Of a stretch of DNA of 43,437 bases, positions 1-43,437 are shown piece after piece (the first letter of the stretch is position 1; each line of letters begins with the position of its first letter). Below the pieces are notes generated by a model. That model saw only the letters and a list, made by a program, of their open reading frames with translations, was not told the DNA's origin and made no database searches. Position numbers and translations under genes: made by a program. The stretch lies in contig JAUYHF010000049.1 of NCBI GenBank assembly GCA_030690165.1, positions 1 through 43,437 on the forward strand, read 5' to 3'. The stretch is from Deltaproteobacteria bacterium. Lineage in GTDB: Bacteria; Desulfobacterota; GWC2-55-46; UBA9637.

Positions 1-1
1 A

Positions 2-133
2 AGGAGAAGGACAAGACCTATGGGTGTGTTCAGCGACAGAACGAGTATGGAAAGAATACTGTATGCTGTATTTACCTATGAAAACAAAAAGGAGGGAACT
101 AATACCCCTTTCTTACTGACACATAATAATTGA
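2..133 (+). pseudogene. C-terminal end of an IS256/mutator-type transposase
   Basis: The reading frame open from base 2 to the stop at 131-133 encodes about 43 residues containing RRRTRPMGVFSDRTSMERI and ending TPFLLTHNN. The RRRTRPMGVF...S.ERI block followed by a short hydrophobic and polar tail is what I remember from the C-terminus of IS256-family (mutator-type) transposases. The gene is cut by the left edge of the window, so I cannot tell whether the full element is intact. It points towards the tRNA-Leu and tig genes, so an insertion sequence borders this conserved block. Family assignment is by recall of the motif. Confidence 0.6.
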
Positions 134-155
134 CATTACCCCCTTTTTTTATTGT

Positions 156-184
156 TTGACTTTGATTGTCTGCTAACCTATATT
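156..184 (+). promoter_or_regulatory. Sigma-70 type promoter for tRNA-Leu and tig
   Basis: TTGACT (156-161) is separated by exactly 17 bases from TATATT (179-184). This is a near-consensus housekeeping promoter, predicting a start near 191, about 60 bases before the tRNA. It is the only good candidate between the transposase tail and the tRNA-Leu/tig genes. Confidence 0.55.
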
Positions 185-253
185 ATTAGCAAGTGAGGAA
201 ATAATCTAATGGATGTTTGTCCCTCTCCCATACACCCTAACCCATGTATTTAT

Positions 254-336
254 GCGAGGGTGGCGGAACTGGCAGACGCGCCAGACTTAGGATCTGGTGG
301 GCAACCATGGGGGTTCGACTCCCCCCTCTCGCACCA
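254..336 (+). tRNA. tRNA-Leu (anticodon UAG)
   Basis: Acceptor arm GCGAGGG (254-260) pairs with CTCTCGC (326-332) with one G-U pair, followed by discriminator A and an encoded CCA (334-336). The anticodon stem CCAGA/TCTGG encloses loop CTTAGGA, giving anticodon TAG, which reads CUA leucine codons. A T-arm GGGGGTTCGACTCCCCC is present, as is the long variable arm expected of a class II tRNA. It lies 30 bases before the tig start and probably shares its promoter. Confidence 0.95.
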
Positions 337-366
337 AATATAACACATATCAAACAAGGAGGTTCA

Positions 367-1662
367 ATGAAGGTAACAATCGAAGATTTAAGCCCTGTAA
401 AAAAGAAGATAATGGTGGAGCTTCCATCCGAGGATGTTGACAGGGAGTTTAATGCTGCATACAAAGAACTTAAAGAGGGCGCTTCCATCGACGGTTTCAG
501 GAAAGGAAAGGCGCCAAAGGCAGTATTGGAAAGCCGTTATAAGGACAGTGTGCTTGGAGGGGTTGGTACAAAGCTTATTGAGAACTCATATCAAAAGGTT
601 ATCGAAGAAAAAAAACTGTCTCTTGTCGCGCAGCCTGAAATAGAGGTTATTAGCAGCATAGAAGAAGGACAGCCCTTTTCATACAACATGACTCTTGAAA
701 TAAAGCCTATTGTAAATGTTGAAGGTTATATCGGCATAAAACTTAAAAGAGAGAGAGTAACAGTTGGGGATGATGATATAGAAAAAGGCATGGAGCTGTT
801 AAGGGAAAGGAGCGCCTACGTTAAAGAGGTTGAGCGGCCTGCGCAGGATAGGGATTTGGTTATTATGGGTTTTGAGGGGTTTTATTCAGACGGCAAGCCT
901 ATTGAAAGTACGAAGGCATCCGATTATCCTGTGGTAATTGGCACGCATGCCCTTTCCCCTGCCATTGAGGACGCATTAAAGGGGATGAAAAAGGGGGATG
1001 AAAAAGAGATTAAGATGCCACTCCCTGAGGGATTTAAACATGAAAAGCTTGCAGGCAAGGAGGTGGTTTTTAAGGTAAAGGTTAAGGGGGTAAAGGAGAG
1101 GATATTGCCCGCCATTGATGATGAATTTGCAAAGGATTTAAAATTTGACAATATTGCCCAGTTAAAGGATAGGGTAAAAGAGGGCCTAACGCGTGAGAAA
1201 GAGGGTGTGGAAAAGGAAAGGCTTAGAAAAGAGGCTATTGATAAGCTCATTGAACAGAATAAGTTTGACGCCCCACCTTCGCTTGTGGCGAATTATTTGC
1301 AGTCATTTGTCTCAAAGGATCTGGAGAGGATAGGAAAAGGAAATTTAGGGCCGGAGGAGCTTTCAGAGATGGAGACGAACCCTGAAAAACTGAAAGAGAA
1401 TTATGCTGTAGTGGCGGATGCAAGGGTCAAGGGAGAGATGATATTGGATGCCATAGCAAGGCAGGAAAATATAACCGTTTCGGAAGATGAGATAAATTTG
1501 AGGATAAAGGCAATGGCCGCTCAACGTCATCAAAGTGTTGATGAGTTTAAAAAACAGCTTGCGGAACATAAAGCTGAATCTATGGTGGCAGTAGGAATGC
1601 TGGAGGAAAAGGTGTTTGATTTTATCATGGCAAAGGCTGATATAACGGTGGAGACAAAATGA
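367..1662 (+). CDS. tig: Trigger factor (ribosome-associated chaperone and peptidyl-prolyl isomerase)
   Basis: 431 residues. Trigger factor docks at the ribosome exit tunnel and shields nascent chains in the cytoplasm. The ribosome-docking signature GFRKGKAPK is at residues 43-51, the FKBP-like isomerase domain lies roughly at 155-245, and a long helical C-terminal domain follows, all at the usual family length. I chose ATG 367 because AAGGAGG sits just upstream and the protein then begins [13 protein letters not shown]. The same frame is open back through the tRNA-Leu gene, which cannot be coding. The stop overlaps the clpP start by four bases (ATGA), so the two are translationally coupled. 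Confidence 0.96.
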
Positions 1663-2255
1663 CGCTTATCCCAATGGTGGTTGAGCAGACAGGCCGCGGT
1701 GAGCGGGCCTATGATATTTATTCGAGGCTGTTAAAAGAAAGGATAATATTTCTTGGCACAGCTATTGACGATGATGTGGCTAATCTTGTAATAGCCCAGA
1801 TGCTTTTTCTTGAATCAGAGGACCCTGACAGGGAGATACATCTTTATATAAATTCGCCCGGCGGGATTGTAAGCGCGGGGATGGCGATATACGATACAAT
1901 GCAGTATGTTAAACCAACGGTTTCAACAATGTGTATGGGGCAGGCGGCGAGCATGGGAGCCCTTCTTCTTGCAGGAGGGGCAAAGGGTAAAAGATGCGCC
2001 CTTCCCCATTCAAGGATTTTGATACACCAGCCGCTTGGAGGCGCGCAGGGGCAGGCGACTGACATAGGCATTCAGGCAAGGGAGATATTAAGACTCAGGG
2101 AAGAGCTGAATGAGATACTCGCAAAGCACACCGGCCAGCCGATTGAGAAGATAAGCAGAGATACTGAGAGGGATTTTTTTATGACTGGCGGGCAGGCAAA
2201 GGAATATGGTATAATCGATGCGGTAATAGAGAAGCGGGCAACTCTCAAAGCGTAG
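1659..2255 (+). CDS. clpP: ATP-dependent Clp protease proteolytic subunit ClpP
   Basis: 198 residues, the normal ClpP length. ClpP forms the double heptameric serine protease barrel that degrades substrates unfolded by ClpX or ClpA. The catalytic serine is Ser98 in GQAASMG, the histidine is His123 in ILIHQPLGG, and the aspartate lies in the RDTERD motif at about 167-171. The start overlaps the tig stop, and clpX follows 22 bases after the stop. This tig-clpP-clpX-lon order is common in bacteria and marks a proteostasis operon. Confidence 0.97.
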
Positions 2256-2277
2256 ATTATATCTGGAAGGAGGCTGT

Positions 2278-3540
2278 ATGGCAGATAAAAAAAGAGGAGA
2301 TTCGACCCTGATCTGTTCGTTCTGCGGTAAAAACCAAGCTGAGGTAAAAAAGCTGATCGCCGGTCCAATGGTCTATATATGCGATGGGTGTGTGGAGTTG
2401 TGCAATGATATAATCGGCGAAGAATATGACAAGGAAGAAGTCCTGCATGCCAGGGAACTGACGATTCCGAAGCCTGCGGAGATAAGGAAGATATTGGATG
2501 AACATGTTGTAGGACAGGATAGGGCAAAGAAGATCCTCTCTGTCGCGGTCCATAATCATTATAAAAGGATTGAAAGCAGGGAGAAGAAGTTCAATATGGG
2601 CGGCGTTGAACTTCAGAAAAGCAATGTACTTCTGCTCGGCCCGACCGGCTCAGGCAAGACACTTCTTGCCCAGACCCTTGCAAAGATATTAAATGTCCCG
2701 TTTACCATAGCCGACGCCACAACCCTGACAGAGGCGGGTTATGTAGGCGAGGATGTTGAAAATATAATCTTAAGCCTTTTGCAAAATTCCAATTATGAAA
2801 TAGACAAGTGCCAGAAGGGGATTGTCTATATTGATGAGATAGACAAGATATCAAGAAAGTCCGACAATCCGTCTATTACAAGGGATGTCTCAGGCGAAGG
2901 GGTTCAGCAGGCGCTTTTAAAGATAATTGAGGGGACTATCGCAAGCATCCCCCCAAAGGGCGGCAGGAAGCATCCCCAGCAGGAATTCCTTCAGGTTGAT
3001 ACAACCAATATACTTTTTATATGCGGCGGCGCCTTTACCGGATTGGAAAATATCATTCAGCAGAGGATAGGCAAGAAGACCGTTGGTTTTGGCGCGGATA
3101 TAAAAAAGAAGGAAGAGCGGCAGGTAAATGAACTCCTCCGCGAGATAGAGCCTCAGGATCTGTTAAAATACGGCCTGATACCTGAATTTGTCGGAAGGCT
3201 GCCTGTTGTAGCTGTTCTGGATGAACTGAATGAGCATGCCCTTATTAAAATACTGACAGAGCCGCGCAATGCGCTTGTCAAGCAGTATCAAAAGCTTTTC
3301 GAACTTGAGAATGTAAAGCTTAATTTTACAGACAGCGCCCTTGCGGCAGTTGCAAGGGAGGCAATGAAAAGAAAAACTGGCGCCAGGGGGCTTCGGGCCA
3401 TTCTTGAAAACGCCATGCTGGATGTAATGTATGAGATGCCGTCGCAGGCTAATGTAAGGGAATGTCTTGTGAATGAAGATATGATACTTGGCAGGGGAAC
3501 TCCGATAATGGTTTACGAGAAAAAGGCAGAATCAGCATAA
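2278..3540 (+). CDS. clpX: ATP-dependent Clp protease ATP-binding subunit ClpX
   Basis: 420 residues, the typical length. ClpX is the AAA+ unfoldase that recognises tagged substrates and threads them into ClpP. The N-terminal zinc-binding domain uses Cys13, Cys16, Cys35 and Cys38. Walker A GPTGSGKT is at residues 121-128, Walker B is in YIDEIDK, and the GYVG pore loop is in [15 protein letters not shown] tripeptide in KKTVGFGAD is the expected ClpP-docking loop. The start ATG has AAGGAGG nine bases upstream. It lies between clpP and lon on the same strand. Confidence 0.97.
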
Positions 3541-3573
3541 AGACAGTGATTAAAGATTGTCTGGGGGTGAATA

Positions 3574-6021
3574 ATGTTTTTTAAAGACAATAAAGATATG
3601 GATGAGAAAATAAAAGAGATGTCGGTTCCGCTTATACCTTTGCGGGATATAGTAGTTTTTCCGCATATGGTTGTGCCGCTTTTTGTAGGTAGGGATAAGT
3701 CTGTAAAGGCGCTGGAGCTTGCCGTGTCGCAGGATAAAAGCATTCTGCTTGCGGCGCAGAAAAAGGCAAAGACAGACGACCCGGCAGAGGGAGATATTTA
3801 TGAGATTGGAACCATTGGCAATATACTGCAACTTTTGAGGCTGCCTGACGGAAGCGTAAAGGCGCTTGTGGAAGGTGTGAAAAGGGCAAGGATAAAGGAA
3901 TTTATTCCTTCAAAGGAATGTTTCATAGTTAAGGTTGATGAAATAGCAGAAGAGGTAGATGATACTGTAGAAACAGAGGCGCTTATAAGGAATGTAGTCA
4001 AGGCCTTTGAGGTATATGTAAAACTCAACAAAAAGATACCTCCTGAGATGATTATGTCAGTGTCTTCAATTGATGACCCAGGCAGGCTTGCAGACATCAT
4101 AGCCAGCCACCTCCTGATAAAACTCCATGATAAACAAGCCCTTCTGGAACTTGCAAATGCCACACACAGGCTTGAAAGACTCTATGGTTTTATGGAGGGC
4201 GAGATAGAGATACTTGAGGCTGAGCATAAGATAAAACAGCGCGTCAAAAAGCAGATGGAGAAGACGCAGAAAGAGTATTATTTAAGCGAGCAGATGAAGG
4301 CTATCCAGAAGGAACTTGGCGAGAAAGATGAATTTAAGGGCGAAATGCAGGAACTGGAAGAGAAGATAAAGAATAAGAAGTTCTCCAAGGAGGCCGCAAA
4401 AAAGGCCAAGCAGGAATTAAAAAAGCTCAAGTTTATGCCGCCTATGGCCGCTGAGGCCACAGTGGTTAGAAACTATCTGGACTGGTTGTTATCCCTTCCG
4501 TGGGCAGAGGTGACAGAAGAGGAAAAGGATATAAATGAAGCGGAGAAGCGCCTTGAAGAAGACCACTATGGCCTGAAACAGGTCAAAGAGAGGATTGTTG
4601 AACATCTTGCTGTCCATGGCCTTGTAGAGGAGATGAAAGGGCCGATATTGTGCCTTGTGGGGCCGCCTGGGGTCGGAAAGACCTCATTGGCTAAATCCAT
4701 TGCGAGGGCGACAAACAGAAAATTTGTCCGCTTATCCCTTGGAGGGGTAAGGGATGAGGCTGAGATAAGGGGGCACCGCCGGACATATATAGGCTCTATG
4801 CCAGGCAGGATAATCCAGTCTTTAAAAAAGGCAGGCGCAAATAACCCTGTTTTCTTATTGGACGAGGTTGATAAGATGTCTACAGATTTTCGGGGCGACC
4901 CGGCGTCTGCGCTGCTTGAGGTTTTGGACCCCGAACAGAACCATACCTTCAACGACCACTATCTTGACTTAGACTATGACCTTTCAAAGGTAATGTTTAT
5001 AACCACGGCAAACAACCTTCAGGGGATTCCGTATCCTTTATTGGACAGGATGGAAATAATAAGGATAGCCGGCTACACAGAGATGGAGAAGGTCCACATT
5101 GCCAAAAGATTTCTTATGCCGAAACAATTAAAGGCGCATGGTCTTTCTGACACGAATCTTGAAATCCCCGACGGCGCGGTTATGGCCATTATAAGAAGAT
5201 ATACAAGAGAGGCGGGTGTAAGGAATCTGGAGAGGGAGATCGCCTCTATTTGCAGAAAGGCTGCAAAGGAGGTTCTGCAAAAGGGCAAGGATATAAATAT
5301 AAGAGTATCTGCCAAAGGTCTTGCTAAATACCTTAGCATACCAAAATATAGCTATGGCAGAATGGAAGAAAAGGATGAGACAGGGGTTTCAACCGGTCTG
5401 GCATGGACAGAGGCCGGAGGAGAGCTTTTATCAATAGAGGTAACGGTGGTTCCCGGAAAAGGCAAACTCATCATAACAGGGAAACTTGGCGATGTGATGC
5501 AGGAGTCTGCCCAGGCAGCCCTGACATATATACGTTCAAGGGCGGATGTTCTTGGTATAGAAAAGGATTTATACCAGAAGGTTGATATACATATACATGT
5601 GCCGGAAGGCGCGATACCGAAAGACGGGCCGTCCGCCGGCATTGCAATGGCCACAGCGATTGCCTCCGCCCTTATGAAGGTTCCTGTAAAAAAGGATATT
5701 GCCATGACAGGCGAGATTACTCTTCGCGGAAAGGTTCTGCCTATCGGCGGTTTAAAGGAAAAGATCCTTGCCGCGCACAGGGGTTTGATACCAAAGGTCC
5801 TTGTGCCAAAGGAAAACGAAAAAGACATAAAAGATATCCCTTCAAGTGTTTTGAAAAAAGTGGAAATTATTTTTGTAGGGCATATGGATGATGTGTTAAA
5901 GGCCGCTCTTGTTCTGGAAAGGCCTGACGAGATATTTAAAAAGGCTCAGGAAAAGGATATATATCAAAAAGAAGGTATCTCTGGCACACCGGCGCAAAAC
6001 GAGGGGATTATCACCCACTAA
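3574..6021 (+). CDS. lon: ATP-dependent protease Lon (La)
   Basis: 815 residues, a full-length Lon of the LonA type. Lon is a cytoplasmic homohexameric protease that removes misfolded and short-lived regulatory proteins. The N-terminal substrate-binding domain starts [14 protein letters not shown], followed by a charged helical region. The AAA+ module has Walker A GPPGVGKT and Walker B FLLDEVDK, and the C-terminal protease domain carries the Ser687-Lys730 dyad (KDGPSAG and [10 protein letters not shown]). The spacing of 43 residues between the two catalytic residues matches the family. The start ATG follows a GGGGGTGA ribosome site, 33 bases after clpX. Confidence 0.97.
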
Positions 6022-6057
6022 ATGCCCAATTATACACAACGACATAAATAAATCCGC

Positions 6058-6181
6058 ATACAGAGCGTCAGAACAAAGCAGACCAAGGCGCGACGAAGCG
6101 AGGAGTGAGGCGTATTTTTAGCATACGCCGCAACGATGAGCGAGGAGCAACGCAGGTATGCGAAGTTATGACGCTCTGTAT
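6058..6181. repeat. Palindromic repeat element with perfect 13-bp ends
   Basis: ATACAGAGCGTCA at 6058-6070 is perfectly repeated in inverted orientation at 6169-6181. At the centre a second perfect stem, GGCGTAT (6109-6115) with ATACGCC (6123-6129), forms a short hairpin. The two arms each carry a similar AGCGAGGAG-containing block in direct orientation. The whole 124-base unit looks like a miniature repeat or structured RNA unit. It fills the gap between lon and the Nudix gene and contains no credible reading frame. Confidence 0.7.
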
Positions 6182-6187
6182 AGTCCT

Positions 6188-6215
6188 GTAGAGACGCATC
6201 GCAATGCGTTTCTAC
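6188..6215. repeat. Short palindrome (GTAGAGACGCAT type)
   Basis: GTAGAGACGCAT (6188-6199) is followed by loop CGCA and ATGCGTTTCTAC (6204-6215), a 12-base stem with one G-T wobble. I recall near-identical GTAGAGACGCAT palindromes scattered in many unrelated bacterial genomes. It lies just after the larger repeat and seven bases before the Nudix start codon. No T-tract follows, so it is not an obvious terminator. Confidence 0.6.
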
Positions 6216-6222
6216 TACCTAC

Positions 6223-6663
6223 ATGCAAAAACCCAGAAATCCCATCCCGACAGTGGACATTATAATCGAACTCAAAAAACAGGGCATTGCCCTTATAGAA
6301 AGGAAAAACCCGCCTTTTGGCTGGGCAATTCCCGGCGGCTTTGTGGATTACGGGGAGACACTTGAAGAGGCGGCAAAAAGAGAGGCATTGGAAGAAACCT
6401 CTCTGAATGTAAAGTTGAAGTGTCAGCTCCATTCCTATTCGGACCCAAAAAGGGATAACAGATTTCATACCGTCTCTACTGTTTTTGTTGCAGAGGCGGA
6501 TGGAACTCCAACAGCAGGGGATGATGCAAAAGGTATCGGCGTTTTTACAGAGGATAATTTGCCGGAGCCTCTGGCATTTGATCATAAGATGATATTGGAA
6601 TATTATTTCAGATGGAAAAGGGAGGGGTTTAAAGTATTTGAAATTGAAGGATTCAAATTGTAG
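6223..6663 (+). CDS. Nudix hydrolase
   Basis: 146 residues. Nudix enzymes cleave nucleoside diphosphates linked to another group, such as oxidised nucleotides or ADP-ribose, using Mg2+. The Nudix box runs from [17 protein letters not shown] through ALEETSL: G-x5-E-x7-R-E-A-x-E-E, with Ser where the usual Gly sits near its end. The N-terminal [11 protein letters not shown] strand and [12 protein letters not shown] suggest the ADP-ribose/8-oxo-dGTP type, but substrate cannot be assigned. The only ATG near the frame start lies right after the 6188-6215 palindrome and has no clear ribosome site. It is followed 21 bases later by the AMMECR1 gene. Confidence 0.85.
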
Positions 6664-6684
6664 ATTTTAAATTAAAAATAAGCT

Positions 6685-7251
6685 ATGCCCCTTTCAAAAG
6701 AAGATAAATTGCTTCTCTTAAATATAGCAAGACAAACCATTGAATCCTGTATCAAGGCAAGAAAGATCCCATGTTTTGATGTGCAGAGCCAGTCATTGCT
6801 GGAAAGCCGCGGGGTTTTTGTTTGTATTAAGGAATCGGGGGAACTACGGGGATGCATCGGCGTATTCACATCAGATAAGCCTCTATATCTGACGGTAGTA
6901 GATATGGCTGTTTGTGCCTCTACCCAGGACCCCAGGTTTTCACCGCTAATACCTTCTAAACTTTCAAAAATATCCATTGAACTCTCATGTCTTACACCGA
7001 TGAAAAAGATAAAAGATGTATCCGAGATACAAGTAGGGAGGCACGGCATTTATATTGTCAAAGGATATTGCAGGGGCGTCCTTCTCCCCCAGGTTGCAAC
7101 AGAATGCGGATGGGACCGCGATACCTTTTTAGAACACACCTGCCTTAAGGCAGGCCTTCAACCCGGCTGCTGGAAAGAGAGCGGCGCTGATATATATACA
7201 TTTGAGGCAGAGGTGTTTGGGGAAGGAATGAAAACTGATCGCTGTCTTTGA
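6685..7251 (+). CDS. AMMECR1 domain protein
   Basis: 188 residues matching the AMMECR1 family, whose hallmark LRGCIGVF appears at about residues 53-60. It is followed by the DPRFSPL segment and a cysteine-containing C-terminal part (LLPQVATECGWD, FLEHTCLKAGL) also typical of the family. In bacteria these proteins often travel with a MEMO-like protein and a radical SAM protein; here it stands alone after the Nudix gene. The biochemical function of the family is not established. The stop codon ends one base before the 3' end of the tRNA-Ser gene on the opposite strand. Confidence 0.88.
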   Translation: MPLSKEDKLLLLNIARQTIESCIKARKIPCFDVQSQSLLESRGVFVCIKESGELRGCIGVFTSDKPLYLTVVDMAVCASTQDPRFSPLIPSKLSKISIELSCLTPMKKIKDVSEIQVGRHGIYIVKGYCRGVLLPQVATECGWDRDTFLEHTCLKAGLQPGCWKESGADIYTFEAEVFGEGMKTDRCL

Positions 7252-7343
7252 TGGCGGAGAAGGGGGGATTCGAACCCCCGGTAGAGTTTTACCCCTACAA
7301 CTGATTAGCAGTCAGCTGCCTTCAGCCGCTCGGCCACCTCTCC
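7252..7343 (-). tRNA. tRNA-Ser (anticodon GCU)
   Basis: On the minus strand the gene begins GGAGAGGTGGCCGAG, has an anticodon stem CTGA/TCAG around loop CTGCTAA (anticodon GCT, reading AGC/AGU), and a long variable arm. The T-arm is GGGGGTTCGAATCCCCC, and the 3' end is CTTCTCC plus discriminator G and an encoded CCA at 7254-7252. It is convergent with the AMMECR1 gene and abuts its stop codon. Confidence 0.95.
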
Positions 7344-7449
7344 ATACAATCCTTACAGTCTAAATACACATCAGCTTTTAATTTCTAACATTTTTTTTTA
7401 TTAAAGTCAAAATCTTTAAATTTTTTCCTTCACATTTTTTCCTTTTATC

Positions 7450-7478
7450 TTGATTAAGAGAGGGATGTGGGATAAAGT
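7450..7478 (+). promoter_or_regulatory. Putative sigma-70 promoter for the sensor kinase
   Basis: TTGATT (7450-7455), a 17-base spacer and TAAAGT (7473-7478) precede the kinase start by about 43 bases. Both hexamers match consensus at four or five of six positions. The rest of the 178-base gap after the tRNA-Ser is AT-rich and holds nothing else I can recognise. Confidence 0.35.
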
Positions 7479-7521
7479 TATTTTTTGTGAAGAAGGTATT
7501 CAGCAGAGGTATTATTAATAG

Positions 7522-9327
7522 ATGACTAAGATTAAGGCATTTATTTTTTCTTTAAGAGGTAAGGCAATTATAATCGGCACCTTTTTTGTAATTATTTTTA
7601 TGGGGGTTGCTGTCTATATCATCCTTTCGACCGAATGGTCCTATTATTTCAGAGACAGGGAGGATATGGCAAGGGTTCTGGCGGAAACCGCAGGGACAAG
7701 TTTTAGCAATACCATCCTCCATCAGGGAGTAGCCCCAGAGGGGACAAAGAATATTGACTATTATATACAAGACCTTTTAAGCAAAGAAAAGAGCATACTT
7801 ACAATCAGCATCTTTGATAATAATGGAATGCCCATAGCGCACAGCAACTCTTTTGAGCACAAAAAGTTTTATAAAGACGCAAGAGAGGTCATTGCGCATA
7901 AGTCTACATTTTTGCGTGAGATTAAGGATAAGGAGAGAGGGCCTGTTTTGGAAGCCATAACACCGCTGATGGCCGGCAAAAAAAGGCTTGCCACGTTAAG
8001 GATAGAGTTCTCCCTGAAGGATTTATATGACAGGCTGACCCTCCGCGCTAAGAATATGTTCCTCCGGACTCTGATTGCTATTTCAGGCGCAATCCTCTTG
8101 CTACACTTTGGGATTAACGCGATGTTAAAACCTGTAAGAAGGCTTGCAAAGGTAATGGACAACATAGACTATGGAAGGTATAAAAATATCCCTATTGTTC
8201 CGAGAAATGATGAATTAGGGGTTATAGAGCGCAGCTTTTCTTCAATGGTAAAAAGGTTAAAGGAGGCGGATATAAAGTGGGAAAATACCTTTAACTCCAT
8301 AACAGATATTATCTCCATCCATCAGATAGATTATAGGCTTGCTAAGGCCAACAGCGCCCTTGCCCTAAGGCTCAATACGACCCCTGAGGCTTTGGTGGGG
8401 ATACACTGCTGGGAAATATATGATAACTCTAAGCGGAAATGTGCTGACTGTCCCAATGAAAAGACATTAAAGACAGGCAAGCCGTCGGTGAGCGAAAAAG
8501 AATATCAATCATTAGGGGGAATATTTCTCTCGTCTACCTTTCCATACTTCAATGAAGATGGCAAAATGATAGGGACCATCCATGTTGCTAAAGACATAAC
8601 CCTTGAGAAGAAGCTGCAAGAGAGGCTCGTCAAGTCTGAGAAAATGGCCGCAATGGGGCAGATAGCGGCAGGTATTGCCCATGAAATCAATAACCCGTTA
8701 AACTCTATCACCGGTTATGTCTCCTACCTGCTGGAGGCGCGGGGCGAGGTCTCAGGAAAAGAGGAATTAGACAAAGTTCTAAAGGCAGCCATAAGATGCA
8801 AGGAAAGCGTAAGGAAGTTTTTAAACCTTACAAGGGAGACCCCTAAAAAGATGGAGTCTGTAAATGTAAAAGAGGTGATAGAAGACGTTCTTTCCATGTG
8901 CCACCATAGCATTTTCTCTCAAAAGATTAAGGTGACGAAAGAGATAACAGAGCAAGGCTTATGGGTAAAGGCCGATAAAAAGCAGATGGAAGAGGCCGTT
9001 GTAAATATAGTCATTAACGCCTGCCATGCTATGAAGGATGGAGGTGAGCTTACTGTAAAGGCCTATGAAGAAGGAGGCTCTGTAAAGATTGAGATAGCCG
9101 ATACCGGTTATGGAATAGCCAAGGATGCTATAGACAAGATATTTGACCCCTTCTTTACTACTAAGGAGCCGGGGAGTGGAACAGGCCTGGGTCTGGCAGT
9201 GAGCCAGACTATTATAAAAAACAACGGCGGAGCCATTGATTGCCATAGCACATTAGGGAAAGGCGCCGCCTTTATCATTATATTACCGGGGGATAAATAT
9301 GCCTTACAAAATTCTTATAGCCGATGA
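7522..9327 (+). CDS. Membrane sensor histidine kinase (HAMP-PAS-HisKA-HATPase, NtrB-like)
   Basis: 601 residues. A transmembrane helix at about 15-35, a periplasmic sensor region at about 36-180, a second helix at about 182-200, HAMP at about 200-252 and a PAS domain at about 253-365 lead into the kinase core. The phospho-accepting His387 is in GIAHEINNPL. The ATPase domain has the N box VNIVINACHAM, G1 DTGYGIA and G2 GTGLGLAVS. The PAS domain contains Cys296 and a Cys307-x2-Cys310 pair (KCADCP), which might bind a metal or sense redox state. The gene overlaps the downstream response regulator by 29 bases, so the two form a cognate pair. Confidence 0.9.
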   Translation: MTKIKAFIFSLRGKAIIIGTFFVIIFMGVAVYIILSTEWSYYFRDREDMARVLAETAGTSFSNTILHQGVAPEGTKNIDYYIQDLLSKEKSILTISIFDNNGMPIAHSNSFEHKKFYKDAREVIAHKSTFLREIKDKERGPVLEAITPLMAGKKRLATLRIEFSLKDLYDRLTLRAKNMFLRTLIAISGAILLLHFGINAMLKPVRRLAKVMDNIDYGRYKNIPIVPRNDELGVIERSFSSMVKRLKEADIKWENTFNSITDIISIHQIDYRLAKANSALALRLNTTPEALVGIHCWEIYDNSKRKCADCPNEKTLKTGKPSVSEKEYQSLGGIFLSSTFPYFNEDGKMIGTIHVAKDITLEKKLQERLVKSEKMAAMGQIAAGIAHEINNPLNSITGYVSYLLEARGEVSGKEELDKVLKAAIRCKESVRKFLNLTRETPKKMESVNVKEVIEDVLSMCHHSIFSQKIKVTKEITEQGLWVKADKKQMEEAVVNIVINACHAMKDGGELTVKAYEEGGSVKIEIADTGYGIAKDAIDKIFDPFFTTKEPGSGTGLGLAVSQTIIKNNGGAIDCHSTLGKGAAFIIILPGDKYALQNSYSR

Positions 9328-10630
9328 CGAACCTGATACATTAGACCTCTGTTCCAAAGTTTTAACGAAGGAAGGGTATGAGGTCTCTACAGCAAAGGAT
9401 GGCCTGGAGGCCCTCAAGATGATTAGGGAAAACACCTTTGACCTGCTCCTTCTTGATATAAGGATGCCTGGTAAAAATGGGATGGAGGTTCTGGAAGAGG
9501 CAACAGCTATCGGTCTGGATACAGTGATGATTACTGCCTATGCCAGCGTGGAAACTGCGGTTGAGGCCATAAAGAAAGGGGCAAGCGACTATCTCGTAAA
9601 ACCCTTTGAGGCATCCGATATCCGTTCTGTGGTTAAAAAGGTCATTTCCCAGCAGAAGCCATTACTGACAGAAACTAACCTGACTGAAGGAACAGCAGGG
9701 TTTGAGTTATTTGTGGGTGATACCCAGGCTATGAAGGAAATTTATAGAATGATAGAACAAACAGCAGGGACTGATTGCAATATCCTTATAGAAGGTGAGA
9801 GCGGGACAGGCAAGGAACTTGTAGCAAGGACTATCCATCAAAATAGCACGAGAAAGGACGGCCCTTTTATTCCTATAAACTGCGGCGCAATGCCTGAGAC
9901 CTTATTGGAGAGCGAGCTGTTTGGCCACACAAGGGGGGCATTTACCGGGGCAGTAGAATCAAAGAAAGGGCTTTTTGAGGCAGCAACGAACGGGACATTA
10001 TTTTTTGATGAGATAGCCGAGATGTCTCCCCCCCTCCAGGTTAAACTGTTAAGGGTGCTTCAGGATAGGGAGATAAGGCCTGTTGGAGGCACTGACCTGA
10101 AAAAGGTCAATGTCCGGATAGTAGCGGCTACAAATAAAGAATTATCAAAAGAGGTGGCAGAGGGAGGTTTCAGGGATGACCTGTTTTACAGGTTGAGTGT
10201 TGTCTCCTTGAAGCTGCCGCCCTTAAGGGAGCGTAAAGACGACATCCCTGCGCTTATTCAGCATTTTATAAAAAAATACAACAAACTATATAATAGAGAG
10301 GTTAGCGGTATTACCGCGCAGGGGATTAAGTCCTTGATGGAATATTACTGGCACGGCAATGTCCGTGAACTGGAAAATGTTATTGAACGGGCTGTTATCC
10401 TTGAGAAAGATAAGTTGATAACGCCAAAAAATTTATCCATAGGGATGAAGGGAACAATCAAACCTGATGAAGGGCATTACAAAAACCTCCATGACCTGGA
10501 AAAGGAACATATTGAAGCTGTCTTCAAGGCTGTGAAAGGGAACAAGACAAAGGCGGCCGAGATACTCGGTATAGGGAGAAGAACCCTTTATGACAAGATT
10601 ATTGCCTATGGCATTAAAGAGCAGGAGTGA
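9299..10630 (+). CDS. NtrC-family sigma-54-dependent response regulator
   Basis: 443 residues in the order receiver, AAA+ activator, Fis-type helix-turn-helix. The phosphorylated aspartate is Asp53 in LLLLDIRMPG and the receiver ends in the usual KPF motif. Walker A GESGTGKE is at 166-173. The GAFTGA loop that contacts sigma-54 is at 213-218, so this is a true sigma-54 activator. The C-terminus NKTKAAEILGIGRRTLYDKI is a Fis-like DNA-binding helix pair. It overlaps the kinase gene. Downstream lie three 17-bp dyads and an exact sigma-54 promoter, so nxrA is its likely target. Confidence 0.93.
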   Translation: MPYKILIADDEPDTLDLCSKVLTKEGYEVSTAKDGLEALKMIRENTFDLLLLDIRMPGKNGMEVLEEATAIGLDTVMITAYASVETAVEAIKKGASDYLVKPFEASDIRSVVKKVISQQKPLLTETNLTEGTAGFELFVGDTQAMKEIYRMIEQTAGTDCNILIEGESGTGKELVARTIHQNSTRKDGPFIPINCGAMPETLLESELFGHTRGAFTGAVESKKGLFEAATNGTLFFDEIAEMSPPLQVKLLRVLQDREIRPVGGTDLKKVNVRIVAATNKELSKEVAEGGFRDDLFYRLSVVSLKLPPLRERKDDIPALIQHFIKKYNKLYNREVSGITAQGIKSLMEYYWHGNVRELENVIERAVILEKDKLITPKNLSIGMKGTIKPDEGHYKNLHDLEKEHIEAVFKAVKGNKTKAAEILGIGRRTLYDKIIAYGIKEQE

Positions 10631-10711
10631 AAACCTAATCCTCTTTTTACAAACCCCTTCTTAAGCAGAAAATAATACACTACATTATGGAACCTCTGAT
10701 TTAATACCGTC

Positions 10712-10731
10712 ACTCCGGCGAAGGCCGGAGT
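10712..10731. repeat. REP-like hairpin
   Basis: ACTCCGGC (10712-10719), loop GAAG and GCCGGAGT (10724-10731) form a perfect 8-bp stem inside CGTCACTCCGGCGAAGG, followed by TCCAGTG. This is the widespread REP type whose translation reads WTPAFAGVT. It lies shortly after the response regulator stop. Confidence 0.75.
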
Positions 10732-10894
10732 CCAGTGTTCGAAACAACTGTCCTCTGCTGGCGGGGGATTAAGGGGGCGGAGGGTGTTGGCGTGCCTTCC
10801 TCCCCCTGCAGGCTCCGCTATACCCCCATATTTATGCATGTTTTGAATAAATAAGTCTGCTGAATTGCAATTTTTATACACTTAATATTTAATT

Positions 10895-10911
10895 TGGGCA
10901 AACATTGCACA
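10895..10911. promoter_or_regulatory. Upstream activator site 1 (dyad)
   Basis: TGGGC-AAACATT-GCACA, a 5-7-5 dyad with one mismatch between arms. It is one of three copies of TGKGC-N7-GCMCA upstream of the sigma-54 promoter. It lies 53 bases (about five helical turns) before site 2, within a longer local duplication starting CACTTA. Confidence 0.65.
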
Positions 10912-10947
10912 TGGCTTGTTGTTTTTCTGCACACTTAGTGTATAACT

Positions 10948-10964
10948 TGGGCAGATATAGCCCA
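10948..10964. promoter_or_regulatory. Upstream activator site 2 (perfect dyad)
   Basis: TGGGC-AGATATA-GCCCA is a perfect 5-7-5 inverted repeat and the best of the three copies. Its position about 180 bases before the -24/-12 promoter suits an enhancer bound by the NtrC-type regulator encoded at 9299. Confidence 0.7.
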
Positions 10965-11025
10965 CATTGTATTATACGTATTATACCTTTAATTTCAATA
11001 AGTTAAATGATATATCCAAAAACAC

Positions 11026-11042
11026 TGTGCAGTAATTGCCCA
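11026..11042. promoter_or_regulatory. Upstream activator site 3 (dyad)
   Basis: TGTGC-AGTAATT-GCCCA has the same 5-7-5 layout with one mismatch, 78 bases after site 2 and about 100 bases before the promoter. Confidence 0.65.
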
Positions 11043-11140
11043 AAGCGATAGGTGATTCCAAAACCCCCCTCCCGTTCTACGTTGTTAAAATACCCATTAA
11101 AATCAAAAGGTTAAGTAGAATTATTAAATTTTATAAACTC

Positions 11141-11156
11141 TGGCATAGTTGTTGCA
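11141..11156 (+). promoter_or_regulatory. Sigma-54 (-24/-12) promoter of the nxr operon
   Basis: TGGCATAGTTGTTGCA matches the consensus TGGCAYRNNNNTTGCW at every fixed position. Transcription should start near 11167, giving a leader of about 170 bases before nxrA. It lies downstream of the sigma-54 activator gene and of three dyad sites. Confidence 0.85.
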
Positions 11157-11339
11157 GTAAAGTATGTTCTCTATCATATCAGTTATTATCTTAAAGGATT
11201 TGCTTTTTGTGTATTGAATATAAGAAAGAAAGGAGGATAGATTAAGGGTAGATTATAGGAAAGAAAGGTTAAAAGGTTTTGCAGTAGAAGTCAAATAAGG
11301 CAATAAAATCAGTTAATTATTAAAAGGAGGTGGAAACTA

Positions 11340-14300
11340 ATGGATTTAACAAGAAGAAGTTTTTTAGAGATTAGCGCAGCTGCAGCAGGTGTTGCCGCTA
11401 TAGGGAGCAAGGCACTTGCGCTCACTACCTTAAAGCCGGTGGTAAGCATCGAGAATGCGTTGGAGGTCTACCCTGACAGGGCATGGGAAAAGGTCTATCA
11501 CGACCAGTATCGTTATGACAGGAGCTATACATTTAACTGCTCCCCGAACGATACCCACGGGTGCAAGGTAAGGGCATTTGTAAGAAATGGAATCATCATG
11601 AGGGTGGAGAGCAACTACGGCCATCAGGAGGCACAAGATTTATATGGTAACAAGGCCACAAGGAACTGGAACCCGAGGATGTGTCTTAAGGGCTACACCT
11701 TCCACAGAAAGGTTTACGGCCCATACAGGCTTAAATATCCAATCATGAGGAGTCAGTGGAAGCAATGGGCAGACGACGGGTTTCCATATCTGAGCAAGGA
11801 TGTGATGCACAAATATAAATTTAGCGACAGGGCATCTGATCACTTTGTAAGGGTAACATGGGATGAGGTATTTACCTACATGGCAAAGTGTTATGTGGTA
11901 ACCTCAAAGAGATACAGCGGGGAGGCAGGCGCACAGCTTTTAAGGGATGAGGGGTATCATGAGGAGATGATACGCGCATGCCAGGGCGCCGGCACAAGGA
12001 CATTTAAATTCCGCGGCGGCATGGGGCAGTTGCAGGTACTGGGCATATACGGCATGTACCGTGTAGCAAACACGATGGCTATCCTTGACTCAATTACCCG
12101 GAATTTGACACATGAGCTTGAAGACGAGGCCCTCGGCGGCAGGAACTGGTGTAACTATACATGGCACGGAGACCAAGACCCAGGCCATCCATTTATACAT
12201 GGATTGCAGCAGTCTGACATGGACTTAAATGACCACAGATTCAGCAAGCTTACCATCCACATGGGTAAAAACATGATTGAGAACAAGATGCCAGAGGCCC
12301 ACTGGTTAAATGAGATGATGGAGAGGGGCGGTAAGATTGTAGTTGTATCGCCTGAGTATAACCCGACAGCCACCAAGTCTGACTACTGGATCCCTGTCCG
12401 GCCAAGCTCTGATACAGCGCTTCTCCTTGGCATCACAAAGATTATCATAGATGAAAACCTCTATGATGTGAAGTTTGTAAAGAATTTTACCGATTTCCCG
12501 ATATTGATAAGGACCGACAATCTAAAGAGGCTCCTTGCAAGGGATGTATTCCCGAACTATACCCCTGGCCTTAAGCCGGAGGGCCATTCTTTAAAGATTC
12601 AGGGCATTACAAAGGCGCAGTATGACCAGATAGGCGGGGATTATTGCGTGTGGGATAAGAAGACCAATTCAGTAAAGGCTGTAACAAGGGATATGGTGGG
12701 TGATAAACTTACCGCGACCGGTATAGACCCGGCCCTTGAGGGGACATACATGGTAAAACTGGCAAACGGCCATGAAGTGCCGGTAATGCCTGTGTTCCAG
12801 ATGTATAAGGTCCATCTTGAGGACTATGACATGGATACCGTGGCAGAGATCACAAGGTCGCCAAAGGAATTGATGGTGAAGCTTGCCCATGATATCGCCA
12901 CTATTAAACCGGTGTCAATCCATTGCGGCGAGGGTGTCGGTCACTATTTCCATGCCACCTTAATGAACAGGGCGACATATCTGCCGCTCATGCTCACAGG
13001 CAACTTAGGCATATTCGGCTCAGGCTCACATGGATGGTCTGGCAATTACAAGGCCGCAAACTGGCAGGGCTCGAAGCACTCAGGCCCTGGCTTTTACGGC
13101 TGGATAGGAGAGGATGTGTTCCATCCGAACCTCGATGAGAATGCAGATGGAAAAGAGATACATGCCCATGGCAGGGCAAGGGATGAGGAGGTTGGATACT
13201 GGGCGCATGGGGATATGCCGCTGGTTGTAAACACCCCTAAATACGGCAGGAAGTGTTTTACAGGCGATACGCATATGCCGACACCTACAAAGACCCTTCA
13301 CTTCGCCAATGTGAACCTCTTTAATCAGGCAAAATGGGCCTATCACCTATTCTTTAATGTAAATCCAAGGATAAATATGATAGTTTCCTCGGATGTTATA
13401 ATGACATCTTCCATTGAATATGCCGATATTGGTCTTGCGGCAAACACATGGGTGGAAAAGCAGGTTCATGAAACAACATCCTCCTGCTCCAATCCATTTG
13501 TTGAGGTCTGGGGAGGAAAGGGCATCAGCATAGACCCGCTTGGGGATACATTGGATGACTTAAATATCCAGGCAGGTATTGCAAATGGTCTTGCAAAGGT
13601 TACAGGCGACCAGAGGTTTTATAATATGTATAAGTTTGCCCTTGAGGGAAAGCACTCTGTCTATCTACAGAGACTCTGGGATGGGTCAACAACATGCAGG
13701 GGTTACAAGGTAAAGGATATTGTGGCAAAGGGTGGGACAGCCCTTCTGAATTTCAGGACATATCCGAGGCAGCCGTTCTGGGAGGAGGTCCACGAATCAA
13801 AACCGGTCTGGACATCCACAGGGAGATTTGACGCATATTGCGATATCCCTGAGGCCATAGCAACAGGCGAAAACTTTATCGTCCAGAGAGAAGGGCCTGA
13901 GGCAACACAGTTTATGCAGAACGTCATTATAAGCACAAACCCATATCTCCGCCCTGACGACAACGGCATACCATTGGACGCCAAAGGCAGGGATGAGAGG
14001 ACAGTGCGTAATATCAAGATGGCATGGGGCGAGGCAAAGCAGACAACTAACTTCCTCTGGGAGGCAGGCTACAGGTTCTGGTGCGTAACGCCAAAGACAA
14101 GGCACTCTACCCATTCGTCATGGAATGAGGTTGACTGGAATCTTATATGGGCGTCAAACTATGGAGACCCATACAGGATGGATAAGAGGATGCCGAGCGT
14201 AGGCGAGCATCAGGTCCATATCCACCCAACAGCAGGAAAGGACTTCGGCATAGAAGACGGCGATTACATGTATGTGGACGCAAATCCTGCTGACCGTCCT

Positions 14301-14810
14301 TATGTAGGCTGGAAGCCGAACGAGGAGAGATACAAGGCAACAAGGTGTATGCTCAGGGCTAAATACAACCCTGCGTATCCATACAATGTGCTCATGATGA
14401 AGCACGGCGGCGCTAATATCTCTACTGAGAGAAGCTATAAGGCTGCCCAGACAAGGCCGGACGGAAGGGCGTTATCAAAGGATACAGGATATTCGTCAAA
14501 CTTCAGGTCAGGCTCACAGCAGTCTCTTACCACATCATGGCTTATGCCGATGCATCAGACAGACAACCTCTTCCACAAGAAAAAGGTTATGTATGCCGCG
14601 ACATTCGGCTATGAGGCGGACAACCATGGCATCAATTCAGTGCCAAAGGAGATCGTTGTAAAGGTATCCAAGGCAGAGGACGGCGGCATGAACGGCAAGG
14701 GCGTATGGGATCCGGTAAAGACAGGATATACACCAGGCCATGAGAGCGACTTTATGGAGAGGTATCTGCATGGCGAGCTCGTTACGATAATGAATGTAAA
14801 GCGCGATTAA
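11340..14810 (+). CDS. nxrA: Nitrite oxidoreductase alpha subunit (periplasmic, Mo-bis-MGD), NxrA-type
   Basis: 1156 residues, matching the size of periplasmic NxrA. It belongs to the type II DMSO-reductase family and interconverts nitrite and nitrate at a molybdenum cofactor. A Tat signal (TRRSFLEISAAAAGVAA, residues 4-20) places it in the periplasm. Candidate ligands of the first Fe-S cluster are Cys67, His73 and/or Cys75 in CSPNDTHGC and Cys115 in NWNPRMC. These motifs and YTFHRKVYGPYRLKYP are what I recall from Nitrospira and anammox NxrA, rather than from NarG. It opens the operon behind a sigma-54 promoter with a strong AAGGAGGTGG site. Related enzymes can run as nitrate reductase, and other type II reductases are a lesser alternative. 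Confidence 0.85.
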   Translation: MDLTRRSFLEISAAAAGVAAIGSKALALTTLKPVVSIENALEVYPDRAWEKVYHDQYRYDRSYTFNCSPNDTHGCKVRAFVRNGIIMRVESNYGHQEAQDLYGNKATRNWNPRMCLKGYTFHRKVYGPYRLKYPIMRSQWKQWADDGFPYLSKDVMHKYKFSDRASDHFVRVTWDEVFTYMAKCYVVTSKRYSGEAGAQLLRDEGYHEEMIRACQGAGTRTFKFRGGMGQLQVLGIYGMYRVANTMAILDSITRNLTHELEDEALGGRNWCNYTWHGDQDPGHPFIHGLQQSDMDLNDHRFSKLTIHMGKNMIENKMPEAHWLNEMMERGGKIVVVSPEYNPTATKSDYWIPVRPSSDTALLLGITKIIIDENLYDVKFVKNFTDFPILIRTDNLKRLLARDVFPNYTPGLKPEGHSLKIQGITKAQYDQIGGDYCVWDKKTNSVKAVTRDMVGDKLTATGIDPALEGTYMVKLANGHEVPVMPVFQMYKVHLEDYDMDTVAEITRSPKELMVKLAHDIATIKPVSIHCGEGVGHYFHATLMNRATYLPLMLTGNLGIFGSGSHGWSGNYKAANWQGSKHSGPGFYGWIGEDVFHPNLDENADGKEIHAHGRARDEEVGYWAHGDMPLVVNTPKYGRKCFTGDTHMPTPTKTLHFANVNLFNQAKWAYHLFFNVNPRINMIVSSDVIMTSSIEYADIGLAANTWVEKQVHETTSSCSNPFVEVWGGKGISIDPLGDTLDDLNIQAGIANGLAKVTGDQRFYNMYKFALEGKHSVYLQRLWDGSTTCRGYKVKDIVAKGGTALLNFRTYPRQPFWEEVHESKPVWTSTGRFDAYCDIPEAIATGENFIVQREGPEATQFMQNVIISTNPYLRPDDNGIPLDAKGRDERTVRNIKMAWGEAKQTTNFLWEAGYRFWCVTPKTRHSTHSSWNEVDWNLIWASNYGDPYRMDKRMPSVGEHQVHIHPTAGKDFGIEDGDYMYVDANPADRPYVGWKPNEERYKATRCMLRAKYNPAYPYNVLMMKHGGANISTERSYKAAQTRPDGRALSKDTGYSSNFRSGSQQSLTTSWLMPMHQTDNLFHKKKVMYAATFGYEADNHGINSVPKEIVVKVSKAEDGGMNGKGVWDPVKTGYTPGHESDFMERYLHGELVTIMNVKRD

Positions 14811-14829
14811 ATGTTTGTTGGATTGGAAT

Positions 14830-14852
14830 GGGGATGGCAGAGCGCCATCCCC
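14830..14852 (+). other. Stable hairpin between nxrA and nxrB
   Basis: GGGGATGGC (14830-14838), a 5-base loop AGAGC and GCCATCCCC (14844-14852) form a perfect 9-bp stem in the 92-base gap. No T-tract follows, so it is more likely an mRNA processing or stability element than a terminator. Confidence 0.7.
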
Positions 14853-14902
14853 GCATAAAAACGCAGGAGTTGAAACTTAAATAAGGAGGTGGAGAAAAAA
14901 AT

Positions 14903-16231
14903 ATGGCACATCAAGAGGTTTATAATTGGCATTTAGGAAGAACGATGGCATATCCGTATAAGGAGAAGCACCCGAAATGGCAGTTTGCATTCGTGTTCAA
15001 TACAAACCGCTGTATCGCGTGTCAGACATGCACAATGGCATGCAAGTCTACATGGACATTCTCAAAGGGACAGGAGTTTATGTGGTGGAACCGTGTTGAG
15101 CATATGCCATACGGAGGGTATCCCCAGTCATGGGACAAGAAGATATTAAATATCCTGGATAAGGAAAACCCCGGTAGGCAGAGATGGGCAGTAGCGTCAA
15201 CATCGCCTGAGAAGCCATACGGCATATTTGACGGCATGACCATATTTGAGGCTGCAGTCCATGCCGGCACAGGCCAGAATGCGCTCGGCTATGTCCCGAC
15301 AGATAGGGAGTGGAGGGCGCCAAACTTCTATGAAGACACTGCCACAGGGTATCCTGTTGCAGCGCCTGACACAATGCATGAGGGCTCGCAATTGCCGCAT
15401 CACAAGACATGGTTTTTCTATCTTGCAAGGCTTTGCAACCACTGCACATATCCAGGCTGCCTCGGCGCATGTCCGAGAAAGGCAATCTACAAGAGAGAGG
15501 AAGACGGCATAGTCCTAATAGACCAGAGCCGCTGCAGGGGTTACAGGAAGTGCGTTGAGCAGTGTCCTTATAAGCTGCCGATGTTCAGAGGAACCACAAG
15601 GGTATCTGAGAAGTGCATCGCATGTTACCCGCGTATAGAGGGTAAAGACCCTGTATCCCAGTATAAAGGGACCAAAGGGCCTCATGAGCTTCAGTACAGC
15701 ATGACAACCCCATCGCAGAACGACCCGATGGAAACGCGCTGTATGGCAGTCTGCGTAGGCCAGATAAGGCTTCAGGGACTTGTGCAGATAGGCGAGGACG
15801 GGAAATGGGTTCATGACCCTGAAAACCCCCTCTACTTCCTGATCAGGGTAGCAAAGGTGGCATTGCCCATATACCCAGTCCTTGGCACAGAGCCAAACGG
15901 CTACTACATCCCGCCAAGACACGTGCCAAAGGCATATCTGAGGCAGATGTTTGGGCCAGGCGCTGATGCTGCGGTTGAGACATTCATGAATCCGAGCAGG
16001 GACCTCCTTGCCTGCATGAACCTCTTCCGTAAACACCAGTCTATAATATTCAAGTTTAAACGTATAGAGGGACCAAAGGTGTTTGAGAACCCCAATTTCC
16101 ACGGGAAGAAGTTTGAGCTCTATAACGACACGGTCGTCGCCTACAATAAAAAGGGCGAGGAGCTCTTCAGAACACCGATAGAGGAGCCTACCTATATAAG
16201 GCGTGGAGATATACATTATAATACAATATAA
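14903..16231 (+). CDS. nxrB: Nitrite oxidoreductase beta subunit (iron-sulfur), NxrB-type
   Basis: 442 residues. NxrB carries the Fe-S wire between the molybdenum subunit and the heme subunit. Cysteine groups appear in order: CIACQTCTMACK (about 39-50), CNHCTYPGCLGACP, CRGYRKCVEQCP and CIACYP together with CMAVC. The third has Tyr at a position where a ligand is lost in the [3Fe-4S]-type cluster of NarH relatives. There is no signal peptide, as expected for a subunit exported together with the Tat substrate NxrA. The start ATG is set by AAGGAGGTGG 12 bases upstream, almost the same site as in nxrA. Confidence 0.9.
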   Translation: MAHQEVYNWHLGRTMAYPYKEKHPKWQFAFVFNTNRCIACQTCTMACKSTWTFSKGQEFMWWNRVEHMPYGGYPQSWDKKILNILDKENPGRQRWAVASTSPEKPYGIFDGMTIFEAAVHAGTGQNALGYVPTDREWRAPNFYEDTATGYPVAAPDTMHEGSQLPHHKTWFFYLARLCNHCTYPGCLGACPRKAIYKREEDGIVLIDQSRCRGYRKCVEQCPYKLPMFRGTTRVSEKCIACYPRIEGKDPVSQYKGTKGPHELQYSMTTPSQNDPMETRCMAVCVGQIRLQGLVQIGEDGKWVHDPENPLYFLIRVAKVALPIYPVLGTEPNGYYIPPRHVPKAYLRQMFGPGADAAVETFMNPSRDLLACMNLFRKHQSIIFKFKRIEGPKVFENPNFHGKKFELYNDTVVAYNKKGEELFRTPIEEPTYIRRGDIHYNTI

Positions 16232-16253
16232 TGTGATGTCTCTGGCGTTTATG

Positions 16254-16280
16254 GCCCCCGCCTAAGGCGGGGGCTTTAAT
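16254..16280 (+). terminator. Hairpin with short T-run after nxrB
   Basis: GCCCCCGCC (16254-16262), TAA and GGCGGGGGC (16266-16274) form a perfect 9-bp GC-rich stem followed by TTTAATT. It could be a leaky terminator or an mRNA 3' end that sets nxrAB above the downstream chaperone gene, which starts 25 bases later. Confidence 0.55.
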
Positions 16281-16298
16281 TAAGAGAGGATTAATCAG

Positions 16299-17177
16299 AT
16301 GAAGAAGGACAAAAAAGAAAAAGAAGTTGTTAAGGACAAAAAAGAAAAAGAAGTTGCCATAGATACTGCGGCAGAGGAAGAAAAGAAGATAATAACCGCA
16401 AAGGTTAGAAGCCGCATATATCACCTTCTTGCTCAGGCGTATCTGTATCCTAATGAGGGGAGTTATTCTCTGATTAAGAATGGATTCGTAGAAGAGCTTA
16501 GAAACTCTTTTTCTTATCTTTTGTTGAATTATATAAAAGATGATGGAAAGGCAGAAGAGATATTAGACAATTTAGAGTCTCTTGATAAAGCTATTAAGAT
16601 ATTAAAGGAAGGGCACTTAACTGGTTTTCAGGGACAGTTTGCAAAGGTCTTTACCCATACTATAAGCCAGGAGTGTCCGCAGTATGAGACCCAGTTTGGG
16701 ATAAAGGCAGAAGATGTCTTTCATAAATGCCATGAGTTAGGGGATATAGCAGGTTTTTACAATGCCTTTGGCCTTGATCTAACCGACTCCCAGGCTACAA
16801 AGGAGCGGGTTGACCACATCAGCGTTGAATTTGAGTTTATGTATTTTCTTGCCAATAAAGAGGCATACGGCATAGAAAATAAGGATGCTGAGGATAAGTT
16901 AGATATTGTTACATCTGCCCAGAAGAAATTTGTAAGGGAGCATATAGCCATGTGGGTGCCTGTCTTCGCCAAATATCTGGCAAAGAAGACAAAGACCGGT
17001 TTTTATAAAGAGGTCTCACAGCTTACAAAGGCATTTGTAGAGCAGGAGATAACTTATCTGAAGGTTAAACCAAGAAGGCTTAAGAGCGAGGAGGTTTCAG
17101 TCGAACCCCCTGAAGATGAATTAATAACATGCGACACAACAGCGACATATGCTCGCGGAGTGGGGAAACCCAATTGA
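16299..17177 (+). CDS. TorD/DmsD-like molybdoenzyme chaperone
   Basis: 292 residues. Family members bind the apo-molybdoenzyme and its Tat signal in the cytoplasm until the cofactor is inserted. The helical core (about 30-260) carries CPQYETQFG and DHISVEFEFMYFLANKE, both typical of the family. The N-terminal 18 residues are nearly all Lys and Glu because a 25-base unit is duplicated exactly (16305-16329 and 16332-16356, period 27). The in-frame duplication gives KDKKEKEV twice. ATG 16299 sits after AGAGAGGA. Its place between nxrB and the NxrC-like gene makes NxrAB the likely client. Confidence 0.85.
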   Translation: MKKDKKEKEVVKDKKEKEVAIDTAAEEEKKIITAKVRSRIYHLLAQAYLYPNEGSYSLIKNGFVEELRNSFSYLLLNYIKDDGKAEEILDNLESLDKAIKILKEGHLTGFQGQFAKVFTHTISQECPQYETQFGIKAEDVFHKCHELGDIAGFYNAFGLDLTDSQATKERVDHISVEFEFMYFLANKEAYGIENKDAEDKLDIVTSAQKKFVREHIAMWVPVFAKYLAKKTKTGFYKEVSQLTKAFVEQEITYLKVKPRRLKSEEVSVEPPEDELITCDTTATYARGVGKPN

Positions 17178-17208
17178 ATCCAAACTAATAATAAGGAGGT
17201 TAAAAGCG

Positions 17209-18090
17209 ATGAGAAAGATTTTGTTAGTGGTATTTTTGGTTTTAGCGGCATTTGTTTTCGGCTGCTATGAAAGGGATGCTGTTGCAGAGGTTACGATAAC
17301 TGCAGTGAAGGTTTCAGGGGATATCCCGCTTGACCCTGCCAATGTTGCATGGAGGCCGGTCCCTATTACATATGTTGATCTGAACTGCCAGGTTCTCGCA
17401 GAGCCCAAGAACATGAATTGCGCTACAAGGGTTGTAGAGGTAACCGCTCTTACAAACGGCAAGGAGCTTGCCGTAAGGCTTAGATGGAGCGACCAGTCAA
17501 AGGATGAATTGAATATTGTCCATGAGCAATACAGGGATGCCGCAGCCCTTGAATTCGCTGTTAAGGCTGTAACCCCAGGCGAGGAGCCAGCATACACAAT
17601 GGGGAATTCCGGTGATATGGTAAACATATGGCACTGGAAGGCAGAGTGGCAGAAAGACGGCGCCAGAAGGCAGGACATGGAGGATGTATATCCCAATATG
17701 TCGGCAGACTGGTATGTGGACGAGCAGCCGGACGGCAAGATATCATATCATGACAGACAGGGAAAAAACTTAGGCTCATTTGACCCTGCTGCTTACAGCC
17801 ATAATATATTTGCCCAGGTTGATTTAAGGCATTCACCTGTGGAAGATTTAAACGCAGAGGGATTTGGTTCTCTCACCACCCAGAAGAGCCAGGATGTAGA
17901 TGGATATGGGACATGGGATAAAAACGGCTGGAGTGTCGTGTTTAAGAGAACCCTTACCGACAAGGATGCAAATGATGTGCAGTTTGGCACCGGTAAATTC
18001 CCGATTGCATTTGCAGTATGGGATGGCAGCAACGCCGAGAGGGACGGACTTAAGTCCATATCGCAGTGGAACTATATTGAGATAAAGTAA
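17209..18090 (+). CDS. nxrC: NxrC-like heme b subunit (ethylbenzene dehydrogenase gamma-type domain), probable lipoprotein
   Basis: 293 residues from ATG 17209, chosen because AAGGAGGT lies 9 bases upstream. An upstream in-frame start would run into the chaperone gene. The N-terminus MRKILLVVFLVLAAFVFGC is a signal peptide with a possible lipobox (VFGC, Cys at residue 19), suggesting membrane anchoring. The rest resembles the heme b gamma subunit of type II enzymes (EbdC, NarI-independent Nxr gamma). It includes MGNSGDMVNIWHWKAEW at mid-protein and AFAVWDGSNAERDG near the end. Met and Lys residues in this fold ligate heme b in relatives. It would pass electrons between NxrB and cytochromes c. 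Confidence 0.8.
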   Translation: MRKILLVVFLVLAAFVFGCYERDAVAEVTITAVKVSGDIPLDPANVAWRPVPITYVDLNCQVLAEPKNMNCATRVVEVTALTNGKELAVRLRWSDQSKDELNIVHEQYRDAAALEFAVKAVTPGEEPAYTMGNSGDMVNIWHWKAEWQKDGARRQDMEDVYPNMSADWYVDEQPDGKISYHDRQGKNLGSFDPAAYSHNIFAQVDLRHSPVEDLNAEGFGSLTTQKSQDVDGYGTWDKNGWSVVFKRTLTDKDANDVQFGTGKFPIAFAVWDGSNAERDGLKSISQWNYIEIK

Positions 18091-18114
18091 GTAAAGCATT
18101 TTTCAAAGCATTAT

Positions 18115-18164
18115 GTCCTGAGGGGCTTAATATTTTGCCTATAAAGTCCCTCAGGGCATTTTTG
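18115..18164 (+). terminator. Rho-independent terminator of the nxr operon
   Basis: GTCCTGAGGG (18115-18124) pairs with CCCTCAGGGC (18148-18157), allowing one G-T pair, and is followed by ATTTTTG. It ends the nxrA-nxrC unit 25 bases after the last stop. Confidence 0.75.
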
Positions 18165-18203
18165 TTTATACCACACTGACCCGAAAAAGGATAAAGGACA
18201 AAA

Positions 18204-19991
18204 ATGAAAACAACCCTTTTATTTCCCCCCTCATGGCATCCATCCCAGCCCTATTTAAGCCTTCCGGCGCTGACCGGATTTTTAAGAAGGGAAGGGGTTG
18301 ATGTTACACAGAGAGATATTAACATAGAGTTTTTAGAGGTTCTCCTTAACAAGGACAATCATGAGTATTTTTTAGAAAGGATAGCTAACAGGCTTTCTAA
18401 GAGGACCCCTACAGCCACAGGAGAAAAAGAAGATTACAGTAGCCTTATAAACGCACTCGAAGAGATACCTGTTTTTGCCAGGAAACTGGATGAAGCAAAG
18501 GCTGTCTTACGAGGCGAGGGTTTTTATGATTCTAACCAATATATGGAAAGCCTCGGTAATATCGGCAAATGGCTTAACCTGATATCTCATGCGTATTACC
18601 CTTCGGAATTAACGCTTGTCGGCAATAACCTGACCAACTACTCTGTCTACTCATCAAAGGATGTCTTTGAGGCAATAAATAATGAAAAGGAAAACATCTT
18701 CCTTGACATATTCAGAAAGCACTTTCTAAAATCAATCCTTGCGGACGCCCCGGGACTTGTAGGCATATCCGTTACATCCACATCGCAGATAATACCAGCC
18801 TTTACAATGGCAAGGCTTATAAAAGAGGCAAAAAAGGATATCCACATAACAATCGGCGGCGGCGTCTTTACAAGACTCATAGATAATATATTCAAACAAG
18901 ATGCCCTCTTCTCGTTTATAGATAGTTTTATAGTCTATGAGGGTGAGCATGCCCTCCTTACGCTGATACGCGAGCTTGAAGATAAAAGGGATTTTACCAA
19001 GGTCCCGAATCTTGTTTACAGACATAATGGAAGGACGGCAATGAACGAGCCATTGATAGTGGAGGATGTAGACTATCTCCCCACGCCTGATTACGACGGT
19101 TTTCCCTTATCGCTTTATTTTACGCCGAAATTGGTTCTCCCGGTGCAGACCTCGCGGGGGTGTTATTATAAAAAGTGCGCATTCTGCAACCTCCATGTTG
19201 ACCAGATGGTATTCAGGACAAGAAAGGTTGATACGGTTGTGGAGGATATTAAAAAGCTGTCGCAGAAATACAATACAAAATATTTTTTCATAACCGACGA
19301 GGCAATGCCGCTTCCTACCCTTAAGAAATTTTCAACCAGGATTATAGAGGATAAGATTGACATAAAATGGATAACCGGCATGAGATTTGAGAATAAACTA
19401 GACGCAGGGCTTATAGAAAAGGCGTCAAAGGCAGGGTGTCTTAAATTTGTATTCGGCCTGGAGTCGTCCAATCAAAGGGTGCTTGACATGATGAAAAAGG
19501 GGATACAGAGGGAGACCGTTGACAGGATTATTAAAGACTGCCTTAAAAAGGAGATGGCAATACATGTTTATCTTATTACAGGCTTTCCAACCGAGACCAG
19601 GGATGAGGCCATTGAATCAGTGGATTACATTTTAAACAACGAGACCCTTGTAAATTCTTTAGGGTTTTCCTGCCAGCCGTCGCTCTTTGAGCTTGAAAAG
19701 TCGTCTCCAATCATGGATTTGCCGCCATCTTACGGCATTACCAAGATTATGGAGCCGAAGGGGCATGACCTAAGCCTCGGCTACCGTTATGAAGTTGACA
19801 AGGGTATGACGCCTAAAGAGGCAGAAGAGACATATAACCAGATAATGGATAAGACATATGAAAAGCTCTCCCCCTTCCCCTTTACCTACTCCATGTCTGA
19901 CGGGTTATTATATATTGCAAGGTCTAAAGGCGAAGGGATTTCTGCCCAGGCTGCAGAGGCAGAGGGTCAAAAAGAAACAACAGTGTCTTAG
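18204..19991 (+). CDS. Radical SAM protein with N-terminal B12-binding-like domain
   Basis: 595 residues. The N-terminal part (about 1-290) has the LLFPPSW..PYLSLPAL opening and the LVGISVTS and ITIGGGVFT segments of cobalamin-binding radical SAM proteins. The radical SAM core has Cys320, Cys325 and Cys328 in SRGCYYKKCAFCN. That is the Cx4Cx2C spacing of a known subgroup, preceded by PVQTSRG, with later motifs GLESSNQRVLDMM and ITGFPTET. A terminator separates it from the nxr genes and no strong promoter is visible. Many relatives methylate or rearrange unactivated carbons; the substrate here is unknown. Cofactor or peptide modification for the neighbouring respiratory proteins is only a guess. 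Confidence 0.8.
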   Translation: MKTTLLFPPSWHPSQPYLSLPALTGFLRREGVDVTQRDINIEFLEVLLNKDNHEYFLERIANRLSKRTPTATGEKEDYSSLINALEEIPVFARKLDEAKAVLRGEGFYDSNQYMESLGNIGKWLNLISHAYYPSELTLVGNNLTNYSVYSSKDVFEAINNEKENIFLDIFRKHFLKSILADAPGLVGISVTSTSQIIPAFTMARLIKEAKKDIHITIGGGVFTRLIDNIFKQDALFSFIDSFIVYEGEHALLTLIRELEDKRDFTKVPNLVYRHNGRTAMNEPLIVEDVDYLPTPDYDGFPLSLYFTPKLVLPVQTSRGCYYKKCAFCNLHVDQMVFRTRKVDTVVEDIKKLSQKYNTKYFFITDEAMPLPTLKKFSTRIIEDKIDIKWITGMRFENKLDAGLIEKASKAGCLKFVFGLESSNQRVLDMMKKGIQRETVDRIIKDCLKKEMAIHVYLITGFPTETRDEAIESVDYILNNETLVNSLGFSCQPSLFELEKSSPIMDLPPSYGITKIMEPKGHDLSLGYRYEVDKGMTPKEAEETYNQIMDKTYEKLSPFPFTYSMSDGLLYIARSKGEGISAQAAEAEGQKETTVS

Positions 19992-19996
19992 GAGAC

Positions 19997-20025
19997 TTGA
20001 CTTCGTCTATATTAAGGCCTAAATT
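19997..20025 (+). promoter_or_regulatory. Putative sigma-70 promoter for the NHL-HExxH-mrp-ferredoxin operon
   Basis: TTGACT (19997-20002), 17 bases, TAAATT (20020-20025), with the NHL gene starting 42 bases further. The -10 matches at four of six positions. Confidence 0.35.
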
Positions 20026-20067
20026 ATCAATTGAATAAACAATCAGATAACAGGAGGTAACAAAGAT

Positions 20068-21456
20068 ATGTCAATAAGAGAAAAAAGGCATAAGGAATAC
20101 TGGAAACCAGAAGAACCTGTGGTTGTACAGGAAGATCCCAAGGCAGCAGCGGCGGCAGCAGAGGAGGAGGCAAAAAAACCCAAGATAACAATAGAGGTTG
20201 AAGGTGGCGCCAAATGGACTACCTCAATGGATATTATGCTTCTTATCTCTGCCAAAGAGGAAAGGGGTTTTGGGATTGCAGGATATTTTGTTTCAGAGGA
20301 TAAGACCCCGCCGACAACAAACTCAAAATGGGTTGTCATACCCCAGAGTTACCCATTAGCCACCTTTTACTCAACAACGATTGGATATACATTAGACCCA
20401 AAAGACGGGATGAAGACCATCTATGTGTGGTGCAGGGATGGGGAGTGGAATGTCTCAACTGCGGCTGTTGTTACTATACTTTTAACCTCATACGAATTTA
20501 TCAAAAAATGGGGCCAGCCGGGCACCGGTGCGCTGGAGTTTACTGCGCCATCTGCAATTGCACAAGGCCAGGACAACAGTTTTTATATTGTTGACACAGA
20601 TAATCACAGGGTCCAGGTATTTGATAAGGATTTTAATTTTATCAGACAATTGGGCGAAGGCAGAGGCAAGACCGATGGAAAGTTTTATTACCCAAGGGGT
20701 GTAGCAACAGACGCATCATCAGGGGATGTATATGTAGTGGATTCCGGAAATAACCGGATACAGAAATTCAGCGCCAAAGGAAACTTTATTAAGCAATGGG
20801 GCAATGTCGTAAAACCTGTGGAAGAAAAGAAGCCCGGTGAGATGTCATACAGTGACGGCAATGAAACCACTTTTAGCCGGGGTGGAGATCCCAGTGTGGA
20901 GCTCTACGACCCGTTAAATGCAGTGGTTGACAAGAATGGGAATTTATTTGTTGTGGATTCCGGCAATCATAGAATCAAGAAATACGACAAAGAAGGCACA
21001 CTGCTTTTAGCATGGGGGATTAACGGGAGCCTTGACGGCATGTTGCATTATCCATCTGATATTGAGGTAGATGATTCGCAGACTGTATACGTCTCTGACA
21101 TGGGCAATAATCGTATCCAGAAATTCGACAAAGAGGGAAAGTTTATCGGGAAATGGGGTAGAAAGGGGACAGGTGATACAAATCTTAAATTGCCGTTAGG
21201 CATAGCAATCGACGCCTCAGGACACCTGTATGTGGCGGATTCCGGCAACCATCGGGTCCATAAATTTGACAAAGACGGTAATTTTATAGACGGCTTTGGC
21301 TTAACAGGCGCCGGCGAAGGCGAATTCAATGCCCCGGTCTTTGTTGTAACCGACAAAGAGGGATATATCTATGTCCTGGACAGAACTAATGCAACAGTGC
21401 AGAAATTCAAGTATGTGCCGCGGCCAAAAGAGGAACAAACTAATAATAAGGGGTGA
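20068..21456 (+). CDS. NHL-repeat beta-propeller protein
   Basis: 462 residues. After a charged, alanine-rich N-terminus (about 1-40) and an Ig-like beta region (about 40-145) come six NHL repeats. Each carries a variant of P-x-G-x-A-x-D and VDSGNNRIQKF (for example VVDSGNNRIQKF and VADSGNHRVHKF). NHL repeats build a beta-propeller used for protein or ligand binding. No signal peptide or lipobox is visible, so the protein appears cytoplasmic unless exported by a partner. ATG 20068 has a good ACAGGAGGT site. It begins a tight gene run (six bases to the next gene). The function is unknown; a scaffold for assembly of the respiratory complex is inference. Confidence 0.85.
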   Translation: MSIREKRHKEYWKPEEPVVVQEDPKAAAAAAEEEAKKPKITIEVEGGAKWTTSMDIMLLISAKEERGFGIAGYFVSEDKTPPTTNSKWVVIPQSYPLATFYSTTIGYTLDPKDGMKTIYVWCRDGEWNVSTAAVVTILLTSYEFIKKWGQPGTGALEFTAPSAIAQGQDNSFYIVDTDNHRVQVFDKDFNFIRQLGEGRGKTDGKFYYPRGVATDASSGDVYVVDSGNNRIQKFSAKGNFIKQWGNVVKPVEEKKPGEMSYSDGNETTFSRGGDPSVELYDPLNAVVDKNGNLFVVDSGNHRIKKYDKEGTLLLAWGINGSLDGMLHYPSDIEVDDSQTVYVSDMGNNRIQKFDKEGKFIGKWGRKGTGDTNLKLPLGIAIDASGHLYVADSGNHRVHKFDKDGNFIDGFGLTGAGEGEFNAPVFVVTDKEGYIYVLDRTNATVQKFKYVPRPKEEQTNNKG

Positions 21457-21462
21457 GAAAAT

Positions 21463-22458
21463 ATGGCTATAACTATATTATACGACACTAAATTAACAGA
21501 GGCGGTAGTGCGCCAGGAGGTAGACAAAAAGGAGCGGGCGGGTGATTTAAGCCTTATGGAGGAATACCATAAAGAGGTTGACCCCATATACGATATTGAC
21601 GATGTTATAGACAGGGAAGAGGAGTTTGACAAACTATACGAAAAGTTTTTTTTAAACAACCTCGGCTACGAGAAGGTGATAAAAGAGGTCTTTGATGAAT
21701 TCCCTTTTTTAAACGAGAAGATAAGCGATATATACATTAATATGGACCTTATGAGGGAAGAGGCCAATTTAATGAAAAAGGACCCTGACGAGCCTGGCAA
21801 TTTAAGAAAAATAAAATTTAAGATGAGGCCTGAGATATTTGACGACAAAAATGAACTGAGAAAGTCCATAAGACACGAACTTATGCATGTTAAGGATATG
21901 TTTGATGACGATTATGGCTATGATATAAAGGTTCCTGCCGGCCTTAATACTACAGAGGAAAACTTTTTAAGGGATAGATACAAGATATTGTGGGATATAT
22001 ATATTGACAGCCGCCTTATAAAGGAAGGCAAAGAAACCATGGAGACCAAGGAGAAGAGGTTTGCATGGTTTAGCGGCATATACAGGAAGCTTCCAAATGA
22101 GCAGAAGGTCGTTATGTTTGACAACTTCTGGAATAAGGAGAAGATTACCCATAAAGAGATACTGGATATGGCGGCCGACATGATGCAGGCGGTGCCGTTA
22201 TTGGGTGGGGATGCCACTGATGCAGAATTGGAAAAGGAGAAGCAAACCTACTGGTCAGGCAGGCCCTGTCCATTATGTAAATTTCCTACCTATAAGTGGG
22301 CAGAGGATGTTCAGCTTCAGGATGAAAAGGCAAAGAAACTGCAAAATGCCATAAAGGCGGATTTCCCAAAGTGGACGGTAGAAGAAGGCCTGTGTGAAAG
22401 GTGCGCAGAGCTTTATAAATTTAATGTAGAGGAAGATGAAAGGGAAGCTAATTTATAA
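21463..22458 (+). CDS. Unknown protein with HExxH motif and two CxxC pairs
   Basis: 331 residues, a family I do not recognise. An HExxH zinc-protease motif is at residues 138-142 (RHELMHVKDMFDDD), followed by a helix LWDIYIDSRLIKEG at about 176-189 whose acidic residues could supply a further metal ligand. A C-terminal zinc ribbon is suggested by Cys269-x2-Cys272 (CPLC) and Cys311-x2-Cys314 (CERC). The protein is acidic, with no signal peptide or membrane segment. It starts six bases after the NHL gene and is followed by an Mrp ATPase and a ferredoxin. A maturation protease or metal-dependent assembly factor is possible but unproven. Confidence 0.8.
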   Translation: MAITILYDTKLTEAVVRQEVDKKERAGDLSLMEEYHKEVDPIYDIDDVIDREEEFDKLYEKFFLNNLGYEKVIKEVFDEFPFLNEKISDIYINMDLMREEANLMKKDPDEPGNLRKIKFKMRPEIFDDKNELRKSIRHELMHVKDMFDDDYGYDIKVPAGLNTTEENFLRDRYKILWDIYIDSRLIKEGKETMETKEKRFAWFSGIYRKLPNEQKVVMFDNFWNKEKITHKEILDMAADMMQAVPLLGGDATDAELEKEKQTYWSGRPCPLCKFPTYKWAEDVQLQDEKAKKLQNAIKADFPKWTVEEGLCERCAELYKFNVEEDEREANL

Positions 22459-22511
22459 ACCCGGACAACAATGGTAACATATGGGCAAAGGGCTGGAGGT
22501 AGATAGATAAA

Positions 22512-23396
22512 ATGGCTTGTATACGTCTTTATTCATGCAGTTTATGCGATAATCAGGAGGCTTGCAAGGAAGATAAGGAAGCCCACGATAAAACTATTAT
22601 TGCGGACAGGATGGCCAAGGTTAAGCATAAGGTGCTTGTCATGAGCAATAAAGGCGGCGTGGGAAAGAGCACAGTCTCTGCAAATCTTGCGGCATCCCTT
22701 GCAAAGAAGGGATATAAGGTTGGTATTGCCGACGCTGATATACATGGTCCAAATATCCCTAAGATGTTTGGGGCTGAAGGTAAGAGGCTCAGGATAACGG
22801 ATGCCGGCATACAGCCTTATGAGGCATTTAACTTAAAGATTGCCTCTATAGCCTTTCTCATGGAGGGGACAGATGAACCAATTGTCTGGAGGGATGTTTG
22901 GAAATACGATTTCCTCCAGCAGTTATTTGGGTCATTTAACTGGGGTGAACTTGACTACCTGATTGTTGATCTGCCTCCTGGAACCGGCAACGAATCTATA
23001 ACTACGATAGAACTCGTTAACAAGGTGGGCGGGGTTGTGATAGTTACCACGCCGCAGGATGTGGCGCTTTTAGACTCAAGGAGGTCTATTACCTTTTCCA
23101 AAATAAACAATCTTCCTATAATTGGAATCATAGAAAATATGGCCGGTCTCACATGTCCGCATTGTGGCAAGGATGTAGAGGTATTCAAGATAGGCGGCGG
23201 TGAAAGGGCGGCAGTAGAAATGGGGGTTCCCTTTTTAGGCAGGATACCTATAGACCCAATGATAGCTGTGAAGGCTGACAGCGGCGAGCCTTATATAATT
23301 GCCTGCCCGGATTCGCCGGCAGGAGAGATATTTCAGGAGATTGTGGATAAGTGTGATAAATTTGTAAATAGTAATGTAGTTAATGTAATGTCATAA
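22512..23396 (+). CDS. mrp: Mrp/NBP35-type Fe-S cluster carrier ATPase
   Basis: 294 residues of the Mrp/ApbC/NBP35 P-loop family, which binds and transfers [4Fe-4S] clusters in the cytoplasm. The deviant Walker A SNKGGVGKST is at 45-54, VDLPPGTGN at about 152-160, and the cluster-binding Cys215-Pro-His-Cys218 lies in LTCPHCGKD. An N-terminal extension adds Cys9, Cys12 and Cys18 (CSLCDNQEAC), reminiscent of the NBP35 N-terminal cluster. It lies between the HExxH protein and the ferredoxin. A dedicated role in loading Fe-S clusters of NxrA/NxrB or the ferredoxin fits the context. Confidence 0.88.
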   Translation: MACIRLYSCSLCDNQEACKEDKEAHDKTIIADRMAKVKHKVLVMSNKGGVGKSTVSANLAASLAKKGYKVGIADADIHGPNIPKMFGAEGKRLRITDAGIQPYEAFNLKIASIAFLMEGTDEPIVWRDVWKYDFLQQLFGSFNWGELDYLIVDLPPGTGNESITTIELVNKVGGVVIVTTPQDVALLDSRRSITFSKINNLPIIGIIENMAGLTCPHCGKDVEVFKIGGGERAAVEMGVPFLGRIPIDPMIAVKADSGEPYIIACPDSPAGEIFQEIVDKCDKFVNSNVVNVMS

Positions 23397-23416
23397 TTTG
23401 TTCGGGGTGGATTTTA

Positions 23417-24034
23417 ATGGAAAAAGAAAGATTATCTGACAGGAGGCAATTCTTTAAAGAGACCTTTGTAACTGTTGCAAGCTATGCAACAGAATTGTTG
23501 CATAAGGAAGATAAGAAATCAGATAAAAAGCATAAAAAGATTGTTTATCTGCGTCCGCCTGGCGCAGTGGCGGAAAGTGAGTTTATTTCCCTTTGCACAA
23601 GGTGTGATGAATGTATAAAGGTATGCCCTTATCAGTGCATAGGATATGCTGACTCAGATACCGGGTTAGGCACCCCTGTAATAGTGGCAAGGGTTTCAGC
23701 CTGTAGATTATGTTCAGACTTTTCATGTATAACGGCTTGTAAGGGCGGCGCATTGAAACCTGTTAATAATATGAGAGATGTAAAGATGGGGGTGGCAGTT
23801 ATTAATAAGAAAAGGTGTCTTGATTATGCTGAGGAGAAGTTCTCAGCCTGTCAGCAATGCTATAGACAGTGCCCCTTGAAGGACGAGGCTTTATACCTTG
23901 ATGATGACTATAGACCTGTTTTAAGGGCTGAAAAGTGTGTAGGGTGTGGCATATGTGAAAATATTTGCCAGGCTGTAAACTCTCCTGGCGCCATAAGTAT
24001 AACCCCTGCTCAAAAATTAATTCTTACTCAATAA
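23417..24034 (+). CDS. NapG/MauM-like ferredoxin with four [4Fe-4S] motifs
   Basis: 205 residues. Four cysteine groups are visible: CTRCDECIKVCP, CRLCSDFSCITAC, CLDY...CQQCYRQCP and CVGCGICENICQ. This is the NapF/NapG/MauM pattern of electron-transfer ferredoxins. The N-terminus SDRRQFFKETFVTVASYATELL resembles a Tat signal with twin Arg at residues 8-9, so a periplasmic location is likely although the hydrophobic stretch is weak. It lies 20 bases after mrp and ends the run. In Nap systems such proteins link the quinol pool to periplasmic nitrate reductase; here it may exchange electrons with the NxrABC or cytochrome modules. Confidence 0.85.
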   Translation: MEKERLSDRRQFFKETFVTVASYATELLHKEDKKSDKKHKKIVYLRPPGAVAESEFISLCTRCDECIKVCPYQCIGYADSDTGLGTPVIVARVSACRLCSDFSCITACKGGALKPVNNMRDVKMGVAVINKKRCLDYAEEKFSACQQCYRQCPLKDEALYLDDDYRPVLRAEKCVGCGICENICQAVNSPGAISITPAQKLILTQ

Positions 24035-24053
24035 AAAATAAGTAAAAAAAAGC

Positions 24054-24082
24054 TTGACAAGGATATTTTAAACTGTTATAGA
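24054..24082 (+). promoter_or_regulatory. Sigma-70 promoter for the small-protein/CydA-like/cytochrome genes
   Basis: A perfect TTGACA (24054-24059), a 17-base spacer and TATAGA (24077-24082). It lies 20 bases after the ferredoxin stop and would transcribe through the small plus-strand genes to the CydA-like gene. It would also run antisense over the minus-strand small gene at 24108-24215. Confidence 0.5.
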
Positions 24083-24107
24083 AGACCAACTTATTTGAAA
24101 ATGTTTT

Positions 24108-24215
24108 TTATCTGGTGAAGTAATAGATAAGCAGAAAGGTTATTACAACCACATTGACAACAAGTCCAATGAATATAAGATAATCAGCAGGTGTTGTTTT
24201 CCAGTTTTTAAACAT
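24108..24215 (-). CDS. Small single-span membrane protein (35 residues), probably leaderless
   Basis: The minus-strand frame encodes 35 residues starting MFKNWKTTPADY, with a hydrophobic helix from about residue 13 to 32 and ending YYFTR. It has no ribosome-binding site. However, a strong promoter (TTGACA, 17 bases, TATACT) ends only seven bases before the ATG, which predicts a leaderless mRNA. I recognise no family. Small helices of this kind accompany oxidase complexes, and it sits beside the CydA-like locus but on the opposite strand. It could be a chance frame, though the promoter and clean topology argue for a gene. Confidence 0.45.
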   Translation of the reverse strand: MFKNWKTTPADYLIFIGLVVNVVVITFLLIYYFTR

Positions 24216-24222
24216 GGAAGAC

Positions 24223-24251
24223 AGTATAGTATTAAAAGATAAGTTTGTCAA
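24223..24251 (-). promoter_or_regulatory. Near-consensus sigma-70 promoter on the minus strand
   Basis: Read on the minus strand: TTGACA (24251-24246), 17 bases, TATACT (24228-24223). The predicted start coincides with the ATG of the 35-residue frame at 24215. It faces away from the plus-strand small gene at 24275. Confidence 0.5.
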
Positions 24252-24274
24252 ATTAAATTTGAGGTGAGGTTAAG

Positions 24275-24376
24275 ATGCAGGAAAAAAAGTCAGGTAAGGC
24301 AGGCCCGGCCGTATTTATAATAGTATTAATAACCACATTGATATTCTTTTATTGGATTCTTACCAAGGCGCAGTAA
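24275..24376 (+). CDS. Small single-span membrane protein (33 residues)
   Basis: ATG 24275 follows a GAGGTGAGG ribosome site and encodes MQEKKSGKAGPA, then a hydrophobic helix of about 17 residues, ending ILTKAQ. This layout (short basic N-terminus in the cytoplasm, one helix) suits a CydX- or CcoQ-like accessory subunit. It is followed by a hairpin repeat, a second small membrane protein and the CydA-like gene. No family is recognised. Confidence 0.55.
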   Translation: MQEKKSGKAGPAVFIIVLITTLIFFYWILTKAQ

Positions 24377-24382
24377 AAAAAT

Positions 24383-24437
24383 CTCAAACCTAAAGGTTTG
24401 AGTTGCAGCATGGAGTAACTCAAGGCTTTAGCCTTGA
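24383..24437. repeat. Twin palindromes, CTCAAACC family
   Basis: CTCAAACC-TAAA-GGTTTGAG (24383-24402) and TCAAGGC-TTTA-GCCTTGA (24420-24437) are two perfect hairpins separated by 17 bases. A related pair of sequences occurs at 34328 between rnfD and rnfG, so this is a dispersed repeat. Confidence 0.7.
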
Positions 24438-24458
24438 AAATAGCAAAGGAGAAAGGCC

Positions 24459-24572
24459 ATGAAAACAGTTATCAGTTTTATCATTGCCCTGGCAATAGTC
24501 GCGGTATATTTTATAGGGCTTGATGCAGCGCTCTTAAAGCTCCAGGGATTGTCGCCAATATATAAACCTTAG
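24459..24572 (+). CDS. Small single-span membrane protein (37 residues)
   Basis: ATG 24459 is preceded by AAAGGAGAAAGG and encodes MKTVISFIIALAIVAVYFIG followed by a short tail rich in Leu and ending PIYKP. The N-terminal hydrophobic helix with a periplasmic or cytoplasmic tail resembles CydX/YnhF-type oxidase micro-subunits in size only. It lies 73 bases before the CydA-like gene on the same strand, which makes an accessory role there plausible. No family assignment. Confidence 0.55.
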   Translation: MKTVISFIIALAIVAVYFIGLDAALLKLQGLSPIYKP

Positions 24573-24645
24573 AGGCTTTTGTTTAGATAGCTATCAGGGG
24601 TGGTATGCCTGTCTTACTAAAAAATAACTTAAAGGAGCAGAGACG

Positions 24646-26523
24646 ATGAAATTATTTTCAGTTGTTATCAGTAAAGGCCTCTTTAAAAGGGGGTTTATAG
24701 CAGCCCTGTTCTTTTTTGCTTTTCTATTTGCCCTCCCGCTTTTAAAACCAGCAAAATTTTTTCTGATTGGAACTAATACGGCACATGCCTCTGAACAGGC
24801 TGTCCAGGCTGAAAAACCCGCAGATGCAGAGGCAAAGCCGGAAGCCAAAAAAGAAGAATACCAGCCGGCGCCAAAACTTAAAGCAAGCGATTATCCTCAG
24901 AACAAGTATATAAACGGCAGGGTTATGGCATGGCTTACAGCGCAGTTGCATCTCTGGTTCGCTGCGTTTGTCCTTGCCGTTCCCATCTTCGTCTTTATTA
25001 TAGAGGCCATTGGTATGGCCACAAAGGACGAGCGGTATGACAAGATGGCCTATGAATTTATTAAGGTAAGCCTCACAGCGTATTCCGTAACTGCCGTATT
25101 AGGCGGTCTTCTCTTATTTACATTAATAATATTTTATCCTGATTTCATAAAATACATGTCAGGTGTCTTCAGTTCAACCATGCTTGCCTATGCCTTTCTT
25201 TTCTTTGCAGAGAGTCTATGTCTCTACATCTATTATTATGGCTGGCATGCAATGGAGACAGGATTCAGCAAGTGGATGCATCTGACCATAGGATGGATGT
25301 TGAATGTGGTAGGTACAACGATGATGCTCCTTACCAGCGCGTGGGCTTCATTTATGATGGCGCCGCATGGTGTAAGCGCCACCGGCGTATTTGAGGGGAA
25401 TGTATGGGCTGCCATACATAACCATCTGTGGAATCCGTTAAACCTCCATAGATTTGTGGCAAATGTCGCATTCGGCGGCGGGGTCGTCGGCGCATACGCG
25501 GCCTATAAATTTTTAAGCGTGCAGACAAAAGAAGAAAAGGCCCACTATGACTGGATGGGCTATACGGCAAACTTCATAGCCATAGCAGGCCTGCTCCCGC
25601 TCCCCTTTGCAGGTTACTGGCTTGTGGCAGAGATATACGCAACTAGCCAGCAAATGGGCATAACCCTTATGGGCGGCTCATTTGCATGGTGGTTTATCAT
25701 GCAGGCAATTCTTATCGGCGGACTCTTTCTTTCTGCCAATTATTATCTGTGGTGCGGGATGGAAAGAACCAAGGGCGCGGAGAGGTACATCAAATACACC
25801 AAATATATTGCCTTTGTCATAGTTATGTGTTTCCTTGTATGGTTTACGCCTCATACATTGGTTCTGAAACCAGGGGAATTAAAGGCCCTCGGCGGACCAT
25901 ATCATAAATATCTTGGTCCACTGGGAATTATGCCTGCCAAGAATACGGCTGTCAACATAATGCTGATATTTACCTTCCTGAGTTTCACGCTCTACAAGCG
26001 CTGCAGTAAGATTGCCACAGTTTCATGGGCTCCTCTGGGTAACACCATACAGATGGCAATATTTACGGCCGCCGTAATCAATGTAGTCATATGCGGCGTC
26101 TATTTCGGCTACTTTACCAATACTGTATATAAGGTCGCGTCTTCGGTCCTGCAGGTTTCATCCACCCTTACGGTGCTTATATCAGTTACAATTATAGATA
26201 TATTCATGTTCAAAGGCGCTAAGGAAGCAGCGCCGCTTGAATGGGGCAAGATGCCTGACAGGAGTCAGTATGCCTTGTTCGTTCTCGCAGTAACATTTAC
26301 ATGGCTCATGGGTCTTATGGGTTTTATACGGTCTGGCATACGACAGCACTGGCATGTGAACGGCGTATTCAGGGATGCTTCTCCTGACGCCTTTACCCCG
26401 ACCATTGGATATGGGGCGCGGGTAATATCCACGGGTGTTATTATATTCATGGCCATTATAATATTCATATTCTGGCTTGCCCAGTTTGGCGCGAAAAAGA
26501 GCTTTAAGGCAGCTAACCATTAA
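24646..26523 (+). CDS. Cytochrome bd-like (CydA-related) membrane protein
   Basis: 625 residues, with an N-terminal helix (about 15-31), a Lys/Ala/Glu-rich linker (50-90) and then many transmembrane helices. Similarity to CydA shows in QLHLWFAAFVLAVP (His102, position of the b595 ligand), FFAESLC (Glu190), KWMHLTIGWMLN (His212, position of a b558 ligand) and SAWASFMMAPHG. The quinol-oxidase signature AEVGRQPW is replaced by AEIYATSQQMG (about 328-338), and there is no CydB gene. This matches my recollection of the bd-like proteins proposed as oxidases in Nitrospira. Electron donor and activity are unknown. Ribosome site AAAGGAGCAG; cytochrome c genes follow. Confidence 0.78.
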   Translation: MKLFSVVISKGLFKRGFIAALFFFAFLFALPLLKPAKFFLIGTNTAHASEQAVQAEKPADAEAKPEAKKEEYQPAPKLKASDYPQNKYINGRVMAWLTAQLHLWFAAFVLAVPIFVFIIEAIGMATKDERYDKMAYEFIKVSLTAYSVTAVLGGLLLFTLIIFYPDFIKYMSGVFSSTMLAYAFLFFAESLCLYIYYYGWHAMETGFSKWMHLTIGWMLNVVGTTMMLLTSAWASFMMAPHGVSATGVFEGNVWAAIHNHLWNPLNLHRFVANVAFGGGVVGAYAAYKFLSVQTKEEKAHYDWMGYTANFIAIAGLLPLPFAGYWLVAEIYATSQQMGITLMGGSFAWWFIMQAILIGGLFLSANYYLWCGMERTKGAERYIKYTKYIAFVIVMCFLVWFTPHTLVLKPGELKALGGPYHKYLGPLGIMPAKNTAVNIMLIFTFLSFTLYKRCSKIATVSWAPLGNTIQMAIFTAAVINVVICGVYFGYFTNTVYKVASSVLQVSSTLTVLISVTIIDIFMFKGAKEAAPLEWGKMPDRSQYALFVLAVTFTWLMGLMGFIRSGIRQHWHVNGVFRDASPDAFTPTIGYGARVISTGVIIFMAIIIFIFWLAQFGAKKSFKAANH

Positions 26524-26536
26524 ACCAAGAAACCAT

Positions 26537-26588
26537 GCTGCCGCAGCTAAAATCTTTGAAACAATATCAGTTACGGCAGCGATTTTAG
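26537..26588 (+). other. Two interleaved inverted repeats before the cytochrome c gene
   Basis: GCTGCCG (26537-26543) is complementary to CGGCAGC (26574-26580), and CTAAAATC (26547-26554) to GATTTTAG (26581-26588). The pairs interleave (A-B-A'-B'). With only three bases between A and B they probably form alternative hairpins rather than both at once. The structure ends 12 bases before the start codon, over the ribosome-site area. Confidence 0.55.
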
Positions 26589-26600
26589 AGGGGGTATGAG

Positions 26601-27476
26601 ATGAAGACCTTTTTAAAGATAGTGATTTTCAGCTTAGGAGTAACATGCGTCTATGCGTTTTTTGCAAACATAGTTATTCCGCAGGTTAGGCCAGCGCCGC
26701 CCCCTGTAGAGGAAAAGCTTGATTTAGGTTCCATGACTATGGAGCAGTTTGTAGGACTTGGAGAGAAGGTATTCAACGATATATGCACATTGTGCCATAA
26801 CCCTGTGGGAGGGAGGGCGCCCCTCATGATTCAGGCAGGTAAGGACGGCCCGCCTATTGGAGCCAGGGCTGAGGAAAGGGTAAAAGACCCAAGATATAAG
26901 GGTAAGGCAAAGAATGGCGAGGAATATATACGGGAGTCTGAGAATGAACCCTCTGCCTTTGTTGTTCCGGGTTATGGTGTCAAGGGTACCAATGACACCG
27001 TGAGCCCAATGCCTGTTACTACCAGCGGCGCCATTGGTTTAACAGACGCGAAAGTGGATGCTGTTATTGCCTATTTCCAGACAAATGCGGGTGTCCCTGT
27101 TACTGTTAAGATACCGACAGGGGCTCCGGCTCCTGCCAGTACAGAAGCGGCTGCCCCGCCTGCTGCGCCGGCAAAGACCCCGGAAGAGTTTGTAGCAAAG
27201 TACGGTTGCGGCGTCTGCCACAAGGTAGCTGGCCAGCAGGGTCCAATATGTCCTGATCTTATGCACATAGGCGCAGTAGCAAAGACACGGATTAAGGATA
27301 AAGATTACAAGGGTAAGGCAAAGGATGCCGCTGGATATATAGCAGAGTCTATTTTAGAACCAGGTACATTTGTAGCGCCTGGTTTTCCTCCGGGTGTCAT
27401 GCCCCAGGATTTCGGGGCTAAAATCCTTGCGCAGGAGTTTAATATGATGGTTAATTTTCTATCAAATTCCAAATAA
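26601..27476 (+). CDS. Membrane-anchored di-heme cytochrome c
   Basis: 291 residues. An N-terminal hydrophobic segment (about 5-27) acts as signal or anchor. Two class I cytochrome c domains follow, with heme sites Cys62-x2-Cys65-His66 (CTLCH) and Cys203-x2-Cys206-His207 (CGVCH), joined by an Ala/Pro-rich linker (about 174-192). Possible axial methionines are in SPMPVT and GVMPQDF. The two domains share RIKD/RVKDP..YKGKAK segments, pointing to an internal duplication. It lies 77 bases after the CydA-like gene and would deliver or accept electrons there. Confidence 0.88.
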   Translation: MKTFLKIVIFSLGVTCVYAFFANIVIPQVRPAPPPVEEKLDLGSMTMEQFVGLGEKVFNDICTLCHNPVGGRAPLMIQAGKDGPPIGARAEERVKDPRYKGKAKNGEEYIRESENEPSAFVVPGYGVKGTNDTVSPMPVTTSGAIGLTDAKVDAVIAYFQTNAGVPVTVKIPTGAPAPASTEAAAPPAAPAKTPEEFVAKYGCGVCHKVAGQQGPICPDLMHIGAVAKTRIKDKDYKGKAKDAAGYIAESILEPGTFVAPGFPPGVMPQDFGAKILAQEFNMMVNFLSNSK

Positions 27477-27558
27477 GAGATATTATTAGAGATAATCCCC
27501 GTTAGGCCTTGTTATTATGTTTAGCGGGATATGATAAATCTTGAGGAGGTCCAACTGG

Positions 27559-28320
27559 ATGAAGATACCAAGATTATTGCTGTTTGTAATTATCCTATCT
27601 GTTGCATACAGCGTATTTAAACTATTCGGGATTATAGTGAAACAACCAATCCCAACAAGTCTTGTGCAGATGTACATGTTTTTTGTTACGGTTATGAGCC
27701 TCTTGTGGATTACATCCACGGAAGAGGGTATGAATGGGCTTGTGGGACCGATAAAGGCTCTCATAGAAGACCCTAGTAAAAGGATATTGAGGAATATCGT
27801 GTTTCTTATTGTCCCGCTGCTTGGAGCAGGGATAACCTATGCGCAGTTAAGGCCCACCTACGAGGCGCCTGTGGAACTGCGGTCCATCCACCCTGCGCCG
27901 CCGTCTACAATTAAGGTATTTGGCAAGACATTTAATCTGATGACGTTGGAAAACCCTTATAGAAAGATAGAAAAGGAAGACCCTCAGAAATTTGCGCAGC
28001 TTGTCAAAGAGGGGGGAGAAGTATTTTTTAAAAATTGTTTCTACTGCCACGGCGATAAGCTGAACGGCAGAGGGCATTATGCGCATGGCCTTAATCCCAT
28101 TCCGGCTAATTTCACGGATGTGGGAACCATCGCTCAGCTGCAGGAATCGTTTCTATTCTGGAGGATCACAACGGGGGGACCTGGTTTGCCCAAAGAAGGG
28201 GCTCCATGGATATCTGCCATGCCTATCTGGCAGAATTTCCTGACAGAGGATGAGGTGTGGAAGGTTATACTCTTCCTATACAACTACACAGGGTATGTGC
28301 CGAGGTCATGGGAAAAATAA
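27559..28320 (+). CDS. Three-helix membrane-bound cytochrome c
   Basis: 253 residues from ATG 27559, which has GAGGAGGT eight bases upstream. A TTG start 18 bases earlier lies inside that ribosome site and is rejected. Hydrophobic helices at about 5-27, 33-51 and 78-94 anchor a periplasmic c-type domain with Cys160-x2-Cys163-His164 (CFYCHGDKLNGRG) and a likely axial Met in ISAMPIW. Its place between two other cytochromes c and behind the CydA-like gene suggests a membrane electron-transfer partner of that protein. Confidence 0.85.
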   Translation: MKIPRLLLFVIILSVAYSVFKLFGIIVKQPIPTSLVQMYMFFVTVMSLLWITSTEEGMNGLVGPIKALIEDPSKRILRNIVFLIVPLLGAGITYAQLRPTYEAPVELRSIHPAPPSTIKVFGKTFNLMTLENPYRKIEKEDPQKFAQLVKEGGEVFFKNCFYCHGDKLNGRGHYAHGLNPIPANFTDVGTIAQLQESFLFWRITTGGPGLPKEGAPWISAMPIWQNFLTEDEVWKVILFLYNYTGYVPRSWEK

Positions 28321-28392
28321 AAGAGGTATTAAGAAGTTAAGGGGTTAGGATTCCTCTAATATCAATATTATGAAAAGGATGGTCAAAAACCT

Positions 28393-29931
28393 ATGAAGAA
28401 AAAACTCCTAATTTTAGTTGCCTTAAGCATTATATTGGTTTCAATCCCGGCTATTGCGGCCCAGGGCAATAAAGAAAACGGGAAGGTAATATACGACAAA
28501 AAATGCTGGTGGTGCCACGGTGAGAACGGCGCAGGCGACGGGCCTGCTGCCAATTTTTTAAGTCCCCCGCCAAGGGATTTTACGGCAGGCTGGTTTAAAT
28601 TTAAGTCAACACCGTTTGATGAGCTTTTTCCCGCCGATGAAGACATCTTCAGGGTGATAAGCGGAGGCACGAATCACGCTTCTTCATGGGGTGGTCTGTC
28701 AGGCACAGCCATGCCAAACTGGGACGATAAGCTTAAGGAGCAGGAGAGGTGGGACTTGGTTGCGTATATTACTGATTCACTCGGCCATCTGGAGAAACCT
28801 AAAAAACCGTCAATTGATTATAAGAATCAGGTAAAGACATCAAAGGAAAGCATTGGAAAGGGCAAAGAAATCTTCCAAAAGTTGTGCGTAGAGTGCCACG
28901 GAGAGGAAGGGAAGGGCAGTGGCACAAAGAAATTAAAGGACGACCTCGGCTTCAGGGAATGGCCGAGAAATCTTACAAAACCATGGACATTCAGGATTAA
29001 TAACGATCCCAAAGAAATATATACCCGCATATCCGTTGGTATCCCTGGAACGCAGATGCCGTCATTTGCAGATCCAGCCAGCAAAAAGACACTTTCTGAC
29101 GAAGAGAGATGGAATGTTGCAAACTATGTAAACTCCATCGGTGATGATACAAAAAAGCCGAATGACGCGGATACTGTCCTGAAGGCCATAAGGCTTGAAG
29201 GGGAATTACCTGACAAGCCTGATGATCCGAGATGGAAGGAAGCACAACCCACAAGTTTCTATCTCATCCCCCAGATAATTGCAAAGGAGAGGTTTTTTAC
29301 GCCCACGATAGATGGCATTACTTCCAGGGCATTTTTTAATGATAAGGAGATTTCAATACTGCTTGAATGGGATGACAGGACAAAGAGCATACCTGGGGAT
29401 GAAAAGGCAAAAGAGCTTGCAGAAGGCAGCGATGTGTTTGAGGACAGCGTGGCTCTGCAATTTTCCGTAACAATACCTGAAGAGATGGAAAAGCCGTATT
29501 TCGGCATGGGTGACAGCGCAAAGCCCGTCAATATCTGGCAGTGGAAAGGCGGGAAAAAAGACTCACCCGAGAGCGTGAAACTTATCAATGCCAACGGCTT
29601 CCAGAAGATAGAACAGAGAGACGCTGCAAAGGCAGGTTTGAAGGCAAGCAGCGCCTACAGTAACGGCACATGGCGGGTTGTTATGAAGAGGCCGCTTACA
29701 ACTGAAGAGAAAGACAAGGACATACAGTTTGTAGAGGGTAAATTCATACCTCTGGCATTTGCCGCATGGGATGGCAGCAACGGGGAAACAGGCTCAAAGC
29801 ATGTCCTGTCAACATGGTACTGGATACAGATGAAACCCGTAACATCCAATACCGTATATATTATTCCTGTTATTGTAGGATTGTTAGTTTTTGGCGGCGA
29901 GCTTTTACTTATCAGGAAACCAAGAAAGTAG
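28393..29931 (+). CDS. Di-heme cytochrome c fused to an NxrC-like heme b domain
   Basis: 512 residues. Signal peptide at 1-23 (ending IPAIAA), heme c sites Cys38-x2-Cys41-His42 (CWWCHGENGAGDG) and Cys165-x2-Cys168-His169 (CVECHGEEGKGSG). An ethylbenzene dehydrogenase gamma-type domain follows (about 265-485) with MGDSAKPVNIWQWKGG and AFAAWDGSNGETG, and a C-terminal helix (about 488-506) ends in basic residues. The third domain is the same type as the separate NxrC-like gene at 17209. A three-heme wire from an NxrB-like partner to the membrane is the natural reading. It closes the cytochrome cluster. Confidence 0.85.
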   Translation: MKKKLLILVALSIILVSIPAIAAQGNKENGKVIYDKKCWWCHGENGAGDGPAANFLSPPPRDFTAGWFKFKSTPFDELFPADEDIFRVISGGTNHASSWGGLSGTAMPNWDDKLKEQERWDLVAYITDSLGHLEKPKKPSIDYKNQVKTSKESIGKGKEIFQKLCVECHGEEGKGSGTKKLKDDLGFREWPRNLTKPWTFRINNDPKEIYTRISVGIPGTQMPSFADPASKKTLSDEERWNVANYVNSIGDDTKKPNDADTVLKAIRLEGELPDKPDDPRWKEAQPTSFYLIPQIIAKERFFTPTIDGITSRAFFNDKEISILLEWDDRTKSIPGDEKAKELAEGSDVFEDSVALQFSVTIPEEMEKPYFGMGDSAKPVNIWQWKGGKKDSPESVKLINANGFQKIEQRDAAKAGLKASSAYSNGTWRVVMKRPLTTEEKDKDIQFVEGKFIPLAFAAWDGSNGETGSKHVLSTWYWIQMKPVTSNTVYIIPVIVGLLVFGGELLLIRKPRK

Positions 29932-30015
29932 CTGCCCAAATTGACTGATAGCTGTCATTAAGCTTAGCTAAAAAGAAATGATAAAATATATAGAGAGGCA
30001 GGAGGTGTTACATAT

Positions 30016-30459
30016 ATGAAACGTTCCGAATTTATATTAGGCGGTGAAGATTTTAAAAGGTTGACTGCCGCGCAGCTTATGGAGATAGATGTAAAAACAT
30101 TTACCCCTGAAGCCGCATGGGAAGAGATGGCAGAGGCTATGACAAAATGGCATTTTGGGAGTGTTCCCATTGTTGATGCGGAAGACAGGCTTTTGGGAGT
30201 TGTTGGAGAAGAAGACCTGCTCTCAGCGCTTATAGAAGGAAAAGACTTGAGTAAGATAACAGCCCTGGATATTATGGGGAAAAAACCTGTTACCGTTACT
30301 GAGGATACAAATGCAGGGGAGATTGGAACCCTCCTCCAGAAGGAGCGCCTTATAAGGGTTCCTGTAGTGAAGGGTGGAAAACTCGTAGGGGTTGTGGCGA
30401 GGCGGGACCTCCTGTTTGGCTATTTGAGAGCTACTTCAAAACCACCGCTCTGGTTATAA
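30016..30459 (+). CDS. Tandem CBS-domain protein
   Basis: 147 residues made of two CBS modules. The first has MTKWHFGSVPIVDAEDRLLGVVGEEDLL and the second LLQKERLIRVPVVKGGKLVGVVARRDLL, each introduced by a short variable-position stretch (VKTFTPE and PVTVTED). CBS pairs bind adenine nucleotides and act as energy sensors. ATG 30016 follows GGCAGGAGG. No effector domain is fused, so its target is unknown. It converges on the radical SAM gene with one base between the stop codons. Confidence 0.88.
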   Translation: MKRSEFILGGEDFKRLTAAQLMEIDVKTFTPEAAWEEMAEAMTKWHFGSVPIVDAEDRLLGVVGEEDLLSALIEGKDLSKITALDIMGKKPVTVTEDTNAGEIGTLLQKERLIRVPVVKGGKLVGVVARRDLLFGYLRATSKPPLWL

Positions 30460-30460
30460 A

Positions 30461-31687
30461 TTATTTTCCAGCCCTTTTTCTAAGTTCAGCCATAATCTCA
30501 GGGGTAATTTCTTTTAAACATTTTTCCCTTGCGTATCTTTCCACGCCCTTTTTAACCATGCCCATGAGAAAGGTAGGCACTTTTGAGAGCCTTTCCTGCG
30601 CTTCTTTTGTCCAGAGTATTTCTTCTGCCCCTCTGACTCTTTGACTCTTTGACTCTTTGACTCTTTGACCCTCCGGTTCATATTCGCACCACGGGTCTTC
30701 TCCCATAATACTGGAAGTCGCTGCAAGCGCCCTTGCCCTGCATCCGCCGCAGGCCTCTTTATAATCACATTCCCTGCATCTCCCCTCATAATTTGGATTT
30801 CTGAGAGACTGAAATACCGGCGATGTTGTCCATATCTGAGACAGGCTTGCCTCCATAAGATTTCCCACTTTTGTCGGCATATACGGGCATGCCGTTACAT
30901 CGCCTTTAGGGGTAATCCTGAAATATCCTGTGCCTGCAATGCAGCCGCTTGTTGCGCCTTTTAAAAGCTGGCTTTCAGGATTAAGCTTATGAGCGATCCT
31001 CAGAAAATGCGGCGCGCACCTTGCCCTTACCATCATTCTCCCTTCATAATCTTTTTCTGCCTTTACAAGATATGTCAGGGTTTCCTCATATTGTTTGGGT
31101 GTTATGTCTGTCATTTCCTGTCCCCTGCCTGTGCAGACAAGAAAGAATATGTTTGCTGCCCTGGCCCCTTTTTTATACGCAAATTCTATTATATCCGGTA
31201 TTTCTGAATAATTGTCCTTTGTTACAGTCACCTGAATCTGAAAATCAAGGTTGTATTTTTTTAAGATACCCATTCCAGCAATGGTCTTTTCCCAAGCCCC
31301 TTCCACTCCCCTGAACCTGTCGTGATATGATGGGCCTATTGAATCAAGGCTTATCCCAACGCCCTTGACACCGCTTTCTATCATTTTTTCTACAGTCTGA
31401 GCATCAATGAGCGTTCCATTTGTTCCAAGCACAACCATCAACCCTTTTTTCGCTGCATAGGAAAAAAGATCAAAGCAGTCATCCCTGAGCAGAGGCTCGC
31501 CGCCTGTAAAGATGAGCATTGCCTGCGGGTTGACAGCAGTTACCTCGTCTATGACCCTTTTTGCGTCATTAGTAGATAGCTCGTCGTTCCCATGTTCCAA
31601 CTCTGATGCGTCAAGGTAGCAGTGCCTGCACCTCAGGTTGCATCTTTTTGTTATATTCCAGGATATGAGAAAAGGTATAAAATCCAT
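30461..31687 (-). CDS. Radical SAM/SPASM protein fused to a PCP_red domain (heme-pathway type)
   Basis: 408 residues. The radical SAM motif is Cys16-x3-Cys20-x2-Cys23 (RCNLRCRHCYLD), with FTGGEPLL and a SPASM region with cysteines in CIAGTGY, CRECDYKEACGGC. This is the layout of NirJ/AhbD-type heme-synthesis enzymes. The C-terminal 50 residues (WTKEAQERLSKVPTF... onward) form a PCP_red-like domain. A linker rich in Lys/Ser/Gln/Arg is encoded by four exact CTCTTTGA octamers (30637-30668 on the plus strand). The start is ATG at 31687 with AAGGAAG upstream on the minus strand. A role in heme synthesis fits the cytochrome-rich surroundings, but related SPASM enzymes modify peptides. Confidence 0.8.
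   Translation of the reverse strand: MDFIPFLISWNITKRCNLRCRHCYLDASELEHGNDELSTNDAKRVIDEVTAVNPQAMLIFTGGEPLLRDDCFDLFSYAAKKGLMVVLGTNGTLIDAQTVEKMIESGVKGVGISLDSIGPSYHDRFRGVEGAWEKTIAGMGILKKYNLDFQIQVTVTKDNYSEIPDIIEFAYKKGARAANIFFLVCTGRGQEMTDITPKQYEETLTYLVKAEKDYEGRMMVRARCAPHFLRIAHKLNPESQLLKGATSGCIAGTGYFRITPKGDVTACPYMPTKVGNLMEASLSQIWTTSPVFQSLRNPNYEGRCRECDYKEACGGCRARALAATSSIMGEDPWCEYEPEGQRVKESKSQRVRGAEEILWTKEAQERLSKVPTFLMGMVKKGVERYAREKCLKEITPEIMAELRKRAGK
30637..30668. repeat. Octanucleotide tandem repeat in coding sequence
   Basis: Four perfect copies of CTCTTTGA, preceded by a shorter CTCTGA. The unit is not a multiple of three, so gain or loss of one copy would shift the frame between the SPASM and PCP_red domains of the host gene. 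Confidence 0.9.
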
Positions 31688-31760
31688 AACTTCCTTGTGA
31701 AATTATCTTGGTCGTATTTTAAAACCTCAGAGGAGACAAAGTCAATGATTTTCTGGTGGC

Positions 31761-31788
31761 TTGACAGTGTGGTAAATTTATGTATGAT
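31761..31788 (+). promoter_or_regulatory. Sigma-70 promoter of the rnf operon
   Basis: TTGACA (31761-31766), 16 bases, TATGAT (31783-31788), close to consensus. A start near 31795 leaves a leader of about 78 bases before the chosen rnfC start. It also rules out the in-frame ATG at 31780, which lies inside the promoter. Confidence 0.55.
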
Positions 31789-31872
31789 ACAAAAAATACA
31801 AAAAGACTTGACAAATATATCAAGGTTGATACCATCTTACATTATTTTATTTATTGGAAGTCAGAATATTTT

Positions 31873-33192
31873 ATGAGTTTAAAGACATTTAATCACGGCA
31901 TACATCCTTCTTATAATAAAGAGTTAACTCAAAGCAAAAAGATAGAGAAGGCATCCCTTCCATCTAAGGTTGTCATCCCTCTTCAACAGCACATTGGCGC
32001 CCCTTGCAAGCCGCTTGTTAAAAAGGGAGATACGGTAGCAGAGGGGCAGAAGATAGGCGAGACAACCACCTTTGTTACCGCCCCTGTCCATTCTTCAATC
32101 TCAGGAAAGGTTAAGGAAATAGAAAGACTCCCATATCCCGGCGGCGGCAAGGTCTTGTCTGTCATAATAGAAGGAGACGGGACAGTAAAGGATTGGGGGA
32201 GCGGGGACACAGACATTGAGCTTGAATCGCTCGCAAAGGAAGATCTAAGGAATATTATAAGAGAGGCCGGGATTGTAGGCATGGGCGGGGCTGCATTCCC
32301 TACGCATGTGAAATTAAGCCCGCCAAAGGGAAAAAGGATAGATAGCTTCATCCTCAATGGATGTGAGTGCGAGCCGTATCTGACATCCGATCATAGGCTG
32401 ATGCTTGAAGAGCCTGAAAAGGTCTTGTGGGGTATGAAGGCCATGATGAAGGCAGTAGGGGTTGAGAACGGCTTTATAGGCATAGAGGAAAATAAATCTG
32501 ATGCAATAGATGCCCTTGAGAGAGTAACCAGAGGCAGCAATATAAAGGTTGTTGCATTGAAAACAAAGTATCCGCAGGGCGCTGAAAAGATGCTTGTAAA
32601 GGCCGTTATAGACAGGAAGGTGCCTGTCGGCAAGCTCCCCATGGATGTGGGCTGTGTGGTAAACAATGTCGGGACAGCGTTTGCTGTTTATGAGGCAGTC
32701 AAATACAAGAAGCCTTTGATTGAAAGGGTTATAACTGTAAGCGGAAACGGTGTAAGAGAGCCGAAGAACCTCCTTGTCCGGATAGGGACAAGCTTTGAAG
32801 ATGTTTTAAACCAGTGCGGCGGGATAACAGGGGAAGGCGAAAAAGAGGTTTTAAACGGCGGCCCGATGATGGGGATTGCCCAGACAACCCTTGAAGCGCC
32901 TGTAATAAAAGGCACATCAGGCATAACAGTCCTAACGGGTAAAGAGATAAAGCCGTTTAAATACGATCCGTGCATAAGATGCGCAAGCTGTGTTGAAGTT
33001 TGTCCTGTAAACCTCATGCCGTATAAGTTAGGCGATTTAGGGCGGCTTTACAGACTGGATGAATTCAAGGCATGGGGCGGCATGGTCTGCATAGAATGCG
33101 GCTGCTGCTCTTATACATGCCCCTCTAAAAGGCCGCTCCTGCACTGGATACGGGTAGGAAAGGTTAAGATAAGGGAGAGGGAGAAGGTGTAA
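31873..33192 (+). CDS. rnfC: Rnf complex subunit RnfC (NADH-side, Fe-S)
   Basis: 439 residues from ATG 31873, the usual RnfC length, beginning MSLKTFNHGIHPSYNKE as in relatives. RnfC is the peripheral subunit of the Rnf ferredoxin:NAD+ oxidoreductase that binds NADH/FMN. An N-terminal barrel-sandwich region (about 30-110), the Rossmann-like GMGGAAFPTHVKL and NGCECEP motifs, and two ferredoxin motifs CIRCASCVEVCP and CIECGCCSYTCP near the end are visible. It is first in the order C-D-G-E-A-B. The ribosome site is weak (GGAAG, 13 bases away). Confidence 0.92.
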   Translation: MSLKTFNHGIHPSYNKELTQSKKIEKASLPSKVVIPLQQHIGAPCKPLVKKGDTVAEGQKIGETTTFVTAPVHSSISGKVKEIERLPYPGGGKVLSVIIEGDGTVKDWGSGDTDIELESLAKEDLRNIIREAGIVGMGGAAFPTHVKLSPPKGKRIDSFILNGCECEPYLTSDHRLMLEEPEKVLWGMKAMMKAVGVENGFIGIEENKSDAIDALERVTRGSNIKVVALKTKYPQGAEKMLVKAVIDRKVPVGKLPMDVGCVVNNVGTAFAVYEAVKYKKPLIERVITVSGNGVREPKNLLVRIGTSFEDVLNQCGGITGEGEKEVLNGGPMMGIAQTTLEAPVIKGTSGITVLTGKEIKPFKYDPCIRCASCVEVCPVNLMPYKLGDLGRLYRLDEFKAWGGMVCIECGCCSYTCPSKRPLLHWIRVGKVKIREREKV

Positions 33193-33196
33193 GTAC

Positions 33197-33292
33197 AAAT
33201 TGAAAAATGCAAAATGTAAAATGCAAATTTACAAGATAGAATTTTAAAAATTTTGCAATTTACAATTTGCAATTTGCATTTTTCGATGGAGC
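33197..33292. repeat. AT-rich imperfect palindrome R1, between rnfC and rnfD
   Basis: The left arm TTGAAAAATGCAAAATG and the right arm CAATTTGCATTTTTCGATGG are imperfect inverted copies built from GCAAATT/AATTTGC words. The unit ends in ATGGAGC. Two further copies occur at 35721 and 36401. Confidence 0.7.
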
Positions 33293-33309
33293 GTAATAAT
33301 TTAAAAGCT

Positions 33310-34326
33310 ATGGAAGAGAAAACAGCAGATAAACCGCAAGAAAAATTGGCTCAGGAAAAACAAATAGAGCGACTTATTGTATCCTCTTCTCCCCATTTTC
33401 TGAGGGATGAGGATATCCCAAAGATTATGCATGCTGTCATTTTAGCGCTCTTACCTGCTGTGGCTGCAAGCGTATATTTCTTTGGCTTTAGGGCGCTCAT
33501 GCTTATAATCGTATCTGCCGTGTCATGCCTTATTACAGAGTATGCCTGCCAGAAGATAAGAAAAAAGCCTGTAACAATTAGAGACGGCAGCGCGGCTATC
33601 ACAGGCATTCTCATGGCTTTGACCCTGCCGCCGAGTTTTCCTTATTATGGGGCTGTTCTGGGTTCAATATTTGCCGTAGGCGTCGGTAAACAGCTTTTCG
33701 GCGGAATAGGCTACAATATATTTAATCCCGCGCTCCTCGGAAGGGTATTTTTACAGGCAACATATCCTGTAATGATAACCACATGGAGCGAGCCGCTTTC
33801 TAAGGCTGCAAAGGCAGGTGTGGATGCCGTGTCTGCGGCAACACCGCTGGCGCTTATGAAATTTGAAGGTAAGTGGACATCGCATCTTGACCTTTTCTTC
33901 GGCAATACACCTGGTTCTATTGGAGAGACATCTGCGCTTGCAATACTTATGGGCGGGCTTTATCTCCGATACAGGGGTTATATAAACTGGAAGATGCCTC
34001 TGGGCTATCTTGGCTCAATGGCATTTTTAGGCGGGATATTCTGGCTTATAAACCCTTCAAAGTATCCTGATCCGCTCTTCCATATCCTTGCAGGCGGGGC
34101 AATGCTCGGCGCATGGTTTATGGTGACAGATATGGTGACATCGCCGGTAACGCCGCTTGGACAATGGATATTTGTGATATGCGGGGGGTTCCTCGCTATT
34201 ATCATCCGTTTATTCGGCGGCCTTCCTGAGGGAGTGATGTATTCCATACTTTTGATGAATGCCTTTGTGCCGTTATTAAATAAACATACAAGGCCGCGAT
34301 TTTTCGGAGAGGGAAGTAAGGTGTAA
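33310..34326 (+). CDS. rnfD: Rnf complex subunit RnfD (membrane, covalent FMN)
   Basis: 338 residues from ATG 33310 (ATG 33286 is an alternative giving 346). RnfD is an integral membrane subunit with covalently bound FMN. The flavinylation site is in DAVSAATPLALM, where the Thr before Pro is the attachment residue; SAAT replaces the more common SGAT. Multiple helices and motifs RDGSAAITGILMALTLP and GGIGYNIFNPALLGR are typical. The 5' region is formed by palindrome R1, so neither start has an ideal ribosome site (GGAG at 33288 is 18 bases from ATG 33310). It lies downstream of rnfC. Confidence 0.9.
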   Translation: MEEKTADKPQEKLAQEKQIERLIVSSSPHFLRDEDIPKIMHAVILALLPAVAASVYFFGFRALMLIIVSAVSCLITEYACQKIRKKPVTIRDGSAAITGILMALTLPPSFPYYGAVLGSIFAVGVGKQLFGGIGYNIFNPALLGRVFLQATYPVMITTWSEPLSKAAKAGVDAVSAATPLALMKFEGKWTSHLDLFFGNTPGSIGETSALAILMGGLYLRYRGYINWKMPLGYLGSMAFLGGIFWLINPSKYPDPLFHILAGGAMLGAWFMVTDMVTSPVTPLGQWIFVICGGFLAIIIRLFGGLPEGVMYSILLMNAFVPLLNKHTRPRFFGEGSKV

Positions 34327-34327
34327 C

Positions 34328-34486
34328 TCAAACCTTTAGGTTTGATGGTCTCAAGGCTGAGGCGGGTTCAGGTTTGCAACCTGAACCCATAAGTTCGTGA
34401 TTTTGAGAGATGTGAAATATTCAGGAGCAGGTTACAAACCTGCTCCCGCAAAAGCCCCGTAAGAGACTGAAGGTCTTACGAGGCTT
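34328..34486. repeat. Cluster of four hairpins between rnfD and rnfG
   Basis: Four palindromes in 159 bases: TCAAACCT-TT-AGGTTTGA (34328-34345), GGGTTCAGGTT-TGC-AACCTGAACCC (34364-34388), GGAGCAGGTT-ACA-AACCTGCTCC (34424-34446), and AAGCCCCGTAAGA paired with TCTTACGAGGCTT (34452-34464 and 34474-34486, one mismatch). The first is related to the repeat at 24383. No gene fits in this 184-base gap. Confidence 0.8.
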
Positions 34487-34510
34487 GAGTTACAGAAAAA
34501 TGGGAGCAGA

Positions 34511-35095
34511 TTGAATAATCTTGTTGTAAAAATGTTTCTCGTCTTAACGGTTATTGGTGCCATATCAGGCGGCATACTTGCAGGGGTTTTTCATGTTGCT
34601 GACCCGCTTATTCAGGCAAACAGGGAGAAAGAACTCAAGGAGGCAATATTTATTGTATTACCGGGGGCAAAGGATTACAAGATTATGGAAAAAGAGATTG
34701 ATAAAGAAAAGATTACTATATACAAAGGTGTTGATGCAGATGGCAAACCAGTAGGACTGGCATTCATTGCAGACGGAGGCGGATTTCAGGGGAACATACG
34801 AATTATGGTGGGGCTGAACACGGATTATCTAAAGCTTAGAGGCATAAAGGTTCTTGAACAGAACGAGACCCCTGGACTTGGGAACAGAATAAAAGAACCT
34901 GCATTTGTAGACCAGTTTAAAGGTCTTGAGATTAAGCCGAAGATAGAATATATTAAATACCGCAAGCCTGAAAAACCTAATCAGATAACAGCAATAACCG
35001 GCGCCACAATTTCATCGGATGCGGTCGTAAAAAATATAAACAACGCAGTGTCAAGGGTGTTGAAGGCATTTCCGCAGGAAGAGACGGTGAAATAA
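34511..35095 (+). CDS. rnfG: Rnf complex subunit RnfG (covalent FMN)
   Basis: 194 residues from a TTG start at 34511 (GGGAG four bases upstream). The next in-frame ATG at 34532 would be 26 bases from that site. One N-terminal helix (about 7-27) anchors a periplasmic FMN domain. The flavinylation motif is TGATISS at about residues 167-173, where the Thr carries FMN in relatives, and ETPGLGNRIKEP is a family motif. The TAATG junction overlaps the rnfE start by one base, implying coupled translation. Confidence 0.9.
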   Translation: MNNLVVKMFLVLTVIGAISGGILAGVFHVADPLIQANREKELKEAIFIVLPGAKDYKIMEKEIDKEKITIYKGVDADGKPVGLAFIADGGGFQGNIRIMVGLNTDYLKLRGIKVLEQNETPGLGNRIKEPAFVDQFKGLEIKPKIEYIKYRKPEKPNQITAITGATISSDAVVKNINNAVSRVLKAFPQEETVK

Positions 35096-35718
35096 TGGCA
35101 GACAACAATTACAATCTCTGGTATGAATTAAAAAAAGGGTTCTGGCAGGAGATACCGCCGTTCAGGCTTGTGCTTGGAACTTGTCCTACTCTTGCTGTTA
35201 CGAATTCTGTTATCAATGGGGTTGCAATGGGGCTGGCTACATTGTTTGTCTTACTCTGCTCAAATATAACTGTGTCTGCTATCAGAAAGATTGTGCCTGC
35301 CCAGGTAAGGATTGCGGCCTATGTTGTCATCATAGCCATGTATGTTACGGTCGCAGATATGTTTCTTGCGGCCATGTTTCCGCCAATATCCAAGGCGCTT
35401 GGGCCGTATGTGCCGCTCATTGTGGTAAACTGCATTATTTTGGGAAGGGCAGAGACATTTGCGCAAAAGAATCCGGTATTCCCCTCTATAATGGATGCAT
35501 TCGGTATCGGCATGGGATTCACAATGAGCCTTGCTGTAATGGGGACAATAAGAGAACTGCTTGGATTTGGCAGCATACTGAATATAAAACTTCTGGGTGA
35601 TTGGTTTGAGCCGTGGATAGTCATGATACTCCCGGGCGGCGCATTCATTGTGTTCGGATTTTTGGTGGCGCTGGTAAATTATCTGTCAAAAAGAAAGGCT
35701 GAAACAATCTGCCATTAA
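35095..35718 (+). CDS. rnfE: Rnf complex subunit RnfE (membrane)
   Basis: 207 residues, six predicted helices. RnfE and RnfA form the membrane pair of the Rnf complex that shares a half-membrane Fe-S centre. The paired motifs LGTCPTLAVTNSV (about 23-35) and VVNCIILGRAE are typical, with the cysteines of the Fe-S site (GTCPTLAVT, NCIILGRAE). ATG 35095 overlaps the rnfG stop. It is followed by palindrome R2 rather than directly by rnfA. Confidence 0.93.
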   Translation: MADNNYNLWYELKKGFWQEIPPFRLVLGTCPTLAVTNSVINGVAMGLATLFVLLCSNITVSAIRKIVPAQVRIAAYVVIIAMYVTVADMFLAAMFPPISKALGPYVPLIVVNCIILGRAETFAQKNPVFPSIMDAFGIGMGFTMSLAVMGTIRELLGFGSILNIKLLGDWFEPWIVMILPGGAFIVFGFLVALVNYLSKRKAETICH

Positions 35719-35720
35719 GG

Positions 35721-35812
35721 AAAATTGCAGATTGAAGATTGAAAAATGCAAAGTTAAAGGAGACTTTAAAATTTACAATTTGCACTTTTCAATTTTCATT
35801 TTGCAATGGAGC
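35721..35812. repeat. AT-rich imperfect palindrome R2, between rnfE and rnfA
   Basis: The left arm with ATTGAAAAATGCAAAG and GGAGACTTTAAAATTT is mirrored by TTTGCACTTTTCAATTTTC. It ends in ATGGAGC, which supplies GGAG nine bases before the rnfA start. ATGGAGCAAAGCGACATG is identical at the same position before rnfB. Confidence 0.7.
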
Positions 35813-35820
35813 AAAGCGAC

Positions 35821-36399
35821 ATGAAACTAATACTTATATTCATATCAGCATCGCTGATTAATAATTTTGTGCTGACCTACTTCCTCGGCATCTGTCCGTT
35901 TCTCGGTGTGTCCAACAAAACAGAGAATGCGCTCAATATGGGGCTTGCTACTACCTTTGTTATGACACTGACCGCCGCGATAACATGGCCCATCTATACT
36001 TATCTGATAGTCAGGTTTAATGTGCCATTTCTCGAGTATATCTCTTTCATCATAACCATAGCCGCGCTTGTGCAATTAGTTGAGATGTATATAAGAAAGA
36101 GCAGCCCGGCGCTTTACAGGGCATTGGGCATATTCCTCCCTTTGATTACAACAAACTGCGCTGTCCTGGGTCTTGCGCTTTTCATGGTTTTGAGAAAATA
36201 TAATTATCTGGAGAGCATAATCTTTGGGTTCGGCACAGGGGCAGGTTTTACCCTTGCCATACTTATGATGTCGGGCATCAGGGAAGAATTGGAATTTGCG
36301 GATGTGCCGGAGGTATTTCAGGGCGTCTCAATAACATTGATTATTGCCGGCATGCTGGCGCTGGCATTTATGGGATTTGCAGGGCTGATAAGAGGGTAA
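35821..36399 (+). CDS. rnfA: Rnf complex subunit RnfA (membrane)
   Basis: 192 residues from ATG 35821, the standard RnfA length. Starting at the upstream ATG 35806 would add MEQSD, which is encoded by the repeat and has no ribosome site. RnfA is homologous to RnfE. Motifs LINNFVLTYFLGICPFLGVS and TTNCAVLGLAL hold the half-site cysteines. Six helices are expected. GGAG at 35808-35811 is correctly spaced. The gene is followed by palindrome R3 and rnfB. Confidence 0.93.
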   Translation: MKLILIFISASLINNFVLTYFLGICPFLGVSNKTENALNMGLATTFVMTLTAAITWPIYTYLIVRFNVPFLEYISFIITIAALVQLVEMYIRKSSPALYRALGIFLPLITTNCAVLGLALFMVLRKYNYLESIIFGFGTGAGFTLAILMMSGIREELEFADVPEVFQGVSITLIIAGMLALAFMGFAGLIRG

Positions 36400-36400
36400 G

Positions 36401-36501
36401 TTAAAATGCAAATTGCAAAATGCAAATTGCAGAATGCAAAATTACGGAGGCATTTCCAGATTTTCAATTTGAAATTTGCACTTTGCATTTTCCAATGGAG
36501 C
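36401..36501. repeat. AT-rich imperfect palindrome R3, between rnfA and rnfB
   Basis: Repeated AATGCAAATTGC words on the left are mirrored by CAATTTGAAATTTGCACTTT on the right. The right end is ATGGAGC as in R1 and R2, giving GGAG nine bases before the rnfB start. Confidence 0.7.
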
Positions 36502-36509
36502 AAAGCGAC

Positions 36510-37364
36510 ATGACTGGCAACATAGTAATCATATCAATGGTAAGTATGGGCGGCATTGCTGCGGCCTTATCGCTTTTTCTTGCCTATGCGGATAAAAAAC
36601 TCAAGGTTGAGGAAGACCCGAGGATTGAGGCTCTTTTAAATATCCTTCCCAATACAAATTGCGGCGGCTGCGGCAGGGCAGGGTGCAGGGTGTTTGCAGA
36701 GGCGCTGGTACAGGGGACAGCCTCTGTAACAGGTTGTGTTGCAGGCGGTCAGGCTGTAGCTGATAATATTGCAGAATATCTCGGTGTGGGATCTGCTCAG
36801 GCCAACAGTATTGCGGCTGTTGTGCTGTGCAGGGGTGGCAATAGAGAAGCGGTAAGGAATGCGGTCTATAAAGGTGAGAGAACATGCGTTGCCGCCAATC
36901 TGACAGGCGGTGAAAAAACTTGCATTTATAGCTGCATCGGATACGGCGATTGCGTCCGCGTCTGCCAGTTTGACGCAATGACTATGAATGAGAACGGCCT
37001 GCCTGTTGTATTCCATGATGTCTGCAACGGGTGCGGCGCATGCGCAAGGGCATGTCCGAGGGATATTATAGAGATGCATCCGATTGAGCATAAGCTCTTT
37101 AACTATTGCAGGAACAAAGATAAAGGGGCTGTTGCGCGAAAAATATGCAAGGTGTCATGTATCGCGTGCGGTCTGTGTGTAAAGGATTGCGCAGTAGAAG
37201 GCGGCATAGAGGTGATAGACAACCTCGCTGTTATAAATTACAATAAATGCCCTCAGGACGACCAGCCTACAAAGAGATGTCCGACCGCCTGCATCCTTTT
37301 CGGGGAAGAGGAAAGTATGACAAAAGAGGCATACGAGGTATCTCTGCCAAAAAAAGCGGTTTAA
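36510..37364 (+). CDS. rnfB: Rnf complex subunit RnfB (ferredoxin-like, Fe-S)
   Basis: 284 residues from ATG 36510, chosen because GGAG from repeat R3 lies nine bases upstream. Upstream in-frame starts (36420, 36495) lie in the repeat. RnfB receives electrons from ferredoxin. An N-terminal helix (about 4-24) is followed by the four-Fe-S domain NCGGCGRAGC with a further Cys in TGCVAGG. Ferredoxin motifs CIGYGDCVRVCQF, CNGCGACARACP and CIACGLCVKDC follow, and CPTACILFG lies near the end. It is the last gene of the C-D-G-E-A-B set. Confidence 0.92.
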   Translation: MTGNIVIISMVSMGGIAAALSLFLAYADKKLKVEEDPRIEALLNILPNTNCGGCGRAGCRVFAEALVQGTASVTGCVAGGQAVADNIAEYLGVGSAQANSIAAVVLCRGGNREAVRNAVYKGERTCVAANLTGGEKTCIYSCIGYGDCVRVCQFDAMTMNENGLPVVFHDVCNGCGACARACPRDIIEMHPIEHKLFNYCRNKDKGAVARKICKVSCIACGLCVKDCAVEGGIEVIDNLAVINYNKCPQDDQPTKRCPTACILFGEEESMTKEAYEVSLPKKAV

Positions 37365-37406
37365 ATCCCTCCGTCAAATTATTAAAAAAAGCTAATTAAA
37401 TCTTAA

Positions 37407-37435
37407 CTGAAACTTAACCGTATTCTTGATATAAT
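37407..37435 (+). promoter_or_regulatory. Promoter giving a nearly leaderless transcript
   Basis: CTGAAA (37407-37412), 17 bases, and a perfect TATAAT (37430-37435). The predicted start is two or three bases before the ATG at 37445, which has no ribosome-binding site. Confidence 0.45.
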
Positions 37436-37444
37436 TATTTAAAG

Positions 37445-37891
37445 ATGGTGAATAAGATTAAAAAAAATAACAGCAAAAAATGGTTTACGCCGGTAATTAT
37501 CTCCCTCTCGGTTATCGGCCTTGGCGGCGGCTACTGGGTATCTTCTTATTTCGGCGGCAATCATTCGGAGGAGATAACGGATCTGGCCTCCATCAAAGGC
37601 GGAGAAACCAGGCCGACCATGTCGCCGGCGCTCTTTGTCGGCAAGGCTTCGGCAGCCTACGCTGTAGCAAAGGAGATACCGGAGGTATTGGACCATATTC
37701 ACTGCTACTGTGAATGCAAGAAACACCACAATCACAAAAGTCTTCTGACCTGTTATGTGACTAAACACGGCGCCGAATGCGACATCTGCATAGATGAGGC
37801 GATCAGGGCATATGAACTTTATAAAGAAGGCAAAGACACACTCACTATTAGAAAAACTATAGACAAAGAGTTTTCCCAATTTTCCCATTAA
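37445..37891 (+). CDS. PCYCGC-motif exported protein
   Basis: 148 residues. An N-terminal basic stretch and helix (about 13-33) anchor or export the protein. The body carries HCYCEC at about residues 86-91 followed by His95/His97, Cys103, His108 and a Cys112-x2-Cys115 pair (ECDICIDEA). This matches the PCYCGC-motif family, of unknown function, with many potential metal ligands. The ATG lacks a ribosome site; a TATAAT box ends nine bases before it. It leads the cytochrome c maturation genes, so a role in metal or heme delivery is possible. Confidence 0.75.
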   Translation: MVNKIKKNNSKKWFTPVIISLSVIGLGGGYWVSSYFGGNHSEEITDLASIKGGETRPTMSPALFVGKASAAYAVAKEIPEVLDHIHCYCECKKHHNHKSLLTCYVTKHGAECDICIDEAIRAYELYKEGKDTLTIRKTIDKEFSQFSH

Positions 37892-37902
37892 GGAGAAGAG
37901 CC

Positions 37903-38499
37903 TTGGGCAAAAAAGAGATTCTGATTATTATAGGGTTGGTTATACTTTCATTAGTTGTGGGCGTTGTGATTGGAAAGATGAAAGGCCAATCAGCTAAAAA
38001 GGATATTGCCTCACCGCCGGCTGCATATCAGGACAAGGCTCAAGAAGCAGCGCAGTCTCCAATCAATCAGCCGCCGTTTGGGCAATATGATTACACAGCG
38101 CAGATTCAGATGGTATTAAAGGAAAGACCCAACGATGCAAAGGCATTTGCAGAGGTTGGAGATATCTATTTTGACCAGCACAAATTTATTGACGCTATAG
38201 AATATTACAAGAAAGCGATTGCCATGGACCCTCAGGATATTGATGCATACAATGATATGGGGCTTTCTTATCACTACATAGGCAAGTCAGATGATGGGCT
38301 TAAATATGTGGAAGAAGGAATAAAAAAGAATCCTGCCTATCAGAGGCTATGGCTGACAAAGGGTTTTATACTTGCTATCAGGGGAAATATTGCTGATGCA
38401 AGGTCTGCATGGGAAAAGGCCTACCGCCTTGACCCTAATACTGATGTTGGAAGGTCGGCTGCAGGTTTTCTTGAGCAGTATAAAGGGGCCGCCAAGTGA
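37903..38499 (+). CDS. Membrane-anchored TPR protein
   Basis: 198 residues from a TTG start with AAGGAGAAG seven bases upstream, 11 bases after the previous gene. One helix at about 5-24, a Gln/Ala/Pro-rich linker, then three tetratricopeptide repeats (about 68-195) including AFAEVGDIYFDQHKFIDAIEY and AYNDMGLSYHYIGKSDDGL. TPR proteins of this layout (CcmI/CycH-like) present apocytochromes for heme attachment, and resB follows 31 bases later. That role is inferred from position. Confidence 0.85.
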   Translation: MGKKEILIIIGLVILSLVVGVVIGKMKGQSAKKDIASPPAAYQDKAQEAAQSPINQPPFGQYDYTAQIQMVLKERPNDAKAFAEVGDIYFDQHKFIDAIEYYKKAIAMDPQDIDAYNDMGLSYHYIGKSDDGLKYVEEGIKKNPAYQRLWLTKGFILAIRGNIADARSAWEKAYRLDPNTDVGRSAAGFLEQYKGAAK

Positions 38500-38530
38500 C
38501 ATGCTGCAAGATTCAACTTAAGGGGCGGCA

Positions 38531-40027
38531 GTGACAATATCCGATAAAAGAGTAGTGCAGACTATTGGCAGCAGGATATGGGGTTTTTTTGGCTCTTTGA
38601 GGCTTACGCTGTTTGTGCTCTTTTCCCTTGCTGCATTTTCTGTGGTAGGCACAGTTATACAGCAAAACCAGCCAACAGAATTTTATAGCGGGGAATATGG
38701 CAAATGGGCGCCTTTAATCCTGCGCATTGGTCTGGAAGACATGTATCATGCCTGGTGGTTTTCAACCCTCCTATTGCTCCTCATTTTGAATATAATTGTA
38801 TGCACCATTGACAGATTTCCTCCAAAATGGAAGACCACTTTAGAAAGCAAGGCAGATGTTGACGCAAGGTTCATTAAAAATCTGCTGAATAAGCATACGT
38901 TGATTCTTCAGGACGAACCCGCCTTTGTAAGGGAAAGGATACTGAATATCCTCAGAAAAAGAAGGTATAATGTAAAAGAGGCAAGATCCAATCGGGGGGC
39001 AGAGGGTATGTCTATATACGCATGGAAGGGAAGGACAGGGAGGTTCGGTTCTGATGTTGTTCATGTGAGCCTTCTCCTGATACTCTGTGGTGTTATAATA
39101 GGGAGTATAACCGGCTTCAAAGATTTTGGGGCATTTTATGAAGGAGAGGTTATAACCGTACCTGTAACAGAATTAAGATTAGGCATAGACCGTTCATGGC
39201 ACGGTATTCCGCTTCCAAAGATAGATAGGCAGAAAAAAGCGTCCGATATCCAACTGCGTCTTGATAAATTCTGGATAGACTATTATGAATCGGGACAGAT
39301 AAAACAGTATAACAGCGTCCTGACGCTTAGTGACAGCGGCAGGGAGGTTATTAAAGGAAGGCAGATATGGGTTAATGCGCCGCTCTCTTATAAGGGCATG
39401 ACCTTCTATCAGAGCAGTTACGGGACGGCATACGACAGGGTGAAGCAGGCTGAATTTTATTTAAAGAACAGTAAGACACATAAGACAATAACCCCGCCTT
39501 TTACCGCCCTCTGGAATACCCCGTATGATATTCCTGGCACTGATTATAGAATCAAGGTTGTTGGTTTTGTGTCTGATTTTGCATTTGACCCTGCAACCAG
39601 GACAGTATTTCCAAAGTCAGCAGAGCATAATAACCCGGCGATAAATATAGAAGTGTATAAAATGGGCAAACTTGTATCCAGACCGTGGCTGTTCTACAAT
39701 TATGCCGACCTCTTCGCAGCCATGCCTGATTCTGATTATGAGCTTGTATTTAGTGGCTATAAGGGTATATTATATACAGGTCTGTCCATCAATAAAGATC
39801 CGGGGACAAATGTTGTGTGGATTGGGTCTGCATTGATGGTAGTCGGCTTTTTTATGGCCTTTTTTATCTTCCATCAAAGGATATGGGTCAATATAAGAAA
39901 AGGCAGTCTGGAAACAGAGGTGCACATCGGCGGGATGATAAATAAAAATAAGTTTGTTTTTGAGAGGGAGTTGTCGGAAATAGTTGACGAGATTAAATCC
40001 GGCAGTTCCGGAGGGATAAAGCAATGA
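38531..40027 (+). CDS. resB: Cytochrome c biogenesis protein ResB
   Basis: 498 residues from a GTG start with AGGGGCGG just upstream. ResB and CcsA form the system II cytochrome c synthase that exports heme and attaches it to CxxCH motifs in the periplasm. Helices near the N-terminus (FGSLRLTLFVLFSLAAFSVVG and AWWFSTLLLLLILNIIVCTID), a third at about 180-197 and a C-terminal one flank a large periplasmic part with GMTFYQSSYG. The last four bases overlap the ccsA start. Confidence 0.9.
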   Translation: MTISDKRVVQTIGSRIWGFFGSLRLTLFVLFSLAAFSVVGTVIQQNQPTEFYSGEYGKWAPLILRIGLEDMYHAWWFSTLLLLLILNIIVCTIDRFPPKWKTTLESKADVDARFIKNLLNKHTLILQDEPAFVRERILNILRKRRYNVKEARSNRGAEGMSIYAWKGRTGRFGSDVVHVSLLLILCGVIIGSITGFKDFGAFYEGEVITVPVTELRLGIDRSWHGIPLPKIDRQKKASDIQLRLDKFWIDYYESGQIKQYNSVLTLSDSGREVIKGRQIWVNAPLSYKGMTFYQSSYGTAYDRVKQAEFYLKNSKTHKTITPPFTALWNTPYDIPGTDYRIKVVGFVSDFAFDPATRTVFPKSAEHNNPAINIEVYKMGKLVSRPWLFYNYADLFAAMPDSDYELVFSGYKGILYTGLSINKDPGTNVVWIGSALMVVGFFMAFFIFHQRIWVNIRKGSLETEVHIGGMINKNKFVFERELSEIVDEIKSGSSGGIKQ

Positions 40028-40869
40028 AAGTTATAATGAGTCTTTTATTTTTTGACATGGCATACTATTTTTATCTGGCCACAATGATTTTATATTTCGG
40101 TTACTGGATATTCAGGAAAGAATGGCTTGGCCAGGCCGCAACTGTTCTGGCAATTATCTCCACATTTGCAATCTCAATGATGCTGATATTCAGGACTAAG
40201 GAATCCGGTCATGCCCCATTTTCAAATCTCTACGAATCAATGGCCTTTTTTGTATGGATAACATCCATCGCCTATCTTGTCATGGAGTTTAAATACAGGA
40301 TAAAGGTCGTGGGCGCATTTGTAATGTCTATTGCATTTATAGCAATGATTGCCACATCTCAGCTGCCATATCGTTTTCAGGATATCCAACCGCTCAATCC
40401 GGCGCTTCAGAGCATCTGGTTTGAACTGCATGTGTTCGCGGCATTTATAGGATACGCCGGTTTTGGTCTGGCATTTGGCATGGCCTTAATGTATTTAATA
40501 AAGGCAAGGTTTGAGGAAAGGAAGTCATCTCATTTTTTGATAGACAGGTTCCCAGCGTCTGCAATCCTGGATGAACTCAGCTACAAGTCAATAGCGTGGG
40601 GTTTTATATTTTTTACGCTCGGAGCGCTTATACTCGGCGCTGTTTGGGCAAATAAGGCATGGGGGACTTACTGGAGTTGGGATCCCAAAGAGACATGGAG
40701 CCTTATTACATGGTTTGTCTACGCAGCCTACCTCCATGCGCGTATTACAAGGGGTTGGAGAGGGAAAAAGGCTGCCTATGTTGCCGTCTTTGGGTTTTTA
40801 TCAACCATATTCCTTTATTGGGGCGTAAGTTTTGTCTTGCCCGGTCTGCATGCTTATGCATCGCAATAA
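40024..40869 (+). CDS. ccsA: Cytochrome c biogenesis protein CcsA/ResC
   Basis: 281 residues with about eight helices. The heme-handling WWD signature is present as WGTYWSWDPKETWSLITW (about 217-234). His residues flank it in FELHVFAAFIGY and YLHARITRGW. It overlaps resB by four bases (ATGA), so the two synthase halves are co-translated. It supplies the many c-type cytochromes encoded at 26601-29931. Confidence 0.93.
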   Translation: MKVIMSLLFFDMAYYFYLATMILYFGYWIFRKEWLGQAATVLAIISTFAISMMLIFRTKESGHAPFSNLYESMAFFVWITSIAYLVMEFKYRIKVVGAFVMSIAFIAMIATSQLPYRFQDIQPLNPALQSIWFELHVFAAFIGYAGFGLAFGMALMYLIKARFEERKSSHFLIDRFPASAILDELSYKSIAWGFIFFTLGALILGAVWANKAWGTYWSWDPKETWSLITWFVYAAYLHARITRGWRGKKAAYVAVFGFLSTIFLYWGVSFVLPGLHAYASQ

Positions 40870-40884
40870 AAGAGGTTTCTTTCT

Positions 40885-41499
40885 ATGAACACTCCATCAA
40901 CTGAGAACAAGGGTTTATCCAGCAAGACGGCAATTGCCGTTGTTGTAGCGATAATTGTATCTGTGGTATTATTAATAATAACAGGGCAGAGGCATAAGTT
41001 TGAGCCTGTTTTGGAAGGGAAGACTGCCCCTGATTTTACCCTGCCCCAGATAGGTTCACTCGGCGGCAAAATGGTCAAACTTTCTGACTACAAGGGCAAG
41101 GTGGTTTTTGTGAACTTCTGGGCAACATGGTGCAAACCGTGCGAAGAAGAGATGCCGTCTATGCAGGTGATGTACGTGGCGCTTAAAAAGCAGTATCCGA
41201 ATTTTGAAATCTTGGCTGTAAGCATTGATAAAGGGGCCCCTGATATAGTAGAGTCCTTTGCAAAGAAATATGAGGTTACATTTCCCATACTACATGATAG
41301 AAATGGTAAGATAAAAGAGATTTATAAGACTACGGGTGTTCCGGAGACTTTTATAATAGACCAAAATGGTATTATAGCAGAAAAAGTATGGGGGCCAAGG
41401 GACTGGAGTAAACAGGATAGCATAAGAACAATTGTTGAACTTTTAACAAACGGGCCAAGAGCGGCTGATAAGTATAAGCAGAAGAAGGCAGAGTATTGA
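40885..41499 (+). CDS. TlpA/ResA-like membrane-anchored thioredoxin
   Basis: 204 residues. The N-terminal helix (about 14-33) anchors a periplasmic thioredoxin fold with active site Cys83-Lys-Pro-Cys86 (FWATWCKPCEEEMPS) and the cis-Pro loop GVPETFIID. ResA-type proteins reduce the CxxCH cysteines of apocytochromes before heme attachment. It lies 15 bases after ccsA. A second, related thioredoxin follows with a one-base overlap. Confidence 0.9.
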   Translation: MNTPSTENKGLSSKTAIAVVVAIIVSVVLLIITGQRHKFEPVLEGKTAPDFTLPQIGSLGGKMVKLSDYKGKVVFVNFWATWCKPCEEEMPSMQVMYVALKKQYPNFEILAVSIDKGAPDIVESFAKKYEVTFPILHDRNGKIKEIYKTTGVPETFIIDQNGIIAEKVWGPRDWSKQDSIRTIVELLTNGPRAADKYKQKKAEY

Positions 41500-42056
41500 T
41501 GTCATTAAGATTTTATCCAAGTATCTTTTTCTTATTTTTTTGCGTTTCATTTTTGACATATCCGTTAAATATAAATGCTGCCGGGCAGGATTACTGGGCA
41601 GATGCAGGAGTGGTCAGGGTCGGGAAGAAAAAGCCGGTAGAGGCCCCTGATTTTGTGCTTAATACACTTGACGGCAAAAAGGTTTCCTTAAAGGGATTTA
41701 AAGGCAAGGCAGTATTCTTAAACTTCTGGGCTACATGGTGCCCGCCCTGCACAATAGAAATGCCTTCTATGGAGACCATTCATAAAAGATTTAAGGACAA
41801 AGGGCTTATTGTTGTGGCGGTAAATTCTGAAGAGGGTGAGAAAAAGGTCAGTAAATTTATTAAAAAGAAAGGTTACACATTCCTTGTTCTCCTGGATACC
41901 GATGGTTCAGTAACAAGCGATTCTTACAGGACAGTCGGACTTCCCACCACATACCTGATTGACAGGCAAGGCATGGTGGTTGGCAAGGCAGAGGGGGCAA
42001 GGGAGTGGGATTCCGCGGAGTCGTTTCGATTGATAGAGGAGATATTAAAAAGGTGA
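41499..42056 (+). CDS. TlpA-like exported thioredoxin
   Basis: 185 residues from ATG 41499 (TGATG overlap with the upstream stop). A signal peptide spans about 1-27 (ends NINAA). The active site is Cys81-Pro-Pro-Cys84 (FWATWCPPCTIEMPS) and the cis-Pro loop is GLPTTYLID. CPPC differs from CKPC of its neighbour, suggesting different redox partners or potentials. Its stop overlaps the ccdA start (GTGA), so it is likely to be paired with that electron carrier. Confidence 0.9.
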   Translation: MSLRFYPSIFFLFFCVSFLTYPLNINAAGQDYWADAGVVRVGKKKPVEAPDFVLNTLDGKKVSLKGFKGKAVFLNFWATWCPPCTIEMPSMETIHKRFKDKGLIVVAVNSEEGEKKVSKFIKKKGYTFLVLLDTDGSVTSDSYRTVGLPTTYLIDRQGMVVGKAEGAREWDSAESFRLIEEILKR

Positions 42057-42775
42057 CGCAAGATGTTTCAATACCCATAGTATTTTTATTCGGCCTTCTT
42101 TCATTTGTGTCCCCATGCGTCCTGCCGCTTGTGCCGTCCTATATCTCGTTTGTTACAGGTATATCCTTTGAAGAATTGACAGATAGTAACGGCGGTAAAG
42201 AACTAAAGAAAGTCATACTTATAAATTCGCTCATGTTTATATTGGGCTTTTCCGCAGTCTTTGTAAGCCTTGGGGCATCTGCAACCTTTGCTGGTGAGAT
42301 CTTGCGCACCTATCAGGATGTAATCAGAAAGGTGGGAGGCATAGTAATTGTACTGCTTGGCATCCATATTGTAGGCATAATAAATTTCAGGATACTGCAG
42401 CAGGATAAAAGACTGCACTTTTTTAGGGAAAAGCCGGCAGGTCTTTTAGGCTCATTTCTAATCGGCGTCGGCTTCGCAGCAGGCTGGACTCCATGCATAG
42501 GGCCGATACTTGCAGCTATCCTTATGATGGCGGCTTCATCTGATACCCTAATGCAGGGGGTGCTCCTTCTTATTATTTACTCCCTCGGGCTTGCCATACC
42601 ATTTTTTCTTACCTCTCTTGGCATCACTACATTTCTCAAACACTTCAATAGGCTTAAAAAACACATGCGGGTTGTTTCAATAGTAACCGGCAGTTTTTTG
42701 ATTATCACAGGCATCTTGATTTATTTTAATTCTTTTGCTATACTCACCAGGCATATAAACAGTCTGTTTTCATAA
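42053..42775 (+). CDS. ccdA: Thiol:disulfide interchange membrane protein CcdA
   Basis: 240 residues from GTG 42053, chosen for the GTGA overlap and GAGGAG about 11 bases upstream. An earlier GTG at 42005 would add 16 residues lying fully inside the thioredoxin gene. CcdA carries electrons from cytoplasmic thioredoxin across the membrane. The two conserved cysteines are Cys22 in VSPCVLPLVPSY and Cys148 in GWTPCIGPILAAIL. Six helices are expected. It would reduce the two TlpA-like thioredoxins upstream. Confidence 0.92.
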   Translation: MTQDVSIPIVFLFGLLSFVSPCVLPLVPSYISFVTGISFEELTDSNGGKELKKVILINSLMFILGFSAVFVSLGASATFAGEILRTYQDVIRKVGGIVIVLLGIHIVGIINFRILQQDKRLHFFREKPAGLLGSFLIGVGFAAGWTPCIGPILAAILMMAASSDTLMQGVLLLIIYSLGLAIPFFLTSLGITTFLKHFNRLKKHMRVVSIVTGSFLIITGILIYFNSFAILTRHINSLFS

Positions 42776-42831
42776 TGCTGTTTTTAAAAAATACGGTTTT
42801 ATCTTTTGTTTCCAACCGTTCTTCTTAAATT

Positions 42832-43134
42832 ATGGTCAGAGTTGAGATATATTCAAAAAAAGACTGCTGCCTCTGTAATAAGGTCAAAGAGCTTATAAAC
42901 AAAGTTGGCTTAGAGGTGCCGTTCTCTTACAAAGAGGTGGATATCGCTGATAGTGAAGAACTTCTCAGAAAATACGAGAGAGATATACCTCTTGTTTTTA
43001 TAAACGGCAAAAAGGCATTCAAGTTTAAGGTGGATGAGGTTGAATTCAGAAAGAAGCTGAGAATAGAGTTGATAAAGAGCGGCTTGTCCCGGATGTGGAG
43101 TAAAAAAAGTGTGGAGCAAAAAAGAGTATTTTAG
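42832..43134 (+). CDS. Glutaredoxin-like protein
   Basis: 100 residues with a thioredoxin-like fold of the small glutaredoxin type. It has the beta-strand MVRVEIYSKKDCCLCNKVK with Cys12, Cys13 and Cys15 (CCLC), the cis-Pro region DIPLVFINGKKAF, and a charged C-terminal helix. The family is annotated as glutaredoxin-like/DUF836 and the role is unproven. ATG 42832 has no clear ribosome site. It follows ccdA after 56 AT-rich bases and may be co-transcribed with it. Confidence 0.8.
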   Translation: MVRVEIYSKKDCCLCNKVKELINKVGLEVPFSYKEVDIADSEELLRKYERDIPLVFINGKKAFKFKVDEVEFRKKLRIELIKSGLSRMWSKKSVEQKRVF

Positions 43135-43365
43135 TTAGATATTGCCAATTCACATAGCCGTTTCCACAACATTATATTTCATTCCTCTAATATCTCATAA
43201 ATATCCTTTTCTACAGGATACCCACAAAATCTGCAGGTTGACCCCGTTAGAAGTTCCTGTTGATAATGTTGTTGCTTCAGGATAGTTTATCTCCTTCGGA
43301 AAGAGACTTCTAACGGGGTGAATAAGTTAAGATACATATGCGACATTAAGGAATAATGGATCATT
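43135..43365. other. Intergenic stretch with an inverted repeat
   Basis: A perfect 13-base inverted repeat, CCCCGTTAGAAGT (43242-43254) and ACTTCTAACGGGG (43306-43318), encloses 51 bases. A minus-strand open frame (43286 down to the stop at 43179) without an ATG encodes 35 residues ending with CRFCGYPVEKDIYEILEE, which could be a zinc-ribbon gene remnant. Nothing else is recognisable. Confidence 0.6.
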
Positions 43366-43437
43366 ATGCGAAGGCATAACCGATATTTAGTAGAATGGGA
43401 GGCTATAGGAGGTTTCAGCATATGCTCCATAGCCTTA
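43366..43437 (+). CDS. Start of an unidentified gene (possibly PilZ-like), cut by the window end
   Basis: ATG 43366 opens 24 codons to the window edge, beginning MRRHNRYLVEWEA. AAGGA lies 13 bases upstream. An Arg-rich RRHxRY start followed by a beta-like stretch resembles the N-terminus of PilZ domains, which bind cyclic di-GMP, but 24 residues are too few to be sure. It may equally be a chance open frame. Confidence 0.3.
   Translation, partial: MRRHNRYLVEWEAIGGFSICSIAL

Follow-up and report, generated by a model that had tools for sequence, protein, structure and literature searches.

A CydB-less bd-like membrane protein encoded with cytochromes c and an alternative NxrC in a groundwater lineage labelled Deltaproteobacteria

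The bd-like gene and its neighbours

The window, a 43,437-nucleotide stretch of DNA, carries at 24646–26523 on the plus strand an open reading frame for a bd-like (CydA-like) membrane protein of 625 residues, with about 13 transmembrane helices and an N-terminal signal or anchor. A reading made from the sequence only had called this gene CydA-like, and the assignment held. The frame is preceded by AAAGGAG, and the Pfam family Cyt_bd_oxida_I (PF01654) matches residues 92–325, the N-terminal half of the protein, with E 3.4e-22; no NCBIfam model was matched. The AlphaFold2 model, made with 43 homologues, has about 13 long helices (pLDDT 81.9, pTM 0.81). In a Foldseek comparison of this model with the PDB, CydA chains took all of the first ten places (E 2.6e-8 to 9.8e-6, probability 1.0) and CydB chains came after them. 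In the tree, the bd-like clade lies far from canonical CydA. The window protein clusters with proteins from the same genus and family, and homologues from Nitrospirota and Nitrospinota metagenome-assembled genomes (MAGs) fall in the same clade. A plasmid search with the bd-like protein as query gave no match.

Three cytochromes c had been noticed nearby, and they follow directly downstream on the same strand with two, one and two CxxCH motifs. The first (26601–27476) is a membrane-anchored diheme cytochrome c of 291 residues. The second (27559–28320) has N-terminal hydrophobic helices and one CxxCH; its start was placed at the ATG at 27559, which follows GGAGG, in preference to the TTG at 27541. 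The third (28393–29931) is the 'alternative NxrC', a 512-residue protein in which two cytochrome c domains and an EB_dh heme-b domain are joined to a C-terminal transmembrane helix. Alternative NxrC is co-inherited with the bd-like gene, being found in 32 of 33 genomes with that gene and in 0 of 7 without it. Most of 80 named contigs, drawn from several phyla, preserve the gene order of the module, which is kept in MAGs labelled Deltaproteobacteria, Nitrospirota, Nitrospinota and Alpha-, Beta-, Gamma- and Zetaproteobacteria.

Further redox genes lie around this and related modules. An Rnf-type complex (RnfC, D, G, E, A and B-like) occupies 31780–37364 of the window, with genes for cytochrome c maturation beyond it (ResB from 38531). 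In seven to nine gammaproteobacterial loci (e.g. L079:15797–21649 and L080:9326–12605), an AioA-family molybdoenzyme, a Rieske protein and two MauG-type peroxidases, an iodate-reductase-like arrangement, stand just downstream of the module. Elsewhere in the genome of the window, a second alternative-NxrC-like protein (L159:7614–9047, G000:C7), 48% identical and with two heme c sites, precedes multiheme cytochromes and has no bd-like gene near it.

The small membrane proteins said to surround the gene were also found, upstream of it, as three predicted single-helix proteins. The nearest, sm2 (24459–24572, plus strand, 37 residues), has a strong Shine-Dalgarno sequence and the pattern LDxxLxxxQGLSxIxK; sm1 (24275–24376, plus strand, 33 residues) has AGPxxFxxxxxxxxFFYWxL; and sm3 (24108–24215, minus strand, 35 residues), which is divergent, has FIGLVVNxxVITFLLxYYF. 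Profiles grown from each were counted in 84 loci of the clade and 198 control chunks. Upstream of the bd-like gene, sm2 was found in 74 of the 84 loci against 0/198 controls, sm1 in 57/84 against 0/198, and sm3 in 46/84 (34 of these 46 on the minus strand) against 3/198. Upstream of paralogous 720-residue proteins the profiles gave no hit for sm1 or sm2 and one for sm3. In the cited literature on bd-like clusters we found no mention of these proteins, and the two or three conserved single-helix genes ahead of the bd-like gene are new here.

Ligand slots and the quinol site

Residues were mapped by a profile-profile alignment against ten canonical CydA proteins, which covers residues 91–297 and on which the ligand assignments rest. 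His102, Glu189, His212 and His268 correspond to His19, Glu107, His126 and His186 of E. coli CydA, and the core residues are invariant across 43 aligned homologues. His102 and His212 had been proposed as retained heme-ligand positions. The first is indeed equivalent to His19, but the second aligns with His126, which is not the b558 ligand; the b558 histidine, His186, corresponds to His268. In canonical bd enzymes b558 is ligated by His and Met, and the other two hemes by His and Glu (PMC8951039). The E99 slot of the window protein holds an invariant tyrosine (Tyr182). In the C-terminal alignment, which is of low confidence, the M393 slot falls at about Gln503 and the E445 slot at Ser563. By alignment, then, two histidine sites are kept and the Glu and Met sites are lost, so that the heme sites are preserved only in part. 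The E445 slot is Ser in 32 of 34 members of the window-protein clade and Glu in the paralogues linked to alternative complex III, which suggests that the di-heme site of the window-type protein may be changed or absent.

The C-terminal half aligns weakly with canonical CydA and was tested in segments. Residues 525–590 match the canonical TM8-GRQPW profile far better (hhalign probability 54%, score 23.9, E 1.3e-4) than residues 255–345 do (probability 1.4%, score 14.1, E 0.036). By this test the GRQPW slot reads SGIRQHWHV (563–571). The sequence-only reading was thus right that GRQPW is missing, but not that AEIYATSQQMG (328–338) replaces it; that segment was ruled out despite the look-alike PLPFAGYWLVAE. 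The bd-like protein lacks both GRQPW and the Q-loop, the Q-loop region being helical with extra helices instead. The invariant His570 and the conserved His403 and His420 are candidates for other roles.

The proposal that the complex is fed by cytochrome c rather than by quinol fits the absence of the Q-loop, of GRQPW and of CydB, together with the fixed gene order with heme-c proteins, and the same has been proposed in the literature (PMC10839748, PMC12342949). The main rival reading is a quinone-linked electron gate, in which the core would connect the quinone pool with the cytochromes c of the periplasm and electrons would pass between the two (reverse electron flow), much like an alternative complex III and with no O2 chemistry. 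We consider it unlikely, though it is the strongest of the alternatives. A core that has kept the His186 equivalent but not the E99, M393 and E445 slots would suit such a gate, as would the presence of the cluster in anammox anaerobes; an alternative complex III-like role was suggested for the bd-like protein by Luecker et al. (PMC3578206). With the Q-loop and GRQPW gone, however, no quinone site is recognisable.

Partners, nxr genes and heme genes

No CydB (PF02322) was found in the genome of the window, which is rated 100% complete, or in 40 relatives of its class (41 genomes in all), while ten control genomes gave a positive signal in the same search. The earlier statement that no CydB is encoded is thus confirmed, and a canonical cydA paired with cydB elsewhere in the genome was looked for and not found. 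A bd-like gene is present in 34 of the 41 genomes. In 25 of these 34, including the one-contig genome G018, it is a single homologue with no other fragment, so that a CydAA' pair appears not to be general; this argues that the window subtype needs neither a CydA nor a CydB partner.

A second bd-like protein is nevertheless encoded in the genome of the window. It has 614 residues, is 36% identical to the window protein, and sits on G000:C47 behind an alternative complex III with ActD (Pfam), molybdopterin-type, FeS, two NrfD-like and cytochrome c subunits; multiheme and diheme cytochromes c follow it (L142:5822–16709). A Rieske/cytochrome b set lies on the opposite strand (L142:186–3584). A CydAA'-type heterodimer of the window protein with this paralogue, as proposed for OR-N oxidases, would draw on the occurrence of both proteins in one genome, on the proposed OR-N1/OR-N2 pairing (PMC10839748) and on the many alphaproteobacterial loci in which two modules stand about 8 kb apart. 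We regard it as improbable, since the paralogue has cytochromes of its own behind the alternative complex III, an arrangement described for OR-N5 enzymes in Nitrospirales (PMC12342949), and since most window-type genomes hold a single homologue. The paralogue has Glu in the E445 slot and lacks His403, His420 and the TM10-TM11 segment; its predicted structure reached pLDDT 71.9, and no claim made here rests on it. Of the two bd-like proteins of this genome, the paralogue is the one more likely to reduce O2.

Heme-copper oxidases are present in most relatives of the class, and in many of them an oxidase role for the window-type protein would for this reason be unneeded, which again suits the quinone gate. 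In the genome of the window itself, the search for heme-copper oxidases gave only a COX1-like protein of 136 residues. It is encoded at L023 (G000:C41) near a DUF542/ScdA-like protein, a ferredoxin and a NirK-like multicopper protein, and many class relatives have short COX1-like proteins of the same sort. Against the quinone gate, exchange between quinone and cytochrome c is already provided for in this genome by a bc-type complex and the alternative complex III.

The nxr genes lie outside the module, on the plus strand at 11340–18090: nxrA (11340–14810), nxrB (14903–16231), a TorD-like chaperone gene (16299–17177) and nxrC (17149–18090). NxrA matches the anammox NXR (PDB 7b04) end to end with 1704 bits, so that a genuine NXR operon of anammox/Nitrospira type occurs in this groundwater lineage. 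The bd-like gene had been described as next to nxr, which is true of its position, 6.5 kb downstream (18090 to 24646), but not of its distribution. The same NxrA is absent from the 40 class relatives, which give only incomplete, low-identity matches (best 1.2e-41 at 30%), and is thus found in 1 of 41 genomes against 34 of 41 for a bd-like gene, which 33 of the 40 relatives carry without it. Nearly all other loci among the 80 named contigs likewise have the module without nxr beside it, among them many from Proteobacteria. The nxr genes and the bd-like module are therefore neighbours, not one unit, and the suggested coupling to Nxr is not supported as a defining trait. A membrane anchor and electron exit dedicated to NXR, a nitrite oxidation module, has been proposed for Nitrospira (PMC6606698), and both the nearby nxr genes and the resemblance of alternative NxrC to the NXR gamma subunit would agree with it. 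As a general role it is largely refuted by the distribution and appears very improbable, whereas an NXR-specific use in this one organism is possible. The tree, in which the window protein sits among members of its genus and family, agrees with vertical inheritance of the module, and it is therefore likely that the nxr genes were acquired separately, probably by gene transfer. The host is possibly a nitrite oxidizer or a nitrate reducer of a new lineage.

Downstream of the module, on the minus strand at 30461–31687, lies a gene for a radical SAM/SPASM protein of NirJ2/AhbD type with a C-terminal PCP_red domain. It matched the NirJ2 and AhbD models with E 2.9e-104 and 3.7e-99, both under the curated cut-offs, and it is distinct from an ordinary AhbC/AhbD-like pair on contig C14. 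Orthologues stand 4.2–5.6 kb from the bd-like gene in 14 class genomes, and the gene is both clustered and co-inherited with the module (30/33 against 1/7 genomes, Fisher p 1.4e-4, uncorrected for relatedness). Of the 27 named contigs that extend about 9 kb to either side of the module, 20 carry the radical SAM gene and 21 encode a Usp+PCP_red protein; a protoporphyrinogen oxidase gene, usually adjoining the radical SAM gene, is present in 16. The Usp proteins near the module have one to four PCP_red domains. No paper linking radical SAM/PCP_red proteins to the bd-like module was found in the literature search. From this clustering and co-inheritance we infer a link to the function of the module. 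Our tentative suggestion, on which we would not rely, is that a special heme or tetrapyrrole is made or inserted for the complex by a dedicated cassette of radical SAM/PCP_red protein, Usp-(PCP_red)n and often protoporphyrinogen oxidase. The radical SAM gene may instead serve general heme supply. If the heme is indeed dedicated, the complexes would form a separate class of membrane reductases fed by cytochrome c, which have a cofactor pathway and small subunits to themselves and whose use extends well outside the nitrite oxidizers.

Proposed role and comparison with known systems

The reading we prefer, with a probability of roughly 0.5, is that of a terminal reductase fed by cytochrome c: a bd-like complex without CydB, linked to cytochrome c, with the window protein as its membrane core. 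Three proteins would carry electrons between the core and the periplasm: alternative NxrC with its c-c-b hemes, the diheme cytochrome c and the membrane-bound one. The high-spin heme of the core would reduce a small oxidant, for which O2 is the most likely candidate. CydX, CydS and CydH are small structural subunits of canonical bd enzymes, and the single-helix proteins may serve the complex in the same way. The complex would take electrons from any periplasmic donor of its host, with nitrite, by way of NXR, a donor in this genome only. For the window complex, the lack of a quinol site and the predicted periplasmic wire are established at the level of gene content and conserved residues. O2 as the substrate is inferred from the family and the literature, and is made less than certain by the lost ligand slots and by the occurrence of the cluster in strictly anaerobic anammox bacteria (PMC3578206).

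Bd-like proteins have been proposed as the terminal oxidase of some highly abundant nitrifiers; the cited literature reports no measured activity for any member of a bd-like cluster and demonstrates no function. The module proves to be widespread and independent of nitrite oxidation. At the level of the family the cytochrome c-fed interpretation is already published, for the OR-N reductases (PMC10839748, PMC12342949). Three points are new. The comparison separates the module from NXR and argues that it needs no CydA or CydB partner; it puts forward the small proteins as candidate subunits; and it ties the module to a radical SAM protein, a putative heme-tailoring enzyme whose gene is inherited along with it.

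With canonical CydAB(X) (PDB 6rko, 5doq) the window protein shares the TM1-TM5 fold, the equivalents of His19, Glu107, His126 and His186, and small single-helix proteins nearby, but it differs in having no CydB, Q-loop or GRQPW and in its E99, M393 and E445 slots. The OR-N5-type paralogue on G000:C47 likewise has cytochromes c nearby, whereas it stands behind ActA-F-like genes. With the OR-N family (Murali et al. 2021, as described in PMC10839748 and PMC12342949), the window complex shares the lack of CydB and of a quinol site and a presumed cytochrome c donor; this likeness is one of described traits, and a CydAA' partner is missing in most relatives. The complex is most likely of OR-N type, within the cytochrome bd superfamily.

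The closest counterpart is the cluster of bd-like_3, two cytochromes c and alt_NxrC_2 in Nitrospira moscoviensis, which is highly transcribed there (PMC6606698) and conserved in Nitrospina and anammox bacteria (PMC6606698, PMC3578206). The bd-like proteins of these clusters, from N. moscoviensis, N. gracilis and Ca. Kuenenia, resemble the window protein in their CydA-like N-terminal half, in having extra helices where the Q-loop would be, and in lacking quinol-site residues. Matched by description, their neighbours are also the same: a monoheme and a diheme cytochrome c and an alternative NxrC with two heme c and one transmembrane helix. The window differs in its host, an uncultured lineage, in the two or three single-helix genes and the radical SAM gene documented here, and in that the link to nxr is not general. 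The window protein is thus a member of the published set of bd-like protein, two cytochromes c and alternative NxrC.
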